Shown piece after piece: positions 1-64,000 of a stretch of DNA of 64,000 nt. Under the pieces are notes generated by a model that saw nothing but the letters and a program-made list of their open reading frames with translations, was not told the origin of the DNA and did not search any database. Position 1 is the stretch's first letter; each line of letters opens with the position of its first letter. The position numbers and the translations under genes were made by a program. Source of the DNA: Bacteroidota bacterium (GTDB lineage Bacteria; Bacteroidota; JABWAT01). The stretch lies in the NCBI GenBank assembly GCA_023151185.1, contig JAKLJL010000006.1, forward strand, positions 62,001-126,000. Reading direction: 5' to 3'.

Positions 1-468
1 GATCTGGAAGGGAACCAGATTCAGCGCACTGAAGGAAGCAGGCTGGATGATGGGCATGTCATTCGTGGTTTTGATCGTAGGGGATGCAACATTGCTGCCG
101 GCACTCCAGCCCAGATAGGGTTTTCCTGCTACTACTTCCTTCCGGATCAAATCGAGTAACTTCTTCTCCTGAAGCATCGCCAAAAGTTTAAAAGTATTCC
201 CGCCGCCAACAGCAATTGCATCTGAATCCATAATCAAAGCAGCCGGTCCCGGGACTTCATGAACGGAAACAATCCGGAATCCTAAAGGCTCTAAAGCCGT
301 TCTGACTTTATAACAATAATCCTTGTAGGAAATGGTAACACCAGCCCAGGGAATAAAGGCAATGGTTTTGACTGACCCCGTGGTAAAGGAACTGATCCAT
401 TTTTTTGCATGATTCAGATAGGAATCACCCGGGTTGGTGGAATTTGAAAGTAACAGCAACCTTGCCAT
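1..468 (-). CDS. pepE: Peptidase E (aspartyl dipeptidase, family S51), 3' part missing
   Basis: Cytoplasmic serine dipeptidase expected to cleave Asp-X dipeptides. The first 156 residues are present and the rest runs off the left edge; family members are about 230 residues. The start MARLLLLSNSTNPG and the nucleophile motif GWSAGSN (Ser122) followed by TTNDMP match the PepE family closely. I read this frame directly from the minus strand. The ATG at 466-468 has an AGGAG ribosome site 7 bases upstream. It lies 17 bases downstream of the crtW stop on the same strand, so the two may share a transcript. The catalytic His lies beyond the edge and cannot be checked. Confidence 0.9.
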   Translation of the reverse strand, partial: MARLLLLSNSTNPGDSYLNHAKKWISSFTTGSVKTIAFIPWAGVTISYKDYCYKVRTALEPLGFRIVSVHEVPGPAALIMDSDAIAVGGGNTFKLLAMLQEKKLLDLIRKEVVAGKPYLGWSAGSNVASPTIKTTNDMPIIQPASFSALNLVPFQI

Positions 469-485
469 CGTAGGCTCCTGAGGGA

Positions 486-1217
486 TTATTCCGGGACACT
501 TTTCTCCCGTTCTTTCCATAAAAGCCACCAGGGAATGAACGGTTTGTTATGATGTTCGTAATGATAACCAAAAAAGTAACAGGAAAAAAAAGCCAGCAAA
601 TGGTTTTTTGGTAAACTGCGTGCCTTATGTGGATTATTTAACCTTCCCGGATTACGGTGCGGCAGGTAGGTGCCAAATACAAAGAGCTGAAATGTGCTAA
701 GAACGGAAGGAACCACCCAGAATAGAATCAGGTTTTCCTGATTAAAAAAAACAGCCAGCAGGTTAAACAGAATGGCAACCCCCAGAATCTGCCAAACCGT
801 AACATACTGCCGCAGGAACCTGAAATACCAGACCCAAAAAGACCCGGTTGAATAATCCGGATCTGAATCGGTAGCCGGGAAAAGATGATGCTGATGGTGT
901 TTTTGATATAAAGTCCTGTAATTGTTGAACATGAATAAACTGGCGGCCAGAATGCCATACCCATGGTTGGTATTTCTGCTTGAGGAAATAAGGTGATGCA
1001 TACCATCATGGGCAGTGATAAACAAACCCGTAAAAAGGTGCATCTGTACCAGTATCTGGAGCCAAAGCCAGGTATCTGAAAAACTTACAGGCCTGAGGAG
1101 ACCGTATGCCAGGACTGAAAGCCAGCAGAGAATTATCCCGAGGGCAATCAGAGTTCCTTTGAACCGATAGGGGAGTTTAATTTTCTCAGGTCCCGGAAAA
1201 ACAGAATTTACTTTCAT
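486..1217 (-). CDS. crtW: Beta-carotene ketolase, CrtW type
   Basis: Membrane di-iron oxygenase that adds a 4-keto group to the beta-ionone ring of carotenoids. At 243 residues it has the usual CrtW length. The His clusters sit where CrtW has them: H70-D-x-x-H74-H75, H107-H-x-H-H111, PHR at 186-188, and H219-x-E-H-H223 followed by PFIPWW. The phrases LFITAHD and FGTYLPHRN are CrtW hallmarks rather than general fatty-acid desaturase ones. Four or so hydrophobic segments are visible. It is separated from the main carotenoid operon by one lipoprotein gene and a terminator, so it is probably transcribed apart from it, perhaps with pepE. Confidence 0.9.
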   Translation of the reverse strand: MKVNSVFPGPEKIKLPYRFKGTLIALGIILCWLSVLAYGLLRPVSFSDTWLWLQILVQMHLFTGLFITAHDGMHHLISSSRNTNHGYGILAASLFMFNNYRTLYQKHHQHHLFPATDSDPDYSTGSFWVWYFRFLRQYVTVWQILGVAILFNLLAVFFNQENLILFWVVPSVLSTFQLFVFGTYLPHRNPGRLNNPHKARSLPKNHLLAFFSCYFFGYHYEHHNKPFIPWWLLWKEREKSVPE

Positions 1218-1257
1218 AAAACAACAAACAACTGCGGGAGTTAAATCGTTCTCGGGA

Positions 1258-1288
1258 AAAAAAGCCGGGCTTTTAGCCCGGCTTTTGT
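1258..1288 (-). terminator. Rho-independent terminator of the lipoprotein gene
   Basis: Stem AAAAGCCGGGC / GCCCGGCTTTT around a five-base loop at 1271-1275. On the minus strand it is followed by a run of T, just past the lipoprotein stop. It also insulates crtW from upstream transcription. Confidence 0.85.
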
Positions 1289-1292
1289 AGGA

Positions 1293-2024
1293 TCAGGGAT
1301 TTTTGGTCCAGGTATAGGTGTTGGTTACTGCACCATTGTTGTCGTAATACGTCAGGGTTCCGCTGCCATCTGTTGCCCATTCTGCGTCAAAGAGCTTGAC
1401 AGCGTTTTCACTAAAAACCAAGGTCCCGCTTTTATCTGCTTTGGTTGTTGCAGAATAGGAATCCGGATTGGAATCACTTGCAGAATCGTAAGTTTTCAAT
1501 TCTCCGCTCAAGGTACCGGCTGTATTGGTTGACCATTCATAGGTAGTTTCAATAAAGCTGACTGTTGCACTTGTAAATTCATAAATCTTCCAGTTTCCGG
1601 ACTTTCCGTCTTTGGAATAGGTGCCTTCAAACCAAAGGGCATTGGTTACAAAAAAACCTCCCATTTCACCGGTTGTAAAAAATTGGGTTGTGTAGGTTGC
1701 ACCATTGTCTGTAACAACATATTTAATGGCTTCAGTGCCGTTGGTTTGTTGCCAGGTATAGGCGTTTCCGTTTTTAACCCAATTGTATCCTTCAAATCCG
1801 ATGTAAAAGTTGGTTAAAAGATTCCCAAGGGAATTCATGGATTCCACAGAATATTTTACCTGCATTGCGTAGGTATCTGTATTCTTGTCACTGATGGCAG
1901 TTTCCATCAACGGGATAGTAACTTTAGCAGGGCCAGAGGATGTGTCCTCATCTTCGGTGTCTTTGCAACCCGTTATTGAAACAAGTGAAAGTCCGCTTAC
2001 CAGTAGCCATAACCATTTTTTCAT
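1293..2024 (-). CDS. Lipoprotein of unknown function
   Basis: 243-residue envelope protein. Residues 1-19 are a signal peptide with positively charged start MKKW and a lipobox SITGC, giving a lipidated Cys20. An acidic linker (DTEDEDTSSG) follows. The rest is rich in Thr, Ser, Tyr and Trp with a regular alternating pattern (for example YTWQQTNG, SGNWKIYEF, GTLTYYDNNG) that suggests a beta-rich fold of repeated strands. I do not recognise a family. It has its own promoter-like element and terminator, so it appears to be a single-gene unit inserted between crtW and the carotenoid operon. Confidence 0.75.
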   Translation of the reverse strand: MKKWLWLLVSGLSLVSITGCKDTEDEDTSSGPAKVTIPLMETAISDKNTDTYAMQVKYSVESMNSLGNLLTNFYIGFEGYNWVKNGNAYTWQQTNGTEAIKYVVTDNGATYTTQFFTTGEMGGFFVTNALWFEGTYSKDGKSGNWKIYEFTSATVSFIETTYEWSTNTAGTLSGELKTYDSASDSNPDSYSATTKADKSGTLVFSENAVKLFDAEWATDGSGTLTYYDNNGAVTNTYTWTKNP

Positions 2025-2049
2025 AGTGCCCCCGTATTGATTTAGATAA

Positions 2050-2057
2050 CAAAAATA
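2050..2057 (-). promoter_or_regulatory. Bacteroidota-type -7 element for the lipoprotein gene
   Basis: On the minus strand the sequence is TATTTTTG, a match to the TAnnTTTG element recognised by the Bacteroidota primary sigma factor. It lies 25 bases before the ATG, with a G-rich possible ribosome site (GGGGGC) in between. Confidence 0.45.
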
Positions 2058-2104
2058 CCTGTTTATCTGTTGGGGAATAGTGAATTAAATCACAGGGTTC
2101 GCTT

Positions 2105-2650
2105 TTATGGCATTGGAAATGGCCTTATTGGCTCACTAATTTGTGATAAATCGAGTGTTAGTGATGTTTCAATTTCGCCGGGTCCTGTTGATAACTGTCC
2201 ATCCTGAAGAACTCTGCACCGGAGTCCGCCGCGGCCCTGAAGAAGTTTCAGAGTACCGGGTCCAAATGCAAAATCCATCCATTTGCAGGGAGTGCAATGA
2301 GCGGAACCAAAAAGCAAAATACCATTCAGTTTAAATTCCTGCCCGATCAGTTGATTCAGCGGAATGCCCTCAACCAAAATATTTCTCCTGAATAGCCCGG
2401 CTGAAGGATTTTCAGGCTTCAGAGTCCGGATCAGTTCCTGATAAACCTCCCAGGAAAAAAAGGTTATCTGGCCGTCATAATCCGGTTTACGGTTAAAAAA
2501 ACGGTCACCCGGGATTCCTGATCCTTTGACTAAAGCTGCCGCTGTATGAGAGTGAACGGGATACGGGCCTGGAATTGGTCCTGGGTGTCCCCAGTAACTA
2601 TGTCCTTCAGCGGTGAAAATGGAGTGGATGAAAACCGGAGTTTTTTTCAT
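2105..2650 (-). CDS. MOSC-domain protein
   Basis: 181-residue soluble protein resembling the MOSC domain (C-terminal domain of molybdenum cofactor sulfurases and YiiM/YuaD proteins). Visible signs are GDRFF near residue 50, ITFFSWEVYQEL near 62-73, LFRRNILVEG near 87-96 with the conserved Arg-Asn-Ile, and the Cys-bearing segment SAHCTPC near 116-122 followed by GRGGLRCRV. MOSC proteins bind sulfur or a pterin cofactor; the substrate here cannot be told. Its ATG overlaps the stop of the cruF-like gene by four bases (ATGA), so it is the last gene of the carotenoid operon and translationally coupled to it. Confidence 0.75.
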   Translation of the reverse strand: MKKTPVFIHSIFTAEGHSYWGHPGPIPGPYPVHSHTAAALVKGSGIPGDRFFNRKPDYDGQITFFSWEVYQELIRTLKPENPSAGLFRRNILVEGIPLNQLIGQEFKLNGILLFGSAHCTPCKWMDFAFGPGTLKLLQGRGGLRCRVLQDGQLSTGPGEIETSLTLDLSQISEPIRPFPMP

Positions 2651-3315
2651 TCGACCGCCATTTCAATCACCCAAAAGGAAGCAAAGAAGAGAAACTGAAT
2701 AATAAAAAGAAAATGTCCCGCTGGGTTCCGGGGTTCAGGTTTGAGTCTCCGGTAAAAAAAGTGCAAAGCCAGAGAAACAAGAAACCAGGACAGGTAATTC
2801 TGAACCGGTATCTGATTGCCTTCCCACGTCCAGTACTCAAAGGTCATAGCAACAGGTTCGATAAAAAAATCAGTCAGGACCATGAGTCCGGCGCCTAAAA
2901 CGGGCTTTAGTTTCGGGTTGGATATCAGTTTATCTGTAATCGCGGCAGAGGTTACGAGCAAAATAAGCCAGTTTAATCCGATAAGGACAGGTGTTCCGGC
3001 TAGAGAAAACCCCAGGGTGGGACCATAGGAATAGGAACCAAAAATCAAACCGGTTGAAACACCAATGGCTTCAATCAGCCAGGTTGCCAGCCAGGTGCAG
3101 CAGAAAAAAATTAAAAAGCTGCGGTTTTGCCAGTTCTGGAAATAAAAAAGGACGCCTGCAGTCGCCAGCAGATGAAAGGGTACAAGCCGCTGGAAGAGTC
3201 CGGTCAATTCCGGGATATGAAATCCGGCAACTCCAACCAGGTGGAAGACCGCAAAATATCCTGCTGCGATCAGGATTCCACGGTCCGGCCTTTCCAGGTG
3301 ATTGTCTTTGTCCAT
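2647..3315 (-). CDS. cruF: Carotenoid 1,2-hydratase, CruF type
   Basis: Integral membrane protein of 222 residues with six to seven hydrophobic helices. It belongs to the carotenoid biosynthesis family once called DUF422, which includes CruF (gamma-carotene 1',2'-hydratase) and halophilic bisanhydrobacterioruberin hydratase. Diagnostic segments are IEAIGVSTGLIFGSYSYG near 83-100, GTPVLIGLNW near 107-116 and LTDFFIEPVAM near 147-157. It would add water to the open end of gamma-carotene, producing the 1'-hydroxyl that is later glycosylated. The ATG at 3313-3315 implies a 46-base overlap with the glycosyltransferase gene; no nearer ATG is seen, so the exact start is less certain than the family. 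Confidence 0.8.
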   Translation of the reverse strand: MDKDNHLERPDRGILIAAGYFAVFHLVGVAGFHIPELTGLFQRLVPFHLLATAGVLFYFQNWQNRSFLIFFCCTWLATWLIEAIGVSTGLIFGSYSYGPTLGFSLAGTPVLIGLNWLILLVTSAAITDKLISNPKLKPVLGAGLMVLTDFFIEPVAMTFEYWTWEGNQIPVQNYLSWFLVSLALHFFYRRLKPEPRNPAGHFLFIIQFLFFASFWVIEMAVE

Positions 3316-4373
3316 CGGGAAATAAATCCTTTAATAACAAGGTAAATAAGAAAAAACAGAAGTGCCGGTGTAGCCAGAAGGCTTTCCTGAACGGATCTGC
3401 CTGAAAGTTTTGCAATCAGGATTCTGGAACCGAGAAGAAGGCCCAAATCAATCCAGAAGAAAACCGGCCAGGGCAAAAAAAAGAAAAAAAACGGGGGTAA
3501 AACCAACAGAACCGACAGGATAGTGGCGCTGGCTGGCGTTCCGCCCAGCATGTCGATGGAATTTTTTGAAAAACCGTCAAGACTTTCCCTTAATCCGGAG
3601 TACATTCTGCAGGAGACCAGCCCGCCACCAAGCAGACAGGCTGCAGAAACTCCTTCAGACTTGACTCTTCGGGCAATACGGATGTCTTCTGCAACCGATC
3701 CCTTTTCGGCCTCATGATACCGGCCGGTCTGGTAAAGTTCACGTAAAAACAGCATCCACTGCCCGTTTGCTGCGGAAAGTGAGGAAAATCTGGTTTTTTT
3801 TACAAGAATCAGCGGCAGCAGGGAAAGCAAAATATGGTGCATGACCGGAACCACCATTTTTTCACCGGGTGTCCCCAGCTTCTGATCCGGAAAAACGGAA
3901 AGAAATCCAAGATGGCTCGTCTCCATAACAGAAAGGGCTCCGCCGATTGACCCTTTTTCTGGCCTCACATCTGCATCCAGAAACAAAAAGTGAGTTCCGG
4001 TTGCAACTAAACCCAATTGATGGCAGGCCCAGTTTTTACCGGTCCATCCTGCCGGAAGCGGCTTGCCTCTGAGAACTTTGACTTTGGGCTCATGCCGCCC
4101 GATGGTATCAGCTATCTGAAAGGTTGAATCTGTTGAATGGTCATCCAGAATCACAATTTCATGAAGGTCGGTTTTGAGATTTAACAGGGATTCAAGAGTG
4201 GCCGGAAGGTTTTTTTCTTCATTTCTTGCCGGAATCAATACAGAAACCCGGGCGGTTTCAGGAACGCCGGCACCTCGTAACCGGACAGGCGTCAGGAAAT
4301 TGACCAGAGCAACTGCAAAGGAGGATATCCTGAAGAAAAGCAAAACAAAGGCTGCAATCCAAAATGCCTGCAT
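3270..4373 (-). CDS. Carotenoid glycosyltransferase, GT2 family (CrtQ/CruG-like)
   Basis: 367-residue membrane-anchored family 2 glycosyltransferase. An N-terminal hydrophobic helix (about 5-28) precedes the GT-A core: VSVLIPARNEE at 43-53, LDDHSTD at 76-82, the subgroup signature PAGWTGKNWAC at 107-117, and the metal-binding DxD at D133-A-D135. Two or three C-terminal hydrophobic helices (about 280-350) follow. The GWxGKxWA phrase is typical of CrtQ and CruG carotenoid glycosyltransferases. From its place between an acyltransferase and a CruF-type hydratase I infer that it glycosylates the 1'-hydroxyl of the carotenoid; the sugar cannot be read from sequence. Confidence 0.8.
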   Translation of the reverse strand: MQAFWIAAFVLLFFRISSFAVALVNFLTPVRLRGAGVPETARVSVLIPARNEEKNLPATLESLLNLKTDLHEIVILDDHSTDSTFQIADTIGRHEPKVKVLRGKPLPAGWTGKNWACHQLGLVATGTHFLFLDADVRPEKGSIGGALSVMETSHLGFLSVFPDQKLGTPGEKMVVPVMHHILLSLLPLILVKKTRFSSLSAANGQWMLFLRELYQTGRYHEAEKGSVAEDIRIARRVKSEGVSAACLLGGGLVSCRMYSGLRESLDGFSKNSIDMLGGTPASATILSVLLVLPPFFFFFLPWPVFFWIDLGLLLGSRILIAKLSGRSVQESLLATPALLFFLIYLVIKGFISRWTKTITWKGRTVES

Positions 4374-4377
4374 ACCT

Positions 4378-4998
4378 TTACACTTTCCTGTTCAAAGAAC
4401 AATGGTGGGACTTTGCCTGAGAATAAAAGGACTGCCAGGTCTGCTGGTTTACCTCCTGCACGGGAACTGTAAAATCAAGATAAACTGAAACAGTTGGTTT
4501 TTTGCTGGTCCCGTAATCGGTAAAAAAAGCCAGATAGACCGGTGTTACCGGGTTCTTTACCCGGTCAAGGATAAACCTGACCCCGGAACCAAATTCAATA
4601 GCAGCTTCATGCTGAGACGAAATGGAACCCTGTGGGTAATAGAAAAGGCAATTGCCCGGTTCATTCAGAATCCGGGCGCAAAACTGAAGGGAAGCCAGGG
4701 CATCCCGGGTTCCGGGTTGGATTGAAAAGGCTCCGGCCCTGGTCATAAATTTCCGTGTTTTCAACTGCTCTTCCAGCATCAGAATAAAAAAGTGGCGGTC
4801 AAAGACGTTCTTGTTGACTTGCCAGGCCCAGAAACCATCCCACCAACTGGTATGATTCGACAGACAGAAAAGGCTGGTTCCACTGGGCAGAGTCCCGGTC
4901 TGGTAAATTCTGAACTGGTGGAAGTTGGTACGGATCAGAAAACGGATCACGGTGTTCCAGATAATCTTTCCGGCTGATGACTGATCAGGATAAATCAA
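4378..4998 (-). CDS. PlsC-like acyltransferase, probably acylating the carotenoid sugar
   Basis: 206-residue lysophospholipid-acyltransferase-fold enzyme. The catalytic HX4D motif is H49-TSWW-D54 and the substrate motif is YPQGSIS near 120-126 (family EGTRS-type block). No long membrane helix is seen beyond the hydrophobic N-terminal part. In Chlorobium, CruD-type acyltransferases esterify the carotenoid glucoside; its place beside a GT2 carotenoid glycosyltransferase suggests the same role. The only plausible starts are TTG at 4996-4998 or a GTG at codon 17; TTG overlaps the end of the desaturase gene by 14 bases and fits the coupled layout. A general phospholipid role remains possible. Confidence 0.75.
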   Translation of the reverse strand: MIYPDQSSAGKIIWNTVIRFLIRTNFHQFRIYQTGTLPSGTSLFCLSNHTSWWDGFWAWQVNKNVFDRHFFILMLEEQLKTRKFMTRAGAFSIQPGTRDALASLQFCARILNEPGNCLFYYPQGSISSQHEAAIEFGSGVRFILDRVKNPVTPVYLAFFTDYGTSKKPTVSVYLDFTVPVQEVNQQTWQSFYSQAKSHHCSLNRKV

Positions 4999-6475
4999 AG
5001 TCCCTCCTGATCAGATCATGGGCAATTTGGGCAGAAAGCAGAACCAGCGGAATTCCGCCTCCCGGGTGGACCGATCCGCCGCAGAAATAAAGCCCCTTCA
5101 GGTCAGAAGAAAAGTTGGGATGGCGTAAAAAGGCAGAGAACCGGTTATTTGAACTGTTTCCGTAAAGCGCACCCAGATAGGAACCGGTCCTGGATTCGAT
5201 TCCTCTGGGATCCAGAACCCTTTCGGTAAGAATATTTTGCCGGATCTTCCGGCCAAGTGCAGATTCAATGGTACCAAGAATTGCACTCCGTGCTCTCGGG
5301 ATGAGTTTATCCCAGTCCTGCCCCCGGTGATGGGGCACATTGATCATGGTGAACCAGTTTTCCTTTCCGGCCGGGGCATCAGCAGAATTTTGCTTTGAAC
5401 TGATGTAAACATAAACCGTCGGTTTGTCGAAAACTTCGAACCGGTCGAATAAATACCGGAATTCTTCTTCATAATCCGGGGAAAAAAAGATAGTGTGAAG
5501 ATCAAGGTCAGGTGTTTCCTGGTTCATTCCCCAATAGAATATAAGAGCAGAACTGGACTTCGGCTGATTCAGGGTTTTTTCAGGCCACGGCCTGTCAGGA
5601 AGCAACCGGTGGTAGGCATAGTGGATGTCAATGGAGGAAACAATGACTGATGCCTGATGGTACTTTCCTCCTGCCAGTACTGCGGTGACCCGGTCCTGGT
5701 CAGAAACGATCCGGTCGGCGGGCTGGTTAAAGTGAAACCGGATACCCAGGTCGATGGCCAGGTTGTATAAGGCCTGGCTGATACTGATCATTCCGCCTTC
5801 CGGAAAAAAGGCCCCTTTGGCATGTTCCAGATGCGGAATGATATTCAATGTAGCCGGTGCCTGATAGGGATTGGAGCCGTTGTAGGTTGCATACCTCGAG
5901 AATAACTGAATGGTTTTCGGATCCCGGAAGATGCTTTTTATCGCTTTCACCATCGTCCGGCTGGTATCAAGCCGGTTCAGATTCAGCAAGGCCCGGAAGG
6001 CGGTTCCTGAAAGGAAAGTCGACACTTTATGGAGAGACTTTCTCATGAATAAATCAGCCGTTAACCGGTATATTTCTGCTGAACGATTTAAAAAGTGATG
6101 GACTGAATCAACAGAATCCACAGTTTTGGCGGCCAACTCTCTGGCAAACTCATCCGGTGTACTCCAGGCAGTCAGCCGGGTTCCATCCGGAAAAAAATAC
6201 TGACAGGTTACCGGAAGCCGGTGGTAAGATAAATAGTCCTCACGCCGCCGTCCGGCAAGATGGAATAGTTCATCAACCAACTCGGGCATGGTAAACAGAC
6301 TGGGACCGGCATCAAACCGGAAACCGTCCTGCCGGAATTCGGAGGCTTTTCCGCCTGGCCCGGGTGCTGACTCAAAAACATCGACCTCAAAGCCATCAGC
6401 TTTCAACCGGATAGCCGAAGCCAGACCCGATAAACCAGACCCGATAACAATTGCTTTTTTTCCTGTTGGCATCAT
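4985..6475 (-). CDS. crtD: Carotenoid desaturase, CrtD-like (1-hydroxycarotenoid 3,4-desaturase)
   Basis: 496-residue FAD-dependent carotenoid desaturase. The N-terminal dinucleotide motif is VIGSGLSGLASAIRL near 10-24, and the C-terminal FAD motif is GGSVHPGGGIPLVLLSA near 466-482. Compared from memory with family members, DAGPSLFTMPELVDELF and YATYNGSNPYQAP...IIPHLEH resemble flavobacterial CrtD more than phytoene desaturase CrtI, which usually reads MGPSWYWMPDVFE there. It would introduce the 3',4' double bond after CruF hydration. A double ATG at 6470-6475 makes the start ambiguous by one codon; it overlaps the cyclase stop. A CrtI role cannot be fully excluded. Confidence 0.75.
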   Translation of the reverse strand: MMPTGKKAIVIGSGLSGLASAIRLKADGFEVDVFESAPGPGGKASEFRQDGFRFDAGPSLFTMPELVDELFHLAGRRREDYLSYHRLPVTCQYFFPDGTRLTAWSTPDEFARELAAKTVDSVDSVHHFLNRSAEIYRLTADLFMRKSLHKVSTFLSGTAFRALLNLNRLDTSRTMVKAIKSIFRDPKTIQLFSRYATYNGSNPYQAPATLNIIPHLEHAKGAFFPEGGMISISQALYNLAIDLGIRFHFNQPADRIVSDQDRVTAVLAGGKYHQASVIVSSIDIHYAYHRLLPDRPWPEKTLNQPKSSSALIFYWGMNQETPDLDLHTIFFSPDYEEEFRYLFDRFEVFDKPTVYVYISSKQNSADAPAGKENWFTMINVPHHRGQDWDKLIPRARSAILGTIESALGRKIRQNILTERVLDPRGIESRTGSYLGALYGNSSNNRFSAFLRHPNFSSDLKGLYFCGGSVHPGGGIPLVLLSAQIAHDLIRRDFDLS

Positions 6476-7161
6476 ACTGTGGCCCGATCAGGTCTTTTTC
6501 CTGAAAAGAAGTGGTAAAAAGCTGTATTCATCAGCAGAAGAAGCAACGAGTAAAATACATCTTCAACCGGTATCGTTCCAATCCGGAGTCCCAGATTTTC
6601 CTGGTTGTTGTACCAAACTACCGGCAGTGCAGTTAGAATACCATTGACGACCCAAAAAGGAACCAAATGAATCAGGAAAGTCAAGGCAAAATGCCCCATC
6701 CAGCCAGGTTGAAACCAAAAACCGGCAAACAGGAGTGCCAGCCCGGTAAGAGACAGTTTTACCGAGGTGTAAATCAGGTCGGAATTAAGCAAACCGGCCA
6801 GCATCAGAAAAAATCCGGAAACGAGAAAGACATATCTCAGCCAGCCGGGTCCCTGCAAACCGGGAAGATAGTACCGGGTTACTTCAAAAATGAACAGGCA
6901 GGCGAACGGGATGGAAAAGAAAAACATCACTTCTTCAACAGGTAGAACCCCTGCAAAAATTCCGGTTAAGTAATCCGGGTTAAAGCCCCAAACTCCCCAG
7001 ACCGTAAAGACATAATCAAATCCGATAAAAAAAAGGGCCGTGAGTGTGAGTCCGGGAAAAAGTGCCGGCCATTTCCTGACAAAATGAATCTTTTCTTCGA
7101 ATGAAAAAAGGAGGGGAAAAAGAAGGGTGGCAAAATTGATCAGGAGGTAGGTGAATTTCAT
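6472..7161 (-). CDS. crtYcd: Lycopene cyclase, fused CrtYcd type
   Basis: Integral membrane protein of 229 residues with about six or seven hydrophobic helices and two homologous halves, the pattern of the heterodimeric-type CrtYc/CrtYd cyclase fused in one chain. Signature segments are a Trp-Gly rich WGVWGFNPDYLTG and PVEEVMFFF in the first half, and LGLRIGTIPVEDVFYSLLLLLMNT in the second (given here in parts: GTIPVEDVF). The two P-V-E-[ED] sites are the conserved acidic residues. It cyclises one or both ends of lycopene. I chose the ATG at 7159-7161, which overlaps the upstream stop as ATGA; a start 13 codons earlier would cause a needless longer overlap. Confidence 0.85.
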   Translation of the reverse strand: MKFTYLLINFATLLFPLLFSFEEKIHFVRKWPALFPGLTLTALFFIGFDYVFTVWGVWGFNPDYLTGIFAGVLPVEEVMFFFSIPFACLFIFEVTRYYLPGLQGPGWLRYVFLVSGFFLMLAGLLNSDLIYTSVKLSLTGLALLFAGFWFQPGWMGHFALTFLIHLVPFWVVNGILTALPVVWYNNQENLGLRIGTIPVEDVFYSLLLLLMNTAFYHFFSGKRPDRATV

Positions 7162-7697
7162 TTCAATGAGTTCAGTTGAATAATCTCGGCTGAAGTGCAC
7201 CGGTCTGAGCCGATAAGAAAAGTTGCAATATTCCGGATTAAGTCCGGACTGAGGGATTTCTTTTCCCTGATGAGCCCGGAAATAATAACTTTGCGGTCTT
7301 CGTTCAGATTTGGGCTTCTGCCCAGAAAGCCGGGCAGAAAGTGCTGCCAGGAAAACCGGAGAAACCGGATTTCAGGGTTATCCGGATCCTGGCGGATTGC
7401 CTCTGCCATAGTTTGTTCTGCCCGGTCGAGCCACCCCAGTTTTGTTACCGGATTCCACACATGCTTGGCCATCAGTGCCTTTCCGGCTGCCAGATAGGCG
7501 GTTTCAAGCGGATCAGGCTGTGGAATATTTTCCAGCCTTGAAATGAATTTCTCTGTCTGGTCCTGATCCGAAACACACTGGTAAAACTGGCTTCTGAGTG
7601 TGGTGAGTGAAATTTCTCCGGCAGCGGAATCCTGGAAAAAGAGGAAAACTATCACCGCAGACAGAAGGGAAACTTGACGGAATTCTGGGTCAGACAT
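7158..7697 (-). CDS. Conserved carotenoid-operon protein of unknown function
   Basis: 179-residue protein with an N-terminal hydrophobic signal-like segment (about residues 8-25) and then a soluble helical part. Segments such as YLAAGKALMAKHVWNP, KLGWLDRAEQTM and NPEIRFLRFSWQHFLPGFLG resemble a TPR-like protein that I recall next to crtB in Bacteroidota, but its role is unknown. It overlaps crtB by eight bases and the cyclase by four, so it is made together with them. The ATG at 7695-7697 is preferred over the TTG two codons earlier. It may be an assembly or membrane-delivery factor; that is only a guess from context. Confidence 0.7.
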   Translation of the reverse strand: MSDPEFRQVSLLSAVIVFLFFQDSAAGEISLTTLRSQFYQCVSDQDQTEKFISRLENIPQPDPLETAYLAAGKALMAKHVWNPVTKLGWLDRAEQTMAEAIRQDPDNPEIRFLRFSWQHFLPGFLGRSPNLNEDRKVIISGLIREKKSLSPDLIRNIATFLIGSDRCTSAEIIQLNSLK

Positions 7698-8532
7698 GAC
7701 CAAACCGGGTTCTGAAATAGGCGACCGGAATCAAGGCAAATTTTCTGGAATTGGGAACCCGGACCCGGCTTTCCATAATTTCTGACGGAGTTGCCTGCTT
7801 TAATTTTTTAAACAGACTTTGGTAAAGCAGAAAGGCCAGATAAACGCCGGATTTTGCCCCTGATGGGAGTCTTCTGATGCCCGAAAGAGCTGAATCGAGG
7901 TCACGCTGTATATCCGTTTCAATCTGCTGTTTGGTTTCCTGATTGAAGTTAAGCTGGAAGTTGACTCCCGGGAAATAGGTTCTGCCCCTATCCTGATAAT
8001 CATCCTTCAGATCCCTGAGAAAATTTACCTTCTGAAATGCAGCTCCCAAACTTCGTGCACTTGCCTTGAGTTCTGAATACTTGACAGAATCACCCTCGCA
8101 AAACACCCGCAGACACATTAACCCGACAACTTCGGCTGACCCGTAGATGTACTCTTCGTAGCCACGGGCTGAGTAAGTGGTTTTTTCCAGGTCCATTTCC
8201 ATACTGTCTAGAAAGGCATTGATCAGTTCATGATCCACGCCGTACATATTGACCACATCCTGGAAAGCATCCAATACCGGATTCAGATGAATTTTTTGCC
8301 GGATCGCCTTGAAAGTTTCCTCTCTGAATTCCCTGAACAGATTCACTTTGTCGTAATCATGGAAAGTGTCCACAATTTCATCGGCATACCTCACATAGGC
8401 ATAAATGCCATAAATTGGTTTTCTGAACTTCGGGGAAAAAGCCAGAATTCCCATGCTGAAAGAGGTTGAATAACGCCGGGTTATCAACTTCGTGCATTCA
8501 TAGTTGGTATTTCGGTAAAGTGCTGTTGACAT
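7690..8532 (-). CDS. crtB: Phytoene synthase
   Basis: 280-residue head-to-head prenyl synthase that condenses two geranylgeranyl diphosphates to phytoene. Both Asp-rich Mg2+/diphosphate motifs are intact: D51-E-I-V-D55 in the YADEIVD block and D174-LKD-D178 in NFLRDLKDDYQDRGR. SFSMGILAF near 25-33 is also typical. The start is the ATG at 8530-8532 with AGGA seven bases upstream; a longer reading frame of 32 extra codons looks non-coding. It is the first gene of the carotenoid operon, divergent from the arginine cluster. Squalene synthase is unlikely given the neighbours. Confidence 0.92.
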   Translation of the reverse strand: MSTALYRNTNYECTKLITRRYSTSFSMGILAFSPKFRKPIYGIYAYVRYADEIVDTFHDYDKVNLFREFREETFKAIRQKIHLNPVLDAFQDVVNMYGVDHELINAFLDSMEMDLEKTTYSARGYEEYIYGSAEVVGLMCLRVFCEGDSVKYSELKASARSLGAAFQKVNFLRDLKDDYQDRGRTYFPGVNFQLNFNQETKQQIETDIQRDLDSALSGIRRLPSGAKSGVYLAFLLYQSLFKKLKQATPSEIMESRVRVPNSRKFALIPVAYFRTRFGHV

Positions 8533-8650
8533 AGTCCTGCTTGCTTTTAAGATCAAACATGAATTCCTGCTTTTTCTGTTCCGGAAGGGACATATTTTTT
8601 CCTGGCATTTTTTGTTAAGAGACAGCATGGAATGTATTAATATGCAAAAA

Positions 8651-8668
8651 AATGAATAATTACTTGAC
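8651..8668 (+). promoter_or_regulatory. Candidate ArgR operator
   Basis: AATGAATAATTACTTGAC matches the left half of the enterobacterial ARG box (TGAATwwwwATTCA) perfectly (TGAAT plus AATT) and the right half in part. It overlaps the likely -33 region of the argC promoter, the expected place for repression by the argR product encoded downstream. A single half-degenerate site is weak evidence. Confidence 0.4.
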
Positions 8669-8694
8669 TTGAATTCCGACCAGGCCTAACTTTG
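8664..8694 (+). promoter_or_regulatory. Promoter of the arginine cluster
   Basis: TTGAC at 8664-8668 and TAACTTTG at 8687-8694 match the Bacteroidota promoter form (TTG near -33, TAnnTTTG near -7) with a 20-base spacer. The predicted RNA would begin about at the ATG of the short ORF at 8699. Confidence 0.5.
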
Positions 8695-8698
8695 CATC

Positions 8699-8803
8699 AT
8701 GACAGCAAAGAACAAACAAATCCATCTATCTCCTGCCCAACAGAGAAATTCTGAACGGATGCTTCCGTCTGATTTCCGCTTCAGGCGACCCGCAAGGGCC
8801 TGA
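8699..8803 (+). CDS. Possible Arg-rich leader peptide upstream of argC
   Basis: 34-codon ORF beginning four bases after the TAACTTTG element and ending 55 bases before argC. It carries seven Arg codons, five of them in the last eight to ten positions (Phe-Arg-Phe-Arg-Arg-Pro-Ala-Arg-Ala before the stop). In amino-acid operons such codon-rich leaders can sense charged tRNA by ribosome stalling. I could not find a convincing terminator/antiterminator pair after it, and the remainder of the peptide looks unremarkable, so coding status is uncertain. Confidence 0.4.
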   Translation: MTAKNKQIHLSPAQQRNSERMLPSDFRFRRPARA

Positions 8804-8858
8804 AATTACTTTGTTTTGAAATTTATTTCACTCGGATTAATAAGTTAAGGTAAAAAGT

Positions 8859-9896
8859 ATGATTTCTGTCGGAATCATTGGCAGCAGCGGGTATACGGGA
8901 AAGAAACTGATCTCCTTTTTGGCCCATCACCCTGGGGTGCAGGTCTTGAAATTGTATAGTTATTCAACTTCCGGTCAGGATTTGTATCATCTTTTTCCTG
9001 AGTTTCAGGGGGTTTTCCCCAACCTGCCGGTCGGGGCCCTTTCAAACCTGGACGAGTCACTGGATGTTTATTTCACCGCATTACCCCACGGTGAATCGAT
9101 TAAAGTCATTCCCGGCCTGATCGAAAAAGGTAAGGTTGTCATTGATCTGTCGGGTGATTTCCGTCTGGATGAGCCCGCCCAGTATGATCAGTGGTATCAC
9201 TTCACGCATTCAGCACCTCATTTGCTGTCTCAGAAAGTGTACGGCCTTGCAGATTATCACCGGACATCCTATACCGGGAAAAAGCTGATATCCAATCCGG
9301 GTTGCTATCCGACCGTCACCCTGCTGTCAGTGCTTCCGCTTGCTGAAGCTTTTGCTGATGATATTCTGACGGTGGCAACGGTTGCCTATTCGGGGACATC
9401 AGGAGCCGGGAAAAGCCCTAATGCCGATCTTCTCCTGTCAGAGATGGATGGGAATTCCCGGGCTTACAACCTGCATCAGCACCGCCATGAACCTGAAATC
9501 CTGCAGGAATTGCAGAAAGCCGGGATGTTTGCTCCTTTTTCCTTTGCAGTTCATTTACTCCCGGCCGCAGTTGGCATGTATGCCACCACCAGCATTTTTA
9601 CCCGCAAAGCCCTTGATCCGGCCGAAGTCACTGCTGCCTTTGAGACCTTCTGCCAAAATCAGCCGTTTATCCGGTTCAGGAAGCAGATTCCCCAGATTAA
9701 ATGGGTTACCGGATCGAATTTCTGTGACCTCAGTGTCTCGGTTCGGGGTAATTCCATTCTTGTTACCGGTGCAATTGACAATCTGGTTAAGGGGGCATCC
9801 GGTCAGGCAGTTCAGAATATGAATTCTTACTTCGGCTTCCATCCGGCAGCCGGACTTCTACCAAGTGAGGGAAACCATGTTTCATTTCATTCCTAA
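8859..9896 (+). CDS. argC: N-acetyl-gamma-glutamyl-phosphate reductase
   Basis: 345-residue cytoplasmic NADPH-dependent reductase, third step of arginine synthesis from glutamate (N-acetylglutamyl phosphate to the semialdehyde). The N-terminal nucleotide-binding motif is GIIGSSGYTGKKL at 5-17, and the catalytic Cys149 sits in SNPGCYPT. HRHEPEI near 209-215 and HLLP near 232 carry the conserved active-site His. ATG at 8859 is preceded by AAGG at normal spacing. Its 3' end overlaps the argJ start by 20 bases, so the two are translationally coupled. First gene of the cluster. Confidence 0.95.
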   Translation: MISVGIIGSSGYTGKKLISFLAHHPGVQVLKLYSYSTSGQDLYHLFPEFQGVFPNLPVGALSNLDESLDVYFTALPHGESIKVIPGLIEKGKVVIDLSGDFRLDEPAQYDQWYHFTHSAPHLLSQKVYGLADYHRTSYTGKKLISNPGCYPTVTLLSVLPLAEAFADDILTVATVAYSGTSGAGKSPNADLLLSEMDGNSRAYNLHQHRHEPEILQELQKAGMFAPFSFAVHLLPAAVGMYATTSIFTRKALDPAEVTAAFETFCQNQPFIRFRKQIPQIKWVTGSNFCDLSVSVRGNSILVTGAIDNLVKGASGQAVQNMNSYFGFHPAAGLLPSEGNHVSFHS

Positions 9897-11082
9897 CGGG
9901 ACTATCACATCTGCCAAAGGATTTCTTGCCGCCGGTATTTACTGCGGAATAAAAAAGAAAAAACGGGACCTGGCGCTGATTTACTCTCCTCAGCCCTGTA
10001 CGGTTGCCGGAACCTTTACTCTGAATAAAGTGAAGGCGGCCCCTTTGCTGGTTTCCCAGGCCGTGATCAAGTCGGGCGGTTTGGTTAAGGCAGTTCTGGT
10101 AAACTCCGGAAATGCCAATGCCTGCACCGGAGATCCCGGTTTCCAGGATGCTCTGGATTCACAGAACTGGGTTGCCGAAGAACTGGGCATTTCACCAAAG
10201 GAAGTCCTGATTTCTTCGACGGGTGTTATCGGCCAAAGATTACCCATGATGGTTCTGAAACAGGGAATAAAGGATATTGTTCCCATTATCTCGGCGATAG
10301 GCGGGTATGATGCTGCCGAAGCCATTATGACCACCGATACCAAAGAGAAACAATTTGCCGTTGAGATTCAGACTCCCGGCGGGCCGGTAACTATCGGCGG
10401 AATCTGCAAGGGATCGGGGATGATTATGCCGAATATGGCCACCATGCTCGGGTTTCTGACAACGGATGCCAGGATTGATAATCAATTGATCAAGGACCTT
10501 CTGCTCGAAGCCGTCAGCCATTCATTCAATAAAATTACCGTTGATGGGGATACCAGTACGAATGACATGGTGACCCTGATGGCTAACGGAGCGTCAGGAA
10601 TTGAAATTCTCGCCGGGACCGAAACCTATTTCCATTTCCGTGAAGCTCTGATGGTTTTGACGAAGGAAATGGCCAGGCTGATTGTGGTTGACGGAGAAGG
10701 CGCTACAAAATTTGTAGAAGTGGTTGTGTCGGGAGCACATACGGCAGAGGACGCCGATAAAATTGCCAAAACGATCTGCAATTCACCACTGGTTAAAACA
10801 GCAATCCACGGACAGGACGCCAACTGGGGACGGATCATCTCGGCTGCCGGATATTCAGGGGCAGAATTTGATCCGGCTGAAGTCTCAATTTACTTTGATG
10901 ACCTGGCTATTTTTCTTCCCGGCTACCGGATTGTGCTCGATGAAGAAGAAGCCCTGAAGCGCCTGAGTAAAACCGAAATTAAAATCACCGTCAATGTTGG
11001 GCACGGACCTTTTACCACAACCTGGTATACCTGCGACTTTTCAACTGATTACATCCGGATCAATGCGGATTACAGGAGTTGA
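9877..11082 (+). CDS. argJ: Bifunctional glutamate N-acetyltransferase / amino-acid N-acetyltransferase
   Basis: 401-residue enzyme that recycles the acetyl group from N-acetylornithine to glutamate and may also make N-acetylglutamate from acetyl-CoA. ArgJ precursors cut themselves before a Thr; here the site is M-A-T189-M-L-G within NMATMLGFLTTDA. KGSGMI just before it and DGDTSTND after it are family signatures. The ATG at 9877 has GAGGG six bases upstream and is preferred to the GTG at 9865. With argJ present the pathway needs no separate argE. The stop at 11080-11082 abuts a GTCAGGA triplet repeat that begins the inserted segment. Confidence 0.93.
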   Translation: MFHFIPNGTITSAKGFLAAGIYCGIKKKKRDLALIYSPQPCTVAGTFTLNKVKAAPLLVSQAVIKSGGLVKAVLVNSGNANACTGDPGFQDALDSQNWVAEELGISPKEVLISSTGVIGQRLPMMVLKQGIKDIVPIISAIGGYDAAEAIMTTDTKEKQFAVEIQTPGGPVTIGGICKGSGMIMPNMATMLGFLTTDARIDNQLIKDLLLEAVSHSFNKITVDGDTSTNDMVTLMANGASGIEILAGTETYFHFREALMVLTKEMARLIVVDGEGATKFVEVVVSGAHTAEDADKIAKTICNSPLVKTAIHGQDANWGRIISAAGYSGAEFDPAEVSIYFDDLAIFLPGYRIVLDEEEALKRLSKTEIKITVNVGHGPFTTTWYTCDFSTDYIRINADYRS

Positions 11083-11083
11083 A

Positions 11084-11105
11084 GTCAGGAGTCAGGAGTC
11101 AGGAG
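11084..11105 (+). repeat. Short direct repeat (GTCAGGA x3)
   Basis: Three perfect tandem heptamers GTCAGGA starting two bases after the argJ stop. The motif GAAGTCAG is found in inverted orientation in the 91-bp repeats downstream of the four-helix-bundle gene, so the pair brackets that gene. Confidence 0.8.
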
Positions 11106-11124
11106 ATTTTAACAGGTAAAGATA

Positions 11125-11484
11125 ATGACATCAACAACAAATTTTCAAAATCTGGTTGTTTGGCAAAAATCCCATGAATTTGTACTTCAGGTATATAAAA
11201 TGACTTCAAATTTTCCAAAGGAGGAATTGTTTTGCTTGACTTCGCAATTTCGAAGAGCAGCCGTTTCAATTCCTGCAAATATTGCGGAAGGATATAGAAG
11301 GAAAACCAAACTTGAAAAGGCTCGCTTCTTCAATATATCACAAGGGTCTATTGAGGAGTGTAAATACTACCTGATACTATCAAAAGATCTTGGCTATTTT
11401 AAAATGGCGGATGAAATGATTTTATTGGAAGAAATCAGCAAAATGCTGCATTCTTATTCTGAAAAGGTAACTGCGCAAAAGTAA
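11125..11484 (+). CDS. Four-helix-bundle protein, S23 / 23S-intervening-sequence type
   Basis: 119-residue all-helical protein of the family often encoded within 23S rRNA intervening sequences and scattered through Bacteroidota genomes. Signature segments are FQNLVVWQKSHEF near 7-19, LTSQFRRAAVSIPANIAEGY near 36-55 (RRAAVSIPANIAEG being the hallmark) and SIEECKYYL near 76-84. Molecular function is unknown; the avd protein of diversity-generating retroelements shares the fold. It interrupts the arginine cluster between argJ and argB in the same direction, is more AT-rich than its neighbours and is bracketed by repeats, all signs of a later insertion. The first 91-bp repeat unit begins inside its last codons. 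Confidence 0.88.
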   Translation: MTSTTNFQNLVVWQKSHEFVLQVYKMTSNFPKEELFCLTSQFRRAAVSIPANIAEGYRRKTKLEKARFFNISQGSIEECKYYLILSKDLGYFKMADEMILLEEISKMLHSYSEKVTAQK

Positions 11485-11729
11485 AATTAAAGCTGGGTCA
11501 GTATTTAAAACTGACTTCTGACTTCAGTCTTCTGACTTCTTAACAAATTCTGAAAAGGTTACTGCGCAAAAGTAAAATAAAAGCTGGGTCAGTATTTAAA
11601 ACTGACTTCTGACTTCAGTCTTCTGACTTCTTAACAAATTCTGAAAAGGTAACTGCACAAACGTAAAATAAAAGCTGGGTCGGTATTTGAAACTGACTTC
11701 TGACTTCAGTCTTCTGACTTCTTAACAAA
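11461..11729 (+). repeat. 91-bp tandem repeat, three copies
   Basis: Units begin at 11461, 11552 and 11643 with the phrase GAAAAGGTAACTGC and repeat with an exact 91-base period. The first two differ at only a few positions; the third is a little more diverged. Each unit contains CTGACTTCTGACTTCAGTC and re-encodes the last residues of the four-helix-bundle protein (SEKVTAQ), so the array arose by duplication of the gene's 3' end and its downstream sequence. The last unit ends seven bases before the argB ATG, so the repeat supplies argB's upstream region, and no Shine-Dalgarno sequence is seen there. Confidence 0.95.
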
Positions 11730-11735
11730 AATACC

Positions 11736-12515
11736 ATGCTCAACTTATTAAAACTCTCAGGCAAAGCCGTTGACGAATTTCTGACCAATCCGGTGTGGAT
11801 GGCTGTTCTCAGGAAATTAACTTCCGGCGGAAACCACCTTGTCATCGTTCATGGTGCCGGAAAGGAAATCACGTCCTGGTGTGCGGCTTTTGGGATAACC
11901 TCTGAATTTGTGGACGGACAACGGGTGACAGACGGAGAAACAATGATGATTGTATCCGCAGTTCAATCCGGTTGGGTTAATGGCAAACTTTCGGCTAAAC
12001 TGAATCATGAAACGATTCCGGCAATCGGGCTTACAGGTGCGGACCGGGGTTTGGTTACCGGCGAAATGACGGACCCGAGACTGGGACGTGTGGGAATTCC
12101 GGTTGTAACAGGAGATACAACCTGGGTATTGGATCTGGTCAATTCCGGAGTCATTCCTGTGTTTTCCAGCACCTGTCTTGGACGTGACGGCCAGCAGGTA
12201 AATGTAAATGCTGATTGGTTTGCCGGCTCTCTGGCATCTGCATTGAAAGCAGATGCAATCTATTTCATCTCAGACATACCGGGAGTTCTGATTGGCGGGA
12301 AAGTGAAATCTGTTCTGTCTCCGGCAGAAATTACCACCGGAATTGTATCTGGGGATATTACCGGCGGCATGATCCCCAAACTGAAAAGCAGCGAAGAGCT
12401 GCTGAAAAAGGGTGTCGGGAAGGTCTGGATCGGGCCTGGCTCGCCCGAAAGCTTTTTATCCCTGCTTGAAGGTAAGCCGGCAGGAACCTGGATTATGGAG
12501 AAAAAAAATGACTGA
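11736..12515 (+). CDS. argB: Acetylglutamate kinase
   Basis: 259-residue amino-acid kinase that phosphorylates N-acetylglutamate, the second step of the pathway and often the point of arginine feedback. Family signs are LKLSGKAV at 5-12, VIVHGAGKEI near 34-43, VNVNADWFAGSLASAL near 155-170, SDIPGVL near 180-186 and DITGGMIPKL near 206-215. The chain is short, as in Bacteroidota ArgB, and lacks the N-terminal helix of arginine-sensitive hexameric forms. ATG at 11736 follows the repeat array closely. The stop overlaps the argD start by eight bases. Confidence 0.92.
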   Translation: MLNLLKLSGKAVDEFLTNPVWMAVLRKLTSGGNHLVIVHGAGKEITSWCAAFGITSEFVDGQRVTDGETMMIVSAVQSGWVNGKLSAKLNHETIPAIGLTGADRGLVTGEMTDPRLGRVGIPVVTGDTTWVLDLVNSGVIPVFSSTCLGRDGQQVNVNADWFAGSLASALKADAIYFISDIPGVLIGGKVKSVLSPAEITTGIVSGDITGGMIPKLKSSEELLKKGVGKVWIGPGSPESFLSLLEGKPAGTWIMEKKND

Positions 12516-13677
12516 ATCACATTTGTTGGGTAACTATAACCGCTTTCCGGTTGAATTTACATCCGGTGAGGGTGTCTGGCTGACCGATTCGAGAGGGAAC
12601 CGGTACCTTGACTTTCTGTCGGGCATTGCTGTTAACGGCTTTGGAACCGGCCATCCTGAAATTACTGCCGCAGTTCTGAAACAGCTTAATGGAGTCTGGC
12701 ATACCTCCAACCTGTTTGAATCGGCCGGTCAGAAAGAACTTGCTTCAGTTCTTGCTTCGAAGTCCGGTCTGGAGAAGGTTTTTTTCTGCAATTCGGGAAC
12801 AGAAGCAAACGAAGCGGCCATCAAGTTTGCACGTAAATGGGGGCAGGGAAGATATCACATCATTACTGCGCAGGGCGGATTCCACGGCCGGACGATGGGA
12901 TCCCTTTCGGCTTCCGGTCAGCCAAAACTCTGGAACGGTTTTTTTCCTCTGGTTTATGGCTTTACGTCGGTCCAGTTTGGCTCAGTTGAGGCAATCCGGG
13001 CAGCCATAACTTCCGAAACAGTTGCCGTCATGCTGGAACCCATTCAGGGTGAAAACGGGATACTCCTTCCGCCGGCAGGTTATCTGAAAGCTGTGAGGGA
13101 GGTTTGTGATGAGTTTAATCTTTTGCTGATTCTGGATGAAGTACAATCCGGTATGGGCCGGACAGGTAAATGGTTTGCCTTTCAGCATGAAGAACTAAAA
13201 CCCGATATCCTGACTCTGGCGAAAGGAATTGCAAACGGATTTCCTCTGGGTGCCGTTATCTGTACTGAACCCGTCGGGGCCTGCATCAAACCGGGAGATC
13301 ATGGGTCAACTTTTGGCGGAAACCCGGTTGCAGTTGCAGCAGCCCTTGCAGTTTCCACCCTGCTGACCGAAGACATTCTGGACGGAAATCTGGCTTTGGG
13401 TGAGTATCTGAGGTCCGAATTGGCTTCCGCAGACTTGCCTGAAATTGCCGAAATCAGAGGACTTGGGCTCATGACCGGGATTCAGTTAAAACCCGGCACG
13501 TCTGCGAGAGCCCTGGCGTCTTCTCTGCTGGAACAGGGAATCGTAACCGGTACTTCCGGAGACTCAGTTCTTCGCCTGCTGCCCCCTTTTCTGATCACCC
13601 GGACCGAAATTGACTTGTTTGTCTCACAACTGGCGGCTGTTTTTGAAGCCAGTGAATCACGGGGAGTTGCCGTATGA
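12508..13677 (+). CDS. argD: Acetylornithine aminotransferase
   Basis: 389-residue PLP-dependent class III aminotransferase that converts N-acetylglutamate semialdehyde to N-acetylornithine. Clear motifs are FLSGIAVNGFG near 30-40, NSGTEANEAAIKFARK near 94-109 (phosphate-binding), LDEVQSGMGRTG near 208-219 with the cofactor-ring Asp, and the Schiff-base Lys239 in LAKGIANGFPLGA. The ATG at 12508 has GGAG seven bases upstream and overlaps the argB end; a longer frame reading back into argB is not needed. The stop overlaps the argF start as ATGA. Confidence 0.93.
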   Translation: MTESHLLGNYNRFPVEFTSGEGVWLTDSRGNRYLDFLSGIAVNGFGTGHPEITAAVLKQLNGVWHTSNLFESAGQKELASVLASKSGLEKVFFCNSGTEANEAAIKFARKWGQGRYHIITAQGGFHGRTMGSLSASGQPKLWNGFFPLVYGFTSVQFGSVEAIRAAITSETVAVMLEPIQGENGILLPPAGYLKAVREVCDEFNLLLILDEVQSGMGRTGKWFAFQHEELKPDILTLAKGIANGFPLGAVICTEPVGACIKPGDHGSTFGGNPVAVAAALAVSTLLTEDILDGNLALGEYLRSELASADLPEIAEIRGLGLMTGIQLKPGTSARALASSLLEQGIVTGTSGDSVLRLLPPFLITRTEIDLFVSQLAAVFEASESRGVAV

Positions 13678-14615
13678 AACATCTTATTGACCTGACGGAA
13701 TGGACTGCTGAAGACCTGGAGAAGGTTTTTAATTATGCAACGGTCATTAAAAACAACCAGAATTCAGGATTTAAACCGCTGGCAGGAAAATCGGTTGCCC
13801 TTTATTTCGAAAAACCGTCCCTGAGAACCCGGGTCAGCTTTGATATCGGAATCCAGGAACTTGGGGGAAACACCACCGTCGTTGAACAGTTTATGGCCGG
13901 AATCGGTACCCGTGAATCCGTTCACGATGTAGCCAATACCCTGAACGGATTTGTGGATGCAATGGTTTGCCGCCTTTTCAACCATCAGACTCTGTATGAA
14001 CTTCGGCAATGGTCCGAAATGAGTATTATTAACGCCCTGACCGATTTTTCGCATCCCTGCCAGATCCTTGCCGATATCCTCACTCTGAAAGAACTCGGCC
14101 TCTGGAAGAATTCGCTGGTCATGACTTGGGTGGGTGATCCGAATAATGTGCTGCAGTCCTGGCTTGAAATTGCGCTTATGTACCCGATTACGGTGAATAT
14201 TTCCAGCCCGGATATCCCGACTGAATTTGATTCGTGGTTTAAAGATCCCCGGATGAAAGACCGGATTTTCTGGATACAGGATCCCAAAAAAGCGGTATCA
14301 GTTGCAGATATGGTGTATGTCGATACCTGGATTTCGATGGGACAGGAAGCAGAAGCAGAGGCCCGGCTGAAGAAGTATGAAGGCTATTCGGTGAATCAGG
14401 AGCTTTCAGGCTATATGCCAGACCATGCGGTCATGCTTCACTGTTTGCCTGCCAAACGGGGGCAGGAGGTCGATGACTTTACAATGAATAAGTTTAAAAA
14501 AGTCATCTTCCACGAATCCGAGAACCGGCTTCATGTTCAGAAGGCGGTAATGGCCTATCTGCTCGCACCCGAAACGACTGAAGTATTTTACCGGCTCAAA
14601 ACCGGACAGGCTTGA
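13674..14615 (+). CDS. argF: Ornithine carbamoyltransferase
   Basis: 313-residue cytoplasmic transcarbamylase that makes citrulline from ornithine and carbamoyl phosphate. Carbamoyl-phosphate motif is S49-LRTR53 and the second site is H127-PCQ; the ornithine site is H256-CLPAKRGQEV. These fit a genuine OTCase. The N-acetylornithine carbamoyltransferase of many Bacteroidota has FFNPSLRTRLS instead, so the acetyl group is removed by ArgJ before this step. Coupled to argD by a four-base overlap; argR follows after 10 bases. Confidence 0.88.
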   Translation: MKHLIDLTEWTAEDLEKVFNYATVIKNNQNSGFKPLAGKSVALYFEKPSLRTRVSFDIGIQELGGNTTVVEQFMAGIGTRESVHDVANTLNGFVDAMVCRLFNHQTLYELRQWSEMSIINALTDFSHPCQILADILTLKELGLWKNSLVMTWVGDPNNVLQSWLEIALMYPITVNISSPDIPTEFDSWFKDPRMKDRIFWIQDPKKAVSVADMVYVDTWISMGQEAEAEARLKKYEGYSVNQELSGYMPDHAVMLHCLPAKRGQEVDDFTMNKFKKVIFHESENRLHVQKAVMAYLLAPETTEVFYRLKTGQA

Positions 14616-14625
14616 CGGTTAAGGT

Positions 14626-15093
14626 ATGTCATCCAAACTTCTCCGCCAAAATAAAATCAAGGAAATTCTGCAGAAATTCCATGTTGACAGTCAGGAAGAA
14701 CTTGTGGGATTGCTCAGACAGGAAGGGATTGAAATCACTCAGGCAACCCTCAGCCGTGATTTCTCTGACCTGGGGGTCATCCGGGTACGGGCTGAAGAAG
14801 GCTCCAGGTATGTCATCAGCCATACCGAAACCGGCAGCCAGGTTTACAGGCTGATCCGGTATGAGATTCTGGCGGTCGGATCCAACGAAAACTGCCTGGT
14901 GGTAAGAACCCTTGCCGGGCGGGCGCAGGGTGTAGGCCATTTCATTGACCGGCTGAATAAAACTGAAATTCTGGGAACGATTGCAGGTGACGATACAATC
15001 CTCGTAATCCCTGCTTCCGTCAGGTTTATCCCCGACCTGGTCAGATTCTTTAATTCGCTGATGGATGAGGGTGAAGAGACCAGCAAACCTTGA
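14626..15093 (+). CDS. argR: Arginine repressor
   Basis: 155-residue ArgR. The N-terminal winged helix has QATLSRDFSDLGVIRV near 42-57, matching the ArgR SRDLxELGV recognition helix. The C-terminal hexamerisation and arginine-binding domain has AGRAQGVGHFIDR near 101-113 and GTIAGDDTILVI near 120-131, whose paired Asp binds arginine. It would repress the cluster in an arginine-dependent way, including its own gene, as it sits between argF and argG. The ATG at 14626 follows 10 bases after argF. Length is normal. Confidence 0.93.
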   Translation: MSSKLLRQNKIKEILQKFHVDSQEELVGLLRQEGIEITQATLSRDFSDLGVIRVRAEEGSRYVISHTETGSQVYRLIRYEILAVGSNENCLVVRTLAGRAQGVGHFIDRLNKTEILGTIAGDDTILVIPASVRFIPDLVRFFNSLMDEGEETSKP

Positions 15094-15400
15094 TGGTAAT
15101 GGTATAAAAATCAGGGTTTTGCCTGAATGTCTGGGTTAACTGGATTGGTACTTAAAATTCCCTTTTGAAGGTAAATACAACTAAGGTGGTCCGAATTTAA
15201 ACTCAGTTCTTTTGTGAAAAAAAGGGAGTTTGGTGGAACATCAGATTCTGATATCAAACCGGGACCGAAAAAAAGTGGAGAGTGAATAGAAACTCCGGAA
15301 AACTGACTTCTGTCTGCTGACTCCTGCCTTCTTTTCAGAAATTTACTTTGTGCCCTTCGTGGTAAATGAAATTTGTAATTTAATAAAACAGGAAAATAAA
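15094..15400. other. Intergenic region argR / argG
   Basis: About 307 AT-rich bases with no supported gene. It includes a solitary copy of the ACTGACTTCTG-type repeat at 15299-15335, related to the array before argB, and the phrase TGTGCCCTTCGTGGTAAA at 15349-15366, which I believe recurs in other genomes. A CAGGAAAATAAA ribosome site precedes argG. I see no clear terminator, so argG may be co-transcribed with argR or have its own promoter around TTTACTTTG (15342-15350). Confidence 0.5.
15299..15335 (+). repeat. Solo copy of the CTGACTTCTG repeat
   Basis: The sequence AACTGACTTCTGTCTGCTGACTCCTGCCTTC-like at this site, read in parts, shares CTGACTTCTG and CTGACTCCTG with the repeats around the four-helix-bundle gene at 11.1-11.7 kb, but no such gene is attached here. 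Confidence 0.5.
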
Positions 15401-16615
15401 ATGAGCAAACCAAAAATTGTTGTCGCCTATTCAGGCGGACTGGATACTTCAGTCATGGTTCAATGGCTGCATGACAAATTTGATGCGGAAATCATTACCG
15501 CTTCCGGTGATCTCGGTCAGCGGGAAGACTGGGCTGCAGTCGAGAAAAAAGCGTATCAGACCGGGGCTTCAAAAGCGTACATCGTGGATCTGCGTGAAGA
15601 ATTTATGACCCAGTACGTCTGGCCTGCACTCAAAGCCGGTGCTTTGTATGAAGGACTTTACCCGATGGCAACATCAATCGGCCGTCCTTTGCTGGCAAAA
15701 ATGCTGGCTGAAATTGCCATCAAGGAAAATGCAGATATGGTGGCTCACGGATGTACCGGAAAGGGGAACGACCAGGTCCGGTTTGAAGTGGGAATCATGA
15801 CTTTAGCTCCGCATCTAAAAGTTCTTGCTCCGCTCCGTGACTGGGAATTTAAATCCCGTGAAGAAGAAATTGATTATGCGCTGGCAAAGGGAATTCCTGT
15901 TTCCGCAACCAAAAAGTCACCCTATTCCTACGATGAAAATCTCTGGGGAATGTCAATCGAGTGCGGAGTTCTGGAAGATCCCAAAGTTTCCCCTCCGGAA
16001 GACGCCTACCAACTGACGAAAAATCCGAAAAATGCCCCTGATCAACCTGGTGTTGTGACGATTGGATTTGAAGCCGGAATTCCGGTCAGACTGAACGGTA
16101 AAAAACTGGATGCCATTTCTCTGATTACCGAACTGAATAAAATTACGTCTGAACACGGAATCGGCCGGTTGGATCTGGTTGAAAACCGGGTAGTCGGAAT
16201 CAAATCCCGTGAAATTTACGAAGCTCCTGGTGCAACGGTTCTTCATTCTGCCCACAGTGAACTGGAAAGACTGGTTCTCGATAAAGAGACCTTCCGGTAT
16301 AAGGAGCACGTTTCGCATCAGGTTGCCAATCTGATTTATGACGGACTCTGGTTCTCCCCGCTTTTCAAAGCGCTGATGGCTTTTGTGGATTCCACCCAGG
16401 AACACGTTTCCGGTGAAGTGACCATCGAACTCTATAAAGGCAGCATCCGGACTCTGGCCAGAACGTCACCTTACTCCTTGTACAGTGAAACTCTGGCAAC
16501 TTACACCACTGCTGATAAGTTCAATCACAAAGCCTCAGAAGGATTCATTGAACTCTTCGGGTTACCGTACAAAGTCCACTCTCAGGTCCATGCCGGAGTG
16601 AAAGCGGGCAAGTGA
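15401..16615 (+). CDS. argG: Argininosuccinate synthase
   Basis: 404-residue ATP-dependent ligase joining citrulline and aspartate. The pyrophosphatase-type P-loop is AYSGGLDTS at 9-17. [15 protein letters not shown]-type block (here [15 protein letters not shown], near 112-126) and [11 protein letters not shown] near 172-182 bind ATP, citrulline and aspartate. Length fits the family. ATG at 15401 is chosen because of the AGGAAA sequence just upstream; the GTG-started frame 17 codons earlier runs through repeat-like DNA. Followed 188 bases later by argH. Confidence 0.95.
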
Positions 16616-16668
16616 ATTACCGGTGACGGGGGACTTGTGGCGAGGGACAGGTGAAGGAAATTTAGATT

Positions 16669-16690
16669 CCCCTCCTTCTGTTAGGAGGGG
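16669..16690. repeat. Palindromic repeat element between argG and argH
   Basis: Perfect 8-bp stem CCCCTCCT / AGGAGGGG with a six-base loop, followed by CGTCCCAACGGGATGGGG, which can form a second small hairpin. It has no T run, so it looks more like a REP-type genomic repeat than a terminator. Confidence 0.6.
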
Positions 16691-16803
16691 CGTCCCAACG
16701 GGATGGGGATATTTTATTAAGAATGATTCCTGTTTCGTATGTATTTTTGAAATAGTTCTTCATTCAAAATTTAAAATTCAACATTCCTAATTCCGGTGGT
16801 ATC

Positions 16804-18177
16804 ATGCTCTGGGGCGGTCGTTTTAAGTCTTCCATCAATGAACTGGCCATGAAATTCTCCTCTTCTCTGGATGTGGATATCCGGCTGATCGAAGAAGATA
16901 TTCAGGGTTCCGTTGCCCATGTGACCATGCTGGCAGCGGTCGGGATTTTAACAGAATCCGAGTCGAAAACCATCCGTGATGGCCTTTCTTCCGTTCTTGC
17001 TGAGTATCAGTCGGGTTCCTGGAAGCCAACGGCTGAGCTGTATGAAGATGTGCATTCAGCTGTTGAAAGCCGTTTAACTGAACTGATTGGCTCTGTTGCC
17101 GGAAAACTTCACACAGGCCGCAGCCGGAATGATCAGGTTGCCACCGACGTTCGGCTTTGGATGCGGAAAGTTGCAGGTGAAATAATCCGCCTGAACGAAA
17201 ACTGGCAAAAAGTGCTTGTAGCAAAAGCTGAAACCCATCAAAATACCATGATGCCGGGTTACACCCATCTGCAACGGGGACAGCCTGTTACCCTGGCTTA
17301 TCATCTGCTGGTTTATACCGAAATGGCTGAACGGGATAAGGTCCGGTGGAAAGCCGTACTCGACGCGGTATCGCTGTCGCCGCTCGGTTCCGGAGCTCTT
17401 GCCGGATCAACTTTGCCGCTGGACCGGGATCTGACCGCACGTCTGATGGGATTCTCAGGCCCCACTTTGCATGCGCTTGATACAGTTGCAGACCGTGATT
17501 TCATGCTCGACGCACTTCAGGCTGCTTCAACCGGGATGATTCACCTGAGTCGGCTGGCAGAGGAACTCATTCTCTGGTCTACCAAAGAGTGGGATTTTGT
17601 CCGCCTTGCGGATGAAGTCACGACGGGTTCTTCACTCATGCCGCAGAAAAAAAATCCCGACATGGCTGAACTGATCCGGGCAAAAACCGGACGAACTACC
17701 GGAAATCTGATGTCCTTTTTAACGGTAATGAAAGCCTTGCCGCTCAGTTATAACCGGGACTTCCAGGAAGACAAACGGCTTTTGTTCGATTCGGTGGATA
17801 CCTATTCAGACAGCCTTCAGCTCATGACTCTGATGATTGACGGAATGGAAGTGAAAACAGACCGGTTTATTGAAGATCTGAAACATGATTTTTCCCTTGC
17901 AACCGATCTTGCCGACTGGCTGGTTGTTCAGGGGATGCCGTTCCGGGACGCTCACCACCTGGTTGGCAAAGTGGTAAGATGGTGCGAAGACAACGGTAAA
18001 TTTCTGCCCGAACTTACAGACACCGACCTGAAAACGGTATCAGACGTTTTTACTCCTGATGCGCTTCGTGTCCTTTCACCGGCAACCTGTCTGGAAAATA
18101 AAAAAACCACCGGCTCTCCGAATCCGGCTCTGATTTCCCGGCAGATTACAACCTGGAAGCAGCATTTAAAAATGTAA
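16804..18177 (+). CDS. argH: Argininosuccinate lyase
   Basis: 457-residue fumarase/aspartase superfamily enzyme that splits argininosuccinate to arginine and fumarate, the last step. The signature loop TGSSLMPQKKNPD carries the catalytic Ser276; LHTGRSRNDQVATD near 101-114 and TPGYTHLQ-type MPGYTHLQRGQP near 149-160 (with the general-acid His) are also present. The N-terminus MLWGGRF is typical. The ATG follows an AT-rich leader containing TATTTTTG at 16739-16746, so argH may have its own promoter. The stop codon overlaps one arm of a 12-bp inverted repeat. Confidence 0.95.
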   Translation: MLWGGRFKSSINELAMKFSSSLDVDIRLIEEDIQGSVAHVTMLAAVGILTESESKTIRDGLSSVLAEYQSGSWKPTAELYEDVHSAVESRLTELIGSVAGKLHTGRSRNDQVATDVRLWMRKVAGEIIRLNENWQKVLVAKAETHQNTMMPGYTHLQRGQPVTLAYHLLVYTEMAERDKVRWKAVLDAVSLSPLGSGALAGSTLPLDRDLTARLMGFSGPTLHALDTVADRDFMLDALQAASTGMIHLSRLAEELILWSTKEWDFVRLADEVTTGSSLMPQKKNPDMAELIRAKTGRTTGNLMSFLTVMKALPLSYNRDFQEDKRLLFDSVDTYSDSLQLMTLMIDGMEVKTDRFIEDLKHDFSLATDLADWLVVQGMPFRDAHHLVGKVVRWCEDNGKFLPELTDTDLKTVSDVFTPDALRVLSPATCLENKKTTGSPNPALISRQITTWKQHLKM

Positions 18178-18276
18178 CCGTTTACATCACCTCATTCAGG
18201 TTTCTTTTCCCATCCAGCAGCGGTTCACTAAAGTTCAGAACGGGATTCAGTGCAATTTCACAGTATGTAAACGGTT
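18176..18276. repeat. Widely spaced 12-bp inverted repeat after argH
   Basis: AACCGTTTACAT at 18176-18187 and its exact reverse complement ATGTAAACGGTT at 18265-18276, 77 bases apart. The left arm overlaps the argH stop codon. It could fold the 3' end of the arginine transcript or be the footprint of an element; no T run follows. The remaining bases to 18424 hold nothing I recognise. Confidence 0.6.
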
Positions 18277-18424
18277 GTATTTTGAGAAAACCGTAAGGCA
18301 ACTATCCCTTAACTTGTTAGGACAGAATAAAGCACGGCTTTAGTTTTTAATGTTTGTCATTCTGTCAAGTTTTGAATATGCTGATTTTGTGATCTGTGAT
18401 AACGAGATAAAATTTTCTTTTTCC

Positions 18425-18432
18425 TATCTTTG
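18425..18432 (+). promoter_or_regulatory. Promoter element of the 26-residue peptide gene
   Basis: TATCTTTG, a match to the Bacteroidota TAnnTTTG element, 26 bases before the ATG with a GTGAGG ribosome site between. Confidence 0.5.
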
Positions 18433-18458
18433 AACCGTACAAAAGATGTGAGGCAAGT

Positions 18459-18539
18459 ATGTCAAGAAAAGAAATTCAGGATCTGGTTGTCGCCGTTGTC
18501 CTGATTACATTCAGCTTCGGATTGCTGTATTTGGTTTAG
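18459..18539 (+). CDS. 26-residue single-pass membrane peptide
   Basis: Short ORF of 26 codons with its own TATCTTTG promoter element, a GAGG ribosome site seven bases before the ATG, and a hairpin and terminator after it. The product has a charged start (MSRKEIQD) and one hydrophobic helix from residue 9 to the end (LVVAVVLITFSFGLLYLV). That architecture, with all signals in order, is what one expects of a small membrane protein gene. Function unknown. It stands alone between argH and comM. Confidence 0.6.
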   Translation: MSRKEIQDLVVAVVLITFSFGLLYLV

Positions 18540-18540
18540 G

Positions 18541-18614
18541 ATAGTGACTGTCCCCAATCACTATGTTCCTGAACTTTGAGCTATAAAAACCCTGGTCCAA
18601 GCCGGGGTTTTTTG
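18541..18614 (+). terminator. Hairpin plus rho-independent terminator
   Basis: ATAGTGA / TCACTAT inverted repeat at 18541-18564 directly after the small ORF, then a terminator: AAAACCCTGG (18586-18595), loop TCCAAG, CCGGGGTTTTTT (18602-18613). It ends the transcript of the small peptide and separates it from comM. Confidence 0.75.
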
Positions 18615-18632
18615 TTTTATCCCGAATTCTCT

Positions 18633-18640
18633 TATTTTTG
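18633..18640 (+). promoter_or_regulatory. Promoter element of comM
   Basis: TATTTTTG just after the terminator and 63 bases before the comM ATG; matches TAnnTTTG. Confidence 0.4.
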
Positions 18641-18703
18641 CAGTTGTAGACCCGATCCCGGGTTCCTGATCTCTGTTCTGATCCCGATTCTGAAGGAAAT
18701 GTG

Positions 18704-20233
18704 ATGCTTTCTCAAACTTATTCGGCATCCACTGCCGGTGTTGATGCTTTTGTTGTTGAAGTCGAGTGTAACCTTGAAGGTATGATGCCGGGATTCGTAA
18801 CGGTAGGTCTGCCCGATTCGGCTGTAAAAGAGTCGAAGGAACGCGTTGCCGGTGCAATTAAAAATTCAGGGTTCACCTTTCCGACGAAAAAAGTTACCAT
18901 AAACCTGGCCCCGGCCGATGTCAGGAAAGAAGGCTCCGGTTTTGATCTCCCGATTGCAATCGGGATTCTGTCTGCTTCCGGGCAGGTAACGGCCACCGAC
19001 CTGAATGAATTTCTTTTGCTGGGTGAACTTGCCCTGGAAGGAAAATTGAGACCGGTCAGAGGGGTTTTGCCGATAGCCGTATCTGCCCTGAAAATGGGAT
19101 ACAGGGGGATTCTGGTTCCCGAAGAAAACGGGGATGAGGCAGCGGTCGTGGATGGACTTGAAGTTTACCCGGTTTCTTCCCTGGCAGAAACAGTTGAGTT
19201 TCTGAACGGCAGCCGGAAAGATCCGCACCGGATCAATATTCCCGGTCTTTTTCATCAGGGATCGGTTTACCATGAAGACTTTGCAGATGTTCGGGGGCAG
19301 GAAAACGTAAAACGGGCGATTGAAGTTGCTGCCGCCGGCGGACATAATATCATCATGATCGGCCCACCGGGTTCCGGGAAAACCATGCTGGCCCGCCGGA
19401 TCCCGACCATACTTCCCCCTTTAACGTTGAATGAAGCGCTGGAATGCACCAAAATTCATTCAGTGGCAGGATTGCTACCCGAAAAAACAGCCCTTTTAGC
19501 TTCCCGGCCTTTCAGAAGTCCGCATCATACCGTTTCAGATGTGGCGCTTGTTGGCGGTGGTCATCACCCCAGGCCCGGCGAAATTTCCCTGGCGCATCAT
19601 GGTGTCTTGTTTTTGGATGAGTTGCCCGAGTTTCAGCGGAATGCACTTGAAGTGATGCGCCAACCGATGGAAGATGGACGGGTGTCCATCTCCAGAGCAG
19701 CCATTTCGGTTGATTATCCTGCCCAGTTTATGCTGGTCGCCTCAATGAATCCGTGCCCCTGCGGTTATTACACTGACCCGAATCACGACTGTACCTGCAA
19801 TCCGAACCTGATCCAGCGGTATGTATCAAAAATCTCAGGTCCGCTGCTAGACCGGATTGATATTCATTGTGAGGTTCCGGCCGTCGGCTATCGGGAATTG
19901 TCGCAGAAAGCGCCGGGGGAACCTTCCCAGTCTATCCGGGAACGGGTTGTTACAGCCAGACTGAGTCAGTTAAAGCGGTTCGAAGGGAAACCGATTTATT
20001 GCAATGCCCAGATGAAACCAAAGGACATCAGGACTTTCTGCAAACTGGATGAGGCGGGTCACCAATTGCTCAAGGTTGCCATGGACCGGCTGGGACTTTC
20101 TGCACGGGCTTATGACCGGATTTTAAAAGTTGCCCGGACAATTGCCGATCTTGGCGGATCAGAAACCATCCGGGCAGAACATTTATCCGAAGCAATTCAA
20201 TACCGGTCTCTTGACCGGAATCTGTTTAACTGA
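18704..20233 (+). CDS. comM: YifB/ComM family Mg-chelatase-like AAA+ ATPase
   Basis: 509-residue protein. ComM is a hexameric helicase that drives branch migration when transformed single-stranded DNA recombines. The N-terminal domain has [22 protein letters not shown] near 26-47, a YifB hallmark. The AAA+ core has Walker A GPPGSGKT at 220-227, SFRSPHHT-type [12 protein letters not shown] near 266-277, Walker [11 protein letters not shown] near 302-311 and a Cys-rich [11 protein letters not shown]...CTCNP segment near 348-367. Length and order are complete. ATG at 18704 is preferred to the GTG one codon earlier. It is a single gene with its own promoter. Confidence 0.93.
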
Positions 20234-20246
20234 CGGGGAATCTGAC

Positions 20247-20654
20247 TCATCCCCGCAACTGTTTCATTGCCGTTCCCCAGTCTTCGAGGTGGTGAACGGT
20301 TTTGATTTTCCCGTTTTCAAGTGTGTGGATATCAATGGTCATGATCCGGAATGATTTGGATCCATCTGTTGGCAGTCCCATAAAATCGCCGTTTGGTGTG
20401 CCGGTTGCTTCGCTTCTGACGACGATTTTGTTACCCGAGATCAGAACTTCCTTCGGATCCCAGTTGAGATCCGGAATCAGAGTCCAGAAAAACCCGAGTT
20501 GCCCGATCAGTTGGGCTTTCCCCTTCGAATCAACAGACCCGTAAGAGACAAAATCCTCGGCCAGAAGTGGTGTTAAAACTTCCTGCGGGGTTGTTTCTGT
20601 ATTAACAGTCAGCGCTTTCCGGTAAAAATCGAGAATGCTATTTTGGTAATCCAT
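20247..20654 (-). CDS. SnoaL-like / ester cyclase family protein
   Basis: 135-residue small alpha+beta barrel protein of the NTF2-like fold, SnoaL branch. Typical features are an N-terminal helix ending in LLAEDFVSYG near 31-40, a mid-chain PDLNWDPKEVLISGNKIVVR stretch (near 60-79), TGTPNGDFMGLPTDG near 82-96 and the C-terminal HHLEDWGTAMKQL near 121-133. SnoaL homologues in bacteria mostly have no proven substrate. It is convergent with comM, 13 bases from its stop, and has AAAGG before the ATG. Confidence 0.8.
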   Translation of the reverse strand: MDYQNSILDFYRKALTVNTETTPQEVLTPLLAEDFVSYGSVDSKGKAQLIGQLGFFWTLIPDLNWDPKEVLISGNKIVVRSEATGTPNGDFMGLPTDGSKSFRIMTIDIHTLENGKIKTVHHLEDWGTAMKQLRG

Positions 20655-20750
20655 ACGTTTTCCTTTTGTGTTTTTGGATACACCAAAGGTCTGGAAAAGC
20701 AGAAACCCGTTAAAGGTAGAATCGGGAAGAAGAATGATACTTTTCGGAAT

Positions 20751-21623
20751 TTATCGGGGAAGTGTCTGACGGAAGTCAACGGGTGTCATCCCGGTATGTT
20801 TTCTGAAAAATTTGATAAAATTGGTTGGTTCATCAAATCCCAGAGAAAAAGCAATCTCCTTAACAGGTCCGGTCTGATGGGCCAGCAGTCTGCGGGCCTC
20901 CAGAATGACCCGGTCATCCAGTACCGACTTCGGACTTTTACCCAGAATTTTACCGGTTGCCTGCCCAAGCCTTTTTTCTGAACACAGCAATTTTTCTGCA
21001 TAAAAAGCGACCGGCTTTTTTTCGGTGAAAAAATCTTCGGCAATTGCCCTGTAGGCAAGCGTTAAATCCAGATCTGTCCGCCCAAACCTGGCCGCCGGTT
21101 CCTGTTGACGCTTTTCACGGTCCGCCAGGAAAAGAAACTCTTTCAGCAGAGTATGCAGCATCTCTTCCTTCAGTTCCTCACCCGGCTCGCTTGTTTCCTC
21201 CCTGATCCAGTCAAGGATTCTGAGGAGGCGGGTTCTGGTTTTGGATCCCGGTTCAAGTACCGGATTTCCGTCCAGCGGGTGAAAAACCCGGGAAGTCCCC
21301 AAAAACCGGATATCCTCTGGACTCCTACCGAAAAACTGGTCAGTAAAAATAAGGACTTTTCCGCTGTACAGAGCTTTCAGGTCAAACTGATGGACGTGAT
21401 TCTGATTCAGAAACAACAGCGACCCTGGCGTAACCTGGACCGGAATAAAATCGGCGGTATGAACCGGCGAGCAGTCACCGAAAACGAAAATGTGGAAAAA
21501 GTCAGTCCGGTGCGGAACCTTTAAAAAACCTTGATTCCGGCTGATAAGTCCTTCCAGGTCCACAATTTCGATCTGCCAGGGAAGTCCGGGTTTGAAGGGA
21601 TATTTTTGGATAGGAGACGCCAT
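20751..21623 (-). CDS. AraC-family transcriptional regulator
   Basis: 290-residue regulator with an N-terminal cupin-like sensing part (HIFVFGDCSPVHTADFIPVQVTPGSLLFLNQNHVH region, about 38-78) and a C-terminal double helix-turn-helix at about 185-290: KPVAFYAEKLLCSEKRL for the first and VKEIAFSLGFDEPTNFIKFFRK for the second, ending in TPVDFR. The start is the ATG at 21621-21623; the longer TTG frame adds a hydrophobic, unlikely tail. Divergent from the cheB gene. Targets are unknown; AraC members of this layout commonly act as activators. Confidence 0.9.
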   Translation of the reverse strand: MASPIQKYPFKPGLPWQIEIVDLEGLISRNQGFLKVPHRTDFFHIFVFGDCSPVHTADFIPVQVTPGSLLFLNQNHVHQFDLKALYSGKVLIFTDQFFGRSPEDIRFLGTSRVFHPLDGNPVLEPGSKTRTRLLRILDWIREETSEPGEELKEEMLHTLLKEFLFLADREKRQQEPAARFGRTDLDLTLAYRAIAEDFFTEKKPVAFYAEKLLCSEKRLGQATGKILGKSPKSVLDDRVILEARRLLAHQTGPVKEIAFSLGFDEPTNFIKFFRKHTGMTPVDFRQTLPR

Positions 21624-21739
21624 ATCCGAAAATAAAAGGATGAGGAGAAAAATCAAAAGCTTCGGGATGGTAGCCGGGCACGCCTTTTGCTTCGATAAAG
21701 ATGAGAATCCTAATTGACCTGATCGCAGAAGGCATCAAA

Positions 21740-22762
21740 ATGGCAAAAATCCGGGTGATGATCGTTGACGACTCCTTGTTTATCCGTAAATCGCTTAGAA
21801 AAATTCTGGAAAGTGACGGCACCTTTGAGGTCATTTCGGAGGCCTCGTCCGTTCAGGATGCCATCACAGAGTTTAACAGATCTGAGCCGGATTTGATCAT
21901 AACGGACATCCAGTTGCTCGACAGCAACGGCATTGAATTAATCCGGTGGGTAATGCGGGTGAAACCGAAGCCAATCCTTGTTCTGAGTGGCGAAATCGAT
22001 GAAACAAATTCACTGTATTATGAGGCTGTTGAACTTGGTATCATCTCGTTTATTAAAAAAGATCCGTCCAGAATAGCCGGAATTCTGGATTTAAAAACAA
22101 CCCTTCTGAATTCAATTCAGGCGAAAGTAAAAAAGCAGCCAGTTCCGCCCCCCATCGCCGAAAGCAATCTGATCATGCCGGCAGGAACCCCCTCTGGCCG
22201 CCAGCTCATTCTGATTGGGGCATCGACCGGTGGCCCGCAGGCCATAGAGATGATATTAAGAGAATTGCCTGCTGGTTTTCCGCATTCGATCTGTATTGTT
22301 CAGCATATGCCCGAGGGGTTTACCGGGTCTTTTGCAAGACGGCTTGATTCATTGGCGGCACTTCCTGTTGAACATCCTGAGTTTCTCACCGAATTGAAGC
22401 CGGGCAAAGCCTATGTCGGGAAGGCCGGTTACCACATGAATCTTTCATCGCGGGGAAATTCACTCTGGATTTCTTTGAATGAAGATCCTGCTGATGCCCT
22501 TCATAAGCCAAGTGTTGATGAACTTTTTATTTCAGCGTCCAAAATCAAATCAATAACCGTTCATGCGTTTCTCCTTACCGGAATGGGCAGTGACGGGGCG
22601 CGCGGTCTGGTGACATTGAGGCTTTGCGGACATAAAACTTTTACCCAGGCAAGCGGGGAATGTGTTGTGGATGGAATGCCCCGTATCGGGAGGGAACTTG
22701 GCGGGGCAATCCGGGAAATGAAGCTGCTGGAAATCGCAAGATATCTGACTAACTTAAAATAG
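21740..22762 (+). CDS. cheB: Chemotaxis methylesterase CheB
   Basis: 340-residue two-domain protein: N-terminal response-regulator domain (VMIVDDSLFIRK near 6-17; phospho-acceptor Asp in LIITDIQLLDSNG) and C-terminal methylesterase domain with catalytic triad Ser162 (GASTGG), His189 (VQHMPEGFTGSFA) and Asp285 (TGMGSDGARG). It demethylates or deamidates receptor glutamates under control of CheA. The ATG at 21740 begins MAKIRVMIVDD and has AAGG upstream; an earlier ATG at 21701 would add 13 residues. First gene of the chemosensory block, 190 bases before the receptor gene. Confidence 0.92.
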   Translation: MAKIRVMIVDDSLFIRKSLRKILESDGTFEVISEASSVQDAITEFNRSEPDLIITDIQLLDSNGIELIRWVMRVKPKPILVLSGEIDETNSLYYEAVELGIISFIKKDPSRIAGILDLKTTLLNSIQAKVKKQPVPPPIAESNLIMPAGTPSGRQLILIGASTGGPQAIEMILRELPAGFPHSICIVQHMPEGFTGSFARRLDSLAALPVEHPEFLTELKPGKAYVGKAGYHMNLSSRGNSLWISLNEDPADALHKPSVDELFISASKIKSITVHAFLLTGMGSDGARGLVTLRLCGHKTFTQASGECVVDGMPRIGRELGGAIREMKLLEIARYLTNLK

Positions 22763-22953
22763 CCATTCTGGTCAAATTCTGACCGTTCCGGTCGAATAAT
22801 GACCGGTACAATTTGGCGGATGGTCAAAAACCGGGCAGGGACTTTATAGAAAACCCGTCTGATTCACTTAAGCAAGATAAATAAACTGGCATTATTTCTG
22901 CCATACAGAATGAAATCTGATTTCGAGAACTAAACCTATTAACCGGAGAAAAC

Positions 22954-24651
22954 ATGAACTGGTTTCACAATCTTAAAATTTCACGGAAGCTTCTGGGCTC
23001 CTTTCTGCTACTGGCCCTGATCATTGTGGCACAGGGTATTTACAGTCTGAACAGTGCAGAAAAAATCAATGAATCAGTAGGGGAATTATATGATAACCGG
23101 TTGCTGCCTGCTGTTTACCTTTCGGATGTAGGGCAGTCTTTTAACCATCTTGTTTATGCAGATATGATGCTGGCAAGTTCCAGAAATACAGCAGTTCAGC
23201 GTGAATTGCGTACCGAAATTCAGGCTGATATGGAAACGGTTCAACGCAGGTTTTCACAATATTCTGACCTTTTGCATGATGATCGTGAAAAGGTGGAAAT
23301 CGAGTCTTTTCGGCGTGATGTTGATAAATACCTTGCTTTGAGAAGCGAGTTTACCCAATTGCTTTCGGTTAGCCCGGACAGTGCACGGTCTTTCCTTCTT
23401 TCGGAAGAGTTTACTGGTTTGGTGGCCAAAATTGAAGCTGAAATTGATAAATTGAGTGAACTTCAGGGGAGTATTGGAAAGGAGTTTCATGATAATTCGC
23501 AGGTTTTGTATGATGAAACCAGGAATGTCATGGTACTGGTTATTGTCATTTCGGTTTTTCTTTCCGTCAGCCTCGGGATATTTATTTCCCGGGTCATTAC
23601 CCTTCCTTTATTCAATGTGACCGAAATATCCAAAAAGATTGCAATGGGTGATCTTTCTGACCGACTGGTAAATAATTCCAAAGATGAAATCGGGGAACTG
23701 ACCCGAAATATAAACCTAATGGCCGATCAATTGACCGGGTTAATTTCTCAGATCAAACGGAGCAGTCAGCAGGTGGCCTCTGCCGCCGATGAGATTTCTG
23801 CCAGTTCCGTTCAGGTGTCGAGAAGTGCAGAGTCCCAATCATCTGCAGCGGATGAAACCTCTTCAACCATTGTCGAAATTGCCAGCCAGATTGAGACGGT
23901 TGCAAAAACAACTCAGGCGCTTGCCTCGAATGTAAACGAAATTGCTTCAACCGTAGACCAGATGTCTTCGAATACAACAACAGTCGCAACAAAAGTGAAT
24001 CAGGTTAACGACTTCAGTAAGCAGGCTGTACAAAAAACAGAGCTTTCCGGCCGTGAGTTAAAAGAGGTCATCCGGAGAATCGAAACCAAAAGTTCCTCTG
24101 TCGAAGATATTATTTCAGTCATCGAGGACATTGCAGATCAAACGAATCTGCTGGCCCTTAATGCATCGATAGAAGCAGCCTGGGCCGGGGAAGCCGGGAA
24201 AGGTTTTGCAGTTGTGGCCGATGCGATCCGGAATCTTGCAGAAAAAAGTATCTCTGCCACCAAGGAGATTTCGTCGGTGGTTTACGATATGAAAAGAGAG
24301 ACCGGAGATGCAGTTCAGAAAACGGAAGCCATTGTTTCTGAGATTGTGACCAATGTTTCACAGACCTCCTCCATGTTGAATGAGGTCACTTTTGCCACAC
24401 AGCAGCAAAGTGTTGGCGCCAGTCAGATTGTAAAATCAGTTGATTATATGAACAAAATGACTCAGGAAGTTGCAAACGCAACAAAAGAACAGCAAAACGG
24501 CGGGAATATGATCATAAAAGCAGTGGATAATATTTCCATTGCTTCACGGCAGAACCTGCAGGCGGTTACCCAGATGTCTAAGGCAGCCTCTGACCTTGCC
24601 GGTGAAGCAGACCTGCTTAAAAATCAGGTCGAAAAATTCAGACTGGCCTGA
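22954..24651 (+). CDS. Methyl-accepting chemotaxis protein
   Basis: 565-residue transmembrane receptor: TM1 about 13-32, periplasmic four-helix-bundle sensor 33-188, TM2 about 189-212, HAMP about 213-265, then the long cytoplasmic coiled coil. The hairpin tip is [20 protein letters not shown]-like around 390-425. The position that is Arg in nearly all receptors (Arg388 of E. coli Tsr, a trimer-contact residue) is Trp410 here, encoded TGG. Rich in Gln, Ser and Glu pairs suited to methylation. Ligand unknown. GGAGAAAAC precedes the ATG. Followed by cheY after 33 bases. Confidence 0.92.
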
Positions 24652-24684
24652 ACCGGAATTCGTCATCCAAATTTTGAGGGAAAT

Positions 24685-25092
24685 ATGACTGAAAAAAATA
24701 TTCTGGTAGTCGATGATTCCGACTTTATGCATAAAATGTATAATGTGGCACTTAATGCCGGTACCAATTACAAGTATAAAATTACCCATGCATACAACGG
24801 CAGGGAAGGGTTGGATCTGTTGTTCAGGGGAAACCAGTTTGATGCAATTTTTCTGGATATTAACATGCCGGTTTTATCTGGAATTGATTTTCTGAAGTCG
24901 GTCAGGGAGAAACTTCCCCGGTTTCCGGTTCCGATCATTGTTATCAGTACCGAAAACAAAGAGTCCGATATCAATCTGGCGACTGCACTTGGGGCAAAAG
25001 CCTATCTGGCCAAACCTTTTCAGCCGTCAGATTTACGCGACAAACTTGAGAAATTACTGGCAGGAAATCACCACCCTGCCTCTGTTTCCTGA
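24685..25092 (+). CDS. cheY: CheY-like single-domain response regulator
   Basis: 135-residue receiver domain without an output domain. Acidic pocket VVDDSDF at 7-13, phospho-acceptor Asp in FLDINMPVLSGIDF near 56, switch Thr/Ser in VISTENK near 91 and Lys in YLAKPFQPSDL near 112. Sits between the receptor and CheA genes, so it is the likely phosphoryl acceptor of this system. Strong GAGGGAAAT ribosome site. Confidence 0.9.
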   Translation: MTEKNILVVDDSDFMHKMYNVALNAGTNYKYKITHAYNGREGLDLLFRGNQFDAIFLDINMPVLSGIDFLKSVREKLPRFPVPIIVISTENKESDINLATALGAKAYLAKPFQPSDLRDKLEKLLAGNHHPASVS

Positions 25093-25113
25093 AACAAGTA
25101 CCTTGAGCAGGTT

Positions 25114-26700
25114 ATGGACGAATTGCTTGAACTGAGAAAAGATTTTGCTGATGAAGCTATGCTGCTTTGCGACAAAGCAGAAAGCCGGCTGCTGCAAACC
25201 GCCTTTTCAGATACCTTTACTGCGGAAATTGAAACTCTAAGAAAAGATCTTTTGGGTATTCTCCATACCTTAAAAGGAAATTCAGGTTTTGTCATGCTCG
25301 AACAGTTGAAAACAACTGTTCACCGGGCAGAAGATCTCCTGAAGACAGTCCAGTCCTTTTCTTTGGATCAGGCCTTGAAAACCTCCCTGTTAAACCTGTT
25401 TGATTTCATCAGGGTGTACTGCAATGGGCTTTCAGAGTCAGACGTTTTCAATGAAGACAGGGCAGGTTCTCTGTTAGCCCGGCTCGGGGACGATCTTCAG
25501 CATAGCAAAACAGGACTTATTTCGGAAGCAACAGGCGACCTTTCTCAGAGTAGCACCCAATATCAGGCTGATTTTGATAAAGTGTCGGTTAAATATGATG
25601 ACCTTGACCTGTTATTGAATCTGACTGGTGAGATTCTGGTCAGTAACCGGACTCTGGTCCAGCAACTCAGGTCTTCCGGAGCAAACCAGCAGGTTGATAA
25701 TCTGATCTGGAATACCAACCGAAGACTTCTTGCCCTGCAGAATAAGATTATTGAAATCAGATCTCTCCCATTTTCTTCACTGACCAAAAAATACTCCAGG
25801 TTTATTTTTGATTTGGCTTCCGCCTCGGGCCATGCCGCAGAATTAATTGTGGTCAATGAAACGGCGCTGGTGGACCGTACCATTCTTGAGCGGATTCATG
25901 AACCGGTCATGCACCTGATCCGGAATATTTTTGCCCATGCAGCAGAAGAGCCAGATGTCCGGCTGGCCAATGGAAAACCTTCCGCCTTAACTATTACTTT
26001 ATCCTGCACTGAAGGTTCAGGATCGAATACTATCGAGATCAGAGATGACGGACGGGGAATTTCTACTGAATTAGTTAAAAAACGGGCCCTTTTGCTCGGA
26101 ATTCCGGTTCAGGAAACTGCTGGTGACAGGGAAATTTTATCCCTCATCTTTAAACCGGAATTTACTGAAAAAGATCAGGCAGATGACCTCAGCGGGAGAG
26201 GAATCGGGCTTTATGTTGTCCAGAAAACCATTCAGGAGATGGGTGGCCGGGTTGAGGTCAGTTCAGTACCGGGAAAAGGGACTTCCTTCAGGATGACGAT
26301 CCCCAATATTTTCCTTTTGAAAGATGTTCTGGTGTTCAGACACAACCAAATGATCTACGGATTAACCCGTGACCGGCTTGAAAAAATTTCCTCATTTAAA
26401 CCTGACGCTGTCCATTATGTAAATAACAGACCTTTTCTGGATCTGGATAACAAACTGGTTGAAATTCTTCCTCTGTTCGATCATGATGAACTGTCAGCAG
26501 CAGATAAATACTTTATTAAAGTAAAATCAAACCATTCTGAAGAGTCTGGCATAACCGCAGAAAAAATTCTGGGTTATCAGGAAGTCATCGTAAAAAGTAT
26601 CGACCATTTATGGACCGGGCAAAAAAACCTTTCAGGAGTAGCACAGATAGACAGCGGTGAAATGGCCATGATTATTGATACAACCCATTATTCCAATTAA
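25114..26700 (+). CDS. cheA: Chemotaxis histidine kinase CheA, short form
   Basis: 528-residue CheA with Hpt domain (phospho-acceptor His51 in ILHTLKGNSG), dimerisation part (DDLDLLLNLTGEILVSNRTLV near 165-185), ATPase domain (N box HLIRNIFAHAAEEPD near 267-281; G1 DDGRGIS; G2 GRGIGLYVV near 366) and CheW-like P5 domain (about 400-528). A recognisable P2 (CheY-docking) domain is missing; only about 60 residues link Hpt to P3, which explains the short length. The N box has HAAE where HGIE is usual. Followed by cheW after nine bases. Confidence 0.9.
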   Translation: MDELLELRKDFADEAMLLCDKAESRLLQTAFSDTFTAEIETLRKDLLGILHTLKGNSGFVMLEQLKTTVHRAEDLLKTVQSFSLDQALKTSLLNLFDFIRVYCNGLSESDVFNEDRAGSLLARLGDDLQHSKTGLISEATGDLSQSSTQYQADFDKVSVKYDDLDLLLNLTGEILVSNRTLVQQLRSSGANQQVDNLIWNTNRRLLALQNKIIEIRSLPFSSLTKKYSRFIFDLASASGHAAELIVVNETALVDRTILERIHEPVMHLIRNIFAHAAEEPDVRLANGKPSALTITLSCTEGSGSNTIEIRDDGRGISTELVKKRALLLGIPVQETAGDREILSLIFKPEFTEKDQADDLSGRGIGLYVVQKTIQEMGGRVEVSSVPGKGTSFRMTIPNIFLLKDVLVFRHNQMIYGLTRDRLEKISSFKPDAVHYVNNRPFLDLDNKLVEILPLFDHDELSAADKYFIKVKSNHSEESGITAEKILGYQEVIVKSIDHLWTGQKNLSGVAQIDSGEMAMIIDTTHYSN

Positions 26701-26709
26701 GAGTTTACT

Positions 26710-27282
26710 ATGAAAAAGAAGAGTACAACGGTTTCAGAGCCGTCATTTCAACTCAAATCTGAAACTTATTCAACTGCATCATCAATTGCCCTTGAATTTG
26801 AAAGATCTGCTCCCGCACCAGAAACCGGTAAGGAAAGAACTTCAAAAATTTATGTCAGTTTCAGAGCTGGGAATGAAGAATATGCGCTTCCTATATTCAG
26901 TGTCAAGGAAATCCTTAAAAATGAGTATATAACCTTCATTCCCCATGCACCTGCAAACGTCCTTGGAATCATTCAGTTGAGGGGAAGGGTGATCCCGGTT
27001 ATTGATCTCAAAAAAAGACTGGGGCTGAGCCAAAATGAATATCCAGAAAATGCAAAACTGATCATTTGCATTGTGGACAATCAGCAAATCGGGATCAAGG
27101 TTGATTCTGTTAACCGGGTGTTGAAAATCTTTGATGATCAACTTGAACTGCCGCCGGAAAAACTTTTAAATGAACATAAGAATACAATCCGCCAGATTGC
27201 CCACTTCGAATCGGGGCTGATCCTTCTTCTGGATGAAACCAAGCTGAACAAGGTGGATTTTCAGGCAGAACCTGTTCCCTGA
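26710..27282 (+). CDS. cheW: CheW-like coupling protein
   Basis: 190-residue adaptor that links receptor tips to CheA. Residues 1-45 are a Ser/Thr/Glu-rich extension without clear fold; the CheW domain follows (VSFRAGNEEYALPIFSVKEIL near 50-70, HAPANVLGIIQLRGRVIPVIDLKKRL near 78-103 in segments, GIKVDSVNRVLKI near 121-133). The extension is unusual, since CheW is normally about 160 residues and starts at the domain. It may tether the protein or interact with the next gene's product. Confidence 0.9.
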   Translation: MKKKSTTVSEPSFQLKSETYSTASSIALEFERSAPAPETGKERTSKIYVSFRAGNEEYALPIFSVKEILKNEYITFIPHAPANVLGIIQLRGRVIPVIDLKKRLGLSQNEYPENAKLIICIVDNQQIGIKVDSVNRVLKIFDDQLELPPEKLLNEHKNTIRQIAHFESGLILLLDETKLNKVDFQAEPVP

Positions 27283-27337
27283 ACCGGTAGAAAACAAACC
27301 TGAATTTCCAATTTGCATTAGAAAATGAGAGCATAAT

Positions 27338-29068
27338 ATGGATAGTACTGATCTTGTTTTTGCCATGTTCGGGTCGCGGGATGCGCAAACCAGATCTTTA
27401 GCCATGAGGTTTGGCAAAGATCACGTTCCTGACCAGGCACAATTTGCAGAACTGGTTAAACTCGGACTTCAGGATTCGGAACCGGTTGTCAGGGAAGAAG
27501 CCCAGATGATGCTGGATCAGGTCAGAGAATATGTTGATCTGGAAGAAATGCTGAGAAATCCCGGCAATGCAGCTCTCAGGAATGCTGCAATAACCTATAT
27601 GAAAGAAAAGGTTCCTGAAATGGAACCCCTGCTGTTAAGGCTTTTGATGGACTCTGATCAGGATATCGTGTTATTTGCAACCCAGATCAGTTCGGTAAAA
27701 CCTACACAGGCGCTTTTACAGGCCTGTATGCCAAACCTTTTCAATCCGGACCCCAACATTGTTCAGTCTACTATAGAACTTGCCGTAAATGCGAAGGAAA
27801 AAAGGGTCATTCCCCAGTTACACAAAATTCTTACCCATAATATCTGGAATGAAATGGGAATTCTGGATGCACTGGTTAAGCTGGGGGACCCCCAGGTGCT
27901 GGTTTTACTGGATGACAGGATAAAGTCAAAGTCTGAATTTACCCTGATGGCCTTCGAAATATTCAGGGCAAATCCCAGTCTGAAACTGCTTAGAATTTTG
28001 CTGAACAATTCCGTTATCCTGCTAACAAGCCGGTTCCGGGATGACTATCTGCAGACCATTGTGGCCATGGCAGCAGGATGTGAAGCAGATTACCAAACAC
28101 TGCAGGATTTTGCGGATGAGAATAAAAAGAAGCAGATCAATCTCAGGTTAAAGGTTGATAATTCAGGAAAAAGTGAAGAACTCAGAATTGCCACAGGGTT
28201 TCTGGTTGTATGGAATATTCTGGATGAATCAGGATGGATGGTTTCGGAATGGCTTGACCTGTTGAATCAGCATGAAAACGGAGCCTCCTTTAAAAGTATT
28301 CTGGTCGATCAGAACTGGCAGATGATTCTGGCCAAACTTGCCGCAGAGCCCTTCAGTCAGGCCGTATTCGATTATCTTTTGCTTAACAAACCAGAGTTAA
28401 TTCCAGCCTACCTTCAGACCCACTATCCCAGTTTAAGACCCCGTTTAAATCTGATTCTTCAGGCATTGAATGACCTGGATATTCAGGTGCCGGGTTTTTT
28501 GCATCCAGTAATTGAGGAAGATCTGAACTTACTTTCACCAGAAACAGTGAGAAAACTCGTAGCGGTTAACCCCGAACTGGTTTCGCTTTATAAAAAACTG
28601 CTTGATGGGTTCGGCGAATCGGAAGAATTAATTTCGTCAATTTTTGAATGCTGTGATCAGTTTCCGGTTTTACCGGATGAAATCTTTGAGAGACTGACTG
28701 AATATGCCGGTTCAGGTGAGTTTCAAAAGAGGCAGGCAGCCGTTAAGGGAATTTTCCTTGCACGGGGAAGAAATTTGGCTGCATTGAAAACAACATTGGC
28801 CAATGACCCGGTTCTTGAGGTCCGCATCGAAGTTTATCAGTGTGCATTTCAGAATGCAGATTTTATGCTGATCAATTCTTTGAAAATATCTGACTTTATG
28901 GATCCCGTTGAGATTTTCTACCTTACCCGGCTGATAGGTGCCTCAAACAACCAGGAACACCTGGTTCTGCTGGAACTGCTTTATGATAAAACATCGGGTA
29001 ATCTAAAAAATCAGGTTGAAATGGTCATTCACCAGATGAATGAACGGTTTCTGACAAAATCGGAATAA
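27338..29068 (+). CDS. HEAT-like alpha-solenoid protein of unknown function in the che operon
   Basis: 576-residue, almost wholly helical protein without signal peptide or membrane helix. Early repeats such as LGLQDSEPVVREEAQMMLDQ near 43-62, MDSDQDIVLFATQIS near 102-116 and PDPNIVQSTIELAVNAKEK near 131-149 have the HEAT pattern (two helices with D/P-x-x-V/I-R turns); later repeats are looser. No catalytic motif seen. HEAT proteins are protein-binding scaffolds. Its position between cheW and cheR, in the same direction and close spacing, says it works with the chemosensory array, perhaps organising it; this is inference. Confidence 0.75.
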   Translation: MDSTDLVFAMFGSRDAQTRSLAMRFGKDHVPDQAQFAELVKLGLQDSEPVVREEAQMMLDQVREYVDLEEMLRNPGNAALRNAAITYMKEKVPEMEPLLLRLLMDSDQDIVLFATQISSVKPTQALLQACMPNLFNPDPNIVQSTIELAVNAKEKRVIPQLHKILTHNIWNEMGILDALVKLGDPQVLVLLDDRIKSKSEFTLMAFEIFRANPSLKLLRILLNNSVILLTSRFRDDYLQTIVAMAAGCEADYQTLQDFADENKKKQINLRLKVDNSGKSEELRIATGFLVVWNILDESGWMVSEWLDLLNQHENGASFKSILVDQNWQMILAKLAAEPFSQAVFDYLLLNKPELIPAYLQTHYPSLRPRLNLILQALNDLDIQVPGFLHPVIEEDLNLLSPETVRKLVAVNPELVSLYKKLLDGFGESEELISSIFECCDQFPVLPDEIFERLTEYAGSGEFQKRQAAVKGIFLARGRNLAALKTTLANDPVLEVRIEVYQCAFQNADFMLINSLKISDFMDPVEIFYLTRLIGASNNQEHLVLLELLYDKTSGNLKNQVEMVIHQMNERFLTKSE

Positions 29069-29078
29069 CCCGGCAGAT

Positions 29079-29939
29079 ATGGAACTGAATATCATGAGAG
29101 GAAATGCCGGGCAGGTAACACCGCTTCAAATCAGAAAACTTGCCGAAATTCTGGAGGTAAGAACCGGTAATTATTTCAACCCGTCAAGAGAAGGAATTTT
29201 GGAACGGGTTTTCCTGAGCAGAGTCAGGGAACTGCTTCTGAATTCTCCTGAGGAGTATTTAAATTTCCTTGGAATTATTCCGCAATACCACACCGAATGG
29301 AAAGCACTTATTTCGGCAGTTACCAACAATGAGAGTTATTTTTTCAGGGAATACCATCATTTTACAGCCCTATCAGATTCAATCAGGTCTCATCATCTGG
29401 GTGAAAATCCGGCAGCATCCGTCCGGATACTGTCTGCTGCCTGCTCAGACGGGCAGGAGCCCTATTCCATTGCCATTTTTTTAAATGAGCTAAAAACCGA
29501 ATTTCCCCTTTTTGATTATCAGGTCTATGCTGTTGATATTGATGAGTCAGCATTGACCAGAGCCAGAACCGGTCGGTATAACCGGTATTCTTTCCGGGAG
29601 GAAAGGGGGAACCTGTACAAGTTAAAATATTTTTCTCAGATTGGAGATGACTATCAGGTGGTGCCTCAAATAAAAACCAGAGTTAATTTTTTACAGGGAA
29701 ACCTGATCAGCCAGATGCAGCTTTCCATGCTGCCGAAATTTGATTTTATTTTCTGCCGGAATGTTCTGATTTATTTCAGAAAACCACAGTTTGATACGGC
29801 AATGTCCCATTTGTTCAACCTCCTTGCACCGGGTGGATTTCTTTTTCTTGGGCACAGTGAATCGGCGTTGGGCTTTAATCCAATGCTGGCGCCGGTTTCT
29901 TTTGATAATTTTATCGGCTACAGACGGGTTGGACTTTAA
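29079..29939 (+). CDS. cheR: Chemotaxis receptor methyltransferase CheR
   Basis: 286-residue SAM-dependent enzyme that methylates receptor glutamates. N-terminal helical domain (about 1-85) contains SAVTNNESYFFREYHHF near 79-95, the CheR TxNETxFFR motif. The methyltransferase domain has SAACSDGQEPYSIAIFL near 118-134 (motif I, normally SAGCSTGEEPYS), a VYAVDIDESALTRAR near 151-165, and FIFCRNVLIYFRK near 223-235. Only 10 bases separate it from the HEAT gene. Together with cheB it shows that this array adapts by methylation. Confidence 0.93.
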   Translation: MELNIMRGNAGQVTPLQIRKLAEILEVRTGNYFNPSREGILERVFLSRVRELLLNSPEEYLNFLGIIPQYHTEWKALISAVTNNESYFFREYHHFTALSDSIRSHHLGENPAASVRILSAACSDGQEPYSIAIFLNELKTEFPLFDYQVYAVDIDESALTRARTGRYNRYSFREERGNLYKLKYFSQIGDDYQVVPQIKTRVNFLQGNLISQMQLSMLPKFDFIFCRNVLIYFRKPQFDTAMSHLFNLLAPGGFLFLGHSESALGFNPMLAPVSFDNFIGYRRVGL

Positions 29940-29994
29940 ACTAAAAAATTGATATCCGCATTCAGATAGAACCTTTACCAAAACGGGAGATAAG

Positions 29995-30399
29995 ATGTCT
30001 GGGACTGATAAGAAAATACTGATCGTTGATGATGATCCTGATTATTTAATGGCCATGACTGCACTTCTGACGGCAAAGGGTTTTGGCAATACCATTGTTC
30101 CGCTGAACAATGGTACAGAAGTCCTTGAATACCTGTTTCCGGATAAGGAGGAAAATGAAATCCCGGTTATTCTGCCCGCACTGGTTCTTCTGGACATCAA
30201 GATGCCGAAAATTGACGGGTTGCAGGTTCTGGCCATCCTGAGAGATATTGAGAAAACAAGAAACCTCCCGGTTTTCATTGTCACCTCCTCTGAACTGGAT
30301 ACTGACTTAAAAACCGCAATGAAACTGGGTGCAAACGGGTACCTGACAAAACCGGTTGATCCTGATTCATTGGTAAAACTGTTTTCGGGGTACCTGTAA
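29995..30399 (+). CDS. Single-domain response regulator
   Basis: 134-residue receiver domain: acidic pair IVDDDPDY near 10-17, phospho-acceptor Asp in LLDIKMPKIDG near 66, Ser/Thr in VTSSELD and Lys in YLTKPVDPDSL near 121. An insertion around residues 45-58 (LFPDKEENEIPVILPA) resembles Rcp1-type regulators that pair with PAS-containing kinases, which fits the hybrid kinase genes just downstream. Confidence 0.88.
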   Translation: MSGTDKKILIVDDDPDYLMAMTALLTAKGFGNTIVPLNNGTEVLEYLFPDKEENEIPVILPALVLLDIKMPKIDGLQVLAILRDIEKTRNLPVFIVTSSELDTDLKTAMKLGANGYLTKPVDPDSLVKLFSGYL

Positions 30400-30472
30400 T
30401 CCTGACTTGTTCAGAACTTCAGGGTTATAAACACCTATCAGGCTTGTTCACCTGTAAAATCCAGAGGGTAAA

Positions 30473-33400
30473 ATGAGTTTGTTCAACACCCAAAACCCCG
30501 GGGTTGGCAGAATGCATCTAATTCTGACACTAACTGCCCTCACAGTCTTCTGGTTCGCAGATTCAGTGACTGATTTTTTCCTCTATCATTATTCCTCCCT
30601 GCCGCTTTCTTTTTTTCCGGAAAACCTGCACGAATGGGTGATGCGGATTTTGGTTGTTCTGGCCATTTCGGGTTACAGCCTGGTTATTTGGCTCAAGGGA
30701 AAAGCAACAGCCGAAAATATTAAAAAACTGAAAAACGAGGAAAACAAGTTCAGGGCAATGGCCGAAATTTCACCGGTTGCCGTCATTGTTGTTCATACAC
30801 CAACAAACCGGATTGAATACATCAACCCAATGGTGACCCAGCTTTTCGGGTACCAACTGGATGAACTCGGGACGATTGAGGACTGGCAGATGAAAGCGTA
30901 CCCTGACCCAGTATACCGGGCAGAACTGGGAGCTTTCTGGTTGGGAGAAATCGCCAAACAACTGGCTGGTGACCAAAATAAATCGCTTAAAGAAGTGGAA
31001 ATAACCTGTAAGGATGGCAGCAAAAGGCAGGTACTTTCTACATTGGGTGCCGGTGAAGATTATATCTGGGTTTTTGGCCAGGATCTGACCGAGCAAAAGC
31101 GGATTGAGTACGAAAATGCGGTCAAACAAAAGCGATCTCAAAGTTTGCTGAAATTAACTGAGATTGACACAAATTCTCTGAAAACTCTGGTTGATGCTGC
31201 ATTAAATGAGGCTATTTCACTTTCGGGAAGTAAAATCGGATATTTTTACTATTACAGTGAAGAGACGAACCAATTTACTTTGCATGCCTGGTCGAAAGAG
31301 GTCATGGCAGAATGCGCTGTTATTTCACCTCAGACAACTTATGACCTTGATAAAACCGGATTTTGGGGGGAAGTAGTCCGCCAAAGAAAACCGGTGGTTC
31401 TGAATGACTTTACCACCCACAATCCGCTGAAAAAAGGGACACCTGAAGGCCATGTCCGCCTGGAAAGATTCATGTCGATCCCCGTTTTTTCGGAGAATAA
31501 AATCGTTTCGGTTGTTGGTGTAGCCAATAAGGTGGAACCTTATACTGAGATTGATATAACAGAACTTCAGTTGCTGATGGATTCTGTCTGGAAAATTTAC
31601 GAGAAAAAGGAACTCGAAATTGCACTGAAATCAAGTGAAGCAAACCTGAACCTGCTGGTTCAGTCTGCCAGTGATTTTCTTTATGAATTGCAGGTTACGG
31701 CTGAGTATGGACGGGTGTTTAATCCGGGTTCCGGTGCTTTGAGAGTTACCGGGTATTCACCGGCTGAATTCGAGAACTCACCGGATTTATGGGAAAAGGT
31801 CATTTACGACCTCGATAAATCACTCTATTCTGACTATCTGAAAGTGGTGATCTCAGGGGAGAAGGCCGGTTCACTGACCCACCGGATTTATCATAAAAAC
31901 GGATCAGTCAGGTGGGTGGAAAACACTCTGACAATAAACCCTGTTGTTCCGGGCGGTACAGTTCTTTACGGCATGATTACCGATGTGACTGTTAAAAAGC
32001 TGGCAGAGGAATCTGCTGCAGAAAGCGGGAGGAGTTATTTTAATTTATTTAATTCCATAACAGACGGGATCCTGATAGTGAGTGAAAACGGTCTGTTTTA
32101 TGACGTAAACGCCAGTTGTGAGAAAATGTTTGGATACAGTTGCGAGGAACTGGAAGGAAAAGGGTTTTCCTTTATTTCAGAGGCGGCTTCCGGTCAGGAA
32201 TCTGCCATACTAAAACTGGTCATCTCGACCTTTCAAACCGAAAAAGTGAATAAATTTGAATTTTGGGGCCGCAATAAAACCGGCTATATTTTTCCTTCTG
32301 AAATTGTATTTGGAAAAGGCCATTATTTCGGGAAGGATGTTGTTATTGCCATAATCCGGGATATAACAGAACGGAAGGCCTATGAGGAACAACTGATCAG
32401 TCTGTCTCTGGCAATGGAACAAAGTCCGGCATCTGTCATCATCACCAATTTAAAAGGCGAAATAGCCTATGTAAACCGAAAATTTACTGAAGTCACCGGA
32501 TTCAGTTCTGAGGAAGTCATCGGGAAAACGGCCAGTTTTTTAAAAGGGGAAGCTACCAGCAAAGGAGTTTATACTGATCTGTGGCAAACAATTCTCGCCG
32601 GAAAAAGCTGGGCGGGTATTCTTCAAAACAAAAAGAAAAACGGCGATCTTTTTTGGGAAAATGTCCTGATTTCGCCTGTAAAGGGAAAAGATGGACAAAT
32701 TGTTCAGTATCTGGCGATTAAGGAAGATATTACCGAAAAACTGAAGGCCGAAGCGAAGTTAAAGCAACAGGCCATGTTCCTGAACGGGGCCCATGACGGG
32801 ATTATTCTGATGGATCTGGATTTCCGGATTTCTTACGCCAATTCCGGATTTCAGACCATTTTCGGCTGGTCTGAAACGGATCTGCTCGGTAAAACGCCTG
32901 CCGGTTTGCTTTGCCCGGAAAAGGAGATGCAGGAAAAAAGAGAAAAGGCGAACAGAATGGTTATACAGACCGGCAACTGGCAGGGTCTGTTATCCCACCG
33001 GAACCGCACTGGAAAGGAAATTATAACCGATACCCGCCTGACTCTGATTCATGATTCAGCCGGGAACCCAACCGGTATTTTTGAAATCAGCAGTGATATA
33101 ACCGAAAAACATCTGCTTGAAAAGCAATTTTTGCGTGCCCAGCGTCTTGAAAGTCTGGGAACGCTGGCAAGTGGCGTAGCCCATGACCTGAATAACGTGC
33201 TGACTCCGATTATGATGGCGGTCGAAATTCTTGAAAAGGATCATTCTCCGGAACGGATTGAAAAAATTGTACCGGCTATTGAAAAAAGTGCTTCCAGAGG
33301 AAAGAATATCCTTCGTCAGATGCTGACATTTGCCCGGGGTGGTGATGAAGAAAGGGAAATCGTAACCCCATCTTTTTTAATCCGGGAAATCGAGCATCTG

Positions 33401-34261
33401 ATTGGAGAAACCTTTCCGAGGTCAATCTCAATTCAGGTTAAAATTGAACCGGATCTTGGCCTTATTTTAAGTAATCCAACCCAGATTCACCAGGTTCTGA
33501 TGAATTTATGTGTGAATTCACGGGATGCAATGCCAAATGGCGGAAAACTGTTTATCCATGCCAGAAATGAAACAGTTACGCCAGAAACTGCTTCAAAAAT
33601 TCTGGGCGCATCACCGGGCAGGTATATTGTCATTTCGGTATCGGATACCGGATGCGGTATCCCCCCTGACTTGATTGATAAAGTATTTGAACCCTTTTTT
33701 ACGACAAAGGAAACCGGAAAAGGGACCGGGCTTGGGCTGTCGACTGTCCATTCAATTATTCACTCAAATAATGGGTTTCTGACCATTAAAAGCAAGCCGT
33801 CAGAGGGAACTGAATTCAATATCTTCCTGCCGGCAGTCTCATCAGGTGAACCACAGAAAAAACAGGGTCCGGCCCATTCTGTTCCAGAGGGAAACAGGGA
33901 AACCATTTTAATCGTGGATGATGAAGCCAGCCTGCGGGATATGGCACGCGATATTCTGGAAATCCATAATTACAAAGTCCTCACAGCAGAAAACGGAAAC
34001 GAAGGTCTTGCAGTTTTTGCCCGCAATCAGAATGAAATCAGAGTTGTGCTCACTGATATCATGATGCCGAAAATGGACGGAAAAAAACTCATCTATACCA
34101 TTAAAAAATTAAGTCCGGCTACCAGAATCATTGCCATCAGCGGACTTATTGAAGAAAAGGAAATTGAACGGGATACCAGCTTCTCTGCAGATGAATTTAT
34201 TTCCAAACCCTTTTCCATGGATACGCTTCTGGATAAAATCAGCGCAGTTTTGAAAAATTAA
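30473..34261 (+). CDS. Hybrid histidine kinase with multiple PAS domains and one GAF domain
   Basis: 1262-residue membrane-bound sensor kinase. Two hydrophobic helices (about 12-33 and 57-77) are followed by PAS (about 85-205), GAF (215-375; ends in FMSIPVFSENKIVSVVGVAN), then four further PAS/PAC units to about 885. HisKA carries His904 in GVAHDLNNVL; the ATPase has SVSDTGCGIP and GTGLGLSTV; the C-terminal receiver has phospho-acceptor Asp1195 in LTDIMMPKMDG. All catalytic boxes look intact. Ligands of the PAS/GAF domains cannot be read. Gene follows the small response regulator and precedes a degenerate kinase, suggesting a phosphorelay. Confidence 0.9.
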   Translation: MSLFNTQNPGVGRMHLILTLTALTVFWFADSVTDFFLYHYSSLPLSFFPENLHEWVMRILVVLAISGYSLVIWLKGKATAENIKKLKNEENKFRAMAEISPVAVIVVHTPTNRIEYINPMVTQLFGYQLDELGTIEDWQMKAYPDPVYRAELGAFWLGEIAKQLAGDQNKSLKEVEITCKDGSKRQVLSTLGAGEDYIWVFGQDLTEQKRIEYENAVKQKRSQSLLKLTEIDTNSLKTLVDAALNEAISLSGSKIGYFYYYSEETNQFTLHAWSKEVMAECAVISPQTTYDLDKTGFWGEVVRQRKPVVLNDFTTHNPLKKGTPEGHVRLERFMSIPVFSENKIVSVVGVANKVEPYTEIDITELQLLMDSVWKIYEKKELEIALKSSEANLNLLVQSASDFLYELQVTAEYGRVFNPGSGALRVTGYSPAEFENSPDLWEKVIYDLDKSLYSDYLKVVISGEKAGSLTHRIYHKNGSVRWVENTLTINPVVPGGTVLYGMITDVTVKKLAEESAAESGRSYFNLFNSITDGILIVSENGLFYDVNASCEKMFGYSCEELEGKGFSFISEAASGQESAILKLVISTFQTEKVNKFEFWGRNKTGYIFPSEIVFGKGHYFGKDVVIAIIRDITERKAYEEQLISLSLAMEQSPASVIITNLKGEIAYVNRKFTEVTGFSSEEVIGKTASFLKGEATSKGVYTDLWQTILAGKSWAGILQNKKKNGDLFWENVLISPVKGKDGQIVQYLAIKEDITEKLKAEAKLKQQAMFLNGAHDGIILMDLDFRISYANSGFQTIFGWSETDLLGKTPAGLLCPEKEMQEKREKANRMVIQTGNWQGLLSHRNRTGKEIITDTRLTLIHDSAGNPTGIFEISSDITEKHLLEKQFLRAQRLESLGTLASGVAHDLNNVLTPIMMAVEILEKDHSPERIEKIVPAIEKSASRGKNILRQMLTFARGGDEEREIVTPSFLIREIEHLIGETFPRSISIQVKIEPDLGLILSNPTQIHQVLMNLCVNSRDAMPNGGKLFIHARNETVTPETASKILGASPGRYIVISVSDTGCGIPPDLIDKVFEPFFTTKETGKGTGLGLSTVHSIIHSNNGFLTIKSKPSEGTEFNIFLPAVSSGEPQKKQGPAHSVPEGNRETILIVDDEASLRDMARDILEIHNYKVLTAENGNEGLAVFARNQNEIRVVLTDIMMPKMDGKKLIYTIKKLSPATRIIAISGLIEEKEIERDTSFSADEFISKPFSMDTLLDKISAVLKN

Positions 34262-34277
34262 CCCGAGGAATGCGAGC

Positions 34278-35000
34278 ATGAAAGCAAAGTCAACCCTGCC
34301 TGAAAAGAAAACGGAAGAAAGAGTTATCCTTCAGAACCTCACTAAGCACCTGTGGGGTCTCATCGGGTACCTTAAACAAACCGGGCATGATTCAAACAAT
34401 AAAATGGCCACCGTTACAGCCACTCTTCAACTGGCAAAAATGCAAATTGGTGAAGAGGAACCGCTTGCCGGCATCCTGGATAAAGCAGGTCTGGCTGCAA
34501 AAGCTGCTGTTCAGAGTTTTAAAAAAATTCAGCAGGTTCACTCCTTTCTTTCCCCCATAACAGAAGAACTGGTTCTGAATAACCTGGTTTTATCTCTTTT
34601 TGAGGAGGATGAAACAGGTCATGATCTGATGCCAAAGCTCACGGTAACAGGTGAAGAACTCAGGGTTACCGGAGATCCGGGAATGTATTTGGCGATGATT
34701 GTTGCAGTGCGGGATGCTTCAACCCAATTGAACGGAGGAAACTCAGATCTGGTTTTTAACCTTTTAAAGGAAGGCGGTCATGCAGTTCTGAGAATGAAGT
34801 CCGGCGGATTTTCCGGGGTGGCTACTCCCTTTTCTCCTGTACAGGGAATTGAAGCGATGGAAACAGGTTCAGTTGCAGGGTTTGAACTGATGACTCTTGC
34901 CACATTAAGTAAGTTTGCAGGTGGCGGAATGGAATTTTCTGTTTCTGACCCGGGCTTTTTCCTTGAAATTCACCTGCCACTAAACCAAACAACCTTATGA
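34278..35000 (+). CDS. Degenerate histidine-kinase-like or phosphotransfer protein
   Basis: 240-residue soluble protein. Residues 33-62 (GLIGYLKQTGHDSNNKMATVTATLQLAK, cited in parts: GHDSNNKMA) align with the HisKA H box seen in its neighbours (AHDLNN, AHDFNN), so His at the HDSNN site may accept phosphate. The C-terminal part resembles an ATPase-domain fold but has no N box (N-x-x-x-N) and no DxGxG, so it probably cannot bind ATP. The shape recalls ChpT-like phosphotransferases. It lies 16 bases after one hybrid kinase gene and overlaps the next by four bases (ATGA). Confidence 0.65.
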   Translation: MKAKSTLPEKKTEERVILQNLTKHLWGLIGYLKQTGHDSNNKMATVTATLQLAKMQIGEEEPLAGILDKAGLAAKAAVQSFKKIQQVHSFLSPITEELVLNNLVLSLFEEDETGHDLMPKLTVTGEELRVTGDPGMYLAMIVAVRDASTQLNGGNSDLVFNLLKEGGHAVLRMKSGGFSGVATPFSPVQGIEAMETGSVAGFELMTLATLSKFAGGGMEFSVSDPGFFLEIHLPLNQTTL

Positions 35001-37273
35001 CCCCTCCGATTTCAATTTTAATCGTGGATGATGACCCGGTTTCCTCAATGGTACTCGATGCCGCACTTAAAAAAATGGGTTTTCAGGTTCTGGCAATTGA
35101 ACCTTCAGGGGAAGAAGCCCTTTTGTTTCTGGAGAGAAATCAGCCTGACCTGATCTTGCTGGATATTGTGCTGAAGGGTGAATTGGACGGGATTGAAGTT
35201 GGGACTCTGGTACGAAAACTGTATACCATTCCGGTTATCTTTATGACCGGGCATGATTCCAGGGATACGTTTGAACGTGCCCGGATATCCGACCCGTTTG
35301 CCTACCTGATAAAACCGGTTAGAATGCGTGAACTTGCCCTGTGTATTGAAATTGCCATCCAGCGGAAGGCAGCCGATCAGGCCCGGGCCGAACGGGAAAG
35401 AAATCAGAGCCTGATTTTGAACAGTCTTCAGGAAGGAGTTCTGTTTTTCGATGGGAATTCTGTATTAAATTACCTGAATTCTCTGGCGGCATCCCTTCTT
35501 GGTATCCGGCCGGCTGATGCAATCGGGAAGACTTTTGATGACCTCTTTATTCTGGATGGACTGAAGGAAAACCAGTTTTTCAGTAATTTATCGGCAACGG
35601 GGGTTCCGGCAGAGGGGAAGGAATCCATTCTGATTGTCAGGAAAAATGAAATCCTGCTTTCTATCTCGTTTCGTGCCACTCCGTTAATCAGTTTATCAGG
35701 GGCATTTAATGGTGTCGTATTTGCCTTTACAAAACTAAGTCTGAACCTGGATCCGGTTGAAGCCATCCGTCAGAATCTTGTCGTCTATAAATCTGTTCTG
35801 AACGGAGTCAGTGACGGAGTGATCATTTACTCGGTTACTGAAGAACCCATGATCGTAAACCGGGCTTTTAAAGAGGTTTTCCTTCCCCCGCTTTCAGGTG
35901 TTTTTGATCAGTCCTTCGACTCACTTGTCAGCCTTTGTTTACAGGTTTCGGATGGAAAATTGGACCGGGTTAAACTGTGGGCAAGAGATCAGAAAGCTAA
36001 AATCCCCCCTCTTAAAAACCGGCCGGATGGCAGGGACATTCTGATCAGAACAACTCCGATAAAAAATCAGTTTGGCGAATCAATGGCACTGATGGCGGTG
36101 TTCAATGATAACCGGTTACTGCATCTTGAAGAATCGGAACGCATCCAATCGGATAAACTGAAGGCACTTGGCCTGCTTGCCGGCGGGATAGCACATGATT
36201 TTAATAATGCGCTTGCGGCATCATCCGGAATTCTTTCTGCCCTTCGTCTGGGTTTTTCTGGTTCTGAACCGGAACTGAATCAGCTAAAGAAGGCCGAATT
36301 GATTTTAAATCATGCCGGAAGTCTGGCAAGCCGGCTGCTTGTTTTTTCGGAAGGTGGCGTTCCGGTTAAAAAGAGATGTAATATCCGGGACCTGATTGAA
36401 AGGTCTCTGGCCAGCCTTGCCGGGAAAAAAAGAGTTACTTTCACCTTCCTGACTGACGGACAAATTCCGGAAATCGAGGCTGATCCGCGGTTGCTGGAGC
36501 AGGTCTTTTACAACCTGGCGAAAAACAGTGCAGAATCCCTGACCGACCGGGTTGTGAACCTCTGGATAACGCTTTCCACTGATCCACCCTCCGGGGCAGG
36601 CAGTGATCTGGCTCAACTGGCTGACTCCCGGATGGTGATTTCTTTCCGGGATGACGGATCCGGAATTCCAGAACAGAACTTGCCTTTTATTTTTGATCCC
36701 TTTTTTACAACGAGAAAACAGGATGGAATGGGGCTGGCAGTTGCCTATTCAATCCTTCAGAAACATGGCGGAGACTTATCTGTTCACTCTGAAGAAGGGA
36801 AGGGGTCCGTTTTTACCATCCGCTTGCCCGGACTTTTACCCCATTTGAAGAAAAGTCCCGAAAATCGGGTTTATCCGGCAGATTTCAGTATGAAGCCAGT
36901 CAGGATCCTGATTCTGGAGGATGAGGAATTTCTTCAGGAAGTTTTTGAAATGGTTTTCAGAAAACTGAATTACGATCCTGTAATTGCCGGTACCGGTGAA
37001 AAGGTTCTTCAGCTCTACCAGAACTCACTGGCTGAAAACCCCTTTGACCTGGTCATTCTGGATCTGGTTGTTAAAAATGGGATGGGTGGAAAGGAAACCA
37101 TCAGCGAATTGATTAAACTGAACCCAGGGGTAAAGGCTATCGTTACCAGCGGTTATTCGAGTGATCCGGTTCTCTCTGATTTCAGGCGGTACGGATTTTC
37201 AGATGCCCTTGTAAAACCCTTTGAACTGGAAGAGGCTGATATGAAAATAAAAAGCCTGATCCGTCAATCCTGA
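34997..37273 (+). CDS. Hybrid histidine kinase with receivers at both ends
   Basis: 758-residue soluble kinase ordered receiver (5-120; ILIVDDDP and LILLDIVLKGELDG), PAS (about 135-255), second PAS (260-375), HisKA (His in GGIAHDFNNAL near 398), ATPase (N box YNLAKNSAES, G1 RDDGSGIPE, FTTRKQDGMGLAVAYS) and a C-terminal receiver (635-755; ILILEDEEF, LVILDLVVKNGMGG). No membrane segment. Having both input and output receivers suggests it relays between other kinases of this block, perhaps through the small degenerate kinase next to it. Its last 10 bases overlap the convergent NtrC-type gene tail to tail. Confidence 0.9.
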   Translation: MTPPISILIVDDDPVSSMVLDAALKKMGFQVLAIEPSGEEALLFLERNQPDLILLDIVLKGELDGIEVGTLVRKLYTIPVIFMTGHDSRDTFERARISDPFAYLIKPVRMRELALCIEIAIQRKAADQARAERERNQSLILNSLQEGVLFFDGNSVLNYLNSLAASLLGIRPADAIGKTFDDLFILDGLKENQFFSNLSATGVPAEGKESILIVRKNEILLSISFRATPLISLSGAFNGVVFAFTKLSLNLDPVEAIRQNLVVYKSVLNGVSDGVIIYSVTEEPMIVNRAFKEVFLPPLSGVFDQSFDSLVSLCLQVSDGKLDRVKLWARDQKAKIPPLKNRPDGRDILIRTTPIKNQFGESMALMAVFNDNRLLHLEESERIQSDKLKALGLLAGGIAHDFNNALAASSGILSALRLGFSGSEPELNQLKKAELILNHAGSLASRLLVFSEGGVPVKKRCNIRDLIERSLASLAGKKRVTFTFLTDGQIPEIEADPRLLEQVFYNLAKNSAESLTDRVVNLWITLSTDPPSGAGSDLAQLADSRMVISFRDDGSGIPEQNLPFIFDPFFTTRKQDGMGLAVAYSILQKHGGDLSVHSEEGKGSVFTIRLPGLLPHLKKSPENRVYPADFSMKPVRILILEDEEFLQEVFEMVFRKLNYDPVIAGTGEKVLQLYQNSLAENPFDLVILDLVVKNGMGGKETISELIKLNPGVKAIVTSGYSSDPVLSDFRRYGFSDALVKPFELEEADMKIKSLIRQS

Positions 37274-38625
37274 AGCTTTTCCTTTAACGTATTCCGGGTA
37301 ATTTTCAGCTTTTTGGCAGCAAGGGTCTTGTTTCCGTGGGTTTGCTCAAGCACATACCGGATGTATCTGGCCTGAATTTCTGCCAATGGTACAATACCTT
37401 CCGGTTGAGGTTGTTCCGGGTAAAACACTTTTTCTCCGGCGATTTTGGCCGCCTGCGGCGCCAGGTTCGGGAAATAGGCAGGTGTTACCGGATTGCCCCT
37501 GCTCAGAATTACAGCCCGTTCGATAACATTTTTAAGTTCCCTTACATTGCCGGGCCAATCGCAGGCTTCAAGAATTTGTTCAGACTCAGGTGTCAGAGAA
37601 ACCTGAAGTCTGGACTCTGCAGCGAATTGGGACAGAAAATATCTGGAGAGGAACAAAATATCTTCTTTGCGGTCACGCAGCGGAGGAATAGAAATTTCCA
37701 GAACATTCAGCCTGTGGAATAAATCTGCCCTGAATTTCCCCTCCTCAACCATTTCCTTCAGATTCCGGTTTGTGGCAGCAATTACCCTGACGTCGACCTG
37801 AATTTCGGTGGTCCCGCCCAACCGTCTGAATGACTTTGATTCAAGCGACCTGAGTAATTTGGGCTGAAGCTGAAGCGGGAGTTCCCCGATTTCATCAAGG
37901 AACAGTGTACCGCGATGGGCTTGCTCAAACAATCCATGACGGGTAGTTTTTGAATCGGTAAACGCCCCTTTTTCGCTGCCGAATAATTCAGCTTCGATCA
38001 GGCTTTCCGGTATTGCAGAACAATTGATTTTTATGAACGGACCCTGATGGCGGGGGCTGCATCTGTGAACTTCTTCTGCAATCAGTTCTTTTCCCGTTCC
38101 GGTTTCACCGGTAATCAGAATGCTGGTTTTTTCGGTATTTGCAAAAAAATGGGTTGTCTGCAGGACTTCTGCCATCAATTCAGATTTGAAAACCAAAGTC
38201 CGGCCAGGGCTGGTAGTCATTTTATTCCGGAGGGTTGCCAATTCATTTCTGACAGCAATTTCACTGCAAACAGTTTCAATTCTGGCTTTTAACTCCTCCA
38301 GTTGGACCGGTTTAACAAAATAGTCCTGGACTCCTTTCCGCATAGCCGAAATTGCAACCGATACGTCTGTATTTCCGGACATGACCCAAATGACAGAGTT
38401 TCTATTGGAATCCCGAATATCAGGTATCAGGGAAAGCCCAGAACCATCAGGTAAATTCAGATCCAGCAGGACTAGATCAAAGGGCTTTCTGTTTAAGGCA
38501 AGCCGGGCATGAAGAAGGTCAGAGGCCCCGGTAACTTCATTGTCAGAATTTAAAAATGTTTCAAGCACAAACCTGAAGTCAGCCTGATCCTCGACGATTA
38601 GAATTGAAATCCGGTTTGAGTTCAT
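37264..38625 (-). CDS. NtrC-family sigma-54-dependent response regulator
   Basis: 453-residue activator: receiver (6-120; phospho-acceptor in LVLLDLNLPDG), AAA+ domain (Walker A GETGTGKE near 173, ELFGSEKGAFTDSK near 218 as the sigma-54 contact loop, Walker B GTLFLDEIGELP near 239-250, sensor RVIAATNRNL), and a Fis-type helix-turn-helix at the C-terminus (HGNKTLAAKKLKITRNTL). The GAFTGA loop reads GAFTDS; GAFTD variants are known in the family. It is convergent with the signalling block and may receive phosphate from those hybrid kinases. No sigma-54 target promoter was found by eye. Confidence 0.92.
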   Translation of the reverse strand: MNSNRISILIVEDQADFRFVLETFLNSDNEVTGASDLLHARLALNRKPFDLVLLDLNLPDGSGLSLIPDIRDSNRNSVIWVMSGNTDVSVAISAMRKGVQDYFVKPVQLEELKARIETVCSEIAVRNELATLRNKMTTSPGRTLVFKSELMAEVLQTTHFFANTEKTSILITGETGTGKELIAEEVHRCSPRHQGPFIKINCSAIPESLIEAELFGSEKGAFTDSKTTRHGLFEQAHRGTLFLDEIGELPLQLQPKLLRSLESKSFRRLGGTTEIQVDVRVIAATNRNLKEMVEEGKFRADLFHRLNVLEISIPPLRDRKEDILFLSRYFLSQFAAESRLQVSLTPESEQILEACDWPGNVRELKNVIERAVILSRGNPVTPAYFPNLAPQAAKIAGEKVFYPEQPQPEGIVPLAEIQARYIRYVLEQTHGNKTLAAKKLKITRNTLKEKLQD

Positions 38626-38724
38626 CGGTTAGGTCCGGCACAAATAAAAAGTGAAATAAATAATTAACTGATCAGGTCACGAATGTTCTTCATAAAGATA
38701 TTTAATTAAATGCTTTTATTGGAT

Positions 38725-38732
38725 TAATTTTG
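38725..38732 (+). promoter_or_regulatory. Promoter element for the MBL-fold gene
   Basis: TAATTTTG, matching TAnnTTTG, in the AT-rich divergent region between the NtrC-type gene and the MBL hydrolase; about 90 bases before the chosen ATG. Confidence 0.35.
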
Positions 38733-38822
38733 GATAGGATCGGATCGGGAAGGTTTAAATTTAATTATTTTCCAATCGGGCACAGGGCGAAAAAAATCTG
38801 TCCGGCTGGTAAAGGAGTCAGA

Positions 38823-39608
38823 ATGCTGTCGATCACTCACATCACTACCGCCTGTATTTTACTCGAAATGGAAGGATTCCGGATTTTGACTGATCCGGTT
38901 CTGGATCCGCCCGGGAAATGGTACCATCATGGGTTCGGTGCAGTTTCAAGGAAAACGTCAGGACCTGCAGGTTCATCCCAAAGCCTGGGAACTCCTGATC
39001 TGGTTTTGATCAGCCACCATCAGCATGGAGACAACCTGGATCCTGCCGGCTGGCAGGTTGCAAAAAAAGCACCACAGATTTTTTCCACGTGTTCCGCATC
39101 CCGTAAACTTCCAGGAATTACCGGGCTGAAAGAGTGGGAATCGGTTCCGGTTTGGAAACAGGGAAATCTGATTCTGACGGTTACCGCAGTTCCGGCACAG
39201 CACCATCCGGGATGGTTGCCCGGTTTCTTTTCGGGGGATGTGACCGGATTTGTGCTGGAATTTCCTGGAAACCCAGGATTGACGGTTTATATTTCGGGTG
39301 ACACGACCTGGTTTTCGGGTATGAAGGCAATCGCAGCCCGTTTTCCTGAAGTGGACATTGCCATTTTACATGCCGGAGCAGCCGGATTCAGGTACCTGAC
39401 CGGACCTGCCCGGTATACCATGAATGCTAAGGAAATCATCCGGTGTACAGAACTGTTCAGCCCCAAGGTTATGATTCCGGTCCATTCTTCCGGCTGGAGC
39501 CATTTTCTTGAATCTGAGCAGGATTTGTACAGGAGTCTTTCCTCTGCAACCCTGCCGGGTACAAAACTTCTTTTCCCCCAACCCGGTGTTAAAACTGAAA
39601 TCTGGTGA
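38823..39608 (+). CDS. MBL-fold metal-dependent hydrolase, UlaG-like
   Basis: 261-residue metallo-beta-lactamase-fold protein. The metal motif is SHHQHGDNLD near 59-68, with Asn where the canonical HxHxDH ends in His; I recall this DN form from a UlaG-like subgroup. Other parts are a first strand THITTACILLEMEGFRILTDPVL (in pieces), ISGDTTWFSG near 158-167 and PVHSSGWSHF near 219-228. Substrate unknown. The ATG at 38823 has AAAGGAG eight bases upstream; the longer frame from 38730 starts at a TTG-type codon in the promoter region and is rejected. Convergent with the next gene, 10 bases away. Confidence 0.85.
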   Translation: MLSITHITTACILLEMEGFRILTDPVLDPPGKWYHHGFGAVSRKTSGPAGSSQSLGTPDLVLISHHQHGDNLDPAGWQVAKKAPQIFSTCSASRKLPGITGLKEWESVPVWKQGNLILTVTAVPAQHHPGWLPGFFSGDVTGFVLEFPGNPGLTVYISGDTTWFSGMKAIAARFPEVDIAILHAGAAGFRYLTGPARYTMNAKEIIRCTELFSPKVMIPVHSSGWSHFLESEQDLYRSLSSATLPGTKLLFPQPGVKTEIW

Positions 39609-39618
39609 GACTGGCTTT

Positions 39619-40764
39619 CTACCTTCCGGTTGCTTTCCGGATGGCGTCTCTGACGATTGGCTCCATCCGGGCATATCCTTCTGCATTTGGGTGGACAGCA
39701 TCAGTTCCAAGCGCCGGAAGTAACCCGTTTTTGCCATCAGTCAAGACCGGGAAATAATCCGCAAAGACAAAACCAGAGGCATCTGCATAGGCCCTGATCC
39801 GGTTGTTCAGGTTCACAATGTCTTCAGACGGATGCAGTTCCGGCTTCCATGGATAGACCGAGGCCGGTAAAATGGAGCACAAAATCACCCGGATACCGTT
39901 GGCTTTTGCAAGTTCGGCCATGGATATGAGATTCTGAAGAACCAGATCCGGACTCACCGGCCCGTTGTTCCCGGCCAGATCATTCGTTCCGGCCAGAATC
40001 ACGACTGCTGCAGGGTTTAGATTCAGGACATCCTGCCGGAATCGGACCAGCATCTGAGAAGTCGTCTGCCCGCTGATGCCCCTGTTAAGGAACCCGGTCC
40101 CGGTGAAAAAATCAGACCGCTGATATTCCCAGCCCTCGGTGATGGAATCCCCCATAAAAACAACCCGGTTTTCCCCGGGTGCCGGCCCGGACAAAGCTGC
40201 ATTGTCCTGTTGATAATATTCCGTATTTGCCCAGGATGATTTCCGGATAAAGGTAAATCCGGCAAACTCTGCCGGATACCAGGCGAAGAAAAGTGCAGCC
40301 CCGCCACCCGCCTGATAGTACTCTAACCGGATGGAATACTCCTGGCTCTTTTTCAGGGTGAGTTTTGCTTTCAGTTCCGTCAGACCCTGATCCTTCCAGC
40401 CATCCAGAAGTAAGTTTCCGTCGATGAACAGCCGGAATCCGTCATCACCGGCTGCTGTCAGCCAATAATCACCATCTGCCTCCGGACGGATCACACCCGT
40501 CCAGCGGATCGAAAAATTATCGGTTCTGAGTCCCGGGATTCCTGGAGATTTACGCCATTGGTTGAGGACCTGCTGCTCAATCCGTGAGCTGACGGGAGAA
40601 CCGGAAAGGGTTTTATTGTTGAAGTAGTCGGCTTTGAGCCCGGTGCTGTCGGTGCCGCTGTGAAGAAAGTACCGGGATTGCTGTGCCGGATTTTCTGTCT
40701 GCCCCGAAACGGTTAAGCAGGTAAAAAGTAAGCCGCCGGTGAAATGGAAAAAAGGAAGTTTCAT
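39619..40764 (-). CDS. Secreted PA14-domain / SGNH-hydrolase esterase
   Basis: 381-residue exported protein: signal peptide 1-21 (ends VSGQ), PA14 carbohydrate-binding-like domain about 40-160 (LKADYFNN, IRWTGVIRPEADGDYWLTAAGDDGFRLFIDG in parts), and a C-terminal GDSL/SGNH esterase about 195-381. Catalytic Ser207 is in FMGDSITEG, Asn in LAGTNDLAGN, and Asp355/His358 in DAVHPNAEGY. The combination points to deacetylation of extracellular polysaccharide or glycan, though no substrate can be assigned. No T9SS tail is seen, so it is probably periplasmic. Confidence 0.9.
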   Translation of the reverse strand: MKLPFFHFTGGLLFTCLTVSGQTENPAQQSRYFLHSGTDSTGLKADYFNNKTLSGSPVSSRIEQQVLNQWRKSPGIPGLRTDNFSIRWTGVIRPEADGDYWLTAAGDDGFRLFIDGNLLLDGWKDQGLTELKAKLTLKKSQEYSIRLEYYQAGGGAALFFAWYPAEFAGFTFIRKSSWANTEYYQQDNAALSGPAPGENRVVFMGDSITEGWEYQRSDFFTGTGFLNRGISGQTTSQMLVRFRQDVLNLNPAAVVILAGTNDLAGNNGPVSPDLVLQNLISMAELAKANGIRVILCSILPASVYPWKPELHPSEDIVNLNNRIRAYADASGFVFADYFPVLTDGKNGLLPALGTDAVHPNAEGYARMEPIVRDAIRKATGR

Positions 40765-40973
40765 GGTGGATCCCGAAAAAGGTGAATTCTAAACCGTTAA
40801 CGGAATCAAAGCTACGAAAAAATAACCGGGAAAGAAGATTCCCTTTCCAGCAAGCCTGTCCGGCCGGAAACAGGTGCGATGGATCTGAACCTGCTTATTT
40901 CTTTCTTCATCCCAAAAAACTATTTTTACGCATTCACGTATTTACCCGCCTGCAAAACCAAAGGAGGATTTTT

Positions 40974-41102
40974 ATGTCTGAGTCCTTGATGAAATCAAAA
41001 AAACTGCAAGTGCTCCTGGTTGTCTGGAGTGCAGTTTTTGCGCTGGCTCTGTTCAGTGCCGGAATTTCTGCCGGTCACTGGCTGCATTCAGTTACACAGT
41101 AA
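40974..41102 (+). CDS. 42-residue small membrane protein
   Basis: 42-codon ORF with a strong ribosome site (AAAGGAGG, six bases before the ATG). The product has a Lys-rich N-terminus (MSESLMKSKKLQ) and one hydrophobic helix, about residues 12-34, then a short tail with His and Trp. The longer same-frame ORF from 40782 is not supported by a start signal. Function unknown. It lies upstream of rsgA in the same direction. Confidence 0.65.
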   Translation: MSESLMKSKKLQVLLVVWSAVFALALFSAGISAGHWLHSVTQ

Positions 41103-41222
41103 TCCCGGAAAAATCCAGCCGTCTTTTCAGACTGATTTTCCCGGGTTTTCACAAACTCCATTAATTGGCACTCCATCTGCCGGCCTGTTTGGGCCCGGCT
41201 TACTGGCGTGCGGGAAAAATCA

Positions 41223-42266
41223 ATGAACACCACTTTGTCTTCTACTACATCCGGCGATGCCGGAGCTTTTCAAACCGGCCGTATCCTGGCCGAACATCGG
41301 GACCGTTACTGGGTCCTACTAAATGAAACTGAACTGGAAGCCGAAATAACCGGAAACCTGCGGTATACCGCTGCGTCAAGAATAGACCTTCCGGTTGTTG
41401 GCGACTGGGTAACTCTGATGGTCCATGATGCAGATTTTGCCATCATTCATGCAGTTTTACCCCGCCGGGGGCTTCTGAAACGTCAATCTCCCGGCAAACC
41501 GGGTGAATTCCAGCCAATTGCCGCCAATGTGGATCTTGCTTTTCTGGTTCAGGCGGCAGACCGTGATTTTAACCTGAACCGCCTTGAGCGGTACCTGACC
41601 CTGACCTATTCAGCAGGGGCACGGCCCGTTGTAGTGATTACCAAAACGGATCTGGCAGGTGAGGAGGCTCTTCAGGAAATCCGGGCAGCAGTTTTCCACC
41701 GGATTCCGGATGTTCCGCTGGTCCTGATCAGCAACCAGACCGGTGAAGGATTCGGGGAACTGAACCGGCATTTGATTCCCGGGCAAACTGTTTGTTTGCT
41801 GGGATCTTCAGGTGTCGGGAAATCTTCTCTTGTGAACCGGCTGACGGGTGAACCCACCATGGAAACCTCGGGCATCAGTCAGATAACAGGCAAGGGACGG
41901 CATACCACAACCCGGCGGGAGTTGATCCGGTTGGCAGGTGGTGCTTTTCTGATAGATAATCCGGGAATGCGGGAAGTTGGCATCGGGGATGCAGGTGACG
42001 GACTGGAGCTTGTTTTCAGTCTGATTGAAAGGCTTGCTGCCGGATGCCGGTTTGCCGATTGTTCCCATCAGCATGAAACCGGATGTGCCGTCAGAGCCGC
42101 CGTTGCTTCTGGTGAACTCGATGAAAAAAGCTACGGCAACTTCCTGAAAATGGAAAAGGAACGCCGGTTTTTTGAATCCTCTGCTCTGGACCGGAAACGG
42201 AAAGAAAAAATTCTGGGACGTCTGGTCAAAGACTTTAATAAGAACGATTACAAGGGAAGGCGATAA
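41223..42266 (+). CDS. rsgA: Ribosome small-subunit-dependent GTPase A
   Basis: 347-residue circularly permuted GTPase that helps mature the 30S subunit. An N-terminal OB fold (about 18-85) is followed by permuted G motifs: G4 TKTDL near 141, then G1 GSSGVGKS at 194-201, G3 DNPGMRE near 243. The C-terminal zinc site is C-x5-C-x-H-x5-C in CRFADCSHQHETGCAV near 275-290. The ATG at 41223 begins MNTTLS; a GTG five codons earlier is less likely. Its stop is directly followed by the ATG of the cupin gene. Confidence 0.94.
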   Translation: MNTTLSSTTSGDAGAFQTGRILAEHRDRYWVLLNETELEAEITGNLRYTAASRIDLPVVGDWVTLMVHDADFAIIHAVLPRRGLLKRQSPGKPGEFQPIAANVDLAFLVQAADRDFNLNRLERYLTLTYSAGARPVVVITKTDLAGEEALQEIRAAVFHRIPDVPLVLISNQTGEGFGELNRHLIPGQTVCLLGSSGVGKSSLVNRLTGEPTMETSGISQITGKGRHTTTRRELIRLAGGAFLIDNPGMREVGIGDAGDGLELVFSLIERLAAGCRFADCSHQHETGCAVRAAVASGELDEKSYGNFLKMEKERRFFESSALDRKRKEKILGRLVKDFNKNDYKGRR

Positions 42267-42626
42267 ATGGAAGTTATCCGGCTGAATGACAAACTGAAGC
42301 TATTTCTGGATTTCTGGAATCCACGGATTATCGGTGAACTGAATGGCCAGCAGGTGAAACTGGCTAAACTGAAAGGTGAATTTGTCTGGCATTCTCACCA
42401 GAATGAAGACGAGTTGTTTCTGATCCTTTCCGGAACTCTGAAAATTGAGTTCCGGGACCGGACTTTAACCCTGGCCCCTCTTGAGATGGTGGTCATCCCG
42501 AGAGGGGTCGAACACCGGCCGGTTGCAGATGAAGAGGTCTCGGTGCTTCTCTTCGAACCGGCTTCAACCCGGAACACAGGAAATCAAACCGGCGAACTAA
42601 CCCGTGATGTCTTGGACTATATCTGA
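42267..42626 (+). CDS. Small cupin-domain protein
   Basis: 119-residue single-domain cupin. Metal-ligand motif 1 is W-H-S-H-x5-E near 41-49 (HSHQNEDELF) with GTLKIEF, and motif 2 is PRGVEHRP near 78-85. Such proteins may be isomerases, dioxygenases or sugar epimerase-like; no assignment is possible. It starts on the base after the rsgA stop, so the two are translationally coupled. Confidence 0.85.
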   Translation: MEVIRLNDKLKLFLDFWNPRIIGELNGQQVKLAKLKGEFVWHSHQNEDELFLILSGTLKIEFRDRTLTLAPLEMVVIPRGVEHRPVADEEVSVLLFEPASTRNTGNQTGELTRDVLDYI

Positions 42627-42646
42627 AATCCAAAAGGAAAATCACG

Positions 42647-43060
42647 ATGAAAATTCATACCACCAATTATACCAATACCTTTATTCTGGTTGCTGATGAC
42701 TGCCCGGTTGAGTCTGCCGAAGTTCCACCCCAGAAAGGAGACTCCAGATCGGTTGCCACGATTCAGTTCGAAAAGGTAGCACAAAATCCTTACCGGTATA
42801 CTTCAGATGACGTTCTGTTTTCGGTGTATGCTGAAAAACAGGATCTGACCTCTGAAGAACTGGATGCGGCCCGGGAACAGTTCTTCTCAAAAGGGCAGCC
42901 CTGCTTCCGGGCGTCCCCGCTGACCAAACGGTACGGGTGGGGAGTTCATCACGATGAGCAGGGGAAAATGGCCATTTATCCGGTGGGATCCGAAGGCTAC
43001 CTGAAGTGGTCACAGGCACCGGGAGTAAAGGTTCTGAAAGCCATGAAATCTGCAAAATAA
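42647..43060 (+). CDS. DUF6157-like protein
   Basis: 137-residue soluble protein. NTFILVADDCP near 10-20, NPYRYTSDDVLF near 46-57, REQFFSKGQPCFRASPLTKRYGWG near 76-99 (in parts) and a C-terminal KVLKAMKS match a small conserved family of unknown function that I recall as DUF6157. No catalytic motif is evident. It follows the cupin gene by 20 bases and is probably in the same operon as rsgA and the cupin gene. Confidence 0.75.
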   Translation: MKIHTTNYTNTFILVADDCPVESAEVPPQKGDSRSVATIQFEKVAQNPYRYTSDDVLFSVYAEKQDLTSEELDAAREQFFSKGQPCFRASPLTKRYGWGVHHDEQGKMAIYPVGSEGYLKWSQAPGVKVLKAMKSAK

Positions 43061-43103
43061 ATTAAATCTGAATCCGGTTTTCTCTGCCCGGGAAGGAAGG
43101 GGT

Positions 43104-43111
43104 TATCTTTG
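43104..43111 (+). promoter_or_regulatory. Promoter element of the truncated aat copy
   Basis: TATCTTTG five bases before ATG 43117, identical to the element in front of the intact aat gene. Confidence 0.5.
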
Positions 43112-43116
43112 CAGGT

Positions 43117-43368
43117 ATGGAACTGCCAGAAATTACCCCTGAACTCATCCTGAATGCCTATTGCCAGGGGATTTTCCCGATGGCCGATCCGGACACCGGC
43201 GAGATTTCCTGGTATTCCCCCGATCCGAGGGGCATTTTCCCGCTTGATGCCTATAAACCGAAACGATCCCTCCAGAATATTCTGAACCGGGGACAGTTCG
43301 AAATCAGGATTAACTCAGATTTTGAAGCCGTCATGCGGGGATGTGCTGAAAACCGGGAAACCATTTGA
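43117..43368 (+). pseudogene. aat: Truncated 5' copy of aat
   Basis: The first 82 codons of leucyl/phenylalanyl-tRNA-protein transferase, ending at codon 84 with a stop right after the break (RETI, stop). The intact gene at 48297 continues with WISEDIIDWY. From 43104 to 43362 the two copies differ at 19 of 259 bases by my hand count (about 93% identity), mostly silent and concentrated in the last 100 bases. The catalytic half is missing, so no activity is expected. It forms the left edge of a 4.9-kb accessory segment. Confidence 0.92.
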
Positions 43369-43396
43369 AAAAATATCAGGGGCATTTTAAAAATAC

Positions 43397-43421
43397 AGAG
43401 ACGCACCAGGGGCACGTCTCT
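43397..43421. repeat. Short inverted repeat
   Basis: AGAGACG and CGTCTCT arms with an 11-base loop just inside the left edge of the accessory segment. AGGGGCA occurs as a direct repeat around it (43378 and 43408). Purpose unknown; no T run of terminator type on either strand except weak TTAAAATTTT. Confidence 0.5.
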
Positions 43422-43484
43422 TAAAATTTTAAATACTAAAAAAAAATCCCACCGCTCAGCGTTCTCATCGGTAGAATATTCCAA

Positions 43485-46400
43485 TCATTTTAATAATTGA
43501 ATTTTCCCGGTTTTGACTTCGGTTCCGATTTCAACCCGGTAGAAGTACGTTCCGGAAGCCAGGTTTCGGCCATCAAACCGGAAGGCGTAATCTCCCCGCT
43601 CATACGTCCCGCTGGCCAGATCGGCAACCAACTGTCCCACCAGATTGTAAACCCGGACTTTCAGTTCCTTTGCTTCGGTCAGGCGGACGCTGATCCGGGT
43701 TTCGGGGTTGAACGGATTCGGGTAAACAGCAACCAGTTCCCTGATTTCCTCTCCGCCGGTTTCCTCTGCTTCTGATTTGCTCATCCGGACTTTGTTACCT
43801 GAGGGATCAACCACCCAGACATCCCACTTCGTCAGGTCGGGGATAAACCGGATTTCCCGGCGGGTTCCGGCTTCATCCCGGTAAACAACCAGTTCAGACG
43901 TCCCGAAAAGTTTCAGGTCATTGACCGTTTCGGTAACAAAGCCGTCACCTTTTACCGCTACCGTCCAGACACCGAGTGTGTCAATCAGGATGGAATCGAC
44001 CATGGATGGATCCAGATGAGCCGAATAGATCAGGGTATCGGTCAGTTGAACCCCCGAGATACTGAGGACAGGGATGTCCATGGAGCCGGTGGTGACCTTT
44101 GGTGCGGGAGTACCAGGCCATAAAACATCAGTGAGACCCAGCACAGATAACCCGCTTAAACTGTTTTCTGAAGGTGTAAAATCCACTTCACCTTGGAGTA
44201 ATTTTTGCGCAGATGAAGCAAACGTACTGGTACTTTGAACCCAGGACGTTCCGTCATTGAGCCACAGGTAATAGCTGTAGTTGGGAACGTAGGATGAAAC
44301 TGCCACTGAGGCTAACTTTTTTGATCCTTCGCAGGCCAGACTGATGGCCGAAAAGTCGCCGTAGGTTCCTGAAGTGGCCAGAACGGTAAAGGGCAGGGTC
44401 GATTCTGTGGTGTACCAGGCTCCGGTTCCCAGATCTTTTTTATTGGTTTGGGTGTTGGTCCTGACCAGAATCAGATTCAGATTCCCGTTTGGATCGACCG
44501 ACGAAGCCATTGAAGCAAAGGAACCGGAGGAACTGGTGGTAATCATCTTTGCAGACGACCAGGTTCCGTCTGTTTTGAGTCTATAGCCAAGAACGGATGA
44601 TCCATTTATCCAGACCACGTAAGCCAGATTACCGTTACCGGCAACCTGTATGGAAGCAGATTGCCCGGTAAGTGTTGACCAACTGCCCCAGGTAACTCCT
44701 GAACCTGTCAAGGTCCCCACCGATTTGTAGATGGTTGACCCAATTTTGGCAATTAGGGCAAGTTTTGGTGTGATGCTGTTAATCCGCACAATTTCAACAC
44801 GTCCCGAAGGGATTCCAGAAAGAGCGGGAACTGAAGAACTTGAAACAACCCCGTTGATCTCATGACCAGATGTTAGGGTTGTGGTTCCGTTATTCAGAAC
44901 CCAATACCGGTTATTGCCGTTGGCTGTTGCTGAAAAATTCTGAAGATTACTGATGGAACTGGAAACCAAAATTTCCTTCATATCAGACCCATTTTTCCGG
45001 TGCAGCCAGAGTTTGCCGTCTGAAACATACATGACCGAGGCCGTTCCGTTTTCTGATACAAACTGATTTCCCGTTACCCACCCGGTATTGAGAGATGCCA
45101 GCATAGCTTTGTAGTTGGCAGTAATGGTGGCTATTCCATTGGTTACAAGGGGTTGAGGTGCAAGTGAATTCGGATTGGTTAGTGGGTCAATATTGGTACC
45201 AGACCAATTCTGAAAAGAAAGGCAAAACACACCAAAGGATTTCATGGCATCTGCTTTGATCTGGTAGTAAGGTTTAAGAGGATCAAGATTGTTCACACGT
45301 TCATTTATAAAAATATCTTTTGCAGCAGACAGGATGTTAAAGGTGGTCTGGTCTTTGGTTTCCCAGGGATCCTGAAACCCGATACTGGTTGAAAAAGGCA
45401 GATTAATTTCCTGAATGGATCCGGAAGGAGTTAAACTGAAAAGAGGTTTCCGTTTTGATGACCTAACGGGTTGTGAAGCTAAACTTAAAAAATATTCTTT
45501 TGGTCTATAATCAACTGCCACCCCGTTCCAGTCATGGTGCTGCTCCCCGTTTGCCTGTGTATTAAACACAAATGAAGAGTAGGTTTCACCGGGTAATAAA
45601 AAGGTTGATTGATAGTCATATAGGTAATTATAGTCATTGATCGCAAATAAGTTTCCCGTAGTTCCACCATCAGCAAGACGTGTTTCAAGTTTAAAGTTAA
45701 ATGGGTTTTCATTTAACATATACCTACCATGATAAACAGTCAGATTAGCATGCATCAATTTAACCTGATCAGGACTAAAATGCTGGGGAGTCGCATTCCA
45801 GTAGGACATAATATTTTGTTTATCTGGATTGTAGTTTGACTTATTACACTGATCCATACCCATTGTTCCTTCATAATCTGCTGGCGTATCGGCTATGCCA
45901 TCGCCTGTATAAAGAGCGTTTACCTCACAACCATTCAGACCAGATTGATCTATATTCTCTTTGCCATTTTGCGTGTCAAAAGTATGCCAAAGCCCAAAAG
46001 CATGACCCAATTCATGGGGCCACCACTTACTGGCTCCATGACCCGTTAAAAAAATTCTGTTACTATATAACTGACTCAAGCCTAAACGGGATTCAAATGT
46101 ACCATCTATGGCGATTAACAGAGCATGGGTTATATAAATATTTACTGCATTGGGATTGTGTTTTCTTGCAACTATTTGAATTTCTTGTAGTTGGGGTTTC
46201 AAAACCCAAAATTCAGGAGCATTAATTGTATCAAGTGTTACAACTTCAAAATTGATTAGGCAAGGTAGAAAAGCACTTCTCATAGCATCAAGATCAAGAT
46301 TCATTTTTTCATCTGAAGTTGCAACCTCTCCATCCGAATTAACAATCCGGTAAATTGCAAGTTTTATTGTCCTGGTTTTTGTGGGTGTTTTTAAGAGATT

Positions 46401-46553
46401 GGGATCCCAAAAGGGTGTTTTACTTCCAGCCATTATTGAAAAAATTTCCAAGTTCTCTGAGCTTTTTCCACAAATTTGTGGAGGGGGAGACTGTGCATAG
46501 CCTGCAGAATTCAGACCTATAAAAAGGGTTAAAAATGCAAAACTCTTTTTCAT
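43485..46553 (-). CDS. Secreted M43-like (pappalysin) metalloprotease with T9SS sorting domain
   Basis: 1022-residue exported protein. Signal peptide 1-20 (ends GYAQ); metzincin protease domain about 40-290 with zinc motif H180-E-L-G-H-A-F-G-L-W-H190 and Met-turn NIMSYW near 240; a long middle part (490-800) of repeated beta segments with Ser/Gly-rich turns (propeller-like); and a C-terminal T9SS type A domain, last about 80 residues (VYPNPFNPETRIS ... GTYFYRVEIG). It would cross the outer membrane by T9SS and be anchored or released. The 5' two thirds are clearly more AT-rich than the sorting domain. ATG 46551-46553. Confidence 0.9.
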   Translation of the reverse strand: MKKSFAFLTLFIGLNSAGYAQSPPPQICGKSSENLEIFSIMAGSKTPFWDPNLLKTPTKTRTIKLAIYRIVNSDGEVATSDEKMNLDLDAMRSAFLPCLINFEVVTLDTINAPEFWVLKPQLQEIQIVARKHNPNAVNIYITHALLIAIDGTFESRLGLSQLYSNRIFLTGHGASKWWPHELGHAFGLWHTFDTQNGKENIDQSGLNGCEVNALYTGDGIADTPADYEGTMGMDQCNKSNYNPDKQNIMSYWNATPQHFSPDQVKLMHANLTVYHGRYMLNENPFNFKLETRLADGGTTGNLFAINDYNYLYDYQSTFLLPGETYSSFVFNTQANGEQHHDWNGVAVDYRPKEYFLSLASQPVRSSKRKPLFSLTPSGSIQEINLPFSTSIGFQDPWETKDQTTFNILSAAKDIFINERVNNLDPLKPYYQIKADAMKSFGVFCLSFQNWSGTNIDPLTNPNSLAPQPLVTNGIATITANYKAMLASLNTGWVTGNQFVSENGTASVMYVSDGKLWLHRKNGSDMKEILVSSSISNLQNFSATANGNNRYWVLNNGTTTLTSGHEINGVVSSSSVPALSGIPSGRVEIVRINSITPKLALIAKIGSTIYKSVGTLTGSGVTWGSWSTLTGQSASIQVAGNGNLAYVVWINGSSVLGYRLKTDGTWSSAKMITTSSSGSFASMASSVDPNGNLNLILVRTNTQTNKKDLGTGAWYTTESTLPFTVLATSGTYGDFSAISLACEGSKKLASVAVSSYVPNYSYYLWLNDGTSWVQSTSTFASSAQKLLQGEVDFTPSENSLSGLSVLGLTDVLWPGTPAPKVTTGSMDIPVLSISGVQLTDTLIYSAHLDPSMVDSILIDTLGVWTVAVKGDGFVTETVNDLKLFGTSELVVYRDEAGTRREIRFIPDLTKWDVWVVDPSGNKVRMSKSEAEETGGEEIRELVAVYPNPFNPETRISVRLTEAKELKVRVYNLVGQLVADLASGTYERGDYAFRFDGRNLASGTYFYRVEIGTEVKTGKIQLLK

Positions 46554-46587
46554 TGATTCGTTCCTTCTGTTTGTTTGTGTTGTTGTT

Positions 46588-47937
46588 CTATCTTCTGAGA
46601 GACCAGATTAAAGAACCCTGACCTTCACCAAAACCATATCCGACTGCGAAAACCTGATGCTTACTGACTGCAATACTGGTCAACCAGGTTGTATTCATGT
46701 TGGCAATGGAGTATTTCCTAAATGTTGAACCGTTATAATGCCAAAGTACGCCAAGTACACCGGCAAAAAAGACATCATTGATTCCAGTTCCCCGCATACC
46801 GTTGACCTGATACTGAAAAAAACCATATAAAGCATTCCTTGGAAAAACTGTTACATTTTGAATTTGATCAATTGGTTGAATGAAAATTCTTGCTTCTGAG
46901 TTAACCCAAAAAACAATATTGTCAGGAGAGTAAATTGCTGAAATTCCTCTGCCATAACCATCAAAAGCAGATGGTTTTCCGGTTTCATAAACCACTTCAA
47001 ACTGAGCACCATTTTTGCGAACCAAAACTCCAATCCCGGTTCGGCTTAAATACCCGCAAGCCCAAACTTCACCAGAGGGTGTTCCCCAGATATCCAGAAA
47101 ATCAACTTTTGTTCCGGTTTCAATAAGGTGGAACTCTGAACCATCATACCAGGTCATTGAACCATTTGACCCGGCAAGATAAAACTGGTTTTTTCGGTTT
47201 CCCCACATTTTCTGGGGCGTGCCTTGTGCTTCAGAAATAATTCCAGTTAATAGAATAACACCGTCAGGTTTAATTTTAGCATAAGCGCCGTTTTCAGTAA
47301 ATACCCATAAATTTTCACTATCATACCAGATACATCTGATAACCTGTGGTCTTGAACCTGATGGCCAAATCGGAAGTGAGAATGCAAATTTCTTCCATGT
47401 TTTACCGTTAAACATTGCAGCATTATATAAGGTTAAACCTCCATTAGGAGCAGTTGTAATATCACCCACTACCCAGACACAAGTATCGTTTACAATGGCT
47501 ACATCCAAAAGGTTTGAACCCGCACATCCAAGTGTATCCAGCTTCCAGGTATAGGCATGACTGGTCGTATCCATCGTTCTTCCTGTGACCGGGTCACTTT
47601 TCAGGAAGGTGGTTTCGGTTTTCTTCCAGACAGCTTGCCAGGTGAAGGAAGTTGAGGGTGTTAATGCAGTGTCAATCAGGGTAGTATCCGGCTGGTGGAG
47701 GGAAAAGGTTTGAATTGGTTGAGAATTCCGGGCAAGAGTCAGGGAAGCCGGGTAAGTAATCCCGGCAGTGTGGAGAGAAAGTGTTGCGGAAGTTAAATCA
47801 GTTTCCTTCACTTTCAGTATGAGACTGTCGGTTCGGTTTTCGGGTCCGGTGCTTTCAGGTTCTTTGCAGGAGGTAAAGGCAGATAACAAAACAAAACTAT
47901 AAATGGCTGGGATAAACAGGATGTAGTTTTTTTTCAT
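46588..47937 (-). CDS. Lipoprotein with Fn3-like and propeller-like parts
   Basis: 449-residue envelope lipoprotein: signal with lipobox AFTSC (Cys24), a fibronectin-III-like segment about 36-110 (SATLSLHTAG, STSFTWQAVW), then repeated blades such as NLLDVAIVNDTCVWVVGDI, VIRCIWYDSENLWVFTENG, FLDIWGTPSGEVWACGYL and VNGMRGTGINDVFFAGVLGVLWHYNG (quoted in pieces). Blades of this W-x-V/A-G type suggest a beta-propeller of unknown ligand. It is 34 bases upstream of the protease gene on the same strand, so the two form an operon and likely act together at the cell surface. Confidence 0.8.
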   Translation of the reverse strand: MKKNYILFIPAIYSFVLLSAFTSCKEPESTGPENRTDSLILKVKETDLTSATLSLHTAGITYPASLTLARNSQPIQTFSLHQPDTTLIDTALTPSTSFTWQAVWKKTETTFLKSDPVTGRTMDTTSHAYTWKLDTLGCAGSNLLDVAIVNDTCVWVVGDITTAPNGGLTLYNAAMFNGKTWKKFAFSLPIWPSGSRPQVIRCIWYDSENLWVFTENGAYAKIKPDGVILLTGIISEAQGTPQKMWGNRKNQFYLAGSNGSMTWYDGSEFHLIETGTKVDFLDIWGTPSGEVWACGYLSRTGIGVLVRKNGAQFEVVYETGKPSAFDGYGRGISAIYSPDNIVFWVNSEARIFIQPIDQIQNVTVFPRNALYGFFQYQVNGMRGTGINDVFFAGVLGVLWHYNGSTFRKYSIANMNTTWLTSIAVSKHQVFAVGYGFGEGQGSLIWSLRR

Positions 47938-48058
47938 ATTTTGAATTTGGAATCAGTGAGGATGGGTGTAATTAAACTTATTTTTATGCAAGTTAACGGA
48001 TGTCATTGGTAAATAGCAATAGACCTAATGGTATTAATATTTGTCACGAATTTAAAAT

Positions 48059-48097
48059 AGTGGTACCGCTTTTTTTCGCCATAAAAGCGGTACCACT
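48059..48097. repeat. Perfect 15-bp inverted repeat
   Basis: AGTGGTACCGCTTTT (48059-48073) and AAAAGCGGTACCACT (48083-48097) around a nine-base loop, with TTAAAATAG repeated directly outside both arms. Strong enough to be a cruciform or hairpin; the direct repeat outside suggests an inserted palindromic element. Confidence 0.8.
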
Positions 48098-48283
48098 TAA
48101 AATAGTAGGCAGGGTACCTTTTTACCGATTTTCTGAAAAAACCAACTAATCAACCCCGTTCGGGATTGATTGCATTGCGTGTAACAGCGAACCACCGGAT
48201 CCCTCGATATCAGTCAGTGGCCGTCCTTCGACTCTACTCAGGATACCGGGTTGTGAACAGTATCCATTATCCGTCGCTTTTTC

Positions 48284-48291
48284 TATCTTTG
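48284..48291 (+). promoter_or_regulatory. Promoter element of aat
   Basis: TATCTTTG ending five bases before the ATG of the intact aat gene. The transcript would start at or next to the start codon, leaving no room for a Shine-Dalgarno sequence. Confidence 0.55.
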
Positions 48292-48296
48292 CAGGT

Positions 48297-48884
48297 ATGG
48301 AACTGCCGGAAATTACCCCTGAACTCATCCTGAATGCCTATTGCCAGGGGATTTTCCCGATGGCGGACCCCGACACCGGCGAGATTTCCTGGTATTCCCC
48401 CGATCCGAGGGGCATTTTTCCGCTGGATGCCTATAAACCGAAACGGTCCCTCCGGAATATTCTGAACCGGGGACTTTTCGAGGTCCGGATAAATTCTGAT
48501 TTTGAGGCAGTCATGCGGGGATGTGCAGAAAACCGGGAAACCTGGATATCCGAAGATATTATTGACTGGTACTGCCGGATTCATCTGCTTGGCTATGCAC
48601 ATTCGGTTGAAACCTGGTTTGAAGGCCGTCTTGCCGGTGGATTGTATGGCGTTTCAATCGGAGGAGCCTTTTTCGGTGAGTCCATGTTTTCACGGCAGTC
48701 AAATGCCAGTAAAGTTGCCCTTCACTATCTCGTTACCCGCCTTCGGGAGAAGGGGTTTATCCTGCTGGATACACAGTTTATAACCGACCATCTGGAATGG
48801 ATGGGTGCTGTGGAAATCCCCAGAAAGGAGTATTTAAAACTCCTGAGCAAGGCCATCCACCTTGATGCGGACTTTATCACCTGA
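48297..48884 (+). CDS. aat: Leucyl/phenylalanyl-tRNA-protein transferase
   Basis: 195-residue cytoplasmic enzyme that adds Leu or Phe from aminoacyl-tRNA to N-terminal Lys/Arg of proteins, marking them for ClpS/ClpAP degradation. Motifs: AYCQGIFPMAD near 12-22, WYSPDPRGIFPLD near 29-41, SVETWFEGRLAGGLYGVSIGGAFFGESMF (near 103-131, in parts), LLDTQFITDHLEWMGAVEIPR near 164-184. Length is normal for this group. Probably leaderless. A broken 5' copy lies 5.2 kb upstream. Confidence 0.94.
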   Translation: MELPEITPELILNAYCQGIFPMADPDTGEISWYSPDPRGIFPLDAYKPKRSLRNILNRGLFEVRINSDFEAVMRGCAENRETWISEDIIDWYCRIHLLGYAHSVETWFEGRLAGGLYGVSIGGAFFGESMFSRQSNASKVALHYLVTRLREKGFILLDTQFITDHLEWMGAVEIPRKEYLKLLSKAIHLDADFIT

Positions 48885-48914
48885 CTCCTGGTTTTTTTTA
48901 TCTGTCCTTTTTTT

Positions 48915-48922
48915 TATTTTTG
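48915..48922 (+). promoter_or_regulatory. Promoter element of the TPR/transglutaminase gene
   Basis: TATTTTTG 33 bases before the ATG at 48956, matching TAnnTTTG. Confidence 0.45.
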
Positions 48923-48955
48923 TTGCTTTCCCGTTAACAAAATCCCGGATTTCTC

Positions 48956-51900
48956 ATGAGAATGCTTGCTGTCTTCGTTGTTCTTCTGGTCAACTGTTTT
49001 ACTGTGTTTGCCGGGCACCCGGATAGCCTTGCTGAAGCAGGGTGGAGCCTGGCCGGAAAAAATAATCTGAAAGAAGCCCAGGCTTTATTTCAGAAAGCAC
49101 TTGAACAGGATCCATCGCAGATCAGAGCCAATCTGGGCATGACTTTCATTTTCGATTTACAGAAAAAATATGATCAGGCCTGGCCCCGGTTTCAGGCAGC
49201 GGCAGAAAAATCGGGTAATCCGAATGCCTACCTGTTTGCTGCATGGTCTACGGCCAAGGTGACCAATTCCTATTCAACCGCCCAAAAAAACTTTTCTGAT
49301 TATCTTTCAGAGCTGATCAATACCGGTGATTCAACCGGTACTCTGACAGCAATGGCACGGGAGCAGTTGGGAAGGCGGGCCTTGAACCGGGGAAACTATG
49401 AACAGTCAGAATCTCATTTCAAACAGATGAATACAATCGAAAGCTGGCTTCTGGCTGGTCCTTTTGATAATACCTCCGGATCCGGTTTTGATAAAACGTA
49501 CCTTCCGGAGCAAACCTTTGATCCAAAGATGAAAACCACCGGGCAGCTTGGAATTCCGGTTTCCTGGTTCAAAGTTCCCGAAATCCGCCGGGATAAATGG
49601 GTGGACATGACCTATTACTATCCGCAGGACAATGCTGTTTTTTATGGAAACGTCTTCCTCAAATCGGTAAAAGATGAGGTTGTTCACTTAAGGGTGGGTA
49701 CTTCCGGATCGGTTAAGGCATTTGTCAATGGCAGGGAAATCATCTCGGTGGCCGACGAAAACAACAATGATCTGGATACCTATTGCGCCCGGTTTACCCT
49801 CCCTGCCGGAACAAACCGGCTGCTGATTAAGGTTGGGTATTCAGAAATCAGTTCCTGTAATTTCATGGTCCGGATTACAGATACAAAGGGGAAGCCGGTT
49901 CCGGGAATTGAACCTGTTCTTGAAGCTGATTCCTGGAATCAGTCGGTCCCGGGAGAAATTGTTCAGATACCGAATTTCTCTGAACTCTATTTCAGGCGCC
50001 AGATCAGTCAGAACCCAGACCGGCTTGAAAACTATTTGCTTCTGGCGGATGCCTGTTTGCGCAATGATAAAGCACCAGAGGCTGAACGGGTTCTGAAATC
50101 GGCATTGAAAATTGCACCGGATCAGGTTTTTCTTCTTGAAAAACTGATCGAATCCAACCAGCGGAATGAAAAGTCGGATGATAACCCGACACTGTTCGAG
50201 AAAATCGGAAAACTGTATCCTGACTACCCCGAGTATCAGGTGTATCGGTTTTACCGGGCTGTCAATAATGAAGAATATTCGGCTGCTGACGGATTTGCTG
50301 CCCGCTACGCCGACCTTTCGGGTAAAAATGAAACCTGGTATGAAATGAAGATCCGGCTCCACAGTGCAAAAAAGGAACAGGAAAAGGTCGATGAGTACAA
50401 CCGGGAAGCCTTCGGGAAATTTCCGGAAAATGAAGATTTTCTGGGAGCCGTAATTCAGAATGAATACCGGGTAAAGCAGGATTATGCCGAATGTGAACGG
50501 TTGACCAGAGAGTATCTTGAAAAACGGGTTGATCTGGATGTTCTGAATCTGCTTTCGGCCATTACACTGACCCGGCAAGACCGGGATGGGTTTAAGGAAG
50601 CCTGGGACAGAACCTTTCTGCATGAACCGGTTGCCTGCGGGCGGTACAATGCTATGGCGGATCTCTGCCTCAGAATCAAGGATTTTGAAGCTGCCGAAAA
50701 GGCGATTGACAATGCCCTCCGGATTGCACCGTTTTCTTCCGCATTCTGGAAAAGAAAGGCTGAAATTGCCCGGACACAAGGGAAAACTGAAGTTGCATCT
50801 GAGTGTTATACTTCTGCTATCATTTACGATCCGCAGGATTATGAAGTAAGGCAAAAACTCAGGGAACTGAAAGGCCTGCCTGACCTTTTCGATACGTTCC
50901 ATAAGAATAATATCGACAGCCTGATCGCTGCTGCACCGGCCGGCTCTGATTCTGAAGATGATGAAGCCCTGGTTCTTCTTGACGATACCAAGCGGGTCCT
51001 GTATGAAAACGGCGGATCTGAAGGACAGGTTGAATTGCTGTTCAAAGTCCTGAACGAAGAGGGAATTGAACGGTATAAGGAATACACGGTCAATGGAAGC
51101 GGAAACGGTGAACGGATTGATATTGATAAAGCTGTGGTCAGGAAACCTTCGGGTGATGAAATCAGGGCCGATATCAACAGCAGAACCATTGTTTTTAAAA
51201 ACCTGGAAAAAAATGACATCCTGTATATTAAATACAAACTGAAAAGTTATTACCGGGGCAGTCTTTCGGATCAAACCTGGGAACACCTTGTCTTTTCCTA
51301 TGACATCCCGGTCATCAATGTTTCGTATTCCGTTCTGTCTATGAATGACCGTCAGATTAACTGGAGAGCCATCAACCGGGATATCCAGCCCGAAAAACGA
51401 ACGGTTTCCAACGGAACAGTTTATACCTGGAAAGTTCAGAATCTGAGTCCGCTGAAAATTGAACCGGCCATGTTGCCGATATATGATGCCGGGATCGGAG
51501 TTCAGGTCAGTACCATTCCGGACTGGGAATTCATGGTGAACTGGTATGCTTCGGTAACCAAAGATAAAACCCGGGCAGATGATGATATCAGGGAGGCGGT
51601 TGCCCGCCTGATTCCCGATATACCGGGCACACCTGATACGGTTAAAGTCCGCAGGATTCATGATTTCATCAAGAAAAACATCCAGTACAGTTATGTTTCA
51701 TTCCGTCAGTCCGGATTAATCCCCCAACGGGCACGCGATGTCCTGAACACCCGGATGGGGGACTGCAAAGACATGGCAACGCTGTGTATTTCCATGCTGA
51801 CCGAAGCCGGAGTCCCCGCCTGGTACACACTGGTGAATACCGTTGACGAAGGGTTCTACAGAAGTTCACTGCCGGGACTTTATTTCAACCATTGTATTGT

Positions 51901-52696
51901 AGCAGCCCAATATGCCGGAAAACTTCATTTTCTTGACCTGACGGCAGATAACTATTCTTTGGGCGTTCTGCCCGACGGGGATCTTGGAGCACTGGCCCTG
52001 CTGATAAAACCAGGTGAAAGGACCACTTTCTATCTGCAGGAACCGGTTCCGGAACTGAACCGGATCAGCCGGATTTCCAACGGAGTTTTATCTCAGGACG
52101 GATCGGTATCCATGAAGTACGAATCTGAAAGAATGGGAATTCAGGCCGCCTACCTTCGGTCGGCATACAAAGGGAAATCGAAGGATGAACAGATTAAAAT
52201 CTACATGGAATCAAATTCGGAATATCCTCAGTCAAAAGTTAAGTCTCTGGACTTCACCGGGCTGGATTCACTGACAACGGTAGTAAAGGCCCTTTATGTT
52301 GTTGATATTCCGAATTTTGCCAAGGAAATCAGCGGATTCCGTTTGCTGACACCAGGTTGGTCAGAGTCGATTGGGTCAATGGAGTTGTTTACTGAAGAAA
52401 ACCGTGAAAATGACCTGTTTATCCAGCACTCAGGATCAGTTGAGTCCGAGAAAATAACGTTTGAACTGCCTGCCGGTATGAAACCTGCCGAGCTGATCAA
52501 GGATCAGAACCTGAAATCCCCCTTTGGTCAGTATCAGCTTCAGTTCAGGTATGAAAAAGGAAAACTGACCGGGATCCGGAAAATGAAATACCTGAAATTT
52601 TTCATTACCCCGGCCGAATATTCTGAGGCAAGAAAATTTTTCAATCAGGTCAAGGAACTGGATAAAACCCAGATTCTGCTGAAAAAAGGTAAATAA
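48956..52696 (+). CDS. Large exported TPR / DUF3857 / transglutaminase-like protein
   Basis: 1246-residue periplasmic or surface protein. Signal peptide 1-20; TPR-like helical repeats in several blocks (about 23-140, 345-640; for example AEAGWSLAGKNNLKEAQALF, AEKAIDNALRIAPFSSAFW); a beta-sandwich DUF3857-like domain about 660-860; transglutaminase-like core with Cys937 (GDCKD), His979 (FNHCIV) and Asp994 (LDLTADN), a complete Cys-His-Asp triad; and a C-terminal beta domain. Such proteins are common in Bacteroidota; reaction (protease or cross-linking) is unproven. Single gene with its own promoter and terminator. Confidence 0.85.
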   Translation: MRMLAVFVVLLVNCFTVFAGHPDSLAEAGWSLAGKNNLKEAQALFQKALEQDPSQIRANLGMTFIFDLQKKYDQAWPRFQAAAEKSGNPNAYLFAAWSTAKVTNSYSTAQKNFSDYLSELINTGDSTGTLTAMAREQLGRRALNRGNYEQSESHFKQMNTIESWLLAGPFDNTSGSGFDKTYLPEQTFDPKMKTTGQLGIPVSWFKVPEIRRDKWVDMTYYYPQDNAVFYGNVFLKSVKDEVVHLRVGTSGSVKAFVNGREIISVADENNNDLDTYCARFTLPAGTNRLLIKVGYSEISSCNFMVRITDTKGKPVPGIEPVLEADSWNQSVPGEIVQIPNFSELYFRRQISQNPDRLENYLLLADACLRNDKAPEAERVLKSALKIAPDQVFLLEKLIESNQRNEKSDDNPTLFEKIGKLYPDYPEYQVYRFYRAVNNEEYSAADGFAARYADLSGKNETWYEMKIRLHSAKKEQEKVDEYNREAFGKFPENEDFLGAVIQNEYRVKQDYAECERLTREYLEKRVDLDVLNLLSAITLTRQDRDGFKEAWDRTFLHEPVACGRYNAMADLCLRIKDFEAAEKAIDNALRIAPFSSAFWKRKAEIARTQGKTEVASECYTSAIIYDPQDYEVRQKLRELKGLPDLFDTFHKNNIDSLIAAAPAGSDSEDDEALVLLDDTKRVLYENGGSEGQVELLFKVLNEEGIERYKEYTVNGSGNGERIDIDKAVVRKPSGDEIRADINSRTIVFKNLEKNDILYIKYKLKSYYRGSLSDQTWEHLVFSYDIPVINVSYSVLSMNDRQINWRAINRDIQPEKRTVSNGTVYTWKVQNLSPLKIEPAMLPIYDAGIGVQVSTIPDWEFMVNWYASVTKDKTRADDDIREAVARLIPDIPGTPDTVKVRRIHDFIKKNIQYSYVSFRQSGLIPQRARDVLNTRMGDCKDMATLCISMLTEAGVPAWYTLVNTVDEGFYRSSLPGLYFNHCIVAAQYAGKLHFLDLTADNYSLGVLPDGDLGALALLIKPGERTTFYLQEPVPELNRISRISNGVLSQDGSVSMKYESERMGIQAAYLRSAYKGKSKDEQIKIYMESNSEYPQSKVKSLDFTGLDSLTTVVKALYVVDIPNFAKEISGFRLLTPGWSESIGSMELFTEENRENDLFIQHSGSVESEKITFELPAGMKPAELIKDQNLKSPFGQYQLQFRYEKGKLTGIRKMKYLKFFITPAEYSEARKFFNQVKELDKTQILLKKGK

Positions 52697-52724
52697 AAAA
52701 AGGGTGGCTTACGGCCACCCTTTT
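52696..52724. terminator. Bidirectional terminator
   Basis: GGGTGGC (52702-52708) / GCCACCC (52714-52720) stem flanked by A-rich and T-rich runs on the proper sides, between two convergent genes. Works in both directions. Confidence 0.85.
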
Positions 52725-52746
52725 CGTTTCTGGAAGGTTAAAGACC

Positions 52747-53130
52747 TTATCTGGTTTTAGCTTGACCGGTGCCGGTACAAACTCCGGTTCCAATGCCTTT
52801 GCCTGAACCTTTACTGCCTTTACCGGCCCCGTTTTTAGATCCTTTCGATCCGGATCCCCGGTTTCCTTTCTGACCGGAACCGGCATTGTCATTCACTCCG
52901 TCGCCGTTGGCGTCAACAAAGCCTTTGCCCGATTTTACCCCGGTGTAATCCGGATCCTGACCATTGGGGATGCCGTCTCCGTCAGCATCGGGAGCATTAT
53001 CGTTGAATCCGTCGCCATTGGCATCAACAAACCGCGGGCCGTGGGTGACCGGTGCAGATTGGGCGTTTACCGTAGAAGCAGCGAAGAGGAAAAGAGCTGC
53101 AAGGGTGAGTAGAGTTGAGAAGCGTTTCAT
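52747..53130 (-). CDS. Exported calcium-loop protein with Gly-rich tail (paralog 1)
   Basis: 127-residue exported protein. Signal peptide 1-23 (ends VNAQ). Then three Asp-rich calcium-binding loops: FVDANGDGFNDNAPDADGDG (about 32-51, quoted to twenty residues), IPNGQDPDY and FVDANGDGVNDNAG, of the thrombospondin-3/EF-hand-like DxNxDG type. The last 50 residues are a low-complexity Gly/Ser/Lys tail. Start is the ATG at 53128-53130; a longer frame of 14 codons is rejected. A paralog lies at 57061. Function unknown; calcium-dependent folding at the cell surface is the natural guess. Confidence 0.8.
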   Translation of the reverse strand: MKRFSTLLTLAALFLFAASTVNAQSAPVTHGPRFVDANGDGFNDNAPDADGDGIPNGQDPDYTGVKSGKGFVDANGDGVNDNAGSGQKGNRGSGSKGSKNGAGKGSKGSGKGIGTGVCTGTGQAKTR

Positions 53131-53320
53131 TGTCGTATCCTTTCGTTTGAGTTTTGCCCTGATGTGGATCATCAGGTTCTGGCTGGTCCTTATTCAACCG
53201 CCGTGCCAAAAAAGAATACTGCTTTGGATAAGGGTATTTAACCGTATAAAATATAACAGTTTAGGTTCTTGAAATTAAATTTCGGCAGGGTGATTAACCC
53301 GTGAAAGTGGGGAAATAAGT

Positions 53321-53356
53321 CCGTCCGTCAGGTCGCAGATACGACCAAACGGACGG
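53321..53356 (-). terminator. Terminator-like hairpin after the TonB receptor gene
   Basis: Nested stems CCGTCCG / CGGACGG and GGTCG / CGACC, nine bases past the receptor's stop. The T run on the minus strand after it is weak, so termination may be partial. Confidence 0.5.
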
Positions 53357-53364
53357 ATCCGGAA

Positions 53365-55221
53365 TCAGTAAGAATACCTGAGATTCAGTCTGAAGGACCG
53401 CCCGGGTTCAACCACCCGGGTTCCGCTTGAGAACGGATCCCTGACGTAGGAAAGGTGTTTCGTAAAGGTCTCATTCAGCAGGTTTTCTGCTTCAAGGTCA
53501 ACCCGGAAGGAAAAGAGAGTCCCCGAAATACCGGCGTCAACTTTATTCCAGGATTTGCTTTCGGTTTCAAGCAGACTGGAATCTACCCGTTTCTGTGCAT
53601 TTTCCCAGGTATGGCGCATCCAGCCCTGCAGTGAATTCCACTCAGGCGATTTCACTGTAGTCATCCATTGAAGCGGTTGAATTTCAGTAAGTGGTTTGCC
53701 GGAAGACCGGTTCTCTCCATAGGTATAAACCAGCCTGGTTTCCGTAAAGGGTCCTGCCGCCTTAACCGTAATACCGGCCAGAAGGGCATTAATATTATCG
53801 AAGGTTTGATATTTTTGAGTTCCGGAAACAACTGAGGCCGGACTGACATATCCCAGAATATAACTCCCGAATAAATCGGCAGAAAGAAACGACCAGTGCA
53901 GATTGGTTCTGACGGTCGACCTGAAAGGCTGATCCAGTTCAGGATTACCCGTCCACCAGGGTTTGCCGGTCATTCTCTGAACTTTGACATAAAGAGCCTC
54001 TGCTTCCGGAATCTCAGCCGCAAAATCCAGCATTCCGCTTACGCTGACCTGATCTGCAATCAGACGGGTTCCCGTAACGGACAGGCCTGCAACCGGGTAA
54101 AACCGGGTATCTTTTGAATCTGCCCAGGCCTTCTTATAAAAGTCCAGATTCCTGGAATCTCCAAGCTGATATCCCGCAACACCGGCTTTTCCGGCAAAAT
54201 GGAGTCCTGCAAAATCCAGTTCATGGGCCACGGTGCCGCCGTAAAGTCCAACCTCGGGCAGCAAATGGTTCTGAATGACCATCTTACCCATGTTGGCAAT
54301 GAGTTTATTATCTGCATCCCACCGCCGGTAATAGACTTCATAAAAGGACCCGGTAATTCCAACGGTCAGGTTGGTCGCCTTGGTTTCCATCGGCATGGTC
54401 AGATAGGACGTCCGGAGTTCATTGTTCATCAGGTGGTCAGTATAATTCAGGTAAATTTTGTGACCGTGGAATCCCACAGATCCATTATAGACTGTCGAAT
54501 ACCGTTCATCCATCTGCAGGTAAGGAAAGGACACTTCTTCTGAATACATGACCGAAGTTCCGTACGACCAGTCACCGGTAACCCCGTAAACACCGCTTTC
54601 TGCAAACCGGTACTGAAAGTTTTGCTTATATCCGTAAAGATCCCGGAATGTTTTCCCCCCGCCGGTTTCGAAAGGGAGGCCAGTTGCAGCCCGGATGTTC
54701 AGCCTGTGGTTCTTTCCCTCGCCGGAAACCGAAAAATCAGTTTCAGTAGCCGCACCGGCCACCTGAGAAAACGAACCGTTAAAGGCCCAGGTTTCCTTCG
54801 GGATGGATCTGTGAACCAGAATTGCACCTCCCAGACCGGATTGAAGGCTGGTTGAGGATTTATCCATTTCAAGTGTTTCAATGTCAACCGGATTTATTCT
54901 TGAAAGTGGGGCATCCATGCGCATCGGGCAGGCGTTGTGATACCGTTCTCCATCAATAATCACGGTGTAATCACCCCGTTTCAGGCCATCTGCATAGACA
55001 TCCTGAGCCAGAAATGACCCTTTCCGGATGAGGGTAAATCCTCCGGAATCCAGAACAGCCGATAAATTGGCTTTCTCTACCGGAAGCTGGGTTTTTCCCT
55101 GGCTGAATTTAACGCCGGTAACGGTGATGGGTTTGTAATAATAGGTTTTAACTGAATCCTGAGCAGATGCTTCAGCCCAGGCAGTTATAAAAAACAGGGC
55201 AATCAAAGATAATCGGAACAT
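53365..55221 (-). CDS. TonB-dependent receptor, probable copper (OprC/NosA-like) type
   Basis: 618-residue outer-membrane receptor: signal peptide 1-20 (ends ASAQ), plug domain about 30-140 (ITVTGVKF, VIIDGERYHNACPMRMDAP), and a 22-strand barrel with C-terminal aromatic strand ending RLNLRYSY. In the plug, Cys98-PMR-Met102 followed by DAP matches the CxxxM-D-P copper site of OprC, and His263-L-Met265 in the barrel could be the second HxM half. No CarboxypepD-like N-terminal extension is present. The next gene upstream encodes a small Cys-rich protein. Start is ATG 55219-55221; 15 extra codons upstream are rejected. Confidence 0.8.
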   Translation of the reverse strand: MFRLSLIALFFITAWAEASAQDSVKTYYYKPITVTGVKFSQGKTQLPVEKANLSAVLDSGGFTLIRKGSFLAQDVYADGLKRGDYTVIIDGERYHNACPMRMDAPLSRINPVDIETLEMDKSSTSLQSGLGGAILVHRSIPKETWAFNGSFSQVAGAATETDFSVSGEGKNHRLNIRAATGLPFETGGGKTFRDLYGYKQNFQYRFAESGVYGVTGDWSYGTSVMYSEEVSFPYLQMDERYSTVYNGSVGFHGHKIYLNYTDHLMNNELRTSYLTMPMETKATNLTVGITGSFYEVYYRRWDADNKLIANMGKMVIQNHLLPEVGLYGGTVAHELDFAGLHFAGKAGVAGYQLGDSRNLDFYKKAWADSKDTRFYPVAGLSVTGTRLIADQVSVSGMLDFAAEIPEAEALYVKVQRMTGKPWWTGNPELDQPFRSTVRTNLHWSFLSADLFGSYILGYVSPASVVSGTQKYQTFDNINALLAGITVKAAGPFTETRLVYTYGENRSSGKPLTEIQPLQWMTTVKSPEWNSLQGWMRHTWENAQKRVDSSLLETESKSWNKVDAGISGTLFSFRVDLEAENLLNETFTKHLSYVRDPFSSGTRVVEPGRSFRLNLRYSY

Positions 55222-55266
55222 ATAGTTTCCCGTTTGGTGGTCATTAATTTGGTAAAAGACTGTCAT

Positions 55267-55513
55267 ACAGCCTGTTCCGGAGTCTCCGGAAAAAAATTGT
55301 TACCCGGACATCTGATCTTCCTGATGCCGGCAGGAAAACAGAAAATCCGGGCACAGAGGCGGGATCCCGGATGGTCCGGAATCCCTGGAAAAAAAGTCTG
55401 CCGCTGGAATTCATATCAGCCGGAAACACCACGCTCCCTTACCTGAAGACAACAGGATACAGGACCGGGATATGCCGGCTTAAAATTTCAGAATAGGACA
55501 GCAGAGATGGTTT
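55267..55513 (-). promoter_or_regulatory. Structured leader upstream of the TonB receptor gene
   Basis: On the minus strand this 250-base gap can fold into several strong hairpins: GGGATtCCGG / CCGGgATCCC around 55360-55385, and TTCCGGAG / CTCCGGAA at 55275-55291. The run AGGGATTCCGG ... TCCCGCCTCTGTG followed by GGAAGATCAGGATGTCC resembles parts of the cobalamin riboswitch core (CCCGCxxCTGT and GAAGxCAGGAxxCC), but the order and spacing are only partly right. I regard it as a structured leader of unknown ligand, if any. Confidence 0.3.
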
Positions 55514-55921
55514 TCAGGCGGTAAGTACGGGAGGTTTGATCAGGGAAACCGGAAATCCGGCCGAGAGCCGCGGGGATTGTAATATTCTGGAAGTTGACAG
55601 GGAGGATACACAAAGACAACCGGATTGGGTGTCCTGATGAAGGTATTCGGCCGGTGCAGATTTGGAAAGCAAAACCGGCAGAGAAGGCAATCCGGCTTTT
55701 TCCTGTTCCTGGCCAGGTTCTGCTTCGGCAGACTTTACCTGTTTGCTCAGGTAGCATTTTCCATTGCAGCCTGTCTTTTTTTTCTCGCAGAGCAGCCGGG
55801 TAATTTCAGCCTGCTGATAGTAATACAATCCAACCATCACTGCAATCCGGTTGATGTGCAGAACCATCAGAAACAGGATCAGAAGTGGTAAAAGTTTAGA
55901 TTTGGAAATAATACTGATCAT
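55514..55921 (-). CDS. Small Cys-rich membrane protein
   Basis: 135-residue protein with one or two N-terminal hydrophobic helices (about 8-40) and the motif C-E-K-K-K-T-G-C-N-G-K-C-Y-L-S-K-Q near 45-61. I recall this CxxxxxxCNGKCYLxKQ segment from a Bacteroidota family encoded next to metal-related TonB receptors; its function is unproven. A second Cys pair (SGCLCVSS) lies near 102. It shares the strand with the TonB receptor gene and precedes it by about 290 bases, consistent with a role in metal handling. Confidence 0.75.
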   Translation of the reverse strand: MISIISKSKLLPLLILFLMVLHINRIAVMVGLYYYQQAEITRLLCEKKKTGCNGKCYLSKQVKSAEAEPGQEQEKAGLPSLPVLLSKSAPAEYLHQDTQSGCLCVSSLSTSRILQSPRLSAGFPVSLIKPPVLTA

Positions 55922-56036
55922 TGCAGGGTTTTTTCTCCTGCCAAAAATAGGGACTAAACTAACCGGTGGAAATTAAGGCCTGCAATTCTAATCCGGTTAT
56001 AATGAACCGGTACCTTGAATCTGCTCCTATGGTCTG

Positions 56037-56063
56037 CCCGGAGGCGGGGATTCAGCCTCCGGG
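56037..56063 (-). terminator. Hairpin after rubredoxin gene
   Basis: Perfect 9-bp stem CCCGGAGGC / GCCTCCGGG with a nine-base loop, 24 bases past the rubredoxin stop, next to a second small hairpin (ACGGG / CCCGT). No T run, so termination is only probable. Confidence 0.45.
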
Positions 56064-56086
56064 TATCGGGTAAAACCCGTCAGTCC

Positions 56087-56251
56087 TTACCCGTTGTAGG
56101 GTTCGAAATCTTCCTTTGCCACGCCGCAGTCCGGGCAGCTCCAGTCTTCAGGAAGCTGCTCAAAGGGCGTTCCCGGTGGGATACCCGAATCCGGATCACC
56201 GAGTGCCGGATCGTAAATATGGTCACAGACGATACAAATGAACTTTTGCAT
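56087..56251 (-). CDS. Rubredoxin
   Basis: 54-residue iron protein, read directly from the minus strand because it is too short for usual cutoffs. The four iron ligands are Cys6-x2-Cys9 and Cys39-x2-Cys42 (CIVC and CPDCG), with YDP near 13-15, GIPPGTPF near 23-30 and [10 protein letters not shown] near 33-42, all textbook rubredoxin. It transfers electrons. It lies about 60 bases downstream of the rubrerythrin gene in the same direction, so it probably reduces that protein to detoxify peroxide. Confidence 0.95.
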
Positions 56252-56310
56252 AACAAATCCTTTCAAATTGGAGTGAAGGCCAAACCGGGGAAGAGACCGG
56301 CTGGCAGTGA

Positions 56311-56784
56311 TCAGTGTTTTTTCTTTTTTTCTGCTTCAAGGGCAGCCAGATACCGGTCTGCATGAACTCCTTCGACCCGCTTCAGGGCACCGAACCGTTT
56401 CGCTGCTTTGGCAAACAGATCGGCATGTTCCTTCGATTCCTCTGCCTGTTCTCTGAATTCGGCTGCAGCAGCAGAGTCACCTTCGGCCAGAGCCTGTTTC
56501 TCGAATTCAGGATACATCTGCATATTCTCATACCGTTCGCCATGCTCGGCAAGTTCCAGAATCCGTTCAACTGTCAGGGTTTCAGTGGCAAAAATCAGAT
56601 CCAGATGAGCAAAGGCATGCTGGGTTTCCTGGGCAGCCGTTTCCTCAAACAGGGATGCAATTTCCTCATTTCCCAGCTCCCGGGCCTTTTTTGCAAAGTA
56701 GAGGTACTTCCGGTTTGCCATCGATTCGCCGCCAAAAGCAGCTTCCAGATTCTTAAACGTTTGGGTTGACTTAAAAGCAGTCAT
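56311..56784 (-). CDS. Rubrerythrin, without rubredoxin domain
   Basis: 157-residue ferritin-like di-iron peroxidase. Di-iron ligands come from [17 protein letters not shown] near 14-30, [21 protein letters not shown] near 39-59 (quoted in parts, with E-x-x-H) and [10 protein letters not shown]-type [13 protein letters not shown] near 113-125. The C-terminal rubredoxin domain of ordinary rubrerythrins is absent; instead a separate rubredoxin gene follows. A much longer frame runs upstream, but the ATG at 56782-56784 has AGGAG at the right spacing and begins the conserved fold, so the extension is rejected. Confidence 0.93.
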
Positions 56785-57060
56785 TTCAGTTCTCCTTAAT
56801 GGGTTTGACGGATCAAAGGTCCGGCAAATTCTGCCCATTGTAAATTCAATTCTGACAATACACCTGATCACTTTTTTTGATGGGACCCGGCGGATTCCCC
56901 GACCGGCTGGTCGAAACTTCCGACCATTTCGTCGGATTATGTTGGCTGCAGTCCAGTCCTCACCATCGGTAAACCGTTGGAAAACAAGAACCTGAGGCTT
57001 CGGCCAATTTCCGGCATCAGGCTTGCAACAGGTCTGGGTACCAGATAAAAGGAGACAACA
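56785..57060. other. Divergent intergenic region
   Basis: 276 bases between rubrerythrin and the calcium-loop gene. Only small palindromes (for example CCGACCATTTCGTCGG at about 56919-56934) and the AAAGGAGACAAC ribosome site of the next gene were seen; no clear promoter. Confidence 0.4.
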
Positions 57061-57471
57061 ATGAAAACCAAAGGACTTGTACTGATCGGAATGCTGATGG
57101 CCGGAATGGTTCTGACCGTTCAGGCACAGACTGTTAAACCTTCTGATGATAAATCCAAAATCAAACCACCGGTGGTTCACGGCCCACGGTTCGTCGATAA
57201 GAACGGGGACGGCTTTAATGACAATGCGCCCGATCATGACGGTGATGGAATTCCCAACGGAGTTGATCCCGACTATAAAAAGGCAACAGGAACCGGTTCC
57301 GGTTTTGTGGATGCCAACGGTGACGGAGTCAATGACAACGCCGGCCGCGGTCAGGGTATGGGCCGTGGCAGAGGTCAGGGAAAGGGAAACGGTCAGGGCA
57401 TGGGCAGAGGTCAGGGACGTGGACCCTGTGCTCAGCAACCGGCACCGGTAACCACCCCGCAAGGCAAGTAA
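57061..57471 (+). CDS. Exported calcium-loop protein with Gly/Arg-rich tail (paralog 2)
   Basis: 136-residue paralog of the protein at 52747. Signal peptide 1-22 (ends VQAQ), then HGPRFVDKNGDGFNDNAPD, HDGDGIPNGVDPDY and GFVDANGDGVNDNAG loops, nearly identical to paralog 1 over about 60 residues. The tail differs: repeated GQG/GRG with Met and Arg (GMGRGRGQGKGNGQGMGRG), then a Cys and a Pro/Thr end. Strong AAAGGAG site. It is 16 bases upstream of an outer-membrane barrel candidate and likely co-transcribed with it. Confidence 0.82.
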   Translation: MKTKGLVLIGMLMAGMVLTVQAQTVKPSDDKSKIKPPVVHGPRFVDKNGDGFNDNAPDHDGDGIPNGVDPDYKKATGTGSGFVDANGDGVNDNAGRGQGMGRGRGQGKGNGQGMGRGQGRGPCAQQPAPVTTPQGK

Positions 57472-57487
57472 GAGAAGGAACCGGACG

Positions 57488-58699
57488 ATGAAAACCTGGA
57501 TTTTTATTTTCTTCACCCTGGCGGCAGCTTTCCTGCCCGGAACTCTATCCGCACAAACCTGGTTTTTCTCCGCTTCCGGTTCTACCCGTCTGACGGATCA
57601 TCCCTTTGTGTTCCGGTACGATACCACAGCCTGGATTCAGGACCTGTCAGCCGAAGCCGGATATGAAACGGATTCCTGGTCCCTCTCCTGGGCACCCGCA
57701 GCCAGATTCATTTCGACAGATCCCGATTATAACAACCTGTCAGGCAACCTCCGGTTTGCCTGGTTCGCCACTGAGTCCTGGACGGCAGAAGCCGGACTCT
57801 GGCATCAGAACGGGGCTTCGGATGCACCCGGTCTTACCGTCCTGAATCCCTGGTCCGGTCTTTATTATCATACGGATACTGACCGGGGATGGACGGAGGC
57901 CGGCCTGACTCTGGAAGGAGCCTGGTATGATCAGGCTGAAGAACTGGATCAGCTTTTGCTGACCGGTTATGCAGAAACCAACCTGAGTTTCGAAACCAAA
58001 ACCTCGGTAACTGCCGGAGCAGAAGCCGGAGTTAAATATTTCCTGACCGACTCTGACCAGACGGGAATTCATCTGGCCGATACAACCGAAGCCATCCTGC
58101 AGTCGGGTATTGCCGTTGAAGGAAACGGCCGGATGAATGGCAAATCGGGGCTGAACGGGGTATCCTCTGGTTCAGGCTCAGGTTCCGGATCAGGAGCACA
58201 GAGTTCACGGTCCCTGAAAAGTTTTGCCGGTCTGGCGGATCTCTGGGTTAAAGTCAGCCAGAATGTGACCGACCGGATTTCCCTGACCGGGACCGGATCG
58301 CTTCATTATTCCCTGACCGCTGCCGGCGGGAAAGGAAGTTCAGTTGCCTCTCTGGCCTCTGATTATACCGACGACAATTCAGGGTACAATTTCCAGTCGG
58401 CCTCGCTTGCCCTTAATTTCCGGTTGCCGGCCGAAGTCCTGCTGACGGCAACAACCAGTGCCGGATGGAAACAGTACCACTCACAGTTAGCCTGGGCCGG
58501 ATCCGAAACCCTTTCAGAAGACAGCCGGTCAGATGAGTTTTATCACCTGCAGCTTTCCGTCGAAAAGTCTTTTGCACTTGCTCAGGACCAAACTCTGAAG
58601 ATTGCTGCTTTTGCCGGGCGCAAAGTCCAGACGTCGACCAGTTACTGGTATGAGTTTGAGTCAGCCGATACCGGACTGACACTTTCCTGGCAGTTTTAA
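57488..58699 (+). CDS. Putative outer-membrane beta-barrel protein
   Basis: 403-residue exported protein. Signal peptide 1-22 (ends LSAQ). The mature part alternates polar and aromatic residues in strands of 9-12 with Asp/Asn/Gly turns (for example LSAEAGYETDSWSLSWAPA, TAEAGLWHQNG, LNFRLPAEVLLTATTSAGW, quoted in parts) and ends with Leu-Thr-Leu-Ser-Trp-Gln-Phe, a terminal Phe as BamA substrates have. A Ser/Gly stretch (SSGSGSGSGSG near 227-237) makes a flexible loop. No family recognised. Operon partner of the calcium-loop gene. Confidence 0.7.
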   Translation: MKTWIFIFFTLAAAFLPGTLSAQTWFFSASGSTRLTDHPFVFRYDTTAWIQDLSAEAGYETDSWSLSWAPAARFISTDPDYNNLSGNLRFAWFATESWTAEAGLWHQNGASDAPGLTVLNPWSGLYYHTDTDRGWTEAGLTLEGAWYDQAEELDQLLLTGYAETNLSFETKTSVTAGAEAGVKYFLTDSDQTGIHLADTTEAILQSGIAVEGNGRMNGKSGLNGVSSGSGSGSGSGAQSSRSLKSFAGLADLWVKVSQNVTDRISLTGTGSLHYSLTAAGGKGSSVASLASDYTDDNSGYNFQSASLALNFRLPAEVLLTATTSAGWKQYHSQLAWAGSETLSEDSRSDEFYHLQLSVEKSFALAQDQTLKIAAFAGRKVQTSTSYWYEFESADTGLTLSWQF

Positions 58700-58727
58700 C
58701 TCCCACCCAACTGACTCAACTTTTTTG

Positions 58728-58735
58728 TACCTTTG
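58728..58735 (+). promoter_or_regulatory. Promoter element of the sensor-kinase operon
   Basis: TACCTTTG, three bases before the ATG at 58739; TAnnTTTG match implying a leaderless transcript. Confidence 0.5.
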
Positions 58736-58738
58736 ATC

Positions 58739-60310
58739 ATGTCACTACGATCTGCCGGAAATAGTTTGCTTCGGATTAAGCCCTGGATGCTGCTGGCGGT
58801 GTTCAGCCTTCTCACCGTGCTGGCGGTTTGGAACGCAGTGAGTGAGTTTTCAGCCAGTCGGCGGGATCTCGAAAAAATCCGGCTGGAACATGCCCGCCTG
58901 CTCTCCGGCCAGGTGATTTCGGCCTCCAGGATGGCCCTGACAGCCGACCGGATCATGGTTGGCAGGATCCGGCAGCACCTCGAAAAAGTCAGATCTCTGC
59001 TATTCGCCGGTAAGTCTTCCGGACTGTCACTCCCGGCAGATACTCTTTATTCCCTGTCTGTCCCCGACTCCTTTGAAACCGGCGATGTCTATTTTCAGAA
59101 AATGATGACTGATACGGTGAAGAATAAAACCTGGTTTTTCACCGGGTGGATTACCAGGCCGGGAAGGGCCACAGTTGCCGGAATCGAAGCGACTCATTTG
59201 ATTCATTTCCGACAGAAAACCGGACTTGCTTCGATGCTGAAGGAGCTGATGACCCACGACGAAGTGATCTATGCAGTCCTTCAGGATTCTGCCGATCTGC
59301 TGCTTTCTGCCTCGGGAACTGAAATCCCCATGCTGACAACCGATGAATTCAGAAACCTCAGCGGTTTGCCCGACAGTCTGATTCTGGTTCCGGTTCCAGG
59401 TCAGGAATCCCGGTTTGAGGCACAGAAAATGATTTCACTCGACGGCGTTCCGCTGGGTGTTTTCCGGCTGGGGCTGGATATGACCGCCTGGGATACCTTT
59501 TCGGGACGTCTTAGCCGCCGTTTGACCGTAGCAGTGTTGCTCTGGGCCGTTCTGCTGATTGCCCTGATCGCCGTGGTGCGTCTGCAGAACCAGCAGCGGC
59601 AACTGGCCCTGAGTCTGGAAAAACAGATCGCTGCAGAGGAACGACGGAAAGGACAGGCCGACCTGGCCGCCGGTGTGGCTCATGAACTCAGGAATCCGCT
59701 GAACGCCATCGGGATGATGGCCCAGCAGCTTGAAAAAGAATTTAAGCCGGTTTCGGATGAAGAAGAGTACCGGCAGCAAACCCGGACCATCCGGTCTGAA
59801 GTTCAGCGGATGGATCGGAAAATTACCGAATTCCTCCGGATTGCCAGGCCACGTCCGGCGGTGCCGGTTACCCTGTCGCTGATTGCCTGGTTCCGGGAAA
59901 CCGAAACGGAATTTCTGGCCCTCGGGGCCTCCAAAAATATCCGGATTTCCCTGCAGATTTCCGGTTCCCCTGTTATTTCGGCTGATCCGGATCAGATCAG
60001 AGAAATTCTTCAGAATCTGCTGCTGAACGCCTGTGAATGGTCACCGCCCGGCGGTACTGTCTGGCTTGAAGTCCGGGAAAAAGGCGGGGAAGTCCGCCTG
60101 TCGGTTGCCGATCAGGGACCTGGAATCCCGCCGGAAAATCTGGGCCGGATTTTCGATCTGTATTTTACCACCCGTCCCGAAGGAACCGGCCTGGGCCTCC
60201 CGGTTGTCCGCCAGCTAGCTTCTGAAAACGGTGCTGAAATTCTGGTTGCAGCCAACCAGCCTGCCGGCACCCGGTTTACCCTGATTTTTAAAGGAATTGC
60301 GGATGACTGA
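58739..60310 (+). CDS. Membrane sensor histidine kinase
   Basis: 523-residue kinase: TM1 about 15-36, extracytoplasmic sensor about 37-258, TM2 about 259-282, short coiled linker, HisKA with His315 (GVAHELRNPLNAIG), and ATPase with N box NLLLNACEWSP near 425, G1 ADQGPGIPPENLG, F/G2 YFTTRPEGTGLGLPVV. Resembles NtrB/AtoS/ZraS-type kinases. It overlaps the next gene by eight bases, forming a two-component pair with a sigma-54 activator. The signal is unknown. Start ATG 58739 rather than the TTG two codons earlier. Confidence 0.92.
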   Translation: MSLRSAGNSLLRIKPWMLLAVFSLLTVLAVWNAVSEFSASRRDLEKIRLEHARLLSGQVISASRMALTADRIMVGRIRQHLEKVRSLLFAGKSSGLSLPADTLYSLSVPDSFETGDVYFQKMMTDTVKNKTWFFTGWITRPGRATVAGIEATHLIHFRQKTGLASMLKELMTHDEVIYAVLQDSADLLLSASGTEIPMLTTDEFRNLSGLPDSLILVPVPGQESRFEAQKMISLDGVPLGVFRLGLDMTAWDTFSGRLSRRLTVAVLLWAVLLIALIAVVRLQNQQRQLALSLEKQIAAEERRKGQADLAAGVAHELRNPLNAIGMMAQQLEKEFKPVSDEEEYRQQTRTIRSEVQRMDRKITEFLRIARPRPAVPVTLSLIAWFRETETEFLALGASKNIRISLQISGSPVISADPDQIREILQNLLLNACEWSPPGGTVWLEVREKGGEVRLSVADQGPGIPPENLGRIFDLYFTTRPEGTGLGLPVVRQLASENGAEILVAANQPAGTRFTLIFKGIADD

Positions 60311-61673
60311 TTCTATTTTTTCCATCCTCGTTGCTGAAGACGAAGAGGCGCAACGGAATGCCCTTGTCCGGTTTCTCCAGAAACGGGGGTATACTGTTTT
60401 TCAGGCACCCGACGTCCGGCAGGCCCTGGATCTTGTAAAGTCTGAAGTGACCGATCTGATTCTGACCGATTTTAAAATGCCGGGCGGAACCGGACTGGAT
60501 CTGATCCGCGAAGCAAAACAAATCTCGCCCGAAACGGATGTTGTGGTCATGACGGCCTACGGTAATGTAGCCGATGCCGTTGAAATGATGAAACTCGGCG
60601 CCTATGACTTCCTGACGAAACCGATTGATCTGGATGTTCTCGAAAACCTCATTCTCAGGATCCGGGAAAAACACAGTCTGAAGGCTGAAAATAAAAACCT
60701 GAAGGAAACACTGGAACGGAAGTATCAGCTTTCAGGGATCATATCCAAAAGTCCGGAAATGGAAGAGGTTCTGAATCTGGCAGCCCGGGTTGCCCCGAGC
60801 AAAGCTACCGTACTCATCCGGGGTGAAAGCGGGACGGGGAAGGAACTCGTGGCCAGGGCGATTCATTACGGAAGCCCCCGCAAGGCGAAACCCCTCATTA
60901 CCATGAATGTGGCTGCGTTTAATGAGGGAACGCTTGAAAGTGAACTGTTCGGACATGAAAAGGGATCTTTTACCGGCGCTTCCCAGCAGAGAACCGGCCG
61001 GTTTGAACAGGCAGACGGCGGAACGCTGTTTATTGATGAAGTTGGCGATATCCCGCTTTCAGTTCAGGTAAAACTCCTTCGGGCTATTCAGTTCGGTTCC
61101 TTCGAACGGATCGGTGGCAACCAGCAGCGCCATGCAGATGTCCGGATTGTTGCTGCCACTCACCGGAATCTGGAGGAAATGATCCGGACGGGCGCGTTCA
61201 GGGAGGATTTATTTTACCGGCTGAATGTAGTCTCGGTCGACATTCCCCCGCTGAGAAAACGACGCACGGATATTCAGGCTCTTTCTGACCATTTCATCCG
61301 GAAATTTGCCGGAGAAAACGGAAAACCGGTGACCGGAATCAGCCGGGAGGCTTTCGATAAACTCATGAAATACGAGTTCCCCGGAAATGTGCGGGAACTG
61401 CAGAATCTGCTCGAACGGGCAGTGATTCTCTGCCGGGGCGATCTGATTACCACCCACGACCTTCCTTCTCTTTCCCCTGCCGATCCGGCCGGTGTATTTG
61501 ATCCGGCAAGCCTGTCTGAAGGATACGAAAAGAAACTGAAAGAATTTGAAACCGCCATGATCCGGGAAGCCCTGCGCCAATCCTCGGGCAATCAAACTGC
61601 TGCTGCCCGGATTCTGGGGATCTCAGAACGTCATCTCAGATCCCGTCTCGAACGGCTCGACTTAAAAAAATAA
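60303..61673 (+). CDS. NtrC-family sigma-54-dependent response regulator
   Basis: 456-residue activator: receiver with phospho-acceptor Asp56 ([11 protein letters not shown]), AAA+ domain with Walker A GESGTGKE near 176, sigma-54 contact loop GSFTGA, Walker [13 protein letters not shown] near 242, sensor IVAATHRNL, and Fis-type DNA-binding helix at the end ([18 protein letters not shown]). Cognate partner of the kinase just upstream. The adjacent envelope genes (57061-58699) are candidates for its regulon, but no -24/-12 site was recognised before them. Confidence 0.93.
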
Positions 61674-61746
61674 GTGCAATACCCTGTAATACGTAAATAA
61701 TTAACATAAAAAACCGGCACCGCTTGATCCTGTAAAATATCCGGCG

Positions 61747-61754
61747 TACATTTG
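61747..61754 (+). promoter_or_regulatory. Promoter element of the RelA/SpoT-like gene
   Basis: TACATTTG, six bases before the ATG at 61761; TAnnTTTG match. Confidence 0.45.
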
Positions 61755-61760
61755 ATCCTT

Positions 61761-62852
61761 ATGAAAGCGGATACAGACAACATGGATCATTTTCCCCCGG
61801 ATTACTCCGATTCTCCTTTGTTTATGGTCATTCATGACCCGGTACTGCACCAGTTTCTGGCGATGCTGAATGAAAAGAAACGGGAAATGGAAGCCAGTCC
61901 CGGTAAAAAGCATGTCCTGCAGTTTACCCGGGGATATCTGGATTCCGTCAGGACCGCCTTTAAAAACCAGATTCTCACCGGCGAAAATCATCTTCACCAA
62001 CTGGCCAACCTGTTGTCTTCCTGTTTTTTCAGGAATCAGTTTGAACTGCACAGCAACGTTATCGGGGTTCTGCCCGACCGGTCACGGCCGTTTCACATCC
62101 GGGAGCGGATTACCCGTGACATGCTGCTGTCCCAGACGGACCTGGATCTGGGGAATCACATGCTTGGGAACTTCCGGTATCACCACGATGCCCAATGGAA
62201 ATCTCTGGTCCTCTCGGCCAATTTTGTGGAGTACATTCCCATGGACCGGGCTACTCATGGCATTAACCGCATTACTTCACGGGTGAAGGCTGAGGAGGAA
62301 ATCTGGAATAAGGTAACGGATGAACTGTTTCAGATTGATAAAGTCCTCAGGCGGGATAAGCAGCTCAGGCAGTACAGCAAGTACATCAAGGATGTGTTTG
62401 GTGTGAAAATTGTCTGTGAGACCAAGGAAGACTGCCAGGCTGTTCACCAGGTTCTTGAGCAGGACCGTCTGATTCAGCTATCCTGGCTGGCACGGTCCCG
62501 GAATTTTGGTGAAAAAGTCACCCCGGTGGAATTTGTTGAAACCAAGGATTACCTGTTCTGCCCGCCGGAGCGGAAGAAAAAGACCGGCTGGGAAGCCCTG
62601 AAAAGTGTTGTCAGATGGCAGGGACATACTTTTGAAATCCAGTTTCAGCCGTTGGTGAATTATTATCTGGAACTGGATCACATGTCTGAGCCATCGCACC
62701 AGTCCTTCAAACTGAACCGGGATCAGGTTCGCCAGGAACTCAGCAGGTCCATCCCCTATTACGGATTTTACCGCAGCCTGCTGAAAATGATTTTCCTGAA
62801 CCGGGAAATGTCCTTCGAAGTCGACTCCGTCCGGGTTGAAATCACAGAATAA
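61761..62852 (+). CDS. Divergent RelA/SpoT-fold nucleotidyltransferase candidate
   Basis: 363-residue soluble protein. The C-terminal half (about 155-320) follows the RelA/SpoT synthetase plan: RITSRVKAEEEIWNKV near 167-182 for the RxK/SI..K segment, KDVFGVKIV with Asp211 for the DxxGxR metal site, KDYLFCPP...KTGWEALK for the KDYI...NGYRSLH loop, and FEIQFQ with Glu292 for the ExQ site. The Tyr and His of the substrate loop are not conserved. N-terminal half (1-150) has no recognised domain. It may make another nucleotide product or be a pseudo-enzyme. Assignment is by eye only. Confidence 0.45.
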   Translation: MKADTDNMDHFPPDYSDSPLFMVIHDPVLHQFLAMLNEKKREMEASPGKKHVLQFTRGYLDSVRTAFKNQILTGENHLHQLANLLSSCFFRNQFELHSNVIGVLPDRSRPFHIRERITRDMLLSQTDLDLGNHMLGNFRYHHDAQWKSLVLSANFVEYIPMDRATHGINRITSRVKAEEEIWNKVTDELFQIDKVLRRDKQLRQYSKYIKDVFGVKIVCETKEDCQAVHQVLEQDRLIQLSWLARSRNFGEKVTPVEFVETKDYLFCPPERKKKTGWEALKSVVRWQGHTFEIQFQPLVNYYLELDHMSEPSHQSFKLNRDQVRQELSRSIPYYGFYRSLLKMIFLNREMSFEVDSVRVEITE

Positions 62853-63004
62853 CAACCCTCACCGGTTTTGGGTCAGTTATTTGCCGGTCATCGAGCGACG
62901 AACAAAGTGAATCGCATCGGGCCCGAAATCTAATGACCTTTAACGAAGCCCCCGGACTCTGGTCCAACCGGAAGGTGCTTTACCGCAGGCCAAACCACTC
63001 CCCT

Positions 63005-63032
63005 AAAAATAAAAAAGGGGCCTCACGGCCCC
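63005..63032 (-). terminator. Rho-independent terminator of the LPP20-like gene
   Basis: GGGGCC / GGCCCC stem with a four-base loop, followed on the minus strand by TTTTTTATTTTT, 28 bases past the stop. Confidence 0.85.
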
Positions 63033-63059
63033 ACTGATTCACACCCTGACCGGCAGAGT

Positions 63060-64000
63060 TTATTTCCACCGGGCAGTAATCTGGCGGGCTAAGGAAACTC
63101 CCGCCTGGCGGTAAGATTCCTCCTCGGATAGACCTGCAGATTTCACCGTTCCTGAAAGCTTCTCCAGCGGGGTCTTATTCCCGTCCAGAATATAATACTC
63201 ATAACTCAGCCGGGTGAAATAGTCCGGCCGGATGAAGTCCTCACCCTGCGTCCGTACCTGAACCATCAGGTAAAATTGCGGATTACCATTTTCGCCGAAA
63301 CGCAGTTCAGTGGCAGTTTTCTTCAGTTCATCCCGGAAGGCACCGGTGGTCATGTTCTGTTTCTTCACCTTCGTGGAATCCTTAAACTGAATCTCAACCA
63401 TGAAAGCCACATTCTGCCGGAAGGCATTTAATTCCTTTTCCAGATCCGCCAGATCCGAAAGCCCTGTAGACTGATTCAGAACCGAGAGATACTGATCCAG
63501 TTGCCGGATACGGGCTGCTTTTTTATCTGCACCGGCCGAAAACTTCAGCATGGCAATGGGCAGGCTACGGGCCTGTTCAAACTGGCTTTTATAGGCATCC
63601 AGTTCACGGGTGATGATTTCGGTCAGGTAAAGTCCAAATGCCGGTTTGTCCAGAATTGCCCGGGCATACCAGGTTCCGTCCTGCTGATACGTTTCTGCGA
63701 CGGTCACATAGCTGAGCTGGTTAGCCGAGGTAATGAAGATATCTTCCGAAATCCGGTCGGTTCGTTCTGAAGAAGTTCCAGCTCCGGAATTGGTTTCCTT
63801 ATACGCCGTACTCTGGCTCGACCGGGTTTTGATGTTGGTCTGGAAGAAATATCCCAGTTCCCTGACGGCCCGTTCCTTGGCTTTATCGATCGTGGCCCCT
63901 GTCCCGACAGCAGCGGCAAAGGCCATATCATCCAGGCCGGCCTGCGGTTTATTCAGCCAGTCGGGCGGACCGGCAACTTCTTTGGAAGAACTGCATCCTG
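63060..64000 (-). CDS. LPP20-like lipoprotein, 5' end missing
   Basis: At least 313 residues; the gene runs off the right edge. The last visible upstream codons encode G-C-S-S-S-K-E, a lipobox followed by a Ser-rich linker, so only the signal peptide is missing. PPDWLNKP soon after, AAAVGTGATIDKAKERAVRELGYFFQ, and a C-terminal LARQITARWK fit the LPP20 family of bacterial envelope lipoproteins. Segments IFITSANQLSYVTVAETYQQDGTWYARAIL (in parts) repeat the LPP20 pattern of activity-less beta strands. Reading from the ATG at 63926 would be a false internal start. Confidence 0.82.
   Translation of the reverse strand, partial: GCSSSKEVAGPPDWLNKPQAGLDDMAFAAAVGTGATIDKAKERAVRELGYFFQTNIKTRSSQSTAYKETNSGAGTSSERTDRISEDIFITSANQLSYVTVAETYQQDGTWYARAILDKPAFGLYLTEIITRELDAYKSQFEQARSLPIAMLKFSAGADKKAARIRQLDQYLSVLNQSTGLSDLADLEKELNAFRQNVAFMVEIQFKDSTKVKKQNMTTGAFRDELKKTATELRFGENGNPQFYLMVQVRTQGEDFIRPDYFTRLSYEYYILDGNKTPLEKLSGTVKSAGLSEEESYRQAGVSLARQITARWK

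Follow-up and report, generated by a model that had tools for sequence, protein, structure and literature searches.

In the stretch of DNA analysed here (the window; 64,000 nucleotides of a Bacteroidota genome), the housekeeping gene aat, which encodes leucyl/phenylalanyl-tRNA-protein transferase, occurs as an intact copy and, ~5 kb upstream of it, as a broken stub, with two surface-protein genes intervening. The two copies diverged while both were functional, before the stub died, and the ancestral comM-aat upstream sequence sits at the intact copy, not at the stub. An origin of the copies in two related strains is favoured, and we consider it probable that strain versions of the comM-aat site were joined through one homologous and one illegitimate junction. 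On this reading the arrangement, though well preserved, belongs to a known class of event, ordinary imprecise recombination, and represents no new system.

A broken and an intact copy of aat

A BLAST comparison identified a direct repeat of 259 nt at 43104-43362 and 48284-48542 (19 mismatches, 92.7% identity, 382 bits), bearing out the duplication of 259 bases of aat at ~93% identity that a preliminary description of the window had reported. It is the sole such pair in the 64-kb window and in ~500 kb sampled from the source genome, G000 (contigs C24 and C25 whole, C26 and C11 in part; assembly of 3.74 Mb in 27 contigs, 97.7% complete, 0.09% contamination), and therefore not a product of chance. 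The second copy of the repeat (plus strand) is in frame with the remainder of aat (48297-48884, plus strand), whose 195-aa product matches TIGR00667 (198 bits) and PF03588 (225 bits). The left, broken copy (43104-43362, plus strand) holds codons 1-82 preceded by 13 bp of upstream sequence; its frame enters unrelated sequence after codon 82 and ends at a TGA (43366-43368), leaving an open reading frame of 83 aa (43117-43368).

The repeat had been described as including the aat promoter, which holds for the 13 bp before the ATG (TATCTTTGCAGGT) and fails farther upstream, where the two sequences are unrelated. The stub is flanked by foreign sequence on both sides and lacks the 3′ two thirds of aat as well as the ancestral upstream sequence. 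At the breakpoint the copies share 15 identical bp; the longest word common to both is at most 56 nt, and the sequence contains no N.

The ancestral comM-aat site

An aat gene was found in 29 of the 30 other genomes of the phylum, in exactly one copy in each of the 29. In both congeners, G001 and G002 (70% and 77% Aat identity to the window protein, respectively), comM lies immediately upstream of aat; the uninterrupted locus to be looked for in relatives is thus present, and neither congener carries an insertion at the same aat target. The nearest genome compared is ~75% identical at aat at the nucleotide level, and neither parental version was seen alone among the genomes compared. In the window, comM (18701-20233, plus strand; YifB/ComM family AAA ATPase, TIGR00368, 664 bits), the ancestral left neighbour of aat and single-copy in G000, stops at 20233, and the intact aat begins only at 48297. 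The ancestral order is thus disrupted over 28 kb, not 5 kb, by a chemotaxis/signalling block, the stub and the surface-gene pair, after which aat follows. The extent first given to the accessory segment is accordingly right for the 4,921 bp between the copies, but the unusual stretch is larger, reaching from comM to the intact gene.

The block between comM and the stub (20237-43103; ~23 kb) encodes, according to Pfam, a SnoaL-like protein, an AraC regulator, a CheB/MCP/CheA/CheW/CheR chemotaxis and signalling cluster, a sigma-54 regulator, a GDSL lipase, RsgA, a cupin and DUF6157. Across 20234-40200, only weak, scattered matches were obtained in three family members. Scans of proteins from the segment and from the main window genes revealed neither transposase nor integrase domains, and an Rfam scan of 42900-49000 returned no match.

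Leaving out the shared 13 bp, the upstream alignment to G001 scores 50 for the intact copy and 18 for the stub, compared with 28 for the best window tile; the short intergenic region of G002 keeps the score with that genome alone from reaching significance. At the intact copy, BLAST matches start 26 bp (G001) and 19 bp (G002) ahead of the repeat, and the ancestral aat promoter region alignable with both congeners (48258-48283, plus strand) is found before this copy only. Farther upstream, a hairpin with TCAACCCCGTTSGGG (48148-48171) also lies between comM and aat in G001 and G002, and at one other place among 246 loci (247 sequences including the window, 2.48 Mb). The intergenic sequence 47959-48150 resembles its counterparts with p = 0.02 for G001, a match that is only suggestive, and p = 0.25 for G002; apart from the shared hairpin, this similarity was left out of the argument.

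Divergence of the two copies

Between the copies 18 codons have changed, 15 of them synonymously (dN 0.019, dS 0.319, dN/dS 0.06). Had the stub been neutral since the split, ~30 nonsynonymous differences would be expected, compared with the 3-4 observed (P = 4e-9). At most ~0.3-0.35 of the divergence can be neutral, so that the stub has been free of selection for no more than about a third of the time since the split. The neutral-rate divergence of the broken copy that a recent tandem duplication implies is therefore not seen. With so low a dN/dS and so few nonsynonymous changes, the copies must have separated as working genes; simple duplication followed by decay is consequently out, and two related strains or long-lived tandem copies remain. 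Two strains are the simpler reading, since no relative has a second aat copy.

The distances to the relatives carry no such signal. Over 246 positions, the two copies show 59 versus 63 differences from G001 and 59 versus 61 from G002. They are equally distant, so no polarity can be derived from these numbers, and the grouping of the copies with the species tree is uninformative as to which one is resident. A concentration of changes toward the breakpoint had also been claimed; it is marginal, with 13 of the 18 changed codons in the second half of the repeat (p = 0.05 in a one-sided test; p = 0.02 when mean position is permuted). Among the stub changes whose polarity is reliable, two alter an amino acid, at codons 60 and 63 near the breakpoint.

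Taken against the preliminary proposal of an insertion from a related strain, these results uphold the two-strain origin (dN/dS 0.06, a single aat in every relative, no integrase or transposase) and leave its polarity, in which the 5′ end of the intact copy is new and the stub native, unsupported: it is the intact copy that has the ancestral upstream sequence (50 vs 18) and the hairpin, while the stub is foreign on both sides. Either aat copy could be the import.

The lipoprotein-M43 module

The segment between the copies (43363-48283; 4,921 bp) contains two genes only, both on the minus strand, and agrees with its earlier characterisation as carrying surface-protein genes and no recombinase. 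The first gene encodes a lipoprotein of 449 aa (46588-47937; lipobox AFTSC) with a conserved N-terminal 150 aa and a variable C-terminal domain. The C-terminal part was modelled as beta-propeller-like, with YCF48 as the best fold match (mean pLDDT 67.8; TM-score 0.72, target-normalised); a sequence search for a solved relative found none. The second gene encodes a secreted M43 (pappalysin-type) metallopeptidase of 1022 aa with a T9SS type A tail (43485-46553; PF05572, E 1.4e-5; PF18962, E 7e-10; TIGR04183), which in comparison with its paralogs is variable in its N-terminal half and conserved in its C-terminal half.

Beyond the peptidase gene lies a terminator-like hairpin (43397-43421, minus strand; 11 pairs, T-rich tail), and the illegitimate junction (43363-43396, joint at 43362/43363) is where aat codon 82 meets the sequence beyond this terminator. 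The joint is 27-34 bp past the terminator, and its junction words are unique in the sampled genome. The hairpin and 3′ flank (43390-43465) recur after an unrelated T9SS gene at 58.5 kb of contig C11 in G000, so sharing extends to the 3′ flanks of secreted-protein genes. At the other end, module homology stops at 47958/47959: DNA matches to contigs C14 and C16 of G002 both end at 47958. The module promoter region common to the paralogs on G000:C25, G002:C14 and G001:C73 is absent at the window copy.

Further copies of the module are located at G000:C25:56.5-61.0 kb (L136 8553-13032), G001:C35 (L137 7476-11902) and G002:C14 (L138 7819-12550). In the window (43485-47937) and these three copies the lipoprotein gene always precedes the peptidase gene, and both point the same way; the end of G001 contig C73 encodes a protein closely related to the lipoprotein (85% protein identity). 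Identity is high at the outer ends (70-90% to most copies over lipoprotein residues 1-150; 70-96% over peptidase residues 851-1022) and low inside, at ~10-50% over much of the length. The conserved outer arms correspond to the lipoprotein N-terminus and the T9SS half of the peptidase, the variable inner halves to the propeller and catalytic domains. Compared with the C25 copy, the peptidase gene is 82-98% identical in nucleotides at residues 481-600 and 841-1022 and 54-64% identical between them. This blocky pattern is what would be expected from repeated homologous exchange, and the mosaic structure of secreted-protease genes in the genus likewise suggests that such exchange occurs.

The C25 and G001 C35 peptidase genes (L136 and L137) share a block of 96% nucleotide identity (92% at third positions) at residues ~481-520. 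Core genes of the two species are ~75% identical, but the highest-scoring core-gene windows, in argG, reach this same 96%; the block is therefore only a lead toward interspecies exchange. In G000, an orphan T9SS tail of 48 codons (C26:110032-110175; L147 ~9033-9175, minus strand) is 90% identical to the tail of the window peptidase; it adjoins a lipoprotein paralog and is apparently the remnant of another module copy. Three lipoprotein paralogs stand in tandem at G001:C99:7960-12043 (L152).

None of the other module copies examined has a flanking gene duplication, and the scar at aat thus belongs to one event. The same arrangement, suggested as something to seek at other segments, did not reappear: ~500 kb of G000 held no second pair of stub and intact gene. 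The paralog loci without flanking duplications also speak against a self-targeting integration habit of the segment. Viral contigs and plasmids, considered as carriers, gave no match to the module lipoprotein.

Origin of the arrangement

In the history that we consider probable, two strain versions of the comM-aat junction would have been fused end to end. One would have had comM, the 23-kb chemotaxis block and aat, with the joint 13 bp ahead of its start codon; the second would have carried the inverted lipoprotein-M43 module, the ancestral intergenic region and aat. A piece of DNA from one strain would have been integrated into the other by homologous recombination at one end, within aat or within comM and the genes to its left, and by an illegitimate joint at the opposite end, at 43362/43363, in aat codon 82 and beside the peptidase terminator. 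One aat would thereby have stayed whole and functional, and 82 codons of the other would have been left as a dead stub. Both the derivation of the second copy from a different strain and the succession of steps are inferred.

Low dN/dS would be explained equally well if aat had been duplicated in tandem and both paralogs had worked for long, until the left copy was destroyed by later insertions of the block in front of it and the module within it. Such a history requires no transfer of aat itself, but it needs two separate insertions, with the upstream sequence replaced to -13 and two thirds of the left copy deleted, and none of the 29 other phylum genomes with a match has two aat copies; we regard it as unlikely. 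That the contig instead merges two co-occurring strains into a fusion present in no cell would put both site versions side by side, and strain mixtures at ~93% identity are common in metagenome bins. Against such a chimera, the joint at 43362/43363 lies in non-homologous sequence with unique flanking words and offers no overlap to misjoin, there is no N and no word above 56 nt common to the copies, and the contamination estimate is 0.09%, which together make it quite unlikely.

The same orientation of the direct repeat, and the reliably polarised amino-acid changes of the stub at codons 60 and 63, near the breakpoint, would fit a partial duplication of aat in place, followed by decay of the stub and insertion of the surface genes in between; yet with 3-4 nonsynonymous against 15 synonymous changes a neutral stub is rejected (P = 4e-9), duplication then decay is excluded on that count, and this course of events is very improbable. 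The least probable history is site-specific integration of a small element at an attachment site in aat, with the gene restored by the element's own 5′ end. The 15 identical bp at the breakpoint and the intact gene afterward are as in gene-restoring integrations, but no integrase, which an integrase-mediated island would carry, was found in the segment or the scanned window proteins, the other module copies lack flanking gene duplications, and the module lipoprotein was not found on viral contigs or plasmids. Nor does the segment resemble an insertion sequence or composite transposon, for which a transposase and inverted repeats at the segment ends were sought and not found; a target duplication would be far shorter than the 259 nt repeated here, whose two copies have moreover diverged. 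Finally, the segment may belong to a dispersed, recombinase-free exchange system of the genus, in which homologous recombination in the arms would exchange matching inner halves as pairs, from locus to locus and from species to species, with the aat stub as debris left when one copy reached a new site. We consider this broader proposal doubtful.

Fusion of two strain versions, the preferred reading, would fall among known events. Homology is present at one end only, with the aat repeat on one side and unrelated sequences meeting at 43362/43363, and this anatomy is the signature class of homology-facilitated illegitimate recombination (HFIR) or, alternatively, of a circularised fragment integrated by a single crossover. 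HFIR has been described in S. pneumoniae, A. baylyi and P. stutzeri and in E. coli conjugation; its joints show microhomology of 3-10 bp, and recipient DNA is usually deleted along with the event (PMC3240628). The aat locus shares with it one homologous and one illegitimate junction, the lack of a dedicated recombinase and foreign genes beside a homologous anchor; unlike the published products, which usually delete recipient DNA, it duplicates part of a gene. HFIR has also been proposed for the stepwise displacement of T6SS effector-immunity modules in Vibrio cholerae, where an incoming module is likewise anchored by shared sequence and a remnant of the older gene persists beside it (PMC5361080). 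In that system, however, old immunity genes remain conserved and a single locus undergoes the event repeatedly (PMC5361080), whereas at aat what is left is a dead piece of a housekeeping gene and recurrence was not found. Merodiploids of S. pneumoniae also contain partial duplications of chromosomal genes, in that case acquired by transformation (PMC3784515), but these are large tandem duplications formed by unequal crossover between repeats, whereas here 259 bp flank unrelated genes. Porphyromonas gingivalis offers a parallel in Bacteroidota surface proteins that form strain mosaics via DNA exchange, through allelic exchange and domain rearrangement (PMC5266723); it differs in that variants of the same surface genes are exchanged, compared with a whole two-gene module at a new place and a housekeeping stub here. 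G000 encodes ComEC, two DprA-family genes and ComM, but ComEC and DprA families are also present in most control genomes, E. coli included, and are too widespread for this set to prove competence.

The aat locus is a legible record of accessory surface genes settling beside a housekeeping gene without an integrase. The housekeeping gene stays intact, and the other strain's version leaves a fragment as a scar; as the scar keeps the synonymous signature of a working gene, the fusion is dated after the divergence of the two versions. A stub accompanied by an intact gene, with a dN/dS well below 1, can serve as a search rule for such events elsewhere. The dispersed lipoprotein-M43 module, conserved at its ends and variable in the middle, may merit separate study.

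Other observations in the window

A TPR/transglutaminase gene (48956-52696) lies between aat and a gene for a 141-aa protein (52747-53172). It is absent from this place in G001 and G002, making aat variable on both sides; G002 has a CorA-like gene in the corresponding position. To the left of comM, argG (15350-16615) is 88-90% identical to its congener counterparts, compared with 72-75% for its neighbours, and a 91-bp intergenic repeat is present in three tandem copies of 95-98% identity at 11456-11728.
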